Of a DNA stretch of 44,138 nucleotides, positions 1 through 44,138 are shown one piece after another. The position numbers and the translations under genes were made by a program. The first letter of the stretch is position 1. The number at the start of each line of letters is the position of its first letter. Under the pieces are notes generated by a model. That model did not search any database. It saw nothing but the letters and a program-made list of their open reading frames with translations, and was not told the origin of the DNA. The stretch is taken from assembly GCA_021732605.1 (NCBI GenBank), contig JAKFUS010000048.1, forward strand, positions 1 through 44,138, given 5' to 3'. The DNA comes from Betaproteobacteria bacterium. Its GTDB lineage: Bacteria; Pseudomonadota; Gammaproteobacteria; Burkholderiales; SG8-41.

Positions 1-1381
1 GGCTGGCAAACATCTGGAACGCCACCAGCATGCCGATCGTGAAACCTTCGTTCTGCATTACGATCAGCGCGCCCACGCACAAAATGGCCAGCGTCTGGGT
101 CTGTTCGATGGCATTGGCGACGGTGTTGGTGGTATTGGATAATTGGCGGGTGCGGAATCCGGCGTGCAAATAATCGGCCAGCAGACCGTCATAACGCTTT
201 TCCAGATACGGTTCCATCTGCAGCGACTTGACGGTTTCCATGCCGACGACGTACTCGGTCAGAAAGGCCTGGTTGCGTGCGCCCTTCAGGAATTGCTCGT
301 TGACGCGCTCGCGCAGCAGTGGCGTGATTACGATGCTGAGAATGGCCAGCAGGGCCACCGTAGCCACAGCAATCAGCGACAGTTGCCAGCTGTACCAGAA
401 CATCACCGCCAGGAATACGAACAGGAACGGCAGATCGAGGAACAGCGTAACCGCCGCGCCGCTGATGAACTGGCGGATGGTTTCCACGCCATGCAAGCGG
501 GCGATCAATGTGCCCGTCGGTCGCTGTTCAAAATAGCGCAGGTGCAGTCTTACCAGATGGCGGAATACCTGGCTGCCGAGCACAGCATCGATGCGATTAC
601 CGGTATGAAGAATGAAATACTGCCGCAGCCAGGTCAGAAATGCATTGAAGACCAGAAACATGGCCAAACCCAGCGCAATCGCAATCAAAGTGCTTTGGGT
701 CTGATGCACAACCACTTTATCGATGATCACCTGCGTAAACAGCGGCGTGGTCAGTCCGACCAGTTGCAGCACGAACGACGCCAGCATCACATCGCGCCAG
801 ATCGTCTTGTGTTTCAGCAGTTCCGGTATAAACCAGCGGAAGCCGAACTTGTCCGGGTCACGTGACCACAACTCATCATCGGGTGCTTCCGATCTGGCTT
901 GATGCGCAACAAGCAGCACCATTGAATCAAAGCGTTCCGAAAATTCGGCAACAGAAATGGTTTCTGCAGCATTGCTTTGCGCAGGGAAATACAGCAAACG
1001 CTCGCCATCGGCCTTGACTATCAGCGCGAGTCTGGCGGCAGGCTGCGTCCCTTCCTGGGTCAAGACCGCTGCAGCCGCAGCGTCTCCAGATTCTGCTGTA
1101 ACGGCTTCAGAAGCTGCTTCCACCTCTGATGCCACCGTGACAGTGGCTGGCTGGTGCAGCCGCGCAACAAAAGGAAATGTCAGTCCGGAAAGCTTGTGTT
1201 CGGCAGTATCACAGCGCCCCACCTTGAACCCGAGCGCAGTCGCAGCCTCGATAAAAGTGGCTTCAGAATGAGGGGGGGGATGCTGCTGCGCGACCAGCGC
1301 CGGATCAAACGGAATCCGGTTGATTTGGCACAGACTTCCCAGTATCCACACTAAATCCTGTGCCAGCCACGGTCGATCCAC
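1..1381 (-). CDS. Type I secretion ABC transporter, HlyB type (N-terminal part, cut by window edge)
   Basis: This is the inner-membrane ATPase/permease of a type I secretion system, which would export RTX-type proteins with a membrane-fusion protein and a TolC-like channel. I read a GTG start at 1381 behind a purine-rich GGGGAGAG; 460 codons are visible and the nucleotide-binding domain lies beyond the left edge. Residues 1-170 resemble the C39-like domain of HlyB: no cysteine sits in the peptidase position, so it is probably a substrate-docking domain and not a protease. An Ala/Glu/Thr-rich insertion of about 35 residues interrupts it. From about residue 175 comes the conserved FGFRWF stretch and then the transmembrane region (LTTPLFTQVIIDKVVVH, RPTGTLIARLHGVETIR). 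The RTX substrate and partner genes are not in view. The family assignment is firm; the substrate is unknown. Confidence 0.88.
   Translation of the reverse strand, partial: MDRPWLAQDLVWILGSLCQINRIPFDPALVAQQHPPPHSEATFIEAATALGFKVGRCDTAEHKLSGLTFPFVARLHQPATVTVASEVEAASEAVTAESGDAAAAAVLTQEGTQPAARLALIVKADGERLLYFPAQSNAAETISVAEFSERFDSMVLLVAHQARSEAPDDELWSRDPDKFGFRWFIPELLKHKTIWRDVMLASFVLQLVGLTTPLFTQVIIDKVVVHQTQSTLIAIALGLAMFLVFNAFLTWLRQYFILHTGNRIDAVLGSQVFRHLVRLHLRYFEQRPTGTLIARLHGVETIRQFISGAAVTLFLDLPFLFVFLAVMFWYSWQLSLIAVATVALLAILSIVITPLLRERVNEQFLKGARNQAFLTEYVVGMETVKSLQMEPYLEKRYDGLLADYLHAGFRTRQLSNTTNTVANAIEQTQTLAILCVGALIVMQNEGFTIGMLVAFQMFAS
1272..1279. repeat. Homopolymer tract of eight G (C8 on the coding strand)
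   Basis: Eight G in a row lie inside the secretion ABC transporter gene, around codons 35-37, where they encode three prolines. Gain or loss of one base would shift the frame near the start of the gene. Slippage is possible in principle; nothing in a single sequence shows that it happens. Confidence 0.85.
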
Positions 1382-1625
1382 GCACTCTCCCCTGCGCCCC
1401 CGATTGCCACGTGATGGTCCGGCGAGCTGTTTTTGTGTTGATGGCTACAGCAAAAATCGTAAAAATCTCTCGTCACATGCCAAGTAAATATAGCTTAGAT
1501 ACAAAAAATAACAAAGGCATGGACATAGGGCTGATCTTGCAGCGCAATGGAGTCAGATTTTGTACTAACTAATCAAGGCTGCGGATTGAGGAAGAGCAGG
1601 CCGCGCGGTACACGACGTATGCTAT

Positions 1626-2000
1626 CTAACGTTTCACTACGTATCGTACGCCGGCAACGTTCGCAAAATCGGCATCCTGGGTCCAAAATACCGCGTCACA
1701 GCTGCGAGCCGTGGCTAACATGATGCTGTCGGCCATCGGCAGCCGATGCTCAATGCTGATTTTTGCTGCAGCGAGTGCAATTGCAGCATCCAAGTCAACG
1801 ATCCGCCCCTGCTGCATCAACGCAACCGCCTGCAACGCCTGTCCTTCTCCACTTTGTTGCAAGACACGTTTGAACACTTCAAAAAGGCTGAGAGTTGGTA
1901 CGATCAGTTGGTGTGGCGATGTGATGGGCGACGCGAAAAAACCGGCGTTGGTTCCATCGGCGAAATATTCCAGCCAGCCGGAGGAATCAACAACATTCAC
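1626..2000 (-). CDS. vapC: VapC-type PIN-domain ribonuclease toxin
   Basis: A 124-residue PIN-domain protein, the usual length of a VapC toxin, a Mg-dependent ribonuclease that blocks translation when free of its antitoxin. The acidic PIN residues are visible: Asp5 in VDSSGWLEY, Glu41 in SLFEVFK, Asp91 in MADSIMLATA, and Asp109/Asp111 in TQDADF. The start is GTG at 2000; it overlaps the antitoxin stop by four bases (GTGA), which points to translational coupling. The RNA target cannot be told from the sequence. Confidence 0.9.
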   Translation of the reverse strand: MNVVDSSGWLEYFADGTNAGFFASPITSPHQLIVPTLSLFEVFKRVLQQSGEGQALQAVALMQQGRIVDLDAAIALAAAKISIEHRLPMADSIMLATARSCDAVFWTQDADFANVAGVRYVVKR

Positions 2001-2203
2001 GTCCGGTCATCCTCGCGCGGGACGTCCGTATTGATACCTCGAAGAAAACCACGCATTTCCCGTAGTGGGCGTTGCGGAATCAATTCAATCCGGTTTTCGT
2101 AGGCAATGGCCTGCACTTTTTGGCCCGGACTAAGCTTGAGGTTGTCCCGGATGCCTTTGGGTATGACCACTTGAAATTTGGGCGAGATAGTTACGGTCTC
2201 CAT
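1997..2203 (-). CDS. vapB: VapB-type antitoxin, AbrB/MazE fold
   Basis: A 68-residue protein whose N-terminal half is a SpoVT/AbrB swapped-hairpin DNA-binding domain (SPKFQVVIPKGIRDNL, then LSPGQKVQAIAYENRIELIP). The C-terminal tail (about residues 45-68, charged and probably unstructured when free) would wrap the toxin. It lies first in the operon and overlaps the toxin start by four bases. Such pairs usually repress their own promoter; the short repeats just upstream fit that. No sign of decay is seen in either gene. Confidence 0.9.
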   Translation of the reverse strand: METVTISPKFQVVIPKGIRDNLKLSPGQKVQAIAYENRIELIPQRPLREMRGFLRGINTDVPREDDRT

Positions 2204-2212
2204 GGGAGCCTC

Positions 2213-2250
2213 ATCGATGTCAAAGTCGTATGACGATTATTATATCGATG
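2213..2250. promoter_or_regulatory. Possible VapB operator region
   Basis: Two copies of ATCGATG (2213-2219 and 2244-2250) lie just upstream of the antitoxin start, with a short inverted GTC/GAC pair and an AT-rich TTATTATAT between them. Direct or inverted repeats in this position are typical for autorepressed toxin-antitoxin promoters. The function is inferred only from position. Confidence 0.3.
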
Positions 2251-2302
2251 GAATTGACGGTCAAGCAAACTTCATTACTTGTGAATGCTTCTATTAAGTA
2301 TA

Positions 2303-2377
2303 TGTTTTTATTGACATTTTATAACTTCTCTGAAAGAAGCGCATATGAATACGGGCAGAACTCGCGTTCCACCCGTC
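2303..2377. repeat. Dispersed degenerate repeat, copy 1
   Basis: Shares ordered blocks with 4465-4544: TGTTTTTATTGA (2303-2314), GCATA (2341-2345), CGGGCAGAAC (2352-2361) and CCCGTC (2372-2377), with similar spacing. In both copies CGGG and the later CCCG can pair into a small hairpin. It lies between vapB and the HbpS-like gene. No coding potential is seen. It could be a worn mobile repeat or a small-RNA-like unit. Confidence 0.5.
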
Positions 2378-2433
2378 TCTCGCCAGCCCCCGCCTTCGTG
2401 AGGCGGAACGGCTTTTCATAATTTCAAATCGCG

Positions 2434-2949
2434 CTACTTGATCCGATCCTGGATCTTGGCAAGCGCTTCGCGCGCGCAGGCTTCGTCAAGCTGCCCGCCC
2501 GGAGCGCCGCTCACGCCGATTGCGCCGATTACCTGGCCGTTTGCCATGCGAATCACCAGGCCGCCCTGCCCGGTGCTGATGTTCGGCAGAATCGTCGGCG
2601 GAACTGTTGACGGCGCTGCCTTGGCCAACCGGTCGGCGACTTCCTTGGTGCTGTTCTCGTTGCGGCCCAGCGTAAACGACGCGGCGGTATACGCCTTGTA
2701 ATAGCCGTTGTCCTGGGAATGGATCGGTGCGCCGTCACCGCGCAGGAGCGCCTGACGCACTCCGTCGAGATTGACGACGACCGCCCACACCTTGTGGCCC
2801 TGCTTCGCGCAGATCGCGACCGTGTCTCCGACCAGCTCGTTCGCGAGCGCGGCCGACAACTGCGGCTTGTTGACTACACCCTGCGCCATCGCTCCAACCG
2901 AACCCGCAACGCACAGCACAGCCACTGCAAACTTCGAGATCTTCTTCAT
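2434..2949 (-). CDS. Exported GlcG/HbpS family protein
   Basis: A 171-residue protein of the GlcG/HbpS family (the former DUF336). Residues 1-22 form a signal peptide with a Lys-Lys start, a hydrophobic core and an AMA cleavage motif, so the mature protein is probably periplasmic. The rest is one compact domain, with the family pattern of a VVNLDGVRQALLRGDGAPI strand region, a KAYTAASF helix and the Gly-rich GGLVIRMANGQVIGAIGVSG end. Some members bind haem or act with oxidoreductases; no haem ligand can be assigned here. It stands alone between vapB and a Bug receptor gene. Family is firm, role unknown. Confidence 0.8.
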   Translation of the reverse strand: MKKISKFAVAVLCVAGSVGAMAQGVVNKPQLSAALANELVGDTVAICAKQGHKVWAVVVNLDGVRQALLRGDGAPIHSQDNGYYKAYTAASFTLGRNENSTKEVADRLAKAAPSTVPPTILPNISTGQGGLVIRMANGQVIGAIGVSGAPGGQLDEACAREALAKIQDRIK

Positions 2950-3288
2950 TGGACTCCCCCTTTGATTGAAGACTGCCGGGTCACGATACCAAACATCACG
3001 GGATCGCGGAGGTGCTTTATCAAAGGGAGGCCGTCTCTCGCTATGAAGCTGCTCGCCCCTGTGGCTGTTGGTGCGTCAAATCGGGGTGACATTCCTCATT
3101 CACCCGGTGATGAAAATGGTTGGTTGGCGCGCTGCGCCAAGGTCAGTCCGGGACAGTCGTTATTCATTAGCAGCCGGTCGACGAGTCCGGAGACCTTGGT
3201 GCCCTCGGCGAAGTCTTACTTATACGCAGTCAGTCGAAATGCCTGCGTCGAATTAACCGGACAGTTATCGTGCTGCCTGATCCTCAGT
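2950..3288. other. Intergenic stretch without a recognisable gene
   Basis: 339 bases between the Bug receptor gene (3' side) and the HbpS-like gene start. The part near 2950 must hold the promoter and leader of the HbpS-like gene, including a purine-rich GGGGGAGTCC just before its start. The part at about 3100-3210 is open in one minus-strand frame for some 30 codons, but without a start or a family I recognise. No clear hairpin with a T run was found. Confidence 0.5.
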
Positions 3289-4266
3289 TCAGCGTGCCAG
3301 CCCGAGATCCAACAGGACATTTTTCAAGTAAGCGTAGTCGCTCTCCAGATCTTTGGCGAGTTGTGCACTGCCAGCGAAGTTATCGCTCCAGTAGTTTTTT
3401 TCCAGATCATCTTTCCATTCCGGTGCCTGCGCCATTTTGCGCAGCGCTTCTTCCCAGAAGGCAATCTGTGCCGGCGTGAGTCCCTTGGGCGCAAAAATCG
3501 CCCGCCAGTTGCCATAGACAAAATCTGCTCCCTGCTCCTTCCAGGTCGGCGCAGTCGCCAGTGGACCGGGGAGCCGTGAGGGTGCAGCCACGCCGATGAC
3601 CCGCACGGTGCCGTTGTTGACGTGGGCGACGGCATTGACTGCGCCCGCGACGGCCACATCAATATGGCCGCCCAGCATCGCGGTGATGGCTTCCGCAGAG
3701 CCCTTGAACACCACAGGTTTCAGGTCGCGGGCATTGCCGCCAAGCGACTTGATCAGCAAGCCCGAGGCAACGTGGCGGCTGCTGCCGAACGCGTTGGCAA
3801 AACCCACGACGACCGAGCGTGGGTCTTTTTTCAGTCGTTCGGCGAGATCGCGTCCGGTTTTGATGGGCGATTCGGTCCTGACCATGAACACCGCGTAATC
3901 CTCGTACAGAGAAACCACGGGTGTGAAATCGCGATGACCGAGCGGGCTGGAACCCAGGATGTTGTTCGACAGCAGCCCACTGCTCGCGATGTACAGCGCG
4001 TGGGCATCCCCCGGCTTCTGGCTGACATAGGTGTAAGCAATACTGCCGCCGCCGCCCGGCTTGTTGATCACCACCAGCGGCACCGGCGCGAGTTTGTTTG
4101 CGGTAAAGACGCGCTCCATGATCCGCGCCGTCTTGTCGTTACTGCCGCCTGGCGCTGAGCCGGCGACAACTTCCACATTCTTCTGCGGTGACCACGCCTG
4201 GGCTGAAGCTGTGACTGTTGCGCCCGTAAGGGCAATTGCAATGGCGCACAGCGTCAGCTTTATCAT
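3289..4266 (-). CDS. Bug-family (TctC) periplasmic solute-binding protein
   Basis: A 325-residue periplasmic receptor of the tripartite tricarboxylate transporter (TTT) family, also called Bug proteins, which bind carboxylates and related solutes. A signal peptide covers residues 1-23 (Lys3, hydrophobic core, ASAQA). The fold's usual markers follow: an early VEVVAGSAPGGSNDKTAR loop, LVVINKPGGGGSIAYTYV, the VVFKGSAEAITAMLGGHIDVAV lobe and IGVAAPSRLPG near the hinge. I chose ATG 4266 because GGGGGAG lies eight bases upstream; an in-frame TTG at 4281 would swallow this site. No TctA or TctB membrane genes are near, so it is an orphan receptor, as is common in Burkholderiales. The ligand is unknown. 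Confidence 0.88.
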   Translation of the reverse strand: MIKLTLCAIAIALTGATVTASAQAWSPQKNVEVVAGSAPGGSNDKTARIMERVFTANKLAPVPLVVINKPGGGGSIAYTYVSQKPGDAHALYIASSGLLSNNILGSSPLGHRDFTPVVSLYEDYAVFMVRTESPIKTGRDLAERLKKDPRSVVVGFANAFGSSRHVASGLLIKSLGGNARDLKPVVFKGSAEAITAMLGGHIDVAVAGAVNAVAHVNNGTVRVIGVAAPSRLPGPLATAPTWKEQGADFVYGNWRAIFAPKGLTPAQIAFWEEALRKMAQAPEWKDDLEKNYWSDNFAGSAQLAKDLESDYAYLKNVLLDLGLAR

Positions 4267-4310
4267 CGATTTCTCCCCCAAGCGTTATGTGCAGATGGCT
4301 ATCAGTTACA

Positions 4311-4334
4311 TTTTTAAATGCGTTTTTAAATGCG
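4311..4334. repeat. Two tandem 12-bp units upstream of the Bug gene
   Basis: TTTTTAAATGCG occurs twice back to back, 45-68 bases upstream of the Bug receptor start. The AT-rich unit in this position could be part of the promoter or a regulator site. The remaining bases up to 4610 hold copy 2 of a dispersed repeat and no gene. Confidence 0.5.
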
Positions 4335-4464
4335 ATTATCAATGGTATTGGCTGTCCGGTTTATCCTTTTGGGATATGCGATCGAGTACTCCATCAAACC
4401 TCCCGCTTGACGTCTGAATTGCATCAACGCATTTCCAGCGCCCCATAGGATGTATATAAGGATC

Positions 4465-4544
4465 TGTTTTTATTGATAATATTAAAATATTCTCCGCTGG
4501 CGGCTGGCATAAACAAACCGGGCAGAACCCAAGCTCTCCCCGTC
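4465..4544. repeat. Dispersed degenerate repeat, copy 2
   Basis: Carries the same ordered blocks as 2303-2377: TGTTTTTATTGA (4465-4476), GCATA, CGGGCAGAAC (4519-4528) and CCCGTC (4539-4544). The CGGG and CCCG blocks can pair around a loop and are followed by TTTT on the plus strand. It lies in the gap between the Bug receptor gene and the terminator of the outer-membrane protein gene. Confidence 0.5.
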
Positions 4545-4610
4545 TTTTCCATCCGTCGGCGAATTTTTTGCGTCAAGCGGTCTTCAGATACCCGCATTTC
4601 CGGCTACACC

Positions 4611-4641
4611 AAAACAAAAAGCCGGGGATCACCCCGGCTTT
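4611..4641 (-). terminator. Intrinsic terminator of the outer-membrane barrel gene
   Basis: A perfect 10-bp stem (AAAGCCGGGG at 4618-4627 with CCCCGGCTTT at 4632-4641) closes a four-base loop. Read on the minus strand it is followed by TTTTTGTTTT. It begins 17 bases after the stop codon of the gene at 4659-5156. Confidence 0.9.
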
Positions 4642-4658
4642 CGTTGATGCGAACCTGC

Positions 4659-5156
4659 TTAGAATCCGTATTTCAGGCTCAGTCCTACATTCTTGCCTCT
4701 GGGCCGGCTGACGCCGGCATCTGACAGCTTGCCGAAATCTTCGTACTCGAGACGCACGCCGAGGTTCTTGTTCAGGCTGTAGACCACGCCTATGCCGAGC
4801 AGCAATCCCGTATTGTCGCCTGTGCCCGCAGCATCAGGGCGGTTTTCTGAGGCGCCCAATTTACCGAACAGTGCCCAGCGTTCTTGCAGCTGGATTGTGT
4901 GTACTGCGGCCAGAGTATAGGTCTCAATATCCGCACCACGAAACTTGCCGAGGTCGTTATAGCCCAGTTCGATTGCCCAGGTCGGATTGAATTGATAACC
5001 GCCATACAGTTTGTAGGAAGTGTCCCGGCTGTCTGTTTTTGCTTCGCCAACGCCAGCACCCAGATACAGTTGCCCGGATGCGGGGAACAATTGCGCGGAC
5101 GCGGGGAATGCTGCGAAAGCGGCGGCTACGGCTGCTGCCATGAAAATCTTTTTCAT
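4659..5156 (-). CDS. Small OmpA-like outer-membrane beta-barrel protein
   Basis: A 165-residue protein with a signal peptide (residues 1-21, ending FPASA) and then a series of amphipathic strands typical of an eight-stranded barrel of the OmpA N-terminal/opacity type: GQLYLGAGVG, YKLYGGYQFN, WAIELGYNDLG, ETYTLAAVHT, LFGKLGASEN, LLLGIGVVYS, LGVRLEYEDFG and NVGLSLKYGF. The C-terminal Phe after alternating residues is the usual signal for the BAM machinery. There is no peptidoglycan-binding OmpA C-terminal domain. GGAG lies upstream of the ATG. The gene is single, ends at a strong terminator and is divergent from cbpA. Function beyond being a surface barrel is unknown. Confidence 0.85.
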   Translation of the reverse strand: MKKIFMAAAVAAAFAAFPASAQLFPASGQLYLGAGVGEAKTDSRDTSYKLYGGYQFNPTWAIELGYNDLGKFRGADIETYTLAAVHTIQLQERWALFGKLGASENRPDAAGTGDNTGLLLGIGVVYSLNKNLGVRLEYEDFGKLSDAGVSRPRGKNVGLSLKYGF

Positions 5157-5302
5157 GTTTGTAATACTCCAAAAAATAAATGGTTATGTCGATTGCGGAG
5201 TATGGAGAAGGTTCTTCGGCTGGTATGTACGTTGTCACACACAAGCTGAGGATCAATCTGGGTAATCTGGTGAAGTGATCTCGCTGATTCATTTACCCGA
5301 CC

Positions 5303-5344
5303 AGGATTGATGAAATAGGATTGATGAAATAGGATTGATGAAAT
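5303..5344 (+). repeat. Three tandem copies of a 14-bp unit at the cbpA start
   Basis: AGGATTGATGAAAT is repeated exactly three times. Each copy holds a purine-rich AGGA, a short spacer and ATG AAA. In copies 1 and 2 the ATG (5310, 5324) runs into TAG after one lysine codon; in copy 3 the ATG at 5338 continues into cbpA. So the true start is preceded by two start-Lys-stop minigenes made of the same initiation signal. Confidence 0.9.
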
Positions 5345-6285
5345 ACAAGGACTATTACGGCATTCTCGGTGTTGACCGGAGCGCCACGACCGAAGCCGTC
5401 AAGAAGGCTTATCGCAAACTCGCCCACAAATATCACCCGGATGTTTCCAAAGATCCCGAGGGCGAGGAAAAATTCAAAACCGTCGCCGAGGCTTATGAGA
5501 CGCTGAAAAATCCGGAGAAACGCGCCGCCTATGACCAGCTTGGCCGACATGCGCCGGGCGAGAATTTCCGGCCACCGCCGGACTGGGGCCAGCAGCATGG
5601 GGATCCGCAGTTTTCATTTGATGATGCCGATCTGGCCGATCTTTTTGCCGGCATGGCCGCTGGCCGGCATCCCGGTGGCGGACATATCCGCATGTCCGGT
5701 CAGGATTACGATGTCTCCACCCGGATTTCCCTCGCGGATGCATTTCACGGCACCGAAGTCGAACTGAGCCTGACGGTGCCAGAGCCTGATGCGCAGGGCC
5801 GCCTGCATCGTGTGCCCCGCACCCTCAAAGTACGTATTCCCAAAGGCGCGACCGATGGCCAGCGCATGCGCTTGGCCGGCCGTGGTGGCAAAGGCCTTAA
5901 CGGCGGGCGCGACGGCGACCTGTATCTCAACATCACCTTGCATTCCCATCCGCTGTTTCGCATCAGCGGACACGATCTGTATTTCGATCTGCCGCTGGCG
6001 CCGTGGGAGGCCGTACTGGGCGCAAGCCTCGAAGTGCCGACACTGGCTGGAGCGGTTCGCCTGAAAGTGCCGCCGAATACCCAAGCCGGACAGCAACTGC
6101 GGCTGTCCGGGCGCGGCTTGCCCAAACCGCAAGGTAAGGCGGCAGGCGACCTTTTCGCCATTGTGCAGATTGTGCTGCCCGTTGCGGCCAGTGATATTGA
6201 GCGCGGTTTGTTTGAACAGCTCGCGACAGGATCGACGTTTAATCCGCGTGAGCGCCTGCAACAGGAGATCAACAATGACTCATGA
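5338..6285 (+). CDS. cbpA: Curved-DNA-binding protein CbpA, DnaJ-type co-chaperone
   Basis: A 315-residue class II J-domain protein that stimulates DnaK and also binds curved DNA in the nucleoid. The J domain covers residues 4-70 with the essential HPD at 33-35. A Gly/Phe-poor linker (about 75-115) leads to the C-terminal substrate-binding domains ([17 protein letters not shown], then [21 protein letters not shown] and [19 protein letters not shown]). No CxxCxGxG zinc repeats are present, which separates it from DnaJ. The start at 5338 is the last of three identical ATGs in a tandem repeat. It overlaps cbpM by 11 bases. Confidence 0.95.
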
Positions 6286-6598
6286 ATCCGCTGAACCTGA
6301 ATGGCTGACTGACGACCATGCGCTCTCCGTGAAGGAATTGGCGGAGATGTCCGGCCTGTCGGAGGTTGAGCTGCTCGAACTCGTTGACTACGGCGCCGTT
6401 ACGCCCATTGATCCGGAAGCGTCACCGTGGATGTTCACCGGCCGCTGCCTGCTGACCGTGCGTACGGCCTGCAGGTTGCGCATCAGCTTCGATCTGGAGC
6501 CGCACGGTGTGGCGCTGATCGTATCGCTGCTGGAGCGGATACACGGACTGGAATCGCAACTGGGCAATTTGCGGGCGCAGTTGCCGCGGCGGCCCTGA
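6275..6598 (+). CDS. cbpM: Chaperone modulator CbpM, MerR-like
   Basis: A 107-residue protein directly after and overlapping cbpA by 11 bases, the standard arrangement. CbpM binds the J domain of CbpA and blocks its co-chaperone and DNA-binding work. The N-terminal part shows a MerR-like helix-turn-helix ([28 protein letters not shown] region), followed by the helical [23 protein letters not shown] part and a short coiled end. Start ATG 6275 follows AACAGGAGATC. Family and position agree well. Confidence 0.9.
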
Positions 6599-6653
6599 AG
6601 TTGGATGCGGGTTTCGAGCGGACCGATCCGGCGGCAGGACCAGTGGTGACGAT

Positions 6654-6673
6654 TACTGTATATAATTACAGTA
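6654..6673 (+). promoter_or_regulatory. LexA (SOS) box of umuDC
   Basis: TACTGT and ACAGTA flank eight AT-rich bases, a perfect inverted 20-bp match to the proteobacterial LexA consensus. It ends 37 bases upstream of the umuD start, so LexA would cover the promoter. DNA damage should release it. Confidence 0.93.
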
Positions 6674-6710
6674 TTATGATGCCGCCGCAAAACCCTTCCG
6701 AGACCCGCCG

Positions 6711-7163
6711 ATGATTCCCGCCCGATCGCAGCACCCGCCCATGGGCATTCCTTTGGCTGTCGTCACGCAGACCGGCAGGTTGTTGCTGCCCGTGGGCGCC
6801 GGCAAAGCCGCGGCCGGATTTCCCTCGCCGGCCACCGACCATATCGACCAGTGTCTGGATCTGACCGAGTACCTGGTGCTGCATCCGGAAGCGACTTTTT
6901 TTCTGCGCGTCAAAGGCGATTCCATGACCGGCGCCGGCATTCATCATGGCGACTTGTTGATCGTCGACCGTTCGCTCGAACCCGCGTCTGGCCGCGTGGT
7001 GGTGGCTGCGCTGAACGGAGAGCTGACAGTGAAGCGCCTGCAGCGCAGCCGGGGCCGGATCACGTTGCAGGCCGAAAATCCCGCCTACCCGGACATTGCC
7101 GTCGAAGACACCCACGAATTGCAGATCTGGGGCGTGGTGGCCCATGTCGTGCATACGCCATGA
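6711..7163 (+). CDS. umuD: UmuD, self-cleaving subunit of DNA polymerase V
   Basis: A 150-residue S24-family protein, slightly longer than E. coli UmuD (139). After damage, RecA filaments would trigger cleavage, giving UmuD', which joins UmuC for translesion synthesis. The expected elements are present: a likely Ala35-Gly36 cleavage site (KAAAG), the catalytic Ser71 in VKGDSM and Lys108 in TVKRL. The start at 6711 has only a weak GAG upstream; a 12-codon reading frame starting at 6676, just behind the LexA box, ends in TGA at 6712-6714, overlapping the umuD ATG, so reinitiation is possible. The stop overlaps umuC (ATGA). Confidence 0.95.
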
Positions 7164-8434
7164 GCCGGGTCATCGCGCTGGTCGATGGCAACAATTTCTA
7201 TGTGTCCTGCGAGCGGGTATTCAACCCGGGGCTGGAACGGCGCCCCGTTGTCGTGCTCTCCAACAACGACGGCTGCGTGGTGTCGCGCAGTGACGAAGCC
7301 AAAGCGCTGGGCATCCGCATGGGTGTGCCTTTTTTCGAAGTCAGGCAGATGACCAAAAGTCATGGTTTGGTATCGCTCAGTTCCAATTACGCGCTTTATG
7401 GCGACATGAGTGCGCGGATGATGCGGCTGCTCGGTGAATTTGCGCCCCAACAGGAAATTTATTCCATCGACGAATGTTTTCTCGATTTAACCGGCATGCA
7501 GGGCGATGCCGTGGCCTGCGGTCATGACATCCGCCGACGCATCCGCCAATACCTGGGCATCACCACCTGCACCGGCATCGGCAGTTCCAAGACACTGGCC
7601 AAGCTCGCCAACCATATCGCCAAGACCCGTAAACAATGCGATGGTGTATTCGATTGGGCGGGCCTGCCCGCTTCCGGGCAAGCCGCGCTGATGGCCAGTC
7701 TGCAGGTAGGCAAAGTGTGGGGTGTGGGGCGCAAGCTGCAGCTGCAATTGCAGAGCATGAGGATCAGCACGGTGCTTGATCTGCAGCGCGCCAATACTGC
7801 GCAGATCCGCAAACGGTTCAGCGTAGTCATGCAGCGTACCGTCGCTGAACTCAACGGCGAGTCCTGCCTGGAACTGGAGGACATCACGGCGCCAAGAGCT
7901 CAAATCCAAGCCTCACGAAGTTTCGGCCGCCCGGTGACGGCGCTCAGTGAACTTCGCGAGGCCGTACTGAGTTATGTCAGCCGCGCCGCAGAACGGTTAC
8001 GCGAACAAGGCTCCGCCTGTGCCCAGGTTTCCGTATACATCCATACCGGAAAATATTGCACGGGAATATCCCGTTACAGCCCCGCCATTCTGATCCCGCT
8101 CACATACCCCACGGCCGACACCCGGCGACTGGGCGCCGCTGCCCTGCACGGTCTGGAGCGGATTTACCGGACAGGTTACCGCTACAAAAAAGCCGGCGTC
8201 ATGCTGATGGGACTGCAGCCTGCGGCCGAAACCCAAGCTGACCTGTTTGCCGGCAGCGAAAAACCGCGCGCCGCGCGCCTGATGACGACCATGGATGCCA
8301 TCAACAAAACCTACGGCATGAACACCGCGACGTTTGCCGGCGCCGGGATCAAGCAGCCCTGGCGCATGCAATCCATGCGCAGGTCACAGCGCCATACCAC
8401 GTCATGGCATGAACTCGCAGTGGCGACCGCCTGA
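7160..8434 (+). CDS. umuC: UmuC, catalytic subunit of DNA polymerase V
   Basis: A 424-residue Y-family polymerase, the usual length of UmuC. Motifs in order: [18 protein letters not shown] with the first metal-binding Asp, [31 protein letters not shown] with the catalytic Asp-Glu pair (about residue 105), [17 protein letters not shown] and the little-finger region from about residue 240. The C-terminal part ends after the [13 protein letters not shown] stretch typical of UmuC. ATG 7160 overlaps the umuD stop by four bases, so the two are coupled under the LexA box. Confidence 0.96.
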
Positions 8435-8499
8435 CCTGAATGGTTCAATATAACTATATGATTTTATTTATATATTTTGTATTACGCCAAGGGGTGACC

Positions 8500-8525
8500 A
8501 AAAAATAAGGACGCCGTGGCGTCCT
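8500..8525 (-). terminator. Intrinsic terminator after the lysine-rich micro-protein
   Basis: An 8-bp stem (AGGACGCC with GGCGTCCT, 8508-8525) is followed on the minus strand by TTATTTTTT. It lies about 20 bases beyond the stop of the gene at 8548-8715. Read on the plus strand it lacks a T run, so it does not clearly end umuDC. Confidence 0.85.
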
Positions 8526-8547
8526 CATGGGTGTGGAATCGCGCAGT

Positions 8548-8715
8548 TTACGGCTGTGGCGTCTCGCCCTGTGGCTGCTCCGTAGCCGGCGCTTGAGCAT
8601 CATCACCGCCCGGCGGTCCATTCTCAGCTTCCTTGCGCCGCTTCTTTTCTTCTTTTTTCTGTTTCTTTGCCAGTTCGCGTTGCCGTTTTGCAAACCCGTA
8701 GTTCGGTTGTGCCAT
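8548..8715 (-). CDS. Small lysine-rich conserved protein
   Basis: A 55-residue protein with start ATG 8715 and an excellent AAGGAGA eight bases upstream. It begins MAQPNYGFAKRQRELAKKQK, continues with a very basic Lys/Arg/Glu helix up to about residue 30, and ends with an acidic, Pro/Gln/Gly-rich tail. I recall similar short proteins (a PNY-F-KRQREL start and a Lys-rich helix) as unnamed proteins in other beta- and gammaproteobacteria; this is memory, not a search. It is placed between the pckG terminator and its own terminator. Nucleic acid or ribosome binding would fit the charge, but this is a guess. Confidence 0.75.
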   Translation of the reverse strand: MAQPNYGFAKRQRELAKKQKKEEKKRRKEAENGPPGGDDAQAPATEQPQGETPQP

Positions 8716-8733
8716 GGACGTTTCTCCTTAAAT

Positions 8734-8773
8734 GAAAATAAAACGGCGGCAGCGCATCAGCGCTGTCGCCGTT
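8734..8773 (-). terminator. Intrinsic terminator of pckG
   Basis: A 14-bp stem with one mismatch (AACGGCG-CAGCGC at 8742-8755 with GCGCTG-CGCCGTT at 8760-8773) and an ATCA-length loop is followed on the minus strand by TTTATTTTC. It starts 28 bases past the pckG stop and ends just before the ribosome-binding site of the small gene downstream. Confidence 0.85.
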
Positions 8774-8801
8774 GTTGCAGCCGAACGTGCGGACAGGCGG
8801 C

Positions 8802-10640
8802 TTATAACGCCTTCTCCAGACCTTGCCGCTGCTTGGTCATTTCCGCGGGCAGACGCGATTTGAGTTGCTCAAACAACTCGTCGTGGCCCTTCAGTTCAGC
8901 GCGCCAGGCGTCGTGGTCGACATGGGTCAGCGTGTCGAAGTTTTCGCGGTTGAAGCCGGTCATGCCCTGCCATTCCATGTCTTCGTAACGCGGCATGTTG
9001 CCGATCGGGGTTTCAGTGGCGCCTGATTTGCCTTCGCAGCGCTCGACCACCCATTTCAGCACGCGCATGTTGTCACCGAAGCCGGGCCACATGAATTTGC
9101 CCTTGGCGTCGCGACGGAACCAGTTGACGGCAAAAATCTTCGGCGGCACTTTGACTTTGGCGCCGACGCTGAGCCAATGCTTGAAGTAGTCGCCGAAGTG
9201 GTAGCCGCAGAACGGCAGCATTGCAAACGGATCGCGGCGCACCACACCGACCTTGCCGACGATGGCCGCAGTGGTTTCGGAAGCCATGGTCGCAGCGAGG
9301 TACACGCCGTGATTCCAGTCCTTGGCTTCGGTGACCAGCGGCACGATGGTGGTGCGGCGGCCGCCGAACAGGAAGGCGCTGATCGGCACACCGGCGGGGT
9401 TTTCCCAGTCCGGGTCCATCGACGGGATCTGCGAAGCCAGCACCGTGAAACGCGAATTGGGATGGGCTGCCAGACGGCCGCTGTCCGGCGTCCAGGACTT
9501 GCCGGTCCAGTCGGTCAGGTGTTTCGGCGCTTCCTTGCTCAGGCCTTCCCACCACACGTCGCCGTCATCGGTCATCGCGACATTGGTGAAAATGGTGTTT
9601 TTCTTCAGCGCGGCCAGGCAATTCGCATTGGTTTCTTCAGAAGTACCGGGGGCAACACCAAAGGCACCGTACTCCGGATTGATCGCATACAGGCGGCCGT
9701 CCGGGCCGGGTTTGATCCAAGCGATGTCCTCGCCGATGGTCGTGACTTTCCAGCCTTCGAGTACTTTCGGCGGAATCAGCATCGCCAGATTGGTTTTACC
9801 GCAGGCGCTGGGGAATGCCGCCGCGATGTAATGCTTTTTGCCGCCGGGGGGCTCAATGCCGAGGATCAGCATGTGTTCGGCCAGCCAGCCCTGCTCTTTC
9901 GCCATGATCGAGGCGATGCGCAGCGCGAAACATTTTTTGCCGAGCAGCGCATTGCCGCCGTAGCCGCTGCCGAAAGACCAGATCAGTTTTTCTTCCGGAA
10001 AATGGGTGATGAACTTGTGTTCCTTGTTGCTCGGCCAGGGAATGTCGTTCTGCCCTGCCGCAAGCGGCATGCCCACTGAATGCAGGCAGGGTACGAACTC
10101 GCCCTTGTCGCCGAGGATGTCCAGCACTTTGCGACCGATGCGGGTCATGATGCGCATGCTGACCACCACGTACGGCGAATCGGTCAGCTCGACGCCGATG
10201 TGCGCGATGTGCGAGCCCAGCGGACCCATGCTGAACGGGATCACGTACATGGTGCGACCACGCATGCAGCCGTCGTACAGCTTGCGCATGGTCGCCTTCA
10301 TTTCTTCAGGCGGCAACCAGTTGTTGTTGGGGCCGGCGTCGTCCTTGTTTTTGCTGCAGACGAAGGTGCGGTCTTCCATCCGCGCCACATCATCGGGATC
10401 CGAGCGGGCGAGGAAACAGCCCGGGCGTTTTTCCTGGTTCAGGCGGATCAGCGTGCCGGCAGCGACCATTTCATTGCACAGCCGGTCGTATTCTTCCTGC
10501 GAGCCGTCGCACCAGACGATGCGCTCGGGCTTGGTCAGCTGCGCTGTTTCGGCGACCCAGGCCAGCAATTTTGCATGGGTGACATAGGAGGGACTATCCA
10601 TCGCAGGCGTGACTTGCGCCTTGATCGCTGGCTGGTTCAT
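8802..10640 (-). CDS. pckG: Phosphoenolpyruvate carboxykinase (GTP)
   Basis: A 612-residue cytosolic enzyme turning oxaloacetate and GTP into PEP, CO2 and GDP, the entry step of gluconeogenesis from acids. GTP-type signatures are clear: the kinase-1 loop [13 protein letters not shown] at about residue 278, the metal-binding [13 protein letters not shown] region following it, the [14 protein letters not shown] stretch, the R-loop region around [15 protein letters not shown] and the guanine-binding part near the [12 protein letters not shown] motif. Start ATG 10640 has GAGGAG upstream; an in-frame ATG further upstream would add a non-conserved leader. It has its own terminator. Typical length for bacterial PckG. 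Confidence 0.97.
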
Positions 10641-10757
10641 CTGAGACTCCTCTTGCGGAACACATTGATTTTTATGAAAAAACAAAGGCAAAGCGAAATG
10701 AATGGATTCCGCTCTGCCGGATGGAAATGATTTTACCCCAAATCGTCAAAAACCGGT

Positions 10758-11930
10758 TCAGACGGGAGCGCGGCGGCGGTGTCCGAAGAACAGGATGGCA
10801 ATGCCGGTGGCGACCAGGAAAGGAATGGCGCCGTAGTTCATCACCTCCCAGCCCCGCGCCGAAAACAGCCAGCCGGACGAGGCCGAGCTGACGGCCATGG
10901 TGATGAAAATCGCCATGTCGTTGGCGCCCTGCACCTTGGCTTTTTCGGCCGGGGTGTGGGTTTCTGTGAGCAGCGTGGTGCCGCCCAGATACATGAAATT
11001 CCAGCCGACACCGATCAGCACCAGCGCCACCCAGAAATGCATGACCTCGACGCCGGACAGTGCGATGGCCACACAGGCCAGGCTCAGCAGCACGCCGGTG
11101 AACAGGACGTTGTGTACGCCGAAGCGTTTGATCAGCGAGCCGGTGACGAATGACGGCGCAAACATGGCAATGACATGCCACTGGATGACGAATACGGCAT
11201 CGCTGAACGGATGCGCGCAGGATCTCATCGCCAGCGGTGTTGCCGTCATCAGCAGATTCATGATGCCGTAACCGACCATCCCTGACATCACTGCGACCAG
11301 GAAAGCAGGCTGGCGGGCGATTTCCCGCAACGGTCGGCCCTGATCCTTCTGCTCGGCCGCAGTCAGTCGCGGAATACTCATCAGGCGTTGCAGTACCAGT
11401 GCCACTACGCAAAAGCCGATCAGTGCGAGGTAACTGCCGAGGAATTCCGCGGGCAGCAGATCCTTGGTCCATTTGCTGGTTTGCGGCCCCAGCACGCCGC
11501 CGACCAGGCCGCCGGCCATCACCAGAGAAATAGCCTTGCTCTTGAAGTCAGGACTGGCAACGTCAGCGGCAGCAAAGCGGTAATACTGGCCCGACGCGTT
11601 GTAGATGCCCATCACCAGCGTGCCTGCGCACAGCGTCCAGAAGCTGTGGCTGTAAACTGCAAAACCGCAGATCAGCGCGCCGAGGATGCCGATCAGCGTG
11701 CCGATGGTAAAACCGTTGATGCGCCCCACCCTGCGCATCAACTGCGACACCGGCAGTGTGGTCAGCGCCGCACCGATCACGTAAAAAGTGACGGGGAGTG
11801 TCGCCAGCGATTTGTCCGTGGCGAGCGCATATCCGGCGAGCCCGTTGATCGCGATCAGGATGGTGTTGTTGGTGAACAGCAACGCCTGTGCCGCGCAGAG
11901 CAGCGCGACATTTTTCTTTTCGGCTGTCAA
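10758..11930 (-). CDS. Major facilitator superfamily transporter
   Basis: About 390 residues with twelve predicted membrane spans (for example VALLCAAQALLFTNNTILIAI, LPVTFYVIGAALTTLPVSQL, TIGTLIGILGALICGFAVYS, LVAVMSGMVGYGIMNLLMTA, FWVALVLIGVGWNFMYLGGT). The loop after span 2 has QLMRRVGRINGFTIG, a variant of the MFS motif A. No in-frame ATG is suitable: the reading frame runs open into the upstream gene, and I take TTG 11930 (followed by TAEKKN) as the most likely start, 28 bases after the GST stop. The start is uncertain. Substrate unknown. It is probably co-transcribed with the GST gene. Confidence 0.8.
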   Translation of the reverse strand: MTAEKKNVALLCAAQALLFTNNTILIAINGLAGYALATDKSLATLPVTFYVIGAALTTLPVSQLMRRVGRINGFTIGTLIGILGALICGFAVYSHSFWTLCAGTLVMGIYNASGQYYRFAAADVASPDFKSKAISLVMAGGLVGGVLGPQTSKWTKDLLPAEFLGSYLALIGFCVVALVLQRLMSIPRLTAAEQKDQGRPLREIARQPAFLVAVMSGMVGYGIMNLLMTATPLAMRSCAHPFSDAVFVIQWHVIAMFAPSFVTGSLIKRFGVHNVLFTGVLLSLACVAIALSGVEVMHFWVALVLIGVGWNFMYLGGTTLLTETHTPAEKAKVQGANDMAIFITMAVSSASSGWLFSARGWEVMNYGAIPFLVATGIAILFFGHRRRAPV

Positions 11931-11958
11931 TTTAGAAAACCCGCGATTTGCCGGTACG

Positions 11959-12654
11959 TCAGCGCTTCTGGAACTGGGTTTTGCCGAACATGACTTCACG
12001 CGCCTTGTCATCGACCGGGTTGCTGCTCGATTCGTTCGACAACACCTGCAGCGCACGCACGACCGCTGGACGCGCATTGATGGTGTCGAACCAGCTTTGC
12101 ACATGGGGATATTGCTTGAAGTCTATGCCGCGGCTTTCCGCATTGCGCATCCAAGGGAAAATCGCCATGTCGGCAATGGTGTATCCGCTGCCGGCGACAA
12201 ATCTGGTCTGTGCCAGTTGTTTGTCGAGCACATGGGTCAGGCGGTTGGCTTCGTTGGTGTAACGCTCGACTGCATATTCGATTTTGTCCTTGGCGTAACG
12301 GCGGAAATGGTTGGCCTGGCCGAACATCGGGCCAACGCCGCCCATCTGCCACATCAGCCATTGCACGCAGGTCCAGCGCTGGGCAAGGTCGGCAGGCAGG
12401 AACTTTCCCGTCTTGGATGCCAAGTAGAGCAGGATCGCGCCAGATTCCATCAGCGATAACGGTTTGCCGTCGGGGCCGTCAGGGTCGACGATCGCAGGAA
12501 TGCGGTTGTTAGGGCTGATCTTGAGAAACTCGGGTTTGAACTGGTCGCCGCTGCGGATATTCACGCCGTGCACCCGGTATGGCAATCCGGTTTCCTCGAG
12601 CATGATGTGGATCTTGTGGCCGTTGGGGGTTGCCCAGCTATACAACTCAATCAT
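11959..12654 (-). CDS. yfcG: Nu-class glutathione transferase, YfcG-like disulfide reductase
   Basis: A 231-residue GST. The thioredoxin-like N-terminal domain (1-85) contains the YfcG/YghU hallmark TPNGHKI at residues 8-14 (Asn11 takes part in GSH/GSSG binding), ISPNNRIPAIVDPDG with the cis-Pro and LSLMESGAILLYLA with the Glu-Ser pair that holds glutathione. The all-helical second domain follows (WLMWQMGGVGPMFGQANHF, TIADMAIFPW). Members reduce disulfides with glutathione. Start ATG 12654 has GGAGG just upstream; an upstream ATG would add a non-conserved leader. An MFS gene follows on the same strand. Confidence 0.92.
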   Translation of the reverse strand: MIELYSWATPNGHKIHIMLEETGLPYRVHGVNIRSGDQFKPEFLKISPNNRIPAIVDPDGPDGKPLSLMESGAILLYLASKTGKFLPADLAQRWTCVQWLMWQMGGVGPMFGQANHFRRYAKDKIEYAVERYTNEANRLTHVLDKQLAQTRFVAGSGYTIADMAIFPWMRNAESRGIDFKQYPHVQSWFDTINARPAVVRALQVLSNESSSNPVDDKAREVMFGKTQFQKR

Positions 12655-12767
12655 GATGCCTCCGCTTGAGGGTGAATCAGGGAAGCGCGGAGTATAGCGC
12701 AGGCCATGCATTGCATTCCCGGCAGGGTTTGCTCCTGTTTTCCTGTTAGTCTGAACATCGGTTCATC

Positions 12768-14000
12768 ATGATTTCATTGCGTAATTTATTCCTTCCGCCA
12801 GGCACCCTCCCCGATGCCGGCGCCCTGCTCACTGCCCGTGCGCTGCGCGCCTTCGGCGATGGGTTTGTCAGCCTGCTGCTGCCTTATTACCTGACGCTGC
12901 TCGGTTACAGCGCGCTGCAGATCGGTTTTCTGGTGACCGCGACTCTGCTCGGTTCGGGTGTGTTGACGCTGGCCACTGGTTTTATTGCGCACCGCCATTC
13001 CACACGTCACCTGTTGCTGGGCGCCAGTCTGCTTATGGTGGCCACCGGTCTTGGCGCCTCAGTGGTGACGGATTTCTGGCCGCTGCTGGTGGTGGCCATG
13101 GTGGGTACGCTGAATCCTGCGGCCAGCGATGCGACGCTGTTTTCGCCGCTGGAGCAAACTTTGCTGACGCGTGCGGCTCAGGCGCAATCGCGCACGGCAT
13201 TGTTCGCGCGCTACAGCCTGATCGGCGCCTTGATCGCGGCGCTGGGGGCGCAGGCTGCGGGCTTGCCGGATTTGTATGCTGGTCATGGCGGTGGCCTGCT
13301 GACGGCAATCCAGGCGATGTTTGTGTTGTACGCGCTGCTGGGCGCCATCACTTTTGCGCTCTACCTGCGATTGTCGCCGGCACTGGAATCCGAACACCAT
13401 GAGCAGCCGGTCCCCCTCGGCAAATCCAAACGCATCGTCTACACGCTGGCGGCTTTGTTCAGCGTCGATTCTTTTGCCGGCGGATTCGCCGTGCAGTCGC
13501 TGCTGGCCCTGTGGCTGTTCCAGCGTTTCGACCTGTCGGTGACGGCAGCCGGCCACATATTTTTCTGGACCGGTGTGCTGACTGCGTTTTCGCATCTGGC
13601 AGCAGCGCGGGTTGCAGCCCGCTTTGGCTTGATCAATACCATGGTCTTCACCCACCTGCCGGCGAATGTGTTCCTGATCCTGGTGCCGTTCATGCCGACG
13701 CTGGAACTGGCCTTGCTGTTCTTGTTTTTGCGCAGCGCGTTGTCATCGATGGACGTGCCGGCGCGCACCTCCTACGTCATGGCCGTGGTTTCGCCCGGCG
13801 AACGTCCGGCAGCCGCCAGCGTGACGGCGGTACCGCGCAGTCTGGCCAGTGCTTTGAGCCCGTCACTGGCCGGCGCGTTGCTGACGATGAGTGCCTTCGG
13901 CTGGCCGCTGGTGATCTGTGGTGTGCTGAAAATCGTTTACGACCTGACACTGCTGAAAATGTTCAGCGCGGTGAAGCCACCGGAGGAGTCGGAGCGCTGA
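12768..14000 (+). CDS. Major facilitator superfamily transporter
   Basis: A 410-residue twelve-span transporter (ALLTARALRAFGDGFVSLLL, LGYSALQIGFLVTATLLGSG, HLLLGASLLMVATGLGASVV, LLALWLFQRFDLSVTAAGHI, LALLFLFLRSALSSMDVPAR). The RALRAFGDG start and SALSSMDVPARTSYVMAVV near the end resemble MFS families annotated as drug or metal-related exporters, but I cannot name the substrate. It is divergent from the GST gene, with a 113-base shared upstream region. Its last 38 bases overlap the end of the convergent Bug-like gene. Confidence 0.85.
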   Translation: MISLRNLFLPPGTLPDAGALLTARALRAFGDGFVSLLLPYYLTLLGYSALQIGFLVTATLLGSGVLTLATGFIAHRHSTRHLLLGASLLMVATGLGASVVTDFWPLLVVAMVGTLNPAASDATLFSPLEQTLLTRAAQAQSRTALFARYSLIGALIAALGAQAAGLPDLYAGHGGGLLTAIQAMFVLYALLGAITFALYLRLSPALESEHHEQPVPLGKSKRIVYTLAALFSVDSFAGGFAVQSLLALWLFQRFDLSVTAAGHIFFWTGVLTAFSHLAAARVAARFGLINTMVFTHLPANVFLILVPFMPTLELALLFLFLRSALSSMDVPARTSYVMAVVSPGERPAAASVTAVPRSLASALSPSLAGALLTMSAFGWPLVICGVLKIVYDLTLLKMFSAVKPPEESER

Positions 14001-15000
14001 TTGCGGATTCCGGCGGATTGCCGACGAGCCGGCGCAGCGCGGCCGCATCCTGGCAATCCGGCATGAACCCGCGTACCTGCAGGTTTTGTCGTGTCGAAGC
14101 GTCGCGCCAGCCCGTCAGTGCAGTACTCAGCCGCTGCAGTGGTGCTGCAGACAGGCGCGCAGGGGCAAACAATCCGTACCAGCCACCGGGTTCCGCCACC
14201 GCGATACCGGATTCTCGCAGGGTCGGTACCGCAGGCAGCATTGGGAGCCGCGTTGCCGTTGCAGAGGCCAGAATGCGGATGCGCGGGTCCGTGACAAAAG
14301 GCATCACGGTCGGCAACGGCACCAGGGATGCGACCACCTGTGCCGAAATGATTCCACGCAATGCGCCATTGCCGCCGTTGAACGCGACTGGTGCAATGCC
14401 CTTTGGCCACTGCGCATGCAGCAGGCCGGCGATGGCATGGCCGACGCTGCGCTCGCCGGGGGTGCCGACAGCCGTCGGTACGCGGCCGCTTCGTGCCTTG
14501 TGCAGCAAATCGGCAATACTCGCCGTGCCGCCTTCCCCCTCACTGCCTCCACCATTGACTACAAGCACCACCGGCGCCCGCGCCAGCAATGCCACGGGTT
14601 GCAAGGTACGCAGCAACTGCAACACGCGTTCGCCGCCAAGTCCGGAACCGGCCAGCAGCAGGATACGCGCCGTCACCGGCGCCTTAGTAAGGTCATCCGC
14701 GGCATCATCGCCGCCACCGCGCGGATTGCGCTCCAGGTCCATGGTTTCATCAAGGCCGTGCGCCAGCGTCTGCTGCAACTGCCGTGCCACAATGTCAACC
14801 GCTGATGGTGTGGCGTAAGTTTGCATGGCGCGCGATGCACGGCTGGCCGGGTTGATGCCTGCGATGTCCTGTGCGCCAGTCGCGGGATAGGGATTGATCA
14901 GCAGCCACTGTGCGGGCGGTGGTGCGGCACCTGCGCTGCCGACCATGCACAGCAGCAGCCATGCCGGATGCAAGCGGCGTATAGTTCTGCAGTGTTTCAC
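13963..15000 (-). CDS. Divergent Bug/TctC-like exported protein
   Basis: About 345 residues from GTG 15000, which gives a good signal peptide (MKHCRTIRRLHPAWLLLCMV, then AGA). The mature part follows the TctC/Bug plan weakly: PVVLVVNGGGSEG in the first lobe, GTPGERSVGHAIAGLLHAQW, IAPVAFNGGNGALRGIISAQ (the place of the usual KGSAEA region), RIRILASATATRLPMLPAVP and GWYGLFAPARLSAAPLQRLS. An extra region before residue 90 is unlike standard Bug proteins. The reading frame is open further upstream, so the start could differ. It lies downstream of ygfX (40 bases) and overlaps the convergent MFS gene end by 38 bases. Ligand unknown. Confidence 0.7.
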   Translation of the reverse strand: MKHCRTIRRLHPAWLLLCMVGSAGAAPPPAQWLLINPYPATGAQDIAGINPASRASRAMQTYATPSAVDIVARQLQQTLAHGLDETMDLERNPRGGGDDAADDLTKAPVTARILLLAGSGLGGERVLQLLRTLQPVALLARAPVVLVVNGGGSEGEGGTASIADLLHKARSGRVPTAVGTPGERSVGHAIAGLLHAQWPKGIAPVAFNGGNGALRGIISAQVVASLVPLPTVMPFVTDPRIRILASATATRLPMLPAVPTLRESGIAVAEPGGWYGLFAPARLSAAPLQRLSTALTGWRDASTRQNLQVRGFMPDCQDAAALRRLVGNPPESAISAPTPPVASPR

Positions 15001-15040
15001 AGAGTTGATGCGCTTGCGCGGAGCGCGGCAAACCGTTTCG

Positions 15041-15514
15041 TCATGTTGCAGTACTATCCGCGGCGTCGGCTGTTTCAAGCGGGCCCCAGCGCAGCCATAC
15101 GCGCAGACGGCGAAAATCTTCGGCGTCGATACTGTCGTTGGTGATGACCACATGTAGCGGCAGACGGTGGTCAGCCAGGCGGATATTGAGCACCGTGCAG
15201 GCGACGCCAACGATGCTGCTGCCGAGCACGCGCCCGGCGCGCCATGTACCGTCCTGCATCAGTACCCGCAATTGTTCACGGTCAGTAAAATGCAGCGCGG
15301 TCACTGCGCCGCGACCGCGACGCCAGGCATGAAGACGGATGGTGTATGCCGCACTGAGCAGCAGCAATACTGCCGCGCCGGCCTGCAGCCACAGCGCTAC
15401 CGGCAGTGTTGCCAGCACCAGCAGGACAGCGAAGTGTGCGCAGCCGAGGATCCATGCAAGCTGACGTGCCGGCCGAAGCGCTATGATTTGCAAATGGGCG
15501 GAATTCATTGCCAC
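15041..15514 (-). CDS. ygfX: YgfX (CptA-like) membrane protein
   Basis: A 157-residue protein with a short N-terminal cytoplasmic part, two close membrane spans (residues about 19-58, LAWILGCAHFAVLLVLATLP and LQAGAAVLLLLSAAYTIRL) and a soluble C-terminal domain ending in FRRLRVWLRWGP. This matches the YgfX family. In E. coli, ygfX belongs with sdhE next to ygfZ; here ygfZ is the divergent neighbour, which supports the call, but no sdhE is present. E. coli YgfX has been described as a toxin acting on cytoskeletal proteins; this role need not hold here. Confidence 0.7.
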   Translation of the reverse strand: MAMNSAHLQIIALRPARQLAWILGCAHFAVLLVLATLPVALWLQAGAAVLLLLSAAYTIRLHAWRRGRGAVTALHFTDREQLRVLMQDGTWRAGRVLGSSIVGVACTVLNIRLADHRLPLHVVITNDSIDAEDFRRLRVWLRWGPLETADAADSTAT

Positions 15515-15647
15515 TCATTGCAGCCGAATCACCGGGCGAAAGCAAACTCTCTGAAAAATATTTATAAGCTATTGTTTTTAATTAATAATTTTACGCGCTA
15601 CAGCAGTGGCGTTATGATCCAGCATCCGTTGATTTTTTCTGGATTGT

Positions 15648-16556
15648 TTGCTGATTACTGTGACTGCTTCCCTGCCCCCCCTCCTGCTCCCCCATTACTC
15701 GCTGTTGCGTTTTTCCGGCGCCGACGCGCAGGCATTTCTGCAAGGCCAGTTGACTTGCGATGTCACCGCGCTGCAACCGGGCAGCAGCACCTATGGCGGT
15801 TATTGCACGCCCAAGGGCCGGCTGCTGGCGACATTCCTGCTGTGGCTGTCCGCAGACGGTTACACCATGCTGCTGCCGTCCGCGCTGACGGAAGCCACCC
15901 GTAAACGTCTGATGATGTACGTGCTGCGCTCCAAAGTGAAGATTGAAGACCTTACACCGGACCTGGCCGGCGTCGGCGTTTTCGGTGCAGATTCCGCGCA
16001 GCAGATTGCAACCTTGGGTGGCGAAATGCCGGAGCACCAGCATGACGTGGCGCTACGCGATGTTGTCACCGTGATTCATTTGTCGAAACAGCGCTATCTC
16101 GCAGTCCTGCCGCGGGCGCAGGCCAGCATGGCCGATGGCAGCGACGCCTGGACCGGACTCGATATCGCGGCGGGAATCCCATTTATTCTGCCGGCGACGC
16201 AGGAAGAATTTGTGCCGCAGATGGTCAACCTCGATCGGATCGGCGGCCTGAGTTACAGCAAGGGTTGTTATCCCGGCCAGGAAATCGTTGCCCGCACCCA
16301 TTATCTCGGCAAGCTCAAACAACGCATGTACCGCGCCAGCGTGGCCGCTCCGGCAGCACCCGGCGACAAACTGTACTGTGCCGAACTCGGTGATCAGTCC
16401 GGCGGCATGATCGTCAGCAGCGCGCAGATCGCTGATGGCTGGTTTACGGTGCTGGCTGTGTTGCAGACGGCGCATGCGCAATCCGCGCCCTGGTATCTGG
16501 GTTCTGTGCAGGGACCCGTGCTGGAATTGAATTCCCTGCCCTATCAAACGAGCTGA
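15648..16556 (+). CDS. ygfZ: YgfZ, folate-binding Fe-S cluster maintenance protein
   Basis: A 302-residue member of the GcvT-like family that uses tetrahydrofolate to support assembly or repair of certain iron-sulphur proteins such as MiaB. The diagnostic motif KGCYPGQE, with the redox-active Cys, is at about residues 204-211, followed by ARTHYLGKLKQR. The N-terminal part shows FSGADAQAFLQGQLTCDV and GYCTPKGRLLATF, as in the family. The start may be TTG 15648 or GTG 15660; neither has a strong ribosome-binding site. Three bases separate its stop from the DUF4936 gene. Confidence 0.93.
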   Translation: MLITVTASLPPLLLPHYSLLRFSGADAQAFLQGQLTCDVTALQPGSSTYGGYCTPKGRLLATFLLWLSADGYTMLLPSALTEATRKRLMMYVLRSKVKIEDLTPDLAGVGVFGADSAQQIATLGGEMPEHQHDVALRDVVTVIHLSKQRYLAVLPRAQASMADGSDAWTGLDIAAGIPFILPATQEEFVPQMVNLDRIGGLSYSKGCYPGQEIVARTHYLGKLKQRMYRASVAAPAAPGDKLYCAELGDQSGGMIVSSAQIADGWFTVLAVLQTAHAQSAPWYLGSVQGPVLELNSLPYQTS

Positions 16557-16559
16557 ACA

Positions 16560-16841
16560 ATGACCTGGTCGTATTACATCTATTACCGCGTCGATGCCGC
16601 ACAGGCCGGCGCCTGTGCCGACGCGGTGCAAAAATTGCTGATGTCCATGCATGAACGCACGGGTATCGCGGGGCGTGTGCTGAAAAAGCGCAATGAACCG
16701 CTGCTGTGGATGGAGATTTACGAGCCGGTGGCCGACGAGGCAAAGTTCGAATGGGAACTTGCCGAAGCCGTGGCGGCGTCCGACATCACTGCCCTGCTGC
16801 AGGACGGCAGCACAAGGCACAGCGAATGCTTCGCGGAGTAG
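16560..16841 (+). CDS. DUF4936 family protein
   Basis: A 93-residue single-domain protein beginning MTWSYYIYYRV, with a predicted ferredoxin-like alternation of strands and helices (YYIYYRV, VQKLLMSMHERTG, LLWMEIYEPV, KFEWELAEAVAA). It belongs to a family that in betaproteobacteria commonly follows ygfZ; here the gap is only three bases, so they share a transcript. No catalytic residues can be named. The last base of its stop codon is the first base of the inverted-repeat element that follows. Confidence 0.78.
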   Translation: MTWSYYIYYRVDAAQAGACADAVQKLLMSMHERTGIAGRVLKKRNEPLLWMEIYEPVADEAKFEWELAEAVAASDITALLQDGSTRHSECFAE

Positions 16842-17119
16842 GGCCTGTTAACAATCATTTCATGAGATGCGTTGAGTCCAAAATCGTCAGTGGCAAGGCG
16901 CGTGCCGCGGCCCATATCGAGAATATGGGCGACTCATTTGCCAAATGCGGCAACGCCGCCAGTGGCGATTTTGGACTCAACCCGAAGGGACGGGACGATT
17001 TGGCCCCAGTGCGTTGTCGCGCCTTCGCTTGTTTGCCGACGGGCAAACCGCGCTCGACGCTCCTAGCCCTGAGGCCAAATCGTCGCCGTCGCACTCATGA
17101 AATGATTGTTAACAGGCCC
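16841..17119. repeat. 279-bp inverted-repeat element with two internal arms
   Basis: Perfect 26-bp terminal inverted repeats (GGGCCTGTTAACAATCATTT plus CATGAG at 16841-16866; complement at 17094-17119) enclose two further hairpins. Arm A is closed by a perfect 15-bp stem (16872-16886 with 16966-16980) and capped by GCCCATAT/ATATGGGC around 16910-16930. Arm B is closed by a perfect 12-bp stem (16994-17005 with 17073-17084) and capped by GTTTGCC/GGCAAAC (17031-17048). There is no credible open reading frame for a transposase. It looks like a MITE or other non-autonomous structured repeat, sitting between a stop codon and the next gene's start. Confidence 0.9.
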
Positions 17120-17124
17120 TAGCG

Positions 17125-17916
17125 ATGTGCCTGATCCTGTTCGGCTTTCGCGCGCATCGCCATTTCCCGCTGGTGGTTGCCGCCAACCGCGACGAGCATT
17201 ACAGCCGCCCGGCCGCACCCGCAGGATTCTGGGCCGATTACCCGGACATTTATGCCGGTCGCGACCTGGAAAAGGGCGGCACCTGGATGGGCATCAACAC
17301 CAATGGCCGGTTTGCCGCGATCACCAATTACCGCGAAGGCCTCCCTGGCCCCGTGGCACTGCGCTCGCGTGGTGAACTGGTCAGCGGTTTTTTGACCGGT
17401 GAGAATGCGGCAGCGGATTTTTTCAGCACTGCGGCGCAATCCGCGAATGACTACAACCCGTTCAGCATGATTGCCGGCGACCTCGACGCCCTGTTTTTTT
17501 ATTCCAACCGCGGCAACGGCGTCGCGCCGGTCACGCCGGGCATGCATGGCCTGAGCAATCATCTGCTCGATACGCCGTGGCCGAAAGTGTTGGCCGGCAC
17601 CGCGGTGGTGGCGGCAACGCGTGATCTTGATGATCCGGATGTGATCAGTGCCATGCTGTTTACGCAATTGGTCGAACGTACCAGCGCGCCGGATTCGGAG
17701 TTGCCCGATAGCGGCATCAGCCGGCAGCGTGAGCGCGAATTGTCACCGCCGTTCATCAACGGTGAACATTACGGCACACGCACTGCAACCGTGCTGCTGG
17801 TGCATGCCTCCGGCGACGTGTTTATTCACGAAAAACGCTTTGGTCCCCACGGCGCGCCGCTGGGGGCCACCGCCCGCGCGTTCCGGCTGGAACGCGCGCG
17901 TACCATCACCAGCTGA
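17125..17916 (+). CDS. NRDE-motif protein, TANGO2 family
   Basis: A 263-residue protein with Cys2 at the N-terminus and the name-giving Asn-Arg-Asp-Glu at residues 21-24 (VVAANRDEHYSRP), then GRDLEKGGTWMGINTNGRFAAITNYR, the full family signature. TANGO2-like proteins have an Ntn-hydrolase-like fold; eukaryotic members have been linked to haem or lipid handling, but the bacterial role is unsettled. The start at 17125 has no good ribosome-binding site: the inverted-repeat element ends five bases upstream and may have replaced the native leader. The end overlaps the convergent GNAT gene by 11 bases. Confidence 0.9.
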   Translation: MCLILFGFRAHRHFPLVVAANRDEHYSRPAAPAGFWADYPDIYAGRDLEKGGTWMGINTNGRFAAITNYREGLPGPVALRSRGELVSGFLTGENAAADFFSTAAQSANDYNPFSMIAGDLDALFFYSNRGNGVAPVTPGMHGLSNHLLDTPWPKVLAGTAVVAATRDLDDPDVISAMLFTQLVERTSAPDSELPDSGISRQRERELSPPFINGEHYGTRTATVLLVHASGDVFIHEKRFGPHGAPLGATARAFRLERARTITS

Positions 17917-18340
17917 AGGACATCGCCCGGTGCAGGATGCCGGCTTCAGTGAATACTTCGCCGTGCGCTGTGAATCCGTGCCTGGCGTAGAACCCCAGAG
18001 CGTGGGTCTGGGCATGCAGGCGTACCGAGTTGCAGCCCTGCTCCCGGGCGCGGGCAATCAGCCATTCGAGGATCGCACTGCCAACCCCCCGGTGGCGCCA
18101 TTCTCGGACCACGGCAATGCGGCCGATATGACCGTCGGGCAGCAGGCGCCCGGTGCCGATCGGGCATCCGTCCTCATCCAGCGCCAGCGCGTGCACGGAT
18201 GTGGGATCGGCCTCATCCCATTCCAGTTCCTCGGGAACCTGCTGCTCGATGATGAACACCCAGCGGCGCAAGTCCTGCAGCGGGATAAGGTCCTCGTGCC
18301 AGGAAGCTGCGCGGACGGTGAATTTTCGGGGAGGATGCAT
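17906..18340 (-). CDS. GNAT-family N-acetyltransferase
   Basis: A 144-residue acetyltransferase. The acetyl-CoA-binding motif A is visible as IGRIAVVREWRHRGVGSAIL (about residues 77-96), followed by ARAREQGCNSVRLHAQTHAL and the FYARHGFTAHGEVFTEAGI motif B region typical of ElaA-like members. Start ATG 18340 has GGGGAGG close upstream. The substrate cannot be predicted. Its 3' end overlaps the convergent NRDE gene by 11 bases. Confidence 0.88.
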   Translation of the reverse strand: MHPPRKFTVRAASWHEDLIPLQDLRRWVFIIEQQVPEELEWDEADPTSVHALALDEDGCPIGTGRLLPDGHIGRIAVVREWRHRGVGSAILEWLIARAREQGCNSVRLHAQTHALGFYARHGFTAHGEVFTEAGILHRAMSFSW

Positions 18341-18414
18341 ACACTGATTATAGTCAGTGAGGTCTTCCCGGCAAAAACCACAGAAAAACCGGACGCCGGA
18401 CGGCGCCAGGTTAA

Positions 18415-19155
18415 TCAGATCGTCAGGCCGCCGCTGACTTCGATGACGGCGCCATTGATGTAGCTGGCTTCGTCGGAGGCGAGAAAGGCAAACGTGTTGG
18501 CAATTTCTTCCGGTTTGCCGAGACGGCCCATCGGCACACGGTCTTCCAGCGCATGGATGACTTTTTCGGGAATTGAGCCGAGGATGCTGGTGGCAATGAA
18601 GCCCGGACACACTGCATTGACACGAATTCCTTTGCGGCCCAGTTCACGCGCCCAGGTCTTGGCCATGCCGATAACTCCGAACTTGCTGGCGGCGTAGTTG
18701 GTCTGGCCGAAGTTGCCGTGGAGACCGACGATCGAAGACGCATTGAGGATCACGCCGGATTGTTGCTCGAGCATCTTGTTCACCACCGCCTTGGTACAGT
18801 TGTAGACGCCCTTCAAATTGATGTCGATGACATTGTCGAACTGGTCTTCAGTCATGTTCTTCAATTGTGCGTCGGCAACGATGCCGGCGTTGTTGACCAG
18901 GCAGTCCACCCGGTCCCACTTGTCCACGGTGGTCTTGACCATGGCTTCGAGTGATTTCATGTCGCGGACATCGGCGATCTGGCCGATGGCGTCACTGCCC
19001 GCTGCTTTGCATAACTGTATGGTTTCGTCGATCCAGTCCTGCTTGATGTCGCAGACCATGACTTTGGCGCCTTCGCGCGCAAATTTGACTGCCGTGGCTT
19101 GCCCGATTCCCCTGCCGGCGCCGGTGATGATGGCTACCTTGTCTTTGAGTCGCAT
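18415..19155 (-). CDS. fabG: 3-oxoacyl-ACP reductase-like short-chain dehydrogenase
   Basis: A 246-residue classical SDR, the standard length of FabG. NAD(P)-binding TGAGRGIG at residues 11-18, NNAG at 88-91, the catalytic Ser140/141 in NASSIV, Tyr154 and Lys158 in NYAASK, and the C-terminal SYINGAVIEVSGGL. These fit 3-oxoacyl-ACP or acetoacetyl-CoA reduction. A stand-alone FabG paralogue outside the fab cluster is as likely as the housekeeping enzyme, since no acyl carrier protein or other fatty acid gene is near. Start ATG 19155 has AAAGG upstream. The 212 bases before it contain an AT-rich promoter-like tract with two ATTTAAAT copies (19269, 19289). Confidence 0.85.
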   Translation of the reverse strand: MRLKDKVAIITGAGRGIGQATAVKFAREGAKVMVCDIKQDWIDETIQLCKAAGSDAIGQIADVRDMKSLEAMVKTTVDKWDRVDCLVNNAGIVADAQLKNMTEDQFDNVIDINLKGVYNCTKAVVNKMLEQQSGVILNASSIVGLHGNFGQTNYAASKFGVIGMAKTWARELGRKGIRVNAVCPGFIATSILGSIPEKVIHALEDRVPMGRLGKPEEIANTFAFLASDEASYINGAVIEVSGGLTI

Positions 19156-19367
19156 GTAGTACCTTTGATTACCTTTTGTATTTACCGCCGCATCGGCGGT
19201 TGCGGCGCACAATTTAGCCCATTCTGGCGCAATGCACAACGATAGCGCACAAAAGTGTTAAGTAATTGATTTAAATAAAATATTTTTCATTTAAATAGGG
19301 CGGGAGAGGCATCGAACAAGCTCGTGATGCGCCGCATGCAATACGACAGAATTGCCTAAGCAATTGT

Positions 19368-20302
<935 letters not shown>

Positions 20303-20656
20303 TCAGTTGGCGCTTAACAAGCGCTCGTAGAGTTCCACTTTGAAACCAACCAGCCGCTGCTTGCCGAGGTCCAGCACCGGCCGCTTGATCATCGACGGCT
20401 GTGCCAGCATCAGCGCCACGGCTTTACGTGCATCGATGTTCTGCTGGTCGGCTGCCGGCAGTTTGCGGAAGGTAGTGCCGGCACGGTTGAGCAGAATTTC
20501 CCAGCCCAGTTCCTTGCACCAGTGCTGCAGGCGCGCGGTGTCGATGCCTGCGGTTTTGTAATCGTGAAAGACGTATTCGATTTTCTTGGCATCCAGCCAT
20601 CCGCGGGCTTTTTTGACCGTGTCGCAATTGCGAATGCCGTACAGGGTGATGGTCAT
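20303..20656 (-). CDS. yffB: ArsC/Spx-family protein YffB
   Basis: A 117-residue thioredoxin-fold protein of the ArsC/YffB family. It starts MTITLYGIRNCDTVKKARGW, where Cys11 is the single active-site cysteine, and has the late PSMIKRPVLDLG with the conserved Arg-Pro. Such proteins are glutathione-dependent thiol reductases of unclear substrate; arsenate reduction should not be assumed. Start ATG 20656 has AGGGAG upstream; an earlier in-frame start would give a leader not seen in the family. It begins a tight run yffB-tadA-L,D-transpeptidase. Confidence 0.92.
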   Translation of the reverse strand: MTITLYGIRNCDTVKKARGWLDAKKIEYVFHDYKTAGIDTARLQHWCKELGWEILLNRAGTTFRKLPAADQQNIDARKAVALMLAQPSMIKRPVLDLGKQRLVGFKVELYERLLSAN

Positions 20657-20770
20657 GGCAGAGCTCCCTGCGCCTCCCCCTTTTGTGTAGCCGGACACAT
20701 AACGACACTTTACTGCATCCGGCTTGCTGCTCCAATACCAACGCTGGCGATGTCAGATCGACTTGGTGAT

Positions 20771-21517
20771 TTAAGGTTGCGGCAACAGCCGCAGATATTC
20801 CTGTTTGACATTTAAATAACATTCACAAGCCCGTTTTTCGAGGTTGTGTCGGTCCAATACGGTAATGCGCCCACGAACATAATCAATCAGAGCTTCTTTT
20901 TGGAGCCTGCCGGCCGCCTGGGTGATGCTCTCCCGGCGTACGCCCAGCAAGTGGGCTATCAATTCCTGGGTGATGATCAGATTGTTTTTATGCAGGCGAT
21001 CCAGACTCATCAATAACCAGCGGCAAAGTTTCTGTTCCAGTGAGTGGTGCTGATTGCAGACAGCGGTTTGCGATGTCTGGGCGAGCAGCGCCTTTGTGTA
21101 AAGCAGCGACAGTTCCTGCAGTTTGCCGCCGGTCGAGAACTCCTTTTTCATGACTTTCCGGCTGAGCCGATAGGCCTGCCCCGCGCTTTGCACTACCGTG
21201 CTGCCTGGCATGCTTTCGCCGCCCATGAAAATGGAAATTCCCACCATGCCTTCATTGCCAACCAGGGCAATTTCACTTGAAGAGCCATCCTCAAGGTCAT
21301 AAATCAGCGAAATAATGCCGGTAATCGGAAAATGCAGATAGTTCACATGATCTCCGGATTCGTGCAGCTTCCAACCCAGAGGCAACTCCACCAACTCCAG
21401 ATCAGGCAGGAGCCGTTCGTAATCTGTTGCGGGTAGCACGCCGAGTATCTGGTTATGTTTGGGTTCCGTAGGCAATGTTTGGGGAACTTCCGACAACGCA
21501 TTTTTGTTTTCAGGCAT
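20771..21517 (-). CDS. Crp/Fnr-family transcriptional regulator (copy 1)
   Basis: A 248-residue regulator with a cyclic-nucleotide-binding-like domain (about 35-150, with GIISLIYDLEDGSSSEIALV and GNEGMVGISIFMGG) and a C-terminal Crp-type helix-turn-helix (ITQELIAHLLGVRRESITQA, about 190-215). No N-terminal cysteine cluster is present, so it is not an FNR-type oxygen sensor, and the residues that hold cAMP in Crp are not evident. It is clearly paralogous to the regulator at 38119-38910. ATG 21517 is preferred to an in-frame TTG two codons upstream. It points away from the glucan synthase gene. Confidence 0.9.
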   Translation of the reverse strand: MPENKNALSEVPQTLPTEPKHNQILGVLPATDYERLLPDLELVELPLGWKLHESGDHVNYLHFPITGIISLIYDLEDGSSSEIALVGNEGMVGISIFMGGESMPGSTVVQSAGQAYRLSRKVMKKEFSTGGKLQELSLLYTKALLAQTSQTAVCNQHHSLEQKLCRWLLMSLDRLHKNNLIITQELIAHLLGVRRESITQAAGRLQKEALIDYVRGRITVLDRHNLEKRACECYLNVKQEYLRLLPQP

Positions 21518-21739
21518 GGTCAATTATCCGGTTGGGAATGAAATTAATTCGTTCAGTCAGCCGCTGGCGTTCTTCAGCTGACACTTGCATTATGAGCATG
21601 ACGAATAGCGAGTACGTTCATGAACAAAAACCGTTTTTTATAGAATATTTAATACAGTCTCTCCGTACGTTACCCCACATAAGTGGATCCCGATTGATCC
21701 CGCGGTCTACTGGTTTCGCCGGCGTTCAATGGAGTTTGT

Positions 21740-21823
21740 ACTGATGACGCAATCAAGCGGGCGTGGCAAATCGGTGAATAAGGCATCGAACACGTTTTCG
21801 GTTATGCGGCAGAAGGCATCAAT
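21740..21823 (+). pseudogene. Possible remnant of a thiamine-diphosphate enzyme N-terminus
   Basis: In one plus-strand frame the bases read AIKRAWQIGE, a stop codon, then GIEHVFGYAAEGIN. This resembles the N-terminal FGYPGDGIN signature of pyruvate oxidase or acetolactate-synthase-like enzymes, where a leucine-rich helix and an AWGV-type turn come just before. The match is short, interrupted by a stop and followed by no further recognisable sequence. Confidence 0.2.
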
Positions 21824-22073
21824 GCGCCTGTTCTGCTTGCCTCAGGTCAACCGGCTCCGCGCGCTGCGCTGAATGAAGAGCGGCAGGGCTGAGAGCTTTT
21901 CAAGCATTACTATTTTCACCAATCTGATGATAAGCCGATAGAATTTTCGGGGTACCCGGATTTCCGGCCTGATCACAAGGCAGAGTCTTGAAATACTTTC
22001 CGGGTACCTCGCCATTTGATCGCGCTGCGTCATCCGATCTGAAAATTATGTACGGAATCAAACAGACGGATCG

Positions 22074-22092
22074 GATTTTTCATATAAAAATC
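22074..22092. promoter_or_regulatory. AT-rich 19-bp palindrome upstream of the glucan synthase
   Basis: GATTTTT and AAAAATC are perfectly inverted around CATAT. Together with the upstream ATCCGATC/GATCGGAT hairpin it could be an operator in the divergent control region. Its position 180-380 bases before possible starts is the only support. Confidence 0.3.
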
Positions 22093-22455
22093 AACCACAA
22101 AGCTTTATAGCTTCTTGGCGTTACTCTGTATAAAACGCATCGCAGTCGTAGGCGCCTGCATGCCTTTATCGCATTGCAGTCCTTTAAATAGGTGTTGGTT
22201 ATCCGCAGAAACTGGATTTAAAGGCGCGCTTAACAAGACATAGAGCGATTTGTCACTTTGTGGGGGCATCGGCAGTCTACAAGCTGCCCTTCGCGCCTTT
22301 TGCCCAGGATTCGTGCCGTCTCTTCGTTGATTCGAGGGCTCCAACCAGAGCGCCGGGAAACTCGGTACGCTTTAAAGAAGAAAGCTCTGAATTTGAACTT
22401 CCGCAGTGACAGCATTCGCAACACACTGCGCCACCTAGCGGTGCACTTCCGTGGC

Positions 22456-25400
22456 ATGCGCAGGAAACACCAGAATCCAGCCGAAGAACCTTTGCTGCGA
22501 GCGGAGTTGTTCAGTGCCGAGGAGATGGAACAGCATGGCAGCAGCCTGGCAAGCACACACCGCCTGAGTGCCGTACGCCAGTCCGATCAACTGCTTGCGC
22601 GATTGGCAGAGAATGAAGACATTCTGCTGCACGCCTGCACCCTGCTCAGAGAAACGATCAAGGAGAGCCGCGGGATTACCCCGGCTGCTGAATGGCTGCT
22701 CGACAATTTTTATCTGATTGAAGAGCAAATATACACGGCCAAACGTCACCTGCCGAAACGCTACAGTGGCGAGCTGCCGACCCTTTCGCAGGGTCCTTCA
22801 GCCGGCCTTCCTCGCGTATACGACATTGCCCTGGAAACGATTTCACACGGCGACGGTCGGGTGGACGCGGAAAGTTTCAGCCGCTTCGTCGCCGCTTACC
22901 AGAAGGTTACAGCGCTTACATTAGGTGAGCTGTGGGCTATTCCCATCATGCTGCGGCTGGCGCTGATCGACAATCTGCGCCGCGTCGGAGCGCGGGTTGC
23001 GGCCAGTACCACAGACCGCGGCCAGGCCGATGTCCTGGCGGACCAGATGCTGGAGGTTGCCAAGACAGATCCCAAAAACCTGATTCTGGTGGTTGCAGAC
23101 ATGGCGCGGTCGAATCCACCGATGACCGGCTCATTTGTTGCGGAACTGGCGCGACGGCTGCAGGGTCAGAGCGCCGCTCTGGCATTGCCGCTGACCTGGA
23201 TTGAGCACCGGCTTTCCGAGTCCGGGGTGACGATTGAGGAGTTGGTGCAGTCAGAGACCCAAATGCAGGCCTCCCGCCAGGTCTCGATCAGCAACAGTAT
23301 CGGCAGCCTGCGGTTTCTGGGTGAAATGAACTGGCGCAAGTTCGTCGAAACGATGAGCGGCGTTGAACAGAAACTGCGGGAGGACCCAGGCGATCATTAC
23401 GGCAACATGGATTTCGCCACCCGTGACCATTACCGACACGTTGTCGAAAAATTGGCGAAAGCCAGTCGTTTGCCCGAGCTTGAGGTCGCGGAGATGGCCA
23501 TTCAGATGGCCCAGCAACAATCAGCGACGGTAACACGTGATGCCGATGGCAACGTTGAATACGATCGCAGCTCCCATGTGGGTTATTACCTGATCGATAA
23601 GGGCCTGCCGAAGCTCAAGCGAGCGGCAAAAATCCGCGTGACGGGCGCCGATGCGGTGCAGCGTCCGGAAGGCCGGTTTTCTTTGCCGCTTTATCTTGGT
23701 GCAATCGGTGTGCTGACGCTGATCCTTGCCGCAGGCTTGCTCGCAATGTCACAAGCCGGAAGGCTGGAGAGCTGGATATTAACTTTGGTGACGATCGCGC
23801 TGCTTTTAGGCGTCAGTCATCTTGCAATCGGGCTGGTCAACTGGCTGGCAACCTTGCTGGCGACACCACATATGCTGCCGCGGATGGATTTTTCCGGAGG
23901 AATTCCGCACGCCTTCCGCACGTTGGTTGTCATTCCGACCATGCTCACCAGTGCACAAAACGTCGAGGATCTGATTGAGGCGCTTGAAATTCGTTTTCTG
24001 GCGAATCGGGACCCCAATCTGCTATTCGGTCTGCTCACTGATTTTAGCGATGCGCATCAGGAAACTCTGCCCGAAGACGATCCCCTGCTGATGCTTGCCG
24101 GTAGCCGGATTGATGATTTGAACCGAAAGTACAGGATGGCGGAAGCCGATGTCGGGGGTGATGCTTTTTTCCTGTTTCATCGCCCGCGCCGCTGGAATCC
24201 CGGGGAGCAGTTATGGATGGGCTACGAGCGCAAGCGCGGAAAACTGGCGGAATTAAATGCATTGCTGCGCGGAGCAGGATCAGACGGATTCTTGCTGATC
24301 GTGGGCGCGACGCAGGCGCTGTCCTCTATTAAGTACGTGATTACACTGGATACTGATACCCAGTTGCCGCGTGATTCAGCACGCCAGTTTGCGGCCACGA
24401 TGGCGCACCCTTTGAACCGTGCGCAATTTGACGTTGAGCGGCAGCTCGTGACCGGGGGCTATGGCATTCTCCAGCCACGCATGGCGGTGAGCCTTCCGGG
24501 CACAAATCGCTCAAGGTATGCGCGACTGTTTGGCAATGAGCCGGGCATTGATCCTTATACCCGCGCCGTCTCCGATGTTTACCAGGATGTGTTTGGAGAG
24601 GGTTCGTTCATCGGTAAAGGCATTTATGATGTTGATGCTTTCGAGCAATCGCTGAAGGGTCGCTTTCCCGAAAACCGGATACTGAGCCACGATCTGCTGG
24701 AAGGCTGTTATGCCCGAGCCGGCTTGCTGAGCGATGTGCTGCTCTACGAAGAGTATCCCTCCACTTACAGTGCGGATGTAAGCCGCCGTCACCGCTGGAT
24801 ACGCGGCGACTGGCAAATTGCATCCTGGATACTGCGACGTATCCCATGCAACAACCCCGAGTCGGCCGTCGGCCGCGCGCAAAATCCGCTCTCGCTGCTT
24901 TCGCAGTGGAAAATTATCGATAACCTGCGGCGCAGTCTGGTACCCGCGGCGTTGATGTTTTTACTGCTGCTGGGCTGGACTGTGTTGTTACCGGTCTGGT
25001 ACTGGACTCTGGTGGTGATCGGCATCATTCTGCTGCCATCCTTTATTGCCTCGATTTTCGATTTGATGCGAAAACCGGATGACCTGCTCCCAGGTCAGCA
25101 TCTCGCTGCGGTATTACGTGCATCTGGAACGCAATTTCAGCAGGCAGCGCTTACCCTCTCCTGTCTGCCCCACGAAGCGTATTTCAGCCTGGATGCCGTC
25201 ATACGCACCAATTGGCGCATCTGGGTCACCCGCAAAAAAATGCTGGAATGGATTTCCTCGGGCAGCCTGGAGCGCGGCCATCAGATCACTCTCATCGCCT
25301 GTTACCAGTCGATGTGGATTGCCCCGGTTATTTCCATTGCGACGGCAGCCTGGCTCGTGGCGACGACGCCGGAAACACTGATGGTGGCAGGACCGATTTT

Positions 25401-28400
25401 GCTGTTATGGATGATATCGCCCGCAATCGCCTGGTGGATCAGCCAGCCAATAGTCCGCCATGAAACACGCCTGAGCACCGACCAGATCATTTTCCTGCGG
25501 AAAACTTCGCGCAAGACCTGGGCGTTCTTCGAGACCTTCGTCGGACCGGAAGATCACTGGTTGCCTCCGGATAATTATCAGCAGCACCCGGTTGCCGTGG
25601 TTGCCCATCGTACGTCACCCACCAACATGGGTCTGGCCCTGCTTGCCAATTTATCCGCCTACGACTTCGGATACATTGCGACCGGACCGTTGATCGAACG
25701 CACCACACTTGCTCTCGCGACGATGTCTGTCCTTGCGCGCCACCAGGGACACTTCTACAACTGGTATGACACGCAATCACTGCAACCGCTTGCTCCGCAT
25801 TATATTTCTTCGGTGGATAGCGGAAACCTTGCCGGCCATCTGCTCACCTTGCGACCGGGACTGCTCATGCTGCCCGATGACAAGATACTGGGAGCGCGGT
25901 TGTTTGTTGGTTTATCAGATACGCTGAAAGTACTCCAGGATGTTGCGGCAGAGGCGCCGCCAGCCGCACTGGCCCTGCTGGATCAACTGCGGAAAGACCT
26001 GGAGATTGCCTGCGATTCCCGGCCTGCCACGCTCCCGGCCACGCAAATTTTGCTGGCGCGGCTGGCGCCATCTGCCGAGGCATTGGTCGCAAGCCTGGAT
26101 CTACCCTCACCCAACGCCCGGAATAGCGATATGCGGTGGTGGGCACAAGCACTGACCCGGCAATTCCGGAGTGCCCTTGATGAGCTGACATTGCTTGCGC
26201 CTTGGGTTTCACCAACGATTGCGCCGGGCAGATTCCACAACGTCCTGCTTGCTGTTGAATTTCCAACACTGCGCGAGTTGGCCACCCTCAACCTGCCATG
26301 GCTGAAAGCAATCGAAAAACTACAAAGCGCTGAAGTTACGCTTGAGGAACGTGCGTGGTTGGATGATTTGCACGGGCATGTCACCACCGCAAGCGATCAC
26401 GCCCGGAAACGGATTGCGGATATCGAGCATCTGGCGCAACAGGCCGGTGCACTGGCCGTCATGGAGTATGACTTTCTCTACGACAAAGCGCGTCATTTGC
26501 TCGCAATCGGCTACAACGTGGAAGAACGCCGTCGCGACACAAGTTACTACGATCTGCTGGCCTCTGAGGCGAGGTTGTCCAGTTTCGTCGCGATTGCACA
26601 GGGACAATTGCCGCAGGAGAACTGGTTCGCACTGGGTCGCCTGCTCACCACAGCCGCAGGCAAGCCGACGCTGCTGTCGTGGAGCGGATCGATGTTCGAA
26701 TACCTGATGCCTCTGCTGGTCATGCCGACCTACGAAAATACCCTGCTCGACCAGACCTGCAAGGCGGCAGTTGAGCGACAGATCGCCTATGGCAAGCAGC
26801 GCGGCGTCGCCTGGGGCGTCTCGGAATGCGGCTACAACGCAGTCGATGCCGCGCTCAACTATCAATATCGTGCCTTCGGCGTACCCGGCCTGGGACTCAA
26901 GCGCGGGCTTTCCGATGATCTGGTGATTTCACCGTATGCCTCGGCACTGGCGCTGATGGTGGTGCCTGAAGCCGCGTGCCTGAACATGCAGCGCCTCGCC
27001 GCTGAAGGACTGGCGGGACAATTTGGTTTTTATGAAGCCGTCGATTACACCGCGTCTCGCGTACCGCGCGGACAAACCAGCGCGCTTATCCGCTCGTTCA
27101 TGGCGCATCACCAGGGCATGATTTTTCTGTCCCTTGCCTATGTAATGCTGGACCGTCCGATGCAGAAGCGTTTCGAGTCGGAGCCGATGTTTCAGGCAAC
27201 CACCTTGTTGCTGCAGGAACGTGTACCCAAGGTTGGAGGGGTTCAGCTGCATGCCGCAGAATTCTCTGCCATCAGTGCGGCAGCAAACGGTGAGGCAATG
27301 CCGGTGCGCATCCTCAGCAGTCCGGACACGCCAATACCGGAAGTGCAGCTGTTATCGAACGGCAGATACCATGTGATGGTCACCAATGCCGGCGGCGGCT
27401 ACAGCCGGTGGAAAGACCTTGCCGTGACCCGCTGGCGCGAAGACACGACCTGCGACAACTGGGGCACGTTCTGCTACATCCGCGACGTATCAAGCGGGGT
27501 GTTCTGGTCAAACACCCATCAGCCGACGTTGAAGCGCGCAGAAAGCCACGAAACGATCTTTTCGGAAGGCCGCGCGGAATTCCGCCGCCACGACCTTGAT
27601 TACGATACGTATACCGAGATCGTGGTTTCGCCGGAAGACGACATTGAACTGCGCCGGGTGCGCATCAGCAACCGCGCCCGGACCCGGCGTACGATCGAGG
27701 TCACGAGTTACGCTGAAGTCGTGCTCGCCCTGCCCGCCGCCGACGCATTGCATCCGGCTTTCAGCAACCTTTTTGTCCAAACCGAAATTGTCAGCGAGCG
27801 CCAGACCATCCTCTGCACACGCCGGCCGCGCTCACCGGAGGAGCAGTCGCCGTGGATGTTCCACCTGATGGCAGTGCGTGGTGCCAGCGTCGGAGAAATC
27901 TCCTATGAAACAGACCGCATGCGCTTTATCGGCCGCGGCCGCACGGTCGCAGCACCCCAGGCGCTGGGTGATTGCACCGCACTCTCGGGCAGTGCCGGCT
28001 CGGTATTGGACCCCATCGTCGCGATTCGTTATCGGATTACGCTTGAACCGGAGCAAGTGGTGACCATCGACATGGTCTCCGGTGTCAGCGCCACCCGGGA
28101 AACCGCCTTGAGCCTGGCGGGTAAATACCAGGATCGCCAACTGGCGGATCGGGTTTTCGATCTGGCCTGGACTTACGGCCAGGTGGTGTTGCGGCAGATC
28201 AATGGCAGTGAGGCGGATGCGCAACTTTATGCGCATCTGGCAGGCTCCGTCATCTACGCCAATTCCAGTCTGCGCGCGGATGCCGGCGTACTCGGCAAGA
28301 ACCGACGCGGACAGTCCGGCTTATGGGGATATGCCATTTCCGGCGATTTGCCCATTGTGCTGCTGCAGATCGGTGAGCAGGCGAATATCGAACTGGTGCG

Positions 28401-31206
28401 TCAACTGGTCCAGGCCCATGCCTATTGGCGTTTGAAGGGGCTCAGTGTGGATCTGATGATCTGGAACGAAGACCGCGCCGGATACCGGCAATCGTTGCAG
28501 GAGCAAATCATGGGACTGATTGCTGCCGGTGTTGAGGCCCACGTGATAGATCGACCCGGTGGAATCTTCGTGCGGCCGGCTGAGCAGATATCGGACGAAG
28601 ATCGCATCCTCGTTCAATCGGTCGCGCGCGTCATCATCAGCGACCGGAGTGGAACGCTGAGCGAGCAGCTCAACAGGCATGCCTTGATGGATGGTCGCGC
28701 ACACCACCGTAACATGCCTCGTTTCAAACCAAGCCTGCCCCGTCACACTGTACAGGTAACAAAGGAGCTGCCACAGGACAGTCATCTGCTGTTCAACAAC
28801 GGGCTTGGCGGCTTCAGTCCGGACGGGCGCGAGTACGTCATTACGACCGTGCAGGATCAGATAACACCGGCGCCCTGGGTGAATGTACTGGCGAATGCCC
28901 ATTTCGGCACCGTCATCTCGGAGAGCGGCACGGCTTACACCTGGAGTGATAACGCCCATGAGTTCCGCCTGACCCCCTGGGGCGATGATCCTGTGAGCGA
29001 CCCGGGCGGCGAGGCGTTCTACCTGCGTGACGAAGATAACGGCCATTTCTGGTCGCCTACGCCCCTGCCCTGCCGCAGCGCCACGCCCTACGTCAGCCGT
29101 CACGGTTTCGGCTACAGCAGCTTCCAGCACACGGAAGATGGCATCCGTTCGGAACTCACCGTCTATGTTGCACTGGATGCTGCGGTCAAGTTCTCCGTAT
29201 TGAAGGTGCGCAACCAGTCTGGTCGCGCACGCCGGCTCTCCGCAACCGGATACGTCGAATGGGTGCTGGGCGATTTGCGCTCAAAATCAAGCATGCACGT
29301 GATTACTGAAATCGATCCGGCAAGCGGCGCGTTATATGCACGCAACGCATACAACACCGAATTCGCCGACAGGATTGCGTTCTTCGATGTTGACGAGGCA
29401 GGCAAAACATTCAGTGGGGATCGTACCGAGTTCCTCGGGCGAAATGGCACGCTCAAAAATCCTGCCGCCATGGCGCAGTCGCAACTCTCCAACACTGTGG
29501 GTGCCGCTTTTGATCCATGCGCGGCGATCCAGGTTGCTTTTGAGCTGGCCGACGGGGAGGAACGTGAAATCAATTTCAGGCTCGGCGTAGCGGGACGAAG
29601 GGATGCCGATGGCGCCGGCAAACTCGTTCATCGCTTCCGCGGACCAACTGCCGCACGCCATGCACTGGAGTCAGTGCGCGAATACTGGACCCGCACGCTG
29701 GGTGCCGTGCAGGTGGAAACACCGGATCAATCCCTCAACCTGCTCACCAACGGCTGGCTTTTATACCAGACCCTGGCCTGCCGACTGTGGGCGCGCAGCG
29801 GCTACTATCAATCCGGGGGTGCGTTCGGCTTTCGCGATCAACTGCAGGATGTCATGGCGCTCGTTTATGCCGAGCCCGCGCTGGTGCGCGAGCATCTGCT
29901 GCGTTGTGCGGCCCGCCAGTTTACCGAAGGCGATGTCCAGCATTGGTGGCTTCCCGCATCCGGTCGCGGCGTACGCACGCTTTGTTCGGATGACTTCCTG
30001 TGGTTGCCGCTGGTCATCTGCCGCTATGTTTCGAGCACCGGTGACAGCGGGGTTCTGGATGAACCTGTCAGCTTCCTCAGCGGCCGCGCCCTGAATCCCG
30101 GAGAGGACTCGTATTTCGACCTGCCCGGCCGTTCGGAAGAGTCGGCCAGTCTTTATCAGCATGGCGTGCGTGCCGTACTGAGGGGACTTCGCCTCGGAGA
30201 GCATGGCCTGCCACTCATCGGCTCCGGCGACTGGAATGACGGCATGAATTCAGTGGGTAACCACGGCAAAGGCGAAAGCGTATGGCTGGCGTTTTTCCTG
30301 CACACCGTTCTGATGCAGTACAGCAAACTCGCGCTGCTGCGCGGTGATGCGGCTTTTTCCGGTCAATGCCAGAAGGAGGCGGAAAATTTGCGCCACAACA
30401 TCGAGAGCAACGGCTGGGACGGCGAATGGTACCGGCGCGCCTATTTCGACGACGGCACGCCACTGGGTTCAGCGCAAAACGACGAATGCCAGATCGATGC
30501 GATTCCACAAAGCTGGGCCGTGCTTTCCGGAGCTGCGGATCCCGCTCGCGCGCGCATGGCCATGGCGTCAGTGGATCGCCGCCTGGTGCAGCGCAAACAT
30601 GCGCTGATCCAGCTCCTGGATCCTCCGTTCGATCAATCGGAACTGAATCCCGGTTATATCAAGGGCTATGTGCCTGGCGTGCGTGAGAATGGCGGGCAGT
30701 ACACTCACGCGGCGATCTGGACGGTCATGGCATTTGCCGAGCTGGGCGACAGTCGGCGCGCATGGGAATTGTTCGACATGATCAATCCGGTCAATCACGC
30801 AAATTCTGCAGCGGCAGTCGCCACCTACAAAGTTGAACCTTATGTGGTCGCCGCCGATGTTTACGCGGTTGCCCCGCACACCGGTCGCGGCGGCTGGACC
30901 TGGTACACCGGTTCGGCGGGCTGGATGTACCGGCTGATCATCGAATCATTGCTGGGCCTGCAGCTCGATGTTGACAAATTACACTTCGCCCCATGCCTTC
31001 CGGCAGATTGGGAAACATTCAAAGTGCATTATCGTTTCCGTGAAACGCAGTACCACATCAGCGTTCTTCAATTACCGGCGATGGATCCTGAAATCGGGGT
31101 TACGGTGGATGGTGTCAGGCAGCAGGATGGAATCATTGCCTTGGTTGATGATCGCCTGGAGCATGAGGTCGTGGTCAGAATTCACGGGAATGGCGGCCAG
31201 AGCTGA
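22456..31206 (+). CDS. ndvB: Cyclic beta-1,2-glucan synthase (NdvB/Cgs type)
   Basis: A giant inner-membrane enzyme (2916 residues from ATG 22456) that primes, elongates and cyclises beta-1,2-glucan from UDP-glucose for the periplasm. In order: a soluble N-terminal region, two spans (about 408-480), a GT84 glycosyltransferase with DTDTQLP near 633 and RRHRWIRGDW near 775, more spans (about 830-870 and 950-1010), a glycoamylase-like domain (about 1400-1570, GVAWGVSECGYN), two carbohydrate-binding GH94 N-terminal-like modules (about 1630-1790 and 2130-2290) and a GH94 phosphorylase domain with GSGDWNDGMN near 2588 and GRGGWTWYTGSAGW near the end. All modules appear intact. The start is uncertain: the frame is open back to a TTG at 22258 and no site has a good ribosome-binding sequence. 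Its 3' end overlaps the convergent phosphatase gene by 25 bases. Confidence 0.93.
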   Translation: MRRKHQNPAEEPLLRAELFSAEEMEQHGSSLASTHRLSAVRQSDQLLARLAENEDILLHACTLLRETIKESRGITPAAEWLLDNFYLIEEQIYTAKRHLPKRYSGELPTLSQGPSAGLPRVYDIALETISHGDGRVDAESFSRFVAAYQKVTALTLGELWAIPIMLRLALIDNLRRVGARVAASTTDRGQADVLADQMLEVAKTDPKNLILVVADMARSNPPMTGSFVAELARRLQGQSAALALPLTWIEHRLSESGVTIEELVQSETQMQASRQVSISNSIGSLRFLGEMNWRKFVETMSGVEQKLREDPGDHYGNMDFATRDHYRHVVEKLAKASRLPELEVAEMAIQMAQQQSATVTRDADGNVEYDRSSHVGYYLIDKGLPKLKRAAKIRVTGADAVQRPEGRFSLPLYLGAIGVLTLILAAGLLAMSQAGRLESWILTLVTIALLLGVSHLAIGLVNWLATLLATPHMLPRMDFSGGIPHAFRTLVVIPTMLTSAQNVEDLIEALEIRFLANRDPNLLFGLLTDFSDAHQETLPEDDPLLMLAGSRIDDLNRKYRMAEADVGGDAFFLFHRPRRWNPGEQLWMGYERKRGKLAELNALLRGAGSDGFLLIVGATQALSSIKYVITLDTDTQLPRDSARQFAATMAHPLNRAQFDVERQLVTGGYGILQPRMAVSLPGTNRSRYARLFGNEPGIDPYTRAVSDVYQDVFGEGSFIGKGIYDVDAFEQSLKGRFPENRILSHDLLEGCYARAGLLSDVLLYEEYPSTYSADVSRRHRWIRGDWQIASWILRRIPCNNPESAVGRAQNPLSLLSQWKIIDNLRRSLVPAALMFLLLLGWTVLLPVWYWTLVVIGIILLPSFIASIFDLMRKPDDLLPGQHLAAVLRASGTQFQQAALTLSCLPHEAYFSLDAVIRTNWRIWVTRKKMLEWISSGSLERGHQITLIACYQSMWIAPVISIATAAWLVATTPETLMVAGPILLLWMISPAIAWWISQPIVRHETRLSTDQIIFLRKTSRKTWAFFETFVGPEDHWLPPDNYQQHPVAVVAHRTSPTNMGLALLANLSAYDFGYIATGPLIERTTLALATMSVLARHQGHFYNWYDTQSLQPLAPHYISSVDSGNLAGHLLTLRPGLLMLPDDKILGARLFVGLSDTLKVLQDVAAEAPPAALALLDQLRKDLEIACDSRPATLPATQILLARLAPSAEALVASLDLPSPNARNSDMRWWAQALTRQFRSALDELTLLAPWVSPTIAPGRFHNVLLAVEFPTLRELATLNLPWLKAIEKLQSAEVTLEERAWLDDLHGHVTTASDHARKRIADIEHLAQQAGALAVMEYDFLYDKARHLLAIGYNVEERRRDTSYYDLLASEARLSSFVAIAQGQLPQENWFALGRLLTTAAGKPTLLSWSGSMFEYLMPLLVMPTYENTLLDQTCKAAVERQIAYGKQRGVAWGVSECGYNAVDAALNYQYRAFGVPGLGLKRGLSDDLVISPYASALALMVVPEAACLNMQRLAAEGLAGQFGFYEAVDYTASRVPRGQTSALIRSFMAHHQGMIFLSLAYVMLDRPMQKRFESEPMFQATTLLLQERVPKVGGVQLHAAEFSAISAAANGEAMPVRILSSPDTPIPEVQLLSNGRYHVMVTNAGGGYSRWKDLAVTRWREDTTCDNWGTFCYIRDVSSGVFWSNTHQPTLKRAESHETIFSEGRAEFRRHDLDYDTYTEIVVSPEDDIELRRVRISNRARTRRTIEVTSYAEVVLALPAADALHPAFSNLFVQTEIVSERQTILCTRRPRSPEEQSPWMFHLMAVRGASVGEISYETDRMRFIGRGRTVAAPQALGDCTALSGSAGSVLDPIVAIRYRITLEPEQVVTIDMVSGVSATRETALSLAGKYQDRQLADRVFDLAWTYGQVVLRQINGSEADAQLYAHLAGSVIYANSSLRADAGVLGKNRRGQSGLWGYAISGDLPIVLLQIGEQANIELVRQLVQAHAYWRLKGLSVDLMIWNEDRAGYRQSLQEQIMGLIAAGVEAHVIDRPGGIFVRPAEQISDEDRILVQSVARVIISDRSGTLSEQLNRHALMDGRAHHRNMPRFKPSLPRHTVQVTKELPQDSHLLFNNGLGGFSPDGREYVITTVQDQITPAPWVNVLANAHFGTVISESGTAYTWSDNAHEFRLTPWGDDPVSDPGGEAFYLRDEDNGHFWSPTPLPCRSATPYVSRHGFGYSSFQHTEDGIRSELTVYVALDAAVKFSVLKVRNQSGRARRLSATGYVEWVLGDLRSKSSMHVITEIDPASGALYARNAYNTEFADRIAFFDVDEAGKTFSGDRTEFLGRNGTLKNPAAMAQSQLSNTVGAAFDPCAAIQVAFELADGEEREINFRLGVAGRRDADGAGKLVHRFRGPTAARHALESVREYWTRTLGAVQVETPDQSLNLLTNGWLLYQTLACRLWARSGYYQSGGAFGFRDQLQDVMALVYAEPALVREHLLRCAARQFTEGDVQHWWLPASGRGVRTLCSDDFLWLPLVICRYVSSTGDSGVLDEPVSFLSGRALNPGEDSYFDLPGRSEESASLYQHGVRAVLRGLRLGEHGLPLIGSGDWNDGMNSVGNHGKGESVWLAFFLHTVLMQYSKLALLRGDAAFSGQCQKEAENLRHNIESNGWDGEWYRRAYFDDGTPLGSAQNDECQIDAIPQSWAVLSGAADPARARMAMASVDRRLVQRKHALIQLLDPPFDQSELNPGYIKGYVPGVRENGGQYTHAAIWTVMAFAELGDSRRAWELFDMINPVNHANSAAAVATYKVEPYVVAADVYAVAPHTGRGGWTWYTGSAGWMYRLIIESLLGLQLDVDKLHFAPCLPADWETFKVHYRFRETQYHISVLQLPAMDPEIGVTVDGVRQQDGIIALVDDRLEHEVVVRIHGNGGQS

Positions 31207-31784
31207 AGCGATGCGGCGTTCCACAGGGCGATAGCTGGGTGTTCAGTTCGATCATGCTCATAACAGAGAATGCCCAGTGATGCGGTGTTGAGCAAAAAAT
31301 GCTGCGCCTGCCTTACCGAAAGCCCGATCCATCGGGCAGCGAGGACGCGGCCGATGTGACCATGACTGAACAGTGCAACATTCCCATCCATGACCCGAAG
31401 CCGGGCAATAAGGCGATCGGCACGGGCGGAAACCTGGCCGGGTGTTTCGCCGTTCGGTGAGCCATCGCGAAACAGATTCCAGCCCGGTCGTGATGCGTGG
31501 ATATCCGCCGGGGTACGTCCTTCGTAGTCGCCATAATCCCATTCCGCAAGCCCGGGTTCGATTTCGGCAACAGGAGCCAGCCCTGCCAGCGCACAGGTTT
31601 GTTGAGCGCGTTGCAGCGGACTGGTCAGCACATGGGTGAATGGAATGCCGCGGAGACGCAGTCCGAGTTCCCGCGCCGCTGCCCCGCCCTCTGCCGTCAA
31701 TGCAATGTCGGTGCGACCGGTATATTGACCGGACAGTGACCACTCGGTTTCGCCGTGACGGATGAGGTAAAGCCGCAGAGACAT
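31182..31784 (-). CDS. Histidine phosphatase family protein
   Basis: A 200-residue phosphoglycerate-mutase-like phosphatase. The phospho-histidine motif is LYLIRHGETEWSLSGQYTGR (residues 5-24, RHGE), the second catalytic part is SPLQRAQQTC and EWDYGDYEGR, and the late His lies in VALFSHGHIGRVLAARW. Similar enzymes include alpha-ribazole phosphatase (CobC) and sugar-phosphate phosphatases; no cobalamin genes are near. Its ATG comes five bases after the phosphoketolase stop, so it is last in that operon. A sugar-phosphate substrate linked to phosphoketolase is a reasonable but unproven idea. Confidence 0.88.
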   Translation of the reverse strand: MSLRLYLIRHGETEWSLSGQYTGRTDIALTAEGGAAARELGLRLRGIPFTHVLTSPLQRAQQTCALAGLAPVAEIEPGLAEWDYGDYEGRTPADIHASRPGWNLFRDGSPNGETPGQVSARADRLIARLRVMDGNVALFSHGHIGRVLAARWIGLSVRQAQHFLLNTASLGILCYEHDRTEHPAIALWNAASLQLWPPFP

Positions 31785-31789
31785 GCGCT

Positions 31790-34231
31790 TTATGCTGTTA
31801 ACTTTGTTCCGCCCCAATGCCAATTGCGGATTTCCGGCATGTCCTGGCCATGGGTATTGATGTATTGCTTGTGCTCAATCAGCTTGTCCCTGAGCTTATG
31901 CTTCAGGCCGATACCGCTCTCGCCGGTCTGCGGCAGACGGTCGATGGCATCCATCACCAGGTGATAACGGTCCAGATCGTTCAGCACCGTCATGTCGAAG
32001 GGCGTGGTGATGGTGCCCTCCTCCTTGTAGCCGCGGACATGGATGTGGTCGTGGTTGGTGCGGCGGTAGGTCAGCCGGTGGATCAGCCAGGGGTAGCCAT
32101 GGAAGGCGAAGATGACCGGCTTGCTCACGGTGAACAGCGCGTCGAAATCCGGATCGCTCAAACCGTGGGGGTGCTCGGTTTGCGGCTGCAGTTTCATCAG
32201 ATCGACAACGTTGACGACGCGGATTTTCAGATCGGGCAGATGTTCGCGCAGGATGGATACGGCGGCGAGCGTTTCCAGGGTGGGCACATCGCCGCAGCAG
32301 GCCATCACCACGTCGGGGCCGGCGTCATCACCGCTTGCGCCTGGCTCGTTGCCGGCCCACGACCAGATGCCGATGCCCGCGGCGCAGTGCTTGACGGCAG
32401 CGTCCATCGTCAGCCACTGCGGGGCCGGGTGTTTGCCCGCGATCACGACATTCACGTAATGGCGGCTGCGCAGGCAATGGTCCATCACTGACAGCAGGCA
32501 ATTCGCATCCGGCGGCAGGTAGACCCTTACCACCTCCGCTTTCTTGTTCACCACGACGTCGATAAAGCCGGGATCCTGATGTGTAAAACCGTTGTGATCC
32601 TGGCGCCAGACATGTGAGGCCAGCAGATAGTTCAGCGAGGCGATCTTCCTGCGCCACGGCAGGTGCGATGTGACCTGCAGCCACTTGGCGTGCTGGTTGA
32701 ACATCGAATCGACAATGTGGATGAACGCCTCATAGCAGTTGAACAGACCATGCCGCCCGGTGAGCAGGTAGCCCTCCAGCCAGCCTTCGCATTGGTGTTC
32801 ACTGAGCATGGAATCCAGCACGCGCCCGGCAGGTGCGAGAAATTCATCGTCCGGCACAGTCACGGCATTCCACTGGCGCTTGGTCGCTTCAAACAGCGCC
32901 CCCAGGCCGTTGGAAATCGTCTCGTCAGGGCCAAACACCCGGAAATTCCGCTGCGCACTGTTCAATTTCGCCACATCGCGAAGAAACGGCCCGAGCACAC
33001 GCGTGTCACCGATGCCGATGCCGCCCGGCGTTGGCACCTGCTGCGCGTAATCGCGGAAATCCGGCATATTCAGGTCGCGCAGCAGCATGCCGCCATTGGC
33101 GTGGGGATTCGCGCCCATGCGCCTCTCGCCCGCAGGTGCAAGTTCGGCCAGCTCCGGTTTAAGGCGGCCATGCGCATCAAAGAGTTCTGCCGGCCGATAA
33201 CTCTGCAGCCATTCCTCCAGAAGCCCGAGGTGTCCGGGATGGGTGGCCGGATGCAGCGGAACCTGGTGCGAACGGAAAGTGTCTTCCACCTTCCGGTCGT
33301 CAACGATTTTCGGCCCGGTCCAGCCTTTGGGAGAAATCAGGATAATCATCGGCCAGCGCGGGCGCTCAAGGTTGCCGTGGGTGCGGGCGTCCTGCTGGAT
33401 TTTCCGGATCTGCTCAACGGCAATATCGAGTGTCGCGGCCATGGCCTCATGCATCAACCCGGGCTCGTGACCTTCGACAAAATACGGTGTCCAGCCATAA
33501 CCGCGGAACAACTGCTCCAGCTCCTCGCGGCTGATACGAGCGAGCAGTGTCGGGTTGGCGATCTTGTAGCCATTCAGATGCAGGATCGGCAGTACCGCGC
33601 CGTCGCTGACCGGATTGAGAAACTTGTTGGCATGCCAGGCCGTGGCCAGCGGACCGGTTTCTGCTTCACCATCGCCAACGACGCAGGCCACGACGAGATC
33701 CGGGTTGTCGAATACCGCCCCGAATGCATGGCTGAGCGAATAACCCAGCTCGCCGCCCTCATGAATTGATCCGGGACATTCCGGCGATGCGTGGCTGGGA
33801 ATCCCGCCGGGAAATGAAAACTGAACAAAGAGTTTACGCAGCCCGGCTTCATCCCGGCTGATATCGGGATAAATTTCGCTGTAGCTGCCTTCCAGATAGG
33901 TGTTGCTGACGACTGCAGGACCGCCATGCCCGGGCCCGGAGACATAAATCATGTCGAGGTCGTATTTTTTGATGACCCGGTTCAAATGCACGTAGATAAA
34001 GTTCTGCCCCGGTGTCGTGCCCCAGTGCCCCAGCAGCATGCGCTTCACATCGGTGAGCGCCAGAGGCCGCTTCAGCAGCGGATTATCAAACAGATAAATC
34101 TGCCCGACCGAGAGGTAATTCGTCGCCCGCCAGTAGGCGTCTATTCTGCTGAGTGATTCCGCAGATAAGGTGACAATTGAGGTGGCAGTTGAGGTGGCAG
34201 TTGAGGTATTTAAGTTATTGATTTTATTCAT
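31790..34231 (-). CDS. xfp: Xylulose-5-phosphate/fructose-6-phosphate phosphoketolase
   Basis: An 813-residue thiamine-diphosphate enzyme that splits xylulose 5-phosphate or fructose 6-phosphate with phosphate into acetyl phosphate and a C3 or C4 sugar phosphate. Family signatures: [18 protein letters not shown] (68-85), [11 protein letters not shown] (96-106), EGSYSEIYP (114-122), the [20 protein letters not shown] stretch (141-160) and the cofactor motif [19 protein letters not shown] (187-205). The length is typical. Residues 9-21 ([13 protein letters not shown]) come from a short DNA tandem repeat and precede the conserved part. It lies 35 bases after the GGDEF-EAL gene and five before the phosphatase gene. 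Confidence 0.97.
34178..34208. repeat. 12-bp tandem repeat inside the phosphoketolase N-terminus
   Basis: About 2.6 copies of TTGAGGTGGCAG (plus-strand reading) encode the repeated Thr-Ala-Thr-Ser segment at residues 9-18. The unit is a multiple of three, so copy-number change would alter only the length of a non-conserved leader. Confidence 0.7.
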
Positions 34232-34266
34232 TTATTTTGCCTGTCTCAGCGGCCATCGTTACAAAC

Positions 34267-35877
34267 TCAATGCGCTGTCAGCACCCCGGTTGCGGCCAGG
34301 GTGACGAACTCCTCGGCGGCAACGGGCCGGCTAAAGAGAAAACCCTGTCCCTCGGGGCAGCAACGGGAGTCCAGGAAGGCCAGTTGCTGCAGGGTTTCTA
34401 TACCCTCGGCCACGACCCGGAGCTTGAGGCTTGCGCCCATCGCGATGATCGCGCTGATGATCGCTTCGCCTTCTTCGCAGTCGCTGTCCCGCACGAACGA
34501 CTGGTCGATCTTCAGTGTGTTGATTGGAAACCGCCGCAGATAACTCAGACTCGAATAGCCGGTGCCAAAGTCATCAATGGCAATCTGTACGCCGAGGCTC
34601 CGCAGTGCGTGCAAGGCCGCTGTCGCCGGTTCCGCATTCCTGATCAGTACGCTTTCGGTCAACTCCAGTTCAAGGTGTCGCGGATTCAGGCCGGTATCGT
34701 TGAGAATGGCATGGACATCGCCGAGAAAATCCTGATCATGAAACTCGACCGCTGAAACATTGACCGATATTTGTCCGATGTCCAGACCGTCTTTCAGCCA
34801 GGCCGCCATCTGCCGACAGGATTCCCGAAGCACCCACTTGCCGATCGGCAGTATCAGCCCGCTGTCTTCCGCTATTCTCACGAACTCTGTCGGAAAAGCC
34901 AGCGGGTGATCGGCGCGCTGCCAGCGCAGCAATGCTTCCGCTCCGGTAATGGCGCCAGTCTGGATATTCACCTTGGGCTGGTAATGCAATACAAATTCCT
35001 GTTTATCGAGTGCGTGGCGCAGAGCGTCTTCGACCGATTGGCGCTTGACGGCACGGGCGTTCATGTCCGGGGTAAACCGCTGGTAGTTATTGCGCCCGTT
35101 TTTCTTGGCGTGATACATCGCCGTATCAGCGTTCTTGACCACGGCTTCGGCATCTTTGCCGTCGTCGGGATAGAGGCAGATGCCGACGCTCAGCGTGGCG
35201 AGCAGCCGATGACCATCGATGAGGTGCGGTTCAGCCATCGATTCGATCAGCTTCTCAGCGGTCAGGGCGGCATCCTGCGCCTGCTCAACTTCGGTCAACA
35301 GCACCACGAATTCGTCGCCGCCCTGGCGACAGACGGTGTCAGAGCCGCGGACGCAGGCCTGCAGGCGCTTGGCGACCGACTGCAGCAACTGGTCGCCGAC
35401 CGCATGCCCGAGCGTATCGTTGATGTGCTTGAAGTGATCGAGGTCCATGAACATCAGGGCGACTTTTTTGCTGTGACGCTGTGCCAGCGCGATTGATTGC
35501 GTCAGACGGTCGGTCAGCAGGGAACGGTTCGGCAATCCGGTGAGGAAATCGTGCTCTGCCATATAGGACATGCGCGCTGCGGCCTGCTCGGCGGCCTCGG
35601 TCATGGTCTGGGAGTTGACCGTGGCGACGACGAGCCGCTCATTGGCTTCCCGCAATTGCGCCTCGATGGCCGCGTTGCGCCCCGCTCTGGTCAGCGCGGC
35701 CGCCTCCCGGGCACGCAATGCGGTCTCGCGAATCGCGGCCGCTTCTTCGCGCTGTCGTGCTGCCTCCTCGCGATTGCGCACGAGCAGTTCACCGGCAAGG
35801 ATCGCGGCCTCGCGCTCGACGAAGCTCTTCCCGGGTGGTTCGTTCCCGCTGCCCGTCAGGGTTGATTTCACCCCCAT
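34267..35877 (-). CDS. c-di-GMP enzyme with GGDEF and EAL domains
   Basis: A 536-residue soluble protein. Residues about 20-100 are an Ala/Glu/Arg-rich coiled coil (REEAARQREEAAAIRETALR). The GGDEF domain (about 110-270) has an intact RQGGDEF and an RGSD inhibitory site five residues before it. The EAL domain (about 285-530) keeps AEALLRW, SVNVSAVEF, ELTES, DDFGTGYSS, KIDQSFV, EGIE and a GQGFLFSRP end, so both synthesis and breakdown of c-di-GMP look possible. There is no membrane span or PAS domain; input probably comes through the coiled coil. It begins nine bases after the KaiC-like gene, which makes that ATPase a likely partner. Confidence 0.93.
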   Translation of the reverse strand: MGVKSTLTGSGNEPPGKSFVEREAAILAGELLVRNREEAARQREEAAAIRETALRAREAAALTRAGRNAAIEAQLREANERLVVATVNSQTMTEAAEQAAARMSYMAEHDFLTGLPNRSLLTDRLTQSIALAQRHSKKVALMFMDLDHFKHINDTLGHAVGDQLLQSVAKRLQACVRGSDTVCRQGGDEFVVLLTEVEQAQDAALTAEKLIESMAEPHLIDGHRLLATLSVGICLYPDDGKDAEAVVKNADTAMYHAKKNGRNNYQRFTPDMNARAVKRQSVEDALRHALDKQEFVLHYQPKVNIQTGAITGAEALLRWQRADHPLAFPTEFVRIAEDSGLILPIGKWVLRESCRQMAAWLKDGLDIGQISVNVSAVEFHDQDFLGDVHAILNDTGLNPRHLELELTESVLIRNAEPATAALHALRSLGVQIAIDDFGTGYSSLSYLRRFPINTLKIDQSFVRDSDCEEGEAIISAIIAMGASLKLRVVAEGIETLQQLAFLDSRCCPEGQGFLFSRPVAAEEFVTLAATGVLTAH

Positions 35878-35886
35878 GAATAGCTC

Positions 35887-37455
35887 CTACTTCTTCGCTT
35901 TGGGTTCCGGCGGGTCTTCGTTCTCCTGCGCAACGCGTGGACCGCTTCGGTTCGGGATTCCCGTGACCAGCTTTTCGTAGTCTGTGCGGCGCGGGTGAAT
36001 GACCACCACACCCTTGTCGTTAATGACATATTCGCGGATATCTTTGCTGTGATTGCCGCCGCGCATCTTGATGATCATGATTACCTTGCGCAGCTGGCCA
36101 TCGATCTCGACATAACGCAGGCGGATGATGTCATCGGTGAGAAACGAGATTGCGTAATGACTGAACTGCAGTGAAGTGAAGCTGTCTTCCACTTCGACCG
36201 TGCTGAGAATGGTGATCCCGACGGCCGTCAATGCGCCGATCATCCGATAGAGTGATTCGCGAAATTCGGCACGGAAACCGGGCGCCAGCGCCATCTCGAA
36301 TCCGACCAGCGAATCGATCACCAGCCGCTTTGCGCCGATCCGTTTGATGGCATCCAGGATCTCCTGCATGGTTTCATCCACCGAAAGGTCGAGCGGACGC
36401 AGGTAAAGGGCCACCAGTTTTCCTTTTTTTATCGCGTCGTTTAATTTCAGGCCGAAAGTGCCTGCCCGCTGCGTGTAGCCATCCGGGCGCTCTTCGAAGA
36501 TCGCCATGATTCCCGGTTCCCCGCGACGGATGCCTTCAGCGATAAATTGGGTGGCCAAAGCCGATTTTCCCGTCCCCGATGGCCCGGCCACCAGCAGGCT
36601 GTCGCCTTCGCGTATGCCGCCGCCCAGCATCTTGTCCAGTTCGGGTATGCCGATGGAAAGATGCTTGCGTCGCACCAGTTTGGATTTGCTGCCGACTAAT
36701 CCCAGAGTGCGCGAAAAGACCTGCACGCCAATGTCGCTGATGCGAACGGTGTGCAATCCCGGTATCGTCAACAGGCCGCGCATTTTGATAATCTGCAGTT
36801 TACGCACCACGGAATTCCGCTCGGTCACCTGCGACAGCCAGAAAATACCGTCCACCATGGTAAACAGCGGGTTGTCGCGGATCTCTTCCTCAACATATTC
36901 ACCCACCAAAAAGGTGGTGGCTTCCCAGCTGGTCATAAACTGGGTGAGGCGATGGATAAACGAATTCACCTCCAGTTCGCCCTCAACGCTGACCGCTTTG
37001 CGCGCCAGGGTGCGAAAGGAATCAACCACCACCACGCCGGCATTGGCCAGAGTGACTTGTTTGATGATTTCCTCCAGCACCGCCTCCAGATTGTTCTCCA
37101 GCACCAAATCGGACAGATTGATAAAGCGCACCGACTTGCCCAGCTTGGACTCGTCAAAGAATTCAAACTGTTGCTGATAGCGCAGCATCTTGATGACGGG
37201 TTCGCCAAGGATGGTGAAATAAAGCGCCGGTTTCTTCGGTGTCGCATTGGCGAAAGCGAATTGATGCGCCATCGTTGTTTTGCCGCAACCGGGTGAGCCG
37301 CCGATGATGTTGAAGGAGAATTCCGGGATGCCGCCGTGGAGGATTTCGTCGAGACCGGGCACGCCAGTCAGCAACTTGTGAATCCTGACTTTGTCGGGCT
37401 TTTTCACTCCTTTATTCAGCGCAGCGTGCGAAGCGGGCTTACTTTTGGTTTTCAT
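35887..37455 (-). CDS. Double-domain KaiC-like ATPase
   Basis: A 522-residue RecA-like protein with two KaiC domains. Domain 1 (about 22-250) has Walker A GSPGCGKT at 53-60 and VVVVDSF as Walker B. Domain 2 (about 260-490) has GPSGTGKS near 288 and RLVIDSLVGFE. Domain 2 keeps the Glu-Glu pair (AIFEERPD) used by KaiC for catalysis; domain 1 has GEP in that place. The C-terminal part (RLRYVEIDGQLRKVIMIIKM, then SKDIREYVINDKG) is close to cyanobacterial KaiC, but no KaiA or KaiB gene is near. ATG 37455 overlaps the upstream gene by 17 bases; an in-frame GTG lies two codons earlier. It is probably a phospho-switch or signalling ATPase, not a clock. Confidence 0.93.
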   Translation of the reverse strand: MKTKSKPASHAALNKGVKKPDKVRIHKLLTGVPGLDEILHGGIPEFSFNIIGGSPGCGKTTMAHQFAFANATPKKPALYFTILGEPVIKMLRYQQQFEFFDESKLGKSVRFINLSDLVLENNLEAVLEEIIKQVTLANAGVVVVDSFRTLARKAVSVEGELEVNSFIHRLTQFMTSWEATTFLVGEYVEEEIRDNPLFTMVDGIFWLSQVTERNSVVRKLQIIKMRGLLTIPGLHTVRISDIGVQVFSRTLGLVGSKSKLVRRKHLSIGIPELDKMLGGGIREGDSLLVAGPSGTGKSALATQFIAEGIRRGEPGIMAIFEERPDGYTQRAGTFGLKLNDAIKKGKLVALYLRPLDLSVDETMQEILDAIKRIGAKRLVIDSLVGFEMALAPGFRAEFRESLYRMIGALTAVGITILSTVEVEDSFTSLQFSHYAISFLTDDIIRLRYVEIDGQLRKVIMIIKMRGGNHSKDIREYVINDKGVVVIHPRRTDYEKLVTGIPNRSGPRVAQENEDPPEPKAKK

Positions 37456-37888
37456 GGGCACTTTGATTTGCTAATTCCGAATCATTGATCTTGATTTTCG
37501 GCCACACCTCACGCAGCAGTCCCAGCGTTATTTTCTCGCCAACCAGAGTCACCATTAACCCAAGTAAATGCGCGAACAGAACGCTGTAGCCTTCGATCAG
37601 TTGTTCCGGTGTGACCTGCGTGCCAAATCCACCCGTTGCCTCCAAAGTGCCGTCCGCATTCACCCGCACCATGCTCAGCCACTGAACATCGGCTTTGGCC
37701 AGCGCGAGTGCGCGTGTCAGCAAGGCCCGAAAACCGCCATTCCCCATCAGCAAAGCAAGCTGCGGTTGCAGCTTCTCGATAACCCGGAAAGACTCCTCCG
37801 TGATGATCTCGGCAGATTTATTGATTTTCGTTTCATGCGTCATCAGACGAAGGGAAAAACTCATGATTTGTGGAGTAACTCGGTCCAT
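37439..37888 (-). CDS. Uncharacterised protein, first gene of the KaiC operon
   Basis: A 149-residue protein if started at ATG 37888; ATG 37864 or 37843 are also possible and none has a strong ribosome-binding site. From THETKINKS on it is a soluble, mostly helical protein (EESFRVIEKLQPQLALLMGN, GGFRALLTRALALAKADVQW), then a short strand (LSMVRVNADGTLEA) and a hydrophobic helix (GYSVLFAHLLGLMVTLVGEK). I recall similar unnamed proteins beside KaiC-like genes in proteobacteria; this is memory only. It is not KaiB, which has a thioredoxin-like sequence. Its stop overlaps the KaiC-like start, so they are coupled and may bind each other. A pentanucleotide repeat lies just before the start. Confidence 0.75.
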   Translation of the reverse strand: MDRVTPQIMSFSLRLMTHETKINKSAEIITEESFRVIEKLQPQLALLMGNGGFRALLTRALALAKADVQWLSMVRVNADGTLEATGGFGTQVTPEQLIEGYSVLFAHLLGLMVTLVGEKITLGLLREVWPKIKINDSELANQSAHENQK

Positions 37889-37903
37889 TTTTAGTCGCTG
37901 ATG

Positions 37904-37928
37904 ATTGCATTGCATTGCATTGCATTGC
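37904..37928. repeat. Five tandem copies of ATTGC
   Basis: A perfect pentanucleotide repeat (GCAAT on the minus strand), 16 bases upstream of the first possible start of the KaiC operon. On the minus strand the reading frame of the first gene is open through the repeat and the repeat itself holds ATG triplets, so copy number could change either promoter spacing or which upstream ATG is in frame. Confidence 0.9.
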
Positions 37929-38118
37929 ACGGCGCTGGCGCAGTCTCTGAATTTCGGCCAGCAGGAGAATCCAAAGTAACTGCGGGCCAATCGACTATCT
38001 GTGCGGTATCGTACCCCCCCACCGATTTATCTTCGCGGCGTGTGTTGAAACTGCCGCAACAATGCCAAGCGGCATTCCGCACGCCTGAGCCAGGACGGCC
38101 AAGGCGTGAATAACGGCG

Positions 38119-38910
38119 CTATGCCGCCAACTCCATCGGCAGCAGCCGGTCATATTTCTCCTGCACCACGGCATAACATTCGCAGACGCGTTGCTCCAGC
38201 CCCTTGCGGTTGAGCACGGTGATACGGCCGCGCGAATAGCGGATGAGTCCCGCCTTCTGCAGCTTGGTCGCGCCCTCTGTCACGCCTTCGCGCCGTACCC
38301 CGAGCATGTTGGCGATCAGCTCCTGCGTCATCAGCAGTTCGTTACCCGGCAGACGGTCCAGGCTCAGCAGCAGGCAACGGCACAATTGCTGGTCCAGTGA
38401 ATGATGCCGGTTGCAAACGGCGGTTTGCGACATTTGCGTGATCAGCGCCTGGGTGTAGCGCAGCAGCAGGTGCGTCACCGGTCCGCCCCGCTCGAATTCT
38501 TCCTTCATGATCTGCGCCTTCAACCGATATCCCTTGCCGGCGCTTTGCACCACGGCACGACTGGGCGTCGAATTGCCGCCCATGAACAGCGAGATGCCGA
38601 CGATGCCTTCATTGCCGACGACGGCTATTTCGGCCGAGTCGCCATTTTTCATCACGTAGAGCAGAGAAACGATGGCCGAGGTCGGGAAATACACATGGCT
38701 ACCGATGCTGCCTGAGGCATAAAGCACGCGGCCCAGCGGCATCTCGACCAATTCAAGCTTTGGCAGCCAGAGCTTCAGTGCCGGGTCCGGCAACGCCGCG
38801 AGCAACAGATTCAATTTTATTTCGTGCGCACTGGCCACTACGGGTGTGCGGTGTGATGCGGGTAACGTAGCGTTGACAGGGGGCTTTCTTGGACGCGGTG
38901 AAACAGTCAT
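38119..38910 (-). CDS. Crp/Fnr-family transcriptional regulator (copy 2)
   Basis: A 263-residue regulator of the same subfamily as the one at 20771-21517. A variable N-terminus of about 30 residues is followed by the cyclic-nucleotide-binding-like domain (about 50-165: AIVSLLYVMKNGDSAEIAVV, GNEGIVGISLFMGG) and a Crp-type helix-turn-helix (MTQELIANMLGVRREGVTEG). The shared QTAVCNRHHSLDQQLCRCLL region is nearly identical in both copies. It lacks an FNR-type cysteine cluster. It lies 230 bases upstream of the KaiC operon on the same strand and could be its regulator or its first transcribed gene. Confidence 0.9.
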   Translation of the reverse strand: MTVSPRPRKPPVNATLPASHRTPVVASAHEIKLNLLLAALPDPALKLWLPKLELVEMPLGRVLYASGSIGSHVYFPTSAIVSLLYVMKNGDSAEIAVVGNEGIVGISLFMGGNSTPSRAVVQSAGKGYRLKAQIMKEEFERGGPVTHLLLRYTQALITQMSQTAVCNRHHSLDQQLCRCLLLSLDRLPGNELLMTQELIANMLGVRREGVTEGATKLQKAGLIRYSRGRITVLNRKGLEQRVCECYAVVQEKYDRLLPMELAA

Positions 38911-38937
38911 GGCGGGCCGTATGGATGGGCTTGGAGT

Positions 38938-39174
38938 TTAGATTTCCACGAAGCGGGGATTATGGAAAGCAAACAAGGACTTGTATGCTCGGTAACGCAC
39001 AAACGCAGCAATGGCCCGGCGGCATACCGGTTTGCCCTGTCTGATTTGCAAGCCAGCCCGGTGCAGCGCCTGGATCGCGGCACTGCCTTGCTGGCGGGAG
39101 CCACGCCAGCCCAACACGCCGCGCTGCGTGGATGACTCAGCGTGTATGAGGCCATAAGGGCCACGAGCAGCCAC
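38938..39174 (-). CDS. Doubtful small open reading frame
   Basis: 78 codons from a GTG at 39174 to 38938, Arg/Gly/Ala-rich (RGVLGWRGSRQQGSAAIQAL, GKPVCRRAIAAFVRYRAYKS). There is no convincing ribosome-binding site and I do not recognise a family. It may be a worn gene or a chance frame. Around it, 38911-39326 holds no other gene; the part at 39270-39320 is AT-rich with two GTTTAAA copies (39275, 39286). Confidence 0.2.
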   Translation of the reverse strand: MAARGPYGLIHAESSTQRGVLGWRGSRQQGSAAIQALHRAGLQIRQGKPVCRRAIAAFVRYRAYKSLFAFHNPRFVEI

Positions 39175-39326
39175 AAGCGCGAAACCAAAACCGTTGCAGC
39201 GGTTGATGGTCAGATTGACTGCAAAATTTTCGCGGCAGACTGCATTTGCCGTGAATGGGCAGAGGGGCAGGTCTGTTTAAATATTGTTTAAAATCAAATA
39301 CTTATTTTCATATTATGCGCTGGGCA

Positions 39327-39882
39327 CCTGCTCCGCCCTACGCACGCCCGCTCCGTACGGTTGGTGGCAAGCAACTGAGTGTTGCGTGTCGCGGGCAACG
39401 TTTCTTCGGGGTCGCATCCCCGCTGCGCGGGGCCCCTGCTCCGCCCTGCTCACGCCCGCTCCGCACGGTTGGTGGCAAGCAACAGAGTGTTGGGTGTCGC
39501 GGGCAACGTTTCTTCGGGGTCGCATCCCCGCTGCGCGGGGCCCCTGCTCCGCCCTGCTCACGCCCGCTCCGTACGGTTGGTGGCAAGCAACAGAGTGTTG
39601 GGTGTCGCGGGCAACGTTTCTTCGGGGTCGCATCCCCGCTGCGCGGGGCCCCTGCTCCGCCCTGCTCACGCCCGCTCCGTACGGTTGGTGGCAAGCAACA
39701 GAGTGTTGGGTGTCGCGGGCAACGTTTCTTCGGGGCCGCATCCCCGCTGCGCGGGGCCCCTGCTCCGCCCTGCTCACGCCCGCTCCGTACGGTTGGTGGC
39801 AAGCAACAGAGTGTTGGGTGTCGCGGGCAACGTTTCTTCGGAGTCGCATCCCCGCTGCGCGGGGCCCCTGCTCCGCGCTACG
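39327..39882. repeat. Tandem array of a 108-bp unit, five full copies and a partial
   Basis: Units begin with CCTGCTCCGCCC at 39327, 39435, 39543, 39651 and 39759, and a sixth partial one at 39867, so the period is exactly 108 bases. The copies are nearly identical; unit 1 differs most (TACGC for GCTCA, TGTTGCG for TGTTGGG), the others by single bases. Each carries the hairpin CCCCGC-TGC-GCGGGG. Because 108 is a multiple of three and the unit lacks stops, long reading frames appear in several frames on both strands; I consider these chance. The array ends five bases before the guaA stop. Confidence 0.93.
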
Positions 39883-39887
39883 AAACG

Positions 39888-41453
39888 TTACTCCCACTCA
39901 ATAGTAGCCGGTGGCTTACCCGAGATATCGTACACAACGCGGTTGATGCCCCGCACTTCATTAATGATGCGGTTCGAGACTTTGGCGAGCAGGCTGTACG
40001 GCAGTTCTGCCCAATGCGCGGTCATGAAGTCGGTGGTTTGGACGGCGCGCAGTGCGACCACGTATTCATAGGTGCGGCCATCGCCCATCACGCCCACTGA
40101 CTTGACCGGAAGGAATACCGCAAAAGCCTGTGCGGTTTTGTCATACCAGTCAGCCGCGCGCAGTTCTTCAATGAAAATGGCGTCGGCTGCGCGCAGCAGG
40201 TCGGCGTATTGCGCCTTGACTTCGCCGAGGATGCGCACGCCCAGCCCCGGTCCCGGAAACGGATGGCGGAACACCATGTCGCGCGGCAGGCCGAGCGCCA
40301 GGCCGAGGTCGCGCACTTCATCCTTGAACAGTTCGCGCAGCGGCTCCAGCAGTTTCAGGTGCAGCGTGTCCGGAAGGCCACCGACGTTGTGGTGTGACTT
40401 GATGGTGTGCGCTTTTTTGGTCTTGGCCCCTGCCGATTCGATGACGTCCGGATAGATCGTGCCCTGCGCCAGCCATTTGGCCTTGGGCAGTTTTGCCGAT
40501 TCGGCCTGGAAGACTTCGATGAATTCGCGGCCGATGATTTTGCGCTTTTGTTCAGGGTCGGTGACGCCAGCGAGGTGGCCCATGAACTGGTCACGGGCAT
40601 TGACGTGGATGACTTTGACACCCAGATTCTGCGCAAAGGTGGCCATCACTTGCCCGGCTTCGTTCAGGCGCAGCAGGCCGTTGTCGACGAACACGCAGGT
40701 CAGCTGTTTGCCGATCGCTTTATGGATCAATGCCGCAGCCACTGAGGAATCGACGCCACCCGACAGGCCAAGGATGACTTCCTCGTCGCCGACATCACGG
40801 CGGATTCGCGCAATGGCTTCATCGACATAGCTGGGCATGCTCCAGTCTCCCGCCAGTCCGCAGATGCCCAGCACGAAGCGTTCGATCAATGCCTTGCCCT
40901 GCGGCGTGTGCGTAACCTCGGGATGGAACTGCACAGCGTAGAACTTGCGCGCCTCGTCGGCCATGCCGGCAATCGGACAGGTTGCGTTGCTGGCCATCAA
41001 TTTGAAACCCGGCGGCAGGTCGATAACTTTGTCGCCGTGGCTCATCCACACATCGAGCATGCCGTGGCCGTCGGGCGTAGTCCGGTCCTGGATGTCTTTC
41101 AACAATGTGGTGTGGCCGTGCGCGCGCACTTCGGCATAACCAAATTCACGCACCTTGCCCATCTCAACCTTGCCGCCGAGCTGCTCCGCCATGGTTTGCA
41201 TGCCATAGCAGATGCCCAGCACCGGCACGCCCAGTTCGTACACCAGCGCCGGCGCCCGCGGTGTGCTGTCTTCCCATACGGAAGCCGGGCCACCGGACAG
41301 GATCACTCCGTCGGGTTTGAACGTCCGGATGAAGTCTTCCGTGACGTCGTGCGGATGGAGTTCGCAGTACACGTGGAGTTCGCGCACACGGCGCGCAATC
41401 AACTGGGTGTATTGCGAACCGAAATCAAGGATCAGGATTTTTTCGTGGTGCAC
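39888..41453 (-). CDS. guaA: GMP synthase (glutamine-hydrolysing)
   Basis: A 521-residue two-domain enzyme turning XMP, ATP and glutamine into GMP. The class I amidotransferase domain (1-195) has [18 protein letters not shown], Cys82 in GICYGMQ and His in QFHPEV. The ATP-pyrophosphatase domain starts near 205 with the PP-loop [10 protein letters not shown], and the dimerisation domain ends in PPATIEWE, the standard terminus. The start is GTG 41453 with a weak ribosome-binding site, 72 bases after guaB, so both are in one operon. The 108-bp repeat array begins directly past its stop. Confidence 0.97.
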
Positions 41454-41525
41454 GGACAGGACCGTTACGTCTGGTTTTCAGGCACCGGCGCACAGGGCGC
41501 CGGCGGAGCGATCATTCAACGCGAA

Positions 41526-42992
41526 TTATTCGACACGATAGTTCGGGGCTTCCTTGACGATCTGCACGTCGTGCACATGCGATTCGCGGATGCCGGCCGA
41601 GGTGATTTCAACAAACTCGGCTTCACGCCGGATGGCATCAATGCTGCCGCAACCCATGTAGCCCATGCTCGCGCGCAGGCCACCCATCAACTGGTGGATC
41701 AGCGGCGCCACACCACCTTTGTACGGCACGCGGCCTTCGACGCCTTCAGGTACCAGTTTCTCGGTATCGAGTTCGTCAAGTTCCTGGAAATAGCGATCAG
41801 CGGAGCCCTGCTGCATTGCGCCCAGCGAACCCATGCCGCGATACGATTTGTAGGAACGCCCCTGAAACAGTTCGATTTCGCCGGGGGATTCTTCGGTGCC
41901 GGCAAACAGGCTGCCGACCATGACCGAGTGCGCCCCGGCGGCAATCGCCTTGGCGATGTCGCCGGAATAGCGGATGCCGCCGTCGGCGATCAGCGGCACA
42001 TCGGTTTTCGCCAGTGCTTTGGCGACATTGTCGACGGCAGTGATTTGCGGTACACCGATGCCGGCAACGATGCGCGTGGTGCAGATTGAACCGGGGCCGA
42101 TACCGACTTTGACGCCGTCGACACCGTGGTCGACCAGAGCTTTGGCCGCAGAGGCCGTGGCGATGTTGCCGCCGATGATCTGCAGTTTCGGATACGTGCG
42201 TTTCAGCCAGCGCACGCGCTTCAGCACACCCTCGGAATGGCCGTGGGCGGTGTCAACGATGATGACATCGACACCGGCCTCAACCAGCGCTTCGGCACGC
42301 TCTTCCGTGCCTTCGCCGACGCCGACTGCGGCACCGACGCGCAGGCGGCCCAGTTTGTCCTTGCAGGCGTTGGGATGTTCGGAGGATTTGAGGATGTCCT
42401 TGACCGTGATCAGGCCGCGCAGTTCGAAATTCTTGTTGACCACCAGCACCCGCTCCAGCCGGTGTTTGTGCATCAGCATCCGCGCTTCTTCCCGGCTCGA
42501 ACCTTCGCGCACTGTGATCAGCCTGGCGCGCGGCGTCATGATGTTTTTGACCGGCTGGTTCAGCTTGCTTTCAAAACGCAGGTCGCGGTTGGTGACGATG
42601 CCCACCACCTTGCCGTCGGCACCGACCACCGGCAGGCCGGAGATGCGGTGCTGCCGGGTCAGGGCCAGCACGTCCTTCACCGTCATATCCTGGGTGATGG
42701 TGATCGGATCCTTGACGATGCCGCTCTCGAAACGCTTGACCTTGGTGACCTCGATCGCCTGCGCCTTCGGCGTCATGTTCTTGTGCACGATGCCGATGCC
42801 GCCTTCCTGGGCAATGGCGATGGCCAGGCGGAATTCCGTCACGGTGTCCATGGCCGCCGACAGCAGCGGTATGTTCAGGGAGATGCCGCGGGTAAGCTTG
42901 GTTTTGAGGCTGACTTCACGCGGCAGGATTGAAGAATGTGCCGGAATCAGCAGCACATCGTCGAAAGTCAGGGCTTTCTGCACCACGCGCAT
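41526..42992 (-). CDS. guaB: IMP dehydrogenase
   Basis: A 488-residue enzyme oxidising IMP to XMP with NAD, the committed step to GMP. The catalytic barrel begins with [17 protein letters not shown] and [12 protein letters not shown]; two CBS regulatory domains lie at about 90-205 ([32 protein letters not shown]); the active-site loop [13 protein letters not shown] carries the catalytic Cys, and the flap region follows in [13 protein letters not shown]. Start ATG 42992 has AAGGA upstream, giving the normal family length. First gene of the guaB-guaA operon. Confidence 0.97.
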
Positions 42993-43169
42993 GGGATGCG
43001 TCCTTCGCAAAGCGCGGATTATAGGCGTTGAGGCGTAAACGGTAAACTGACTGCGGCGTTATTGCATTGACGGCAGAGCGCAAACTGGCTATTTTCTGTG
43101 CAGTCTTGCGTCGATCAGCAGCACGGCCGCGCCCCCAAGCCCTGTCCCAAAATAGAGCAGGTGTAAACC

Positions 43170-43616
43170 ATGAAAACGCTCCTCGCAATCCTCGCCGTCG
43201 CCGCCCTGCCGTTTACGGCGCATGCCCAGATCATGAAATGCGTCGGCGCCGGCGGCAAGATTGAATTCGCCGCCGCCTGCCCTCCCGGAACCAAGGCAGA
43301 GTCCACCGGCATCCGCAACAATCCGGCGGCCGCGTCGGCAAGTCCGCAAAAAACCCTGGCTGAACGTGACGCTGATTTCAAGAAACGTCAGCTTGAGCAA
43401 AAAGATGCCTCGAAAAAAGGCGAGGAAAAAAACCAGGAAACCGCGGACCGCAAACAGAATTGCGAAACTGCGCAGACTTACCTGCGCAGCCTGCAATCCG
43501 GTGCCCGGATCGGGAAAACCGATCCAGCAACCGGAGAGCGCGTATTCATGGAAGACAGCGATCGCGCTGCGGAAATGGCGCGGGCGCAGCGCGCAGCAGA
43601 CACCAACTGCAAGTGA
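43170..43616 (+). CDS. Exported DUF4124 domain protein
   Basis: A 148-residue protein with a signal peptide (residues 1-19, ending AHA) followed by a short DUF4124-like module (QIMKCVGAGGKIEFAAACPP, about 20-40, with its two cysteines), then a Lys/Glu/Gln-rich helical part (about 60-105) and NCETAQTYLRSLQSGARI, which recurs in such betaproteobacterial proteins. It is probably periplasmic, function unknown. It is divergent from guaB and convergent with rnfH, as in related genomes. Confidence 0.85.
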   Translation: MKTLLAILAVAALPFTAHAQIMKCVGAGGKIEFAAACPPGTKAESTGIRNNPAAASASPQKTLAERDADFKKRQLEQKDASKKGEEKNQETADRKQNCETAQTYLRSLQSGARIGKTDPATGERVFMEDSDRAAEMARAQRAADTNCK

Positions 43617-43619
43617 TCC

Positions 43620-43770
43620 GCTGGCAGTTTATTGAAAATCGTGGTTGCTGCAAAACGGCCCTGCCTTGTTGCTTGTGCAACACTCGCTTAATCAACGACC
43701 TGGCGGCGTGTGCGCTCAGTCGCTACGCTCCCAACGCGCTCGCCCATCACTTTTTCAACGGACTGCTAGC
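43620..43770. repeat. 151-bp element with imperfect terminal inverted repeats
   Basis: GCTGGCAGTTTATTGAAAA (43620-43638) pairs with TTTTCAACGGACTGCTAGC (43752-43770) at 15 of 19 positions. Inside is a small hairpin GTTGC-TTGT-GCAAC (43668-43681). There is no gene. It fills the space between two convergent genes almost exactly: it starts four bases after the DUF4124 stop and its right end includes the rnfH stop. It could be a MITE-like insertion that now serves as a two-way terminator. Confidence 0.6.
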
Positions 43771-44035
43771 GCTTTCTGCTGCGCAGGTGTCGCGCGGTTT
43801 TGGGCTCGGTGTTCAGCGGCCGGTAGATTTCCAGCCGGTCTCCCGGCTGCAGCACGGTATTGGCAGTCACCACTCTGCCGTATATCCCCACCGGTGTAAC
43901 GGCGGGATCAATGGCTGGAAACTCCTCCAACAATCCCGATCTGCGCAGTGCGACAGCGATTGTCGCGCCTTCCGCCAATTCGACTTCGCGCACGATCTGG
44001 CAGTCGGGTCGGGCATAAACGACGGAAACTTTCAT
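43766..44035 (-). CDS. rnfH: RnfH-family ubiquitin-like protein
   Basis: An 89-residue beta-grasp protein (RnfH/RatB family). It starts MKVSVVYARPDCQIVREVEL, as family members do, and has the ELAEGATIAVALRRSGLLEE helix and LQPGDRLEIYRPL turn, then a basic tail (KTARHLRSRKR). Five bases separate it from ratA, the usual pair. The molecular role is not settled. The stop codon lies within the right arm of the inverted-repeat element. Confidence 0.93.
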   Translation of the reverse strand: MKVSVVYARPDCQIVREVELAEGATIAVALRRSGLLEEFPAIDPAVTPVGIYGRVVTANTVLQPGDRLEIYRPLNTEPKTARHLRSRKR

Positions 44036-44040
44036 CGGGC

Positions 44041-44138
44041 TCAGGAGCGGTATAGCTGCTCTGCCCGCTTCAGGAAGGCATCCATCATGGTGCCGGCGAT
44101 GTAACCGAACACGGGCCCCAGCAGTTTCTCCAGCAGGA
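44041..44138 (-). CDS. ratA: RatA/Coq10-like START-domain protein (C-terminal end only)
   Basis: Only the last 31 codons are in the window (KLLGPVFGYIAGTMMDAFLK, then RAEQLYRS). The GPVF-IA-DAF-KRAE pattern is the typical C-terminal helix of the RatA/Coq10 family, which in E. coli was described as a toxin blocking 70S ribosome association and elsewhere as a ubiquinone-binding protein. The position next to rnfH supports the call. Confidence 0.85.
   Translation of the reverse strand, partial: LLEKLLGPVFGYIAGTMMDAFLKRAEQLYRS

Follow-up and report, generated by a model that had tools for sequence, protein, structure and literature searches.

What does a KaiC-type ATPase do when its gene lies beside that of a c-di-GMP enzyme, and which of the surrounding genes belong with it? 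The question arises from a 44,138-nucleotide stretch of betaproteobacterial DNA (hereafter the window), in which the original prediction had placed a compact five-gene operon. We verified five minus-strand ORFs between positions 31182 and 37888, encoding a small protein, KaiC, a GGDEF-EAL protein, a phosphoketolase and a phosphatase, and reproduced the junction gaps that had been given (-17, 9, 35 and 5 bases). The gene identities were borne out as well: PF06745 matched twice, PF00990 and PF00563 matched the third gene, the phosphoketolase Pfams the fourth and PF00300 the fifth, and the small protein matched no Pfam or NCBIfam family. As had been stated, the five-gene block contains no histidine kinase; it has no receiver domain either. 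One sigma-70-like match (34249-34221) spans the gap before the phosphoketolase gene (xfp) and its first codons; in that scan, promoter-like sites numbered 3 vs 3.5 in shuffled sequences and terminator-like sites 8 vs 8.1. Upstream of the block lies a Crp/Fnr-like regulator gene (38119..38910, minus strand; PF13545, PF00027). The sequence block upstream of the small-protein gene, ATACCGNACAGA, is similar in a congener; it was rejected as a regulon element because the window holds one copy where 0.34 are expected, so that no regulon can be argued.

The KaiC-like ATPase (35887..37455, minus strand) starts with ATG, a GTG at 37461 being an alternative, and has two domains with two P-loops (PF06745 twice). 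Its clade signature is LGE(P)..KMLRYQQQ in CI and FEER plus ISFLTDDII in CII, with LGE in place of the catalytic FEE in CI. Alignment to other KaiCs, a set to which S. elongatus KaiC does not belong, indicates one phospho-site: ISFLTD keeps the serine and has phenylalanine in the second place. The two adjacent canonical phospho-sites are S431/T432. A PF07689 search of the window's own genome (96.5% complete) gave no KaiB match at E ≤ 0.001, as the original prediction of a KaiB-free block would have it, and the same search matches in S. elongatus. With KaiB missing, we do not count the block as a KaiABC system. In our tree the KaiC of the block forms a branch apart from the KaiC of kaiC-kaiB-kinase operons. 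A second double-KaiC gene lies on another contig of the same genome.

The first gene encodes a small helical protein of 149 aa, here called SMALL (37439..37888, minus strand), whose constant association with KaiC had been missed in the original prediction. It starts with MDRVTPQIM, a choice backed by homologues. We compared 80 loci from several phyla, being the KaiC relatives kept by one scan, and found a SMALL homologue immediately upstream of KaiC in 78 of them (59 by tblastn and 19 further by HMM, positions checked). SMALL was also detected in 9 genomes of a sample of 323 and in 4 of a sample of 397, two samples that overlap and both contain the window's own genome. Of the 11 SMALL-bearing genomes other than the window's own, nine have a KaiC of the block's kind adjoining it, one encodes a SMALL domain and GGDEF in a single polypeptide and one gives a weak match. 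On gene order, the conserved core is SMALL plus KaiC. The AlphaFold2 model of SMALL is mostly helical (pLDDT 87.5, pTM 0.84), and the protein has no Pfam, NCBIfam or PDB match. A Pfam scan of 65 SMALL homologues returned 8 families with one member each (best E 0.014), and the best E was 0.41 for the SMALL profile against PDB sequences. Foldseek gave a best E of 1.6 for the model, with KaiB and KaiA absent among the best 50 of 92 matches.

Directly behind KaiC, the window encodes a GGDEF-EAL protein of 536 aa (34267..35877, minus strand; PF00990, PF00563), the putative output enzyme. Its translation keeps the signature motifs RQGGDEF and EALLRW intact, and it should both make and break c-di-GMP. 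The gene occupies the exact position of the kinase in other loci. Compared across loci, the third gene is the presumptive output, and its type can change: most loci encode a PAS histidine kinase there, a sister clade has GGDEF fused to a kinase, and the window has GGDEF-EAL. Of the 43 third genes in clade A, 32 carry HATPase_c; those of the sister clade carry HisKA (15/15) and GGDEF (10/15). Some third genes were masked by longer shadow ORFs in the automatic ORF choice, and on recheck L016, L050 and L052 have a motif-bearing gene (see below) downstream. Nine clade-A loci with more than 1 kb of downstream sequence have no kinase directly behind KaiC (L015, L017, L024, L032, L035, L039, L047, L056 and L060); of these, L015 and L017 lie close to the window KaiC in the tree. 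For L019, L054 and L064 there is less than 1 kb of downstream sequence, and for L057, L063 and L070 the sequence stops within KaiC. Nitrosospira (L081) has a close relative of the GGDEF-EAL gene in the vicinity of KaiC, G333 has a remnant of one, and the KaiC operon of G216 has a REC-GGDEF-EAL output. Of 21 genomes of the genus, the same two carry the block's KaiC, xfp and a GGDEF-EAL gene, the last being 90% identical in the congener.

Ahead of GGDEF we found, by profile match, a motif of about 40 residues (residues 73-112, NERLVVATVNSQTMTEAAE; 35542..35661, minus strand), which precedes the catalytic part in all three kinds of output: PAS kinase, GGDEF-kinase and GGDEF-EAL. A profile made solely from six sister-clade GGDEF-kinases matched the window motif at E 2.1e-5 when 16,700 six-frame segments were searched. 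A small test gave E 2.3e-7 for the window and 0.04 for the best of 28 GGDEF-EAL paralogue loci. A motif pattern, composed after viewing these proteins, fits 25/59 third genes and 0/639 other ORFs. Across 61 relatives, matches to the motif profile fell in exactly the 4 genomes that have the block's KaiC, always in the gene directly downstream, 3 of the 4 matched genes being rows of the profile itself. With a kinase-only profile, the window was not among the matches of a wide search (22 kinase rows entered twice), the GGDEF-EAL protein of the congener reached a non-significant E of 0.079 and, in the small test, the paralogue locus L120 (E 0.012) was level with the window (0.018). The 40-residue profile is insensitive: seven genomes of the class sample have SMALL and KaiC, and it matches two of them. 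In terms of the SMALL-KaiC module that we propose, the window has SMALL directly upstream and a motif-bearing third gene, whereas the third gene of G216 is without the motif. The predicted tie of a KaiC-type ATPase to c-di-GMP turnover without KaiB held up, as it recurs in other lineages; from these comparisons we regard the KaiC-c-di-GMP link as well supported by sequence, because the motif is common to the outputs and SMALL is fused to GGDEF in one genome.

Our preferred reading, which we consider probable, is that a two-protein switch, KaiC without KaiB together with SMALL, drives the motif-bearing signalling enzyme encoded next to it, here one of c-di-GMP turnover. The KaiC-type ATPase and its dedicated SMALL would form the switch; KaiC would be a ring whose state is set by ATP hydrolysis or by phosphorylation at the single kept site. 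This state would pass to the next-encoded enzyme, which bears a matching coiled-coil-like plug before its catalytic part, and SMALL or KaiC may bind this motif. The output would be a PAS histidine kinase in most relatives and GGDEF-EAL in the block; as it is GGDEF-EAL here, the switch would set c-di-GMP turnover. The kinase-less clade-A loci, the motif-free output of G216, the low sensitivity of the motif profile and the weak results of the kinase-only profile count against this reading.

The whole five-gene block lies inside a genomic island of about 19.2 kb between guaA and an arsC-like gene (20657..39888, the guaA-side end being exact to some 60 bases only). This location had been overlooked in the original prediction. 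The site is empty in congeners G007 and G004, where the guaA 3' region continues into arsC-like and deaminase genes. Congener G005 carries a different insert at the same guaA 3' site, with Hsp20-, DegP-, FtsH- and DnaJ/CbpM-like genes (read by eye), a set reminiscent of transmissible stress-tolerance loci; the island of the window holds signalling and carbon genes instead. Convergent with the block lies an ORF of 2982 aa (22258..31206, plus strand), which putatively encodes an NdvB-like cyclic beta-glucan synthase. An approximately 80% identical homologue is present in the congener's island, with a guaA fragment (62%) beyond it. No integrase was found among the 30 window ORFs scanned, and no tRNA. 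The island may aid stress or surface life, with the phosphoketolase as a co-transferred metabolic gene. This setting also accommodates another reading, in which SMALL-KaiC is a unit and GGDEF-EAL, xfp and the phosphatase landed behind its promoter as loose stress-island cargo and work separately. The functionally mixed island (e.g., the NdvB-like gene and Crp), the heat-shock-like genes in the G005 insert and the fact that xfp and the phosphatase are not conserved neighbours all fit such cargo; nevertheless, the GGDEF-EAL gene sits at the kinase position, bears the motif of KaiC neighbours and has the relatives near KaiC in L081 and G333, and we judge this reading unlikely.

The last two genes encode a phosphoketolase (31790..34231, minus strand; PF09364/03894/09363; NCBIfam phosphoketolase 1436 bits, cut-off 962) and a branch 1 protein of the histidine phosphatase superfamily (31182..31784, minus strand; PF00300, 160 bits). 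The latter starts with MSLRLYLIRHGE and scores under the cut-off of each NCBIfam model matched. That the five genes form one conserved system was not confirmed: outside the window's genome, the complete set was found in a single congener, xfp and the phosphatase lie inside the operon at just one of 80 loci (congener L013), and the block may be a single event within one genus. The original circuit has KaiC and c-di-GMP tuning or sensing the flow of carbon by way of phosphoketolase and acetyl phosphate; the phosphatase could be added as a sugar-phosphate partner. What remains of it is a proximity above chance. The inferred tie of phosphoketolase to SMALL-KaiC is weakly supported: at 4/80 loci (3 without the congener) KaiC and xfp are no more than 10 kb apart, vs 0.07-0.27 expected, and xfp occurs in 6/7 SMALL-KaiC genomes of the class sample vs 101/323 overall; at L048 and L091 the gene beside xfp resembles acetate kinase (read by eye). 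Against the circuit, xfp is an occasional neighbour only, not found within the fetched flanks, some of them short, at 76/80 loci; the association also fits a common stress island, nothing links acetyl phosphate to the block's KaiC, and the block is without a receiver domain. We hold this circuit to be quite improbable. By title and abstract start, the literature on KaiC with phosphoketolase describes no such block.

Kinase or GGDEF/EAL genes next to KaiC are known from published work: in the accessible text of PMC3164672 (2011), a third ("black") KaiC group adjoins histidine kinase or GGDEF/EAL genes. The block resembles this group in its poorly kept phospho-sites and adjoining signalling genes, having the signalling neighbour and at most one phospho-site, as is the rule there. 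It differs in that neither a constant small partner nor a motif common to kinase and GGDEF-EAL is mentioned in the same text. Hypothetical proteins are drawn in Fig. S6 of that paper. KaiC homology, and the hourglass that the accessible text proposes for KaiC-kinase pairs without KaiB, would suggest a genuine timer, hourglass or daily, whose hand is c-di-GMP, but we give it very little credence because a phospho-site is lost (S, then F), CI has LGE for FEE, and that text rates KaiCs unable to phosphorylate two residues as unlikely timers (PMC3164672). The block is like kaiC-kaiB-kinase operons in the order of KaiC and output, there a kinase, and unlike them in having SMALL in the operon, a genome without KaiB match and KaiC on a separate branch; in G041 (L126), such an operon adjoins a SMALL-KaiC module. 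Like the cyanobacterial KaiABC-SasA clock, the block has a two-domain KaiC with an output enzyme of its own; unlike that clock, it has no KaiB, one phospho-site and another output. No description of the SMALL partner or of the output-common motif was found in the literature, searched mostly in the main text of papers outside subscription, and no paper was found on KaiB-less KaiC in Verrucomicrobia/Acidobacteria.

Taken at the level of sequence, there is a SMALL-KaiC pairing with varied outputs, a common motif, a SMALL-GGDEF fusion and an island. The role of KaiC outside cyanobacteria is a long-standing question, to which a near-constant partner with no known relatives and an output motif common to kinases and c-di-GMP enzymes give a testable handle. 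According to the accessible part of PMC13001216 (2026), the S. elongatus clock is shifted by the level of c-di-GMP via factors yet to be named; here, the gene of a c-di-GMP enzyme directly follows that of a KaiC. More tentatively, SMALL could be the first of a novel type of KaiC partner, one that reads or sets the ring as KaiB or KaiA does. The state of the ring would be handed on, via a portable plug of coiled-coil type, to outputs that can replace one another (histidine kinases, GGDEF-kinases, GGDEF-EAL), and in many bacterial phyla KaiC would then govern c-di-GMP and two-component signalling as a general ATP-driven controller. As KaiC and SMALL are joined to a c-di-GMP enzyme in the host, a Burkholderiales-like bacterium, a clock-like ATP switch may control its bacterial lifestyle.

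The five minus-strand open reading frames at 31182-37888, their order and their intergenic gaps all agree with the original prediction, and Pfam and NCBIfam confirmed the families of the double KaiC, the GGDEF-EAL protein, the phosphoketolase (xfp) and the histidine phosphatase (branch-1). The first protein of the block, a 149-residue protein predicted to be helical (37439-37888; hereafter the small protein), matched no Pfam or NCBIfam family. KaiB was not found in the source genome, which carries a second double KaiC. The expectation that the five families form a conserved neighbourhood was not supported: among the best 80 KaiC loci, the complete set was present at one, that of a congener (L013, in genome G014). 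At E <= 1e-60, the window KaiC was matched in 4 of 61 relatives' genomes: its own, the congener (88%), another genus of the same family (75%) and a member of the same order (49%). Within the genus, xfp and a close GGDEF-EAL relative (90%) were each found in 2 of 21 genomes, in both cases the KaiC carriers. GGDEF-EAL matches at E <= 1e-120 occurred in 17 of the 21, those other than the congener's showing no more than 48% identity to the window's protein.

Since arsC-like and deaminase genes continue straight after guaA in congeners G007 and G004, we consider the window region at about 20657-39888 to be an insertion. Six congener guaA regions were compared. G014 contains the block, with a 62% guaA fragment beyond an NdvB-like gene; the contig of G020 stops at guaA, and in G001 guaA was the sole one found among the genes searched. 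In G005 (L175, 3806-15749), the same guaA site holds a different insert, with genes read by eye as Hsp20-, DegP-, FtsH- and DnaJ/CbpM-like. The G+C content of KaiC (0.553) and the small-protein gene (0.511) is lower than that of xfp (0.592) and GGDEF-EAL (0.608), which may reflect mixed origins of the block. A 108-bp tandem repeat (39316-39876, 5.2 copies), similar to sequence in the congener, separates guaA from the remaining island. Immediately before the start of the small-protein gene lies a pentanucleotide repeat (37904-37929, 5.2 copies) that the congener lacks; its slippage could alter expression. NdvB-like matches were seen in KaiC loci of other lineages too, at L075, L092, L087 (just a short piece) and L013. 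In another betaproteobacterium (L046, 584-5925), a small protein-KaiC operon lies less than 2 kb from guaA, on its 5' side.

Four of the best 80 loci (L013, L029, L048 and L091) have xfp no more than 10 kb from KaiC, against a chance expectation of 0.07-0.27 over 876,530 flanking bases. The probability of at least 3 such neighbours is 5e-5 to 2.6e-3, with genome sizes assumed and loci that are not fully independent. XFP_N scored above cut-off in 101 of 323 genomes of a class sample, partly through short matches, and in 6 of the 7 carrying the small protein and KaiC (P 0.004; 5 of 6 with the source genome excluded, P 0.012).

The conserved unit is the small protein with KaiC. A scan of genome contigs gave 119 KaiC relatives, and the analysis was carried out on the best 80. 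Of these, 78 have a small-protein homologue directly upstream of KaiC, with positions checked (59 by tblastn and 19 more by HMM); the exceptions are L077, on a contig that begins inside KaiC, and L073, where the match to KaiC sets in at residue 118-120. The relatives included in the tree represent Pseudomonadota, Verrucomicrobiota, Acidobacteriota, Planctomycetota, Fibrobacterota, Myxococcota and Gemmatimonadota. Two further samples, which partly overlap in genomes, agree with the pairing. In the class sample, the small-protein profile matched 9 of 323 genomes, 7 of them (the source genome included) with an adjacent KaiC. G198 encodes a 364-residue fusion (L166, 5546-6640) in which the small domain precedes GGDEF; two Crp-like genes stand in front, and the fetched 12 kb contain no KaiC of the window's family. 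The match in G187 (E 7.7e-4) looks unrelated. In the phylum sample, the profile matched 4 of 397 genomes, the source genome and 3 others, and in all 3 a relative of the window KaiC (40-49%) adjoins the small protein. KaiC relatives were also found in four plasmid records, and gene content was examined in three: one from Paracoccus encodes the small protein and KaiC together with an HWE kinase and a response regulator, and in two from Caballeronia KaiC is accompanied by a hypothetical protein and a gene with a diguanylate cyclase annotation. On plasmids, tblastn with the window's small protein detected the Paracoccus homologue alone; the small-protein HMM recognised both Caballeronia proteins.

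AlphaFold2 (65-row alignment) predicted for the small protein a fold of helices and one short hairpin (pLDDT 87.5, pTM 0.84), with no credible match in Pfam, PDB sequences or PDB folds. In KaiC, CI reads LGE(P) then KMLRYQQQ, where two other aligned KaiCs have FEE; clade-A KaiCs, the group with mostly PAS histidine kinase outputs, retain FEER in CII. The phospho-site region, ISFLTDDII, keeps one of two sites.

A candidate third gene, the output gene behind KaiC, was obtained at 59 loci. In the scanned clade-A set (43 genes, without L013, L032 and L035), PAS_4 was found in 33, HATPase_c in 32, HisKA in 28 and a response regulator domain in 11, several of the genes being cut at contig ends; the domain tally contained no GGDEF families. 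The 15 sister-clade genes (13 loci and 2 plasmids) carry HisKA in 15, HATPase_c in 14 and GGDEF in 10. Seven of the eight columns that are 90% conserved in the 43-row alignment fall in a single stretch before the kinase core, AMNEALLLGSLRQHELTEAAE...L, and residues 79-97 of the window's GGDEF-EAL protein read NERLVVATVNSQTMTEAAE. A pattern for this motif, devised after viewing these sequences, fits 25 of 59 third genes and none of 639 further ORFs (>= 200 residues) in the loci, few of them kinases and some of them shadow ORFs. A 26-row profile, which includes the window, L013 and L020, matched 4 of 61 relatives' genomes, each time in the gene directly behind KaiC; G041 alone is unrepresented in the profile (G026 and G014 being the genomes of L020 and L013). 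In the class sample it matched 4 of 323 genomes, beside KaiC in the source genome, G246 and G333, and weakly over 18 columns in G320. Five of the 7 small protein-KaiC genomes were overlooked, so the profile, although specific, lacks sensitivity.

A profile of six sister-clade GGDEF-kinases alone picked out the window from 16,700 segments (E 2.1e-5); in a small test it gave the window E 2.3e-7, and the best of 28 loci with other GGDEF-EAL proteins E 0.04. A kinase-only profile scored L013 at E 0.079 and left the window unlisted when searched widely; in the small test, one paralogue locus, L120 (0.012), was level with the window (0.018). The motif is also present in third genes of G333, G246, G649 and G600, all outside the six-row profile, and the linker of the G198 fusion resembles it weakly (E 0.0022 among five proteins).

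Some modules are unusual. In G041 (L126, 3130-13161), the small protein-KaiC module adjoins a kaiC gene that is followed by two small genes read by eye as KaiB and a kinase. The third gene of the module carries the motif as well as a GGDEF-like stretch, and Crp-like genes flank the module on both sides. At L081 (13424-15574), near the KaiC operon, a second small-protein gene lies immediately 5' of a GGDEF-EAL gene whose two pieces, in different frames, match the window's at 51-61%. The module in G333 (L165, 4754-6042) is apparently decaying: its KaiC piece has CII only, and its GGDEF protein is truncated and shares 58% identity with that of the window across residues 16-196.

PMC3164672 already describes three contexts in which KaiC genes adjoin kinases or GGDEF/EAL genes, and reports one KaiC-kinase co-transcript; in the literature searched, we found the small KaiC partner and the motif shared among outputs described nowhere. 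A quick tree (76 rows, SH-aLRT support only, long-branch warning at L076 and the outgroup) places the window and L013 KaiCs inside a mixed-phylum clade where kinase outputs predominate. Among the closest relatives of the window KaiC, third genes of the PAS type occur at L016 and L026; none could be found at L015 and L017. The KaiC of G216, whose output is REC-GGDEF-EAL, branches away from those of the window and L013, with kinase carriers between. Two observations speak against a simple rule: the G216 third gene lacks the motif and has a degenerate GGDEF signature, and nine clade-A loci with more than 1 kb downstream have no kinase directly behind KaiC. As third genes elsewhere mostly carry kinase domains, the window has a c-di-GMP enzyme at the position otherwise taken by the kinase.
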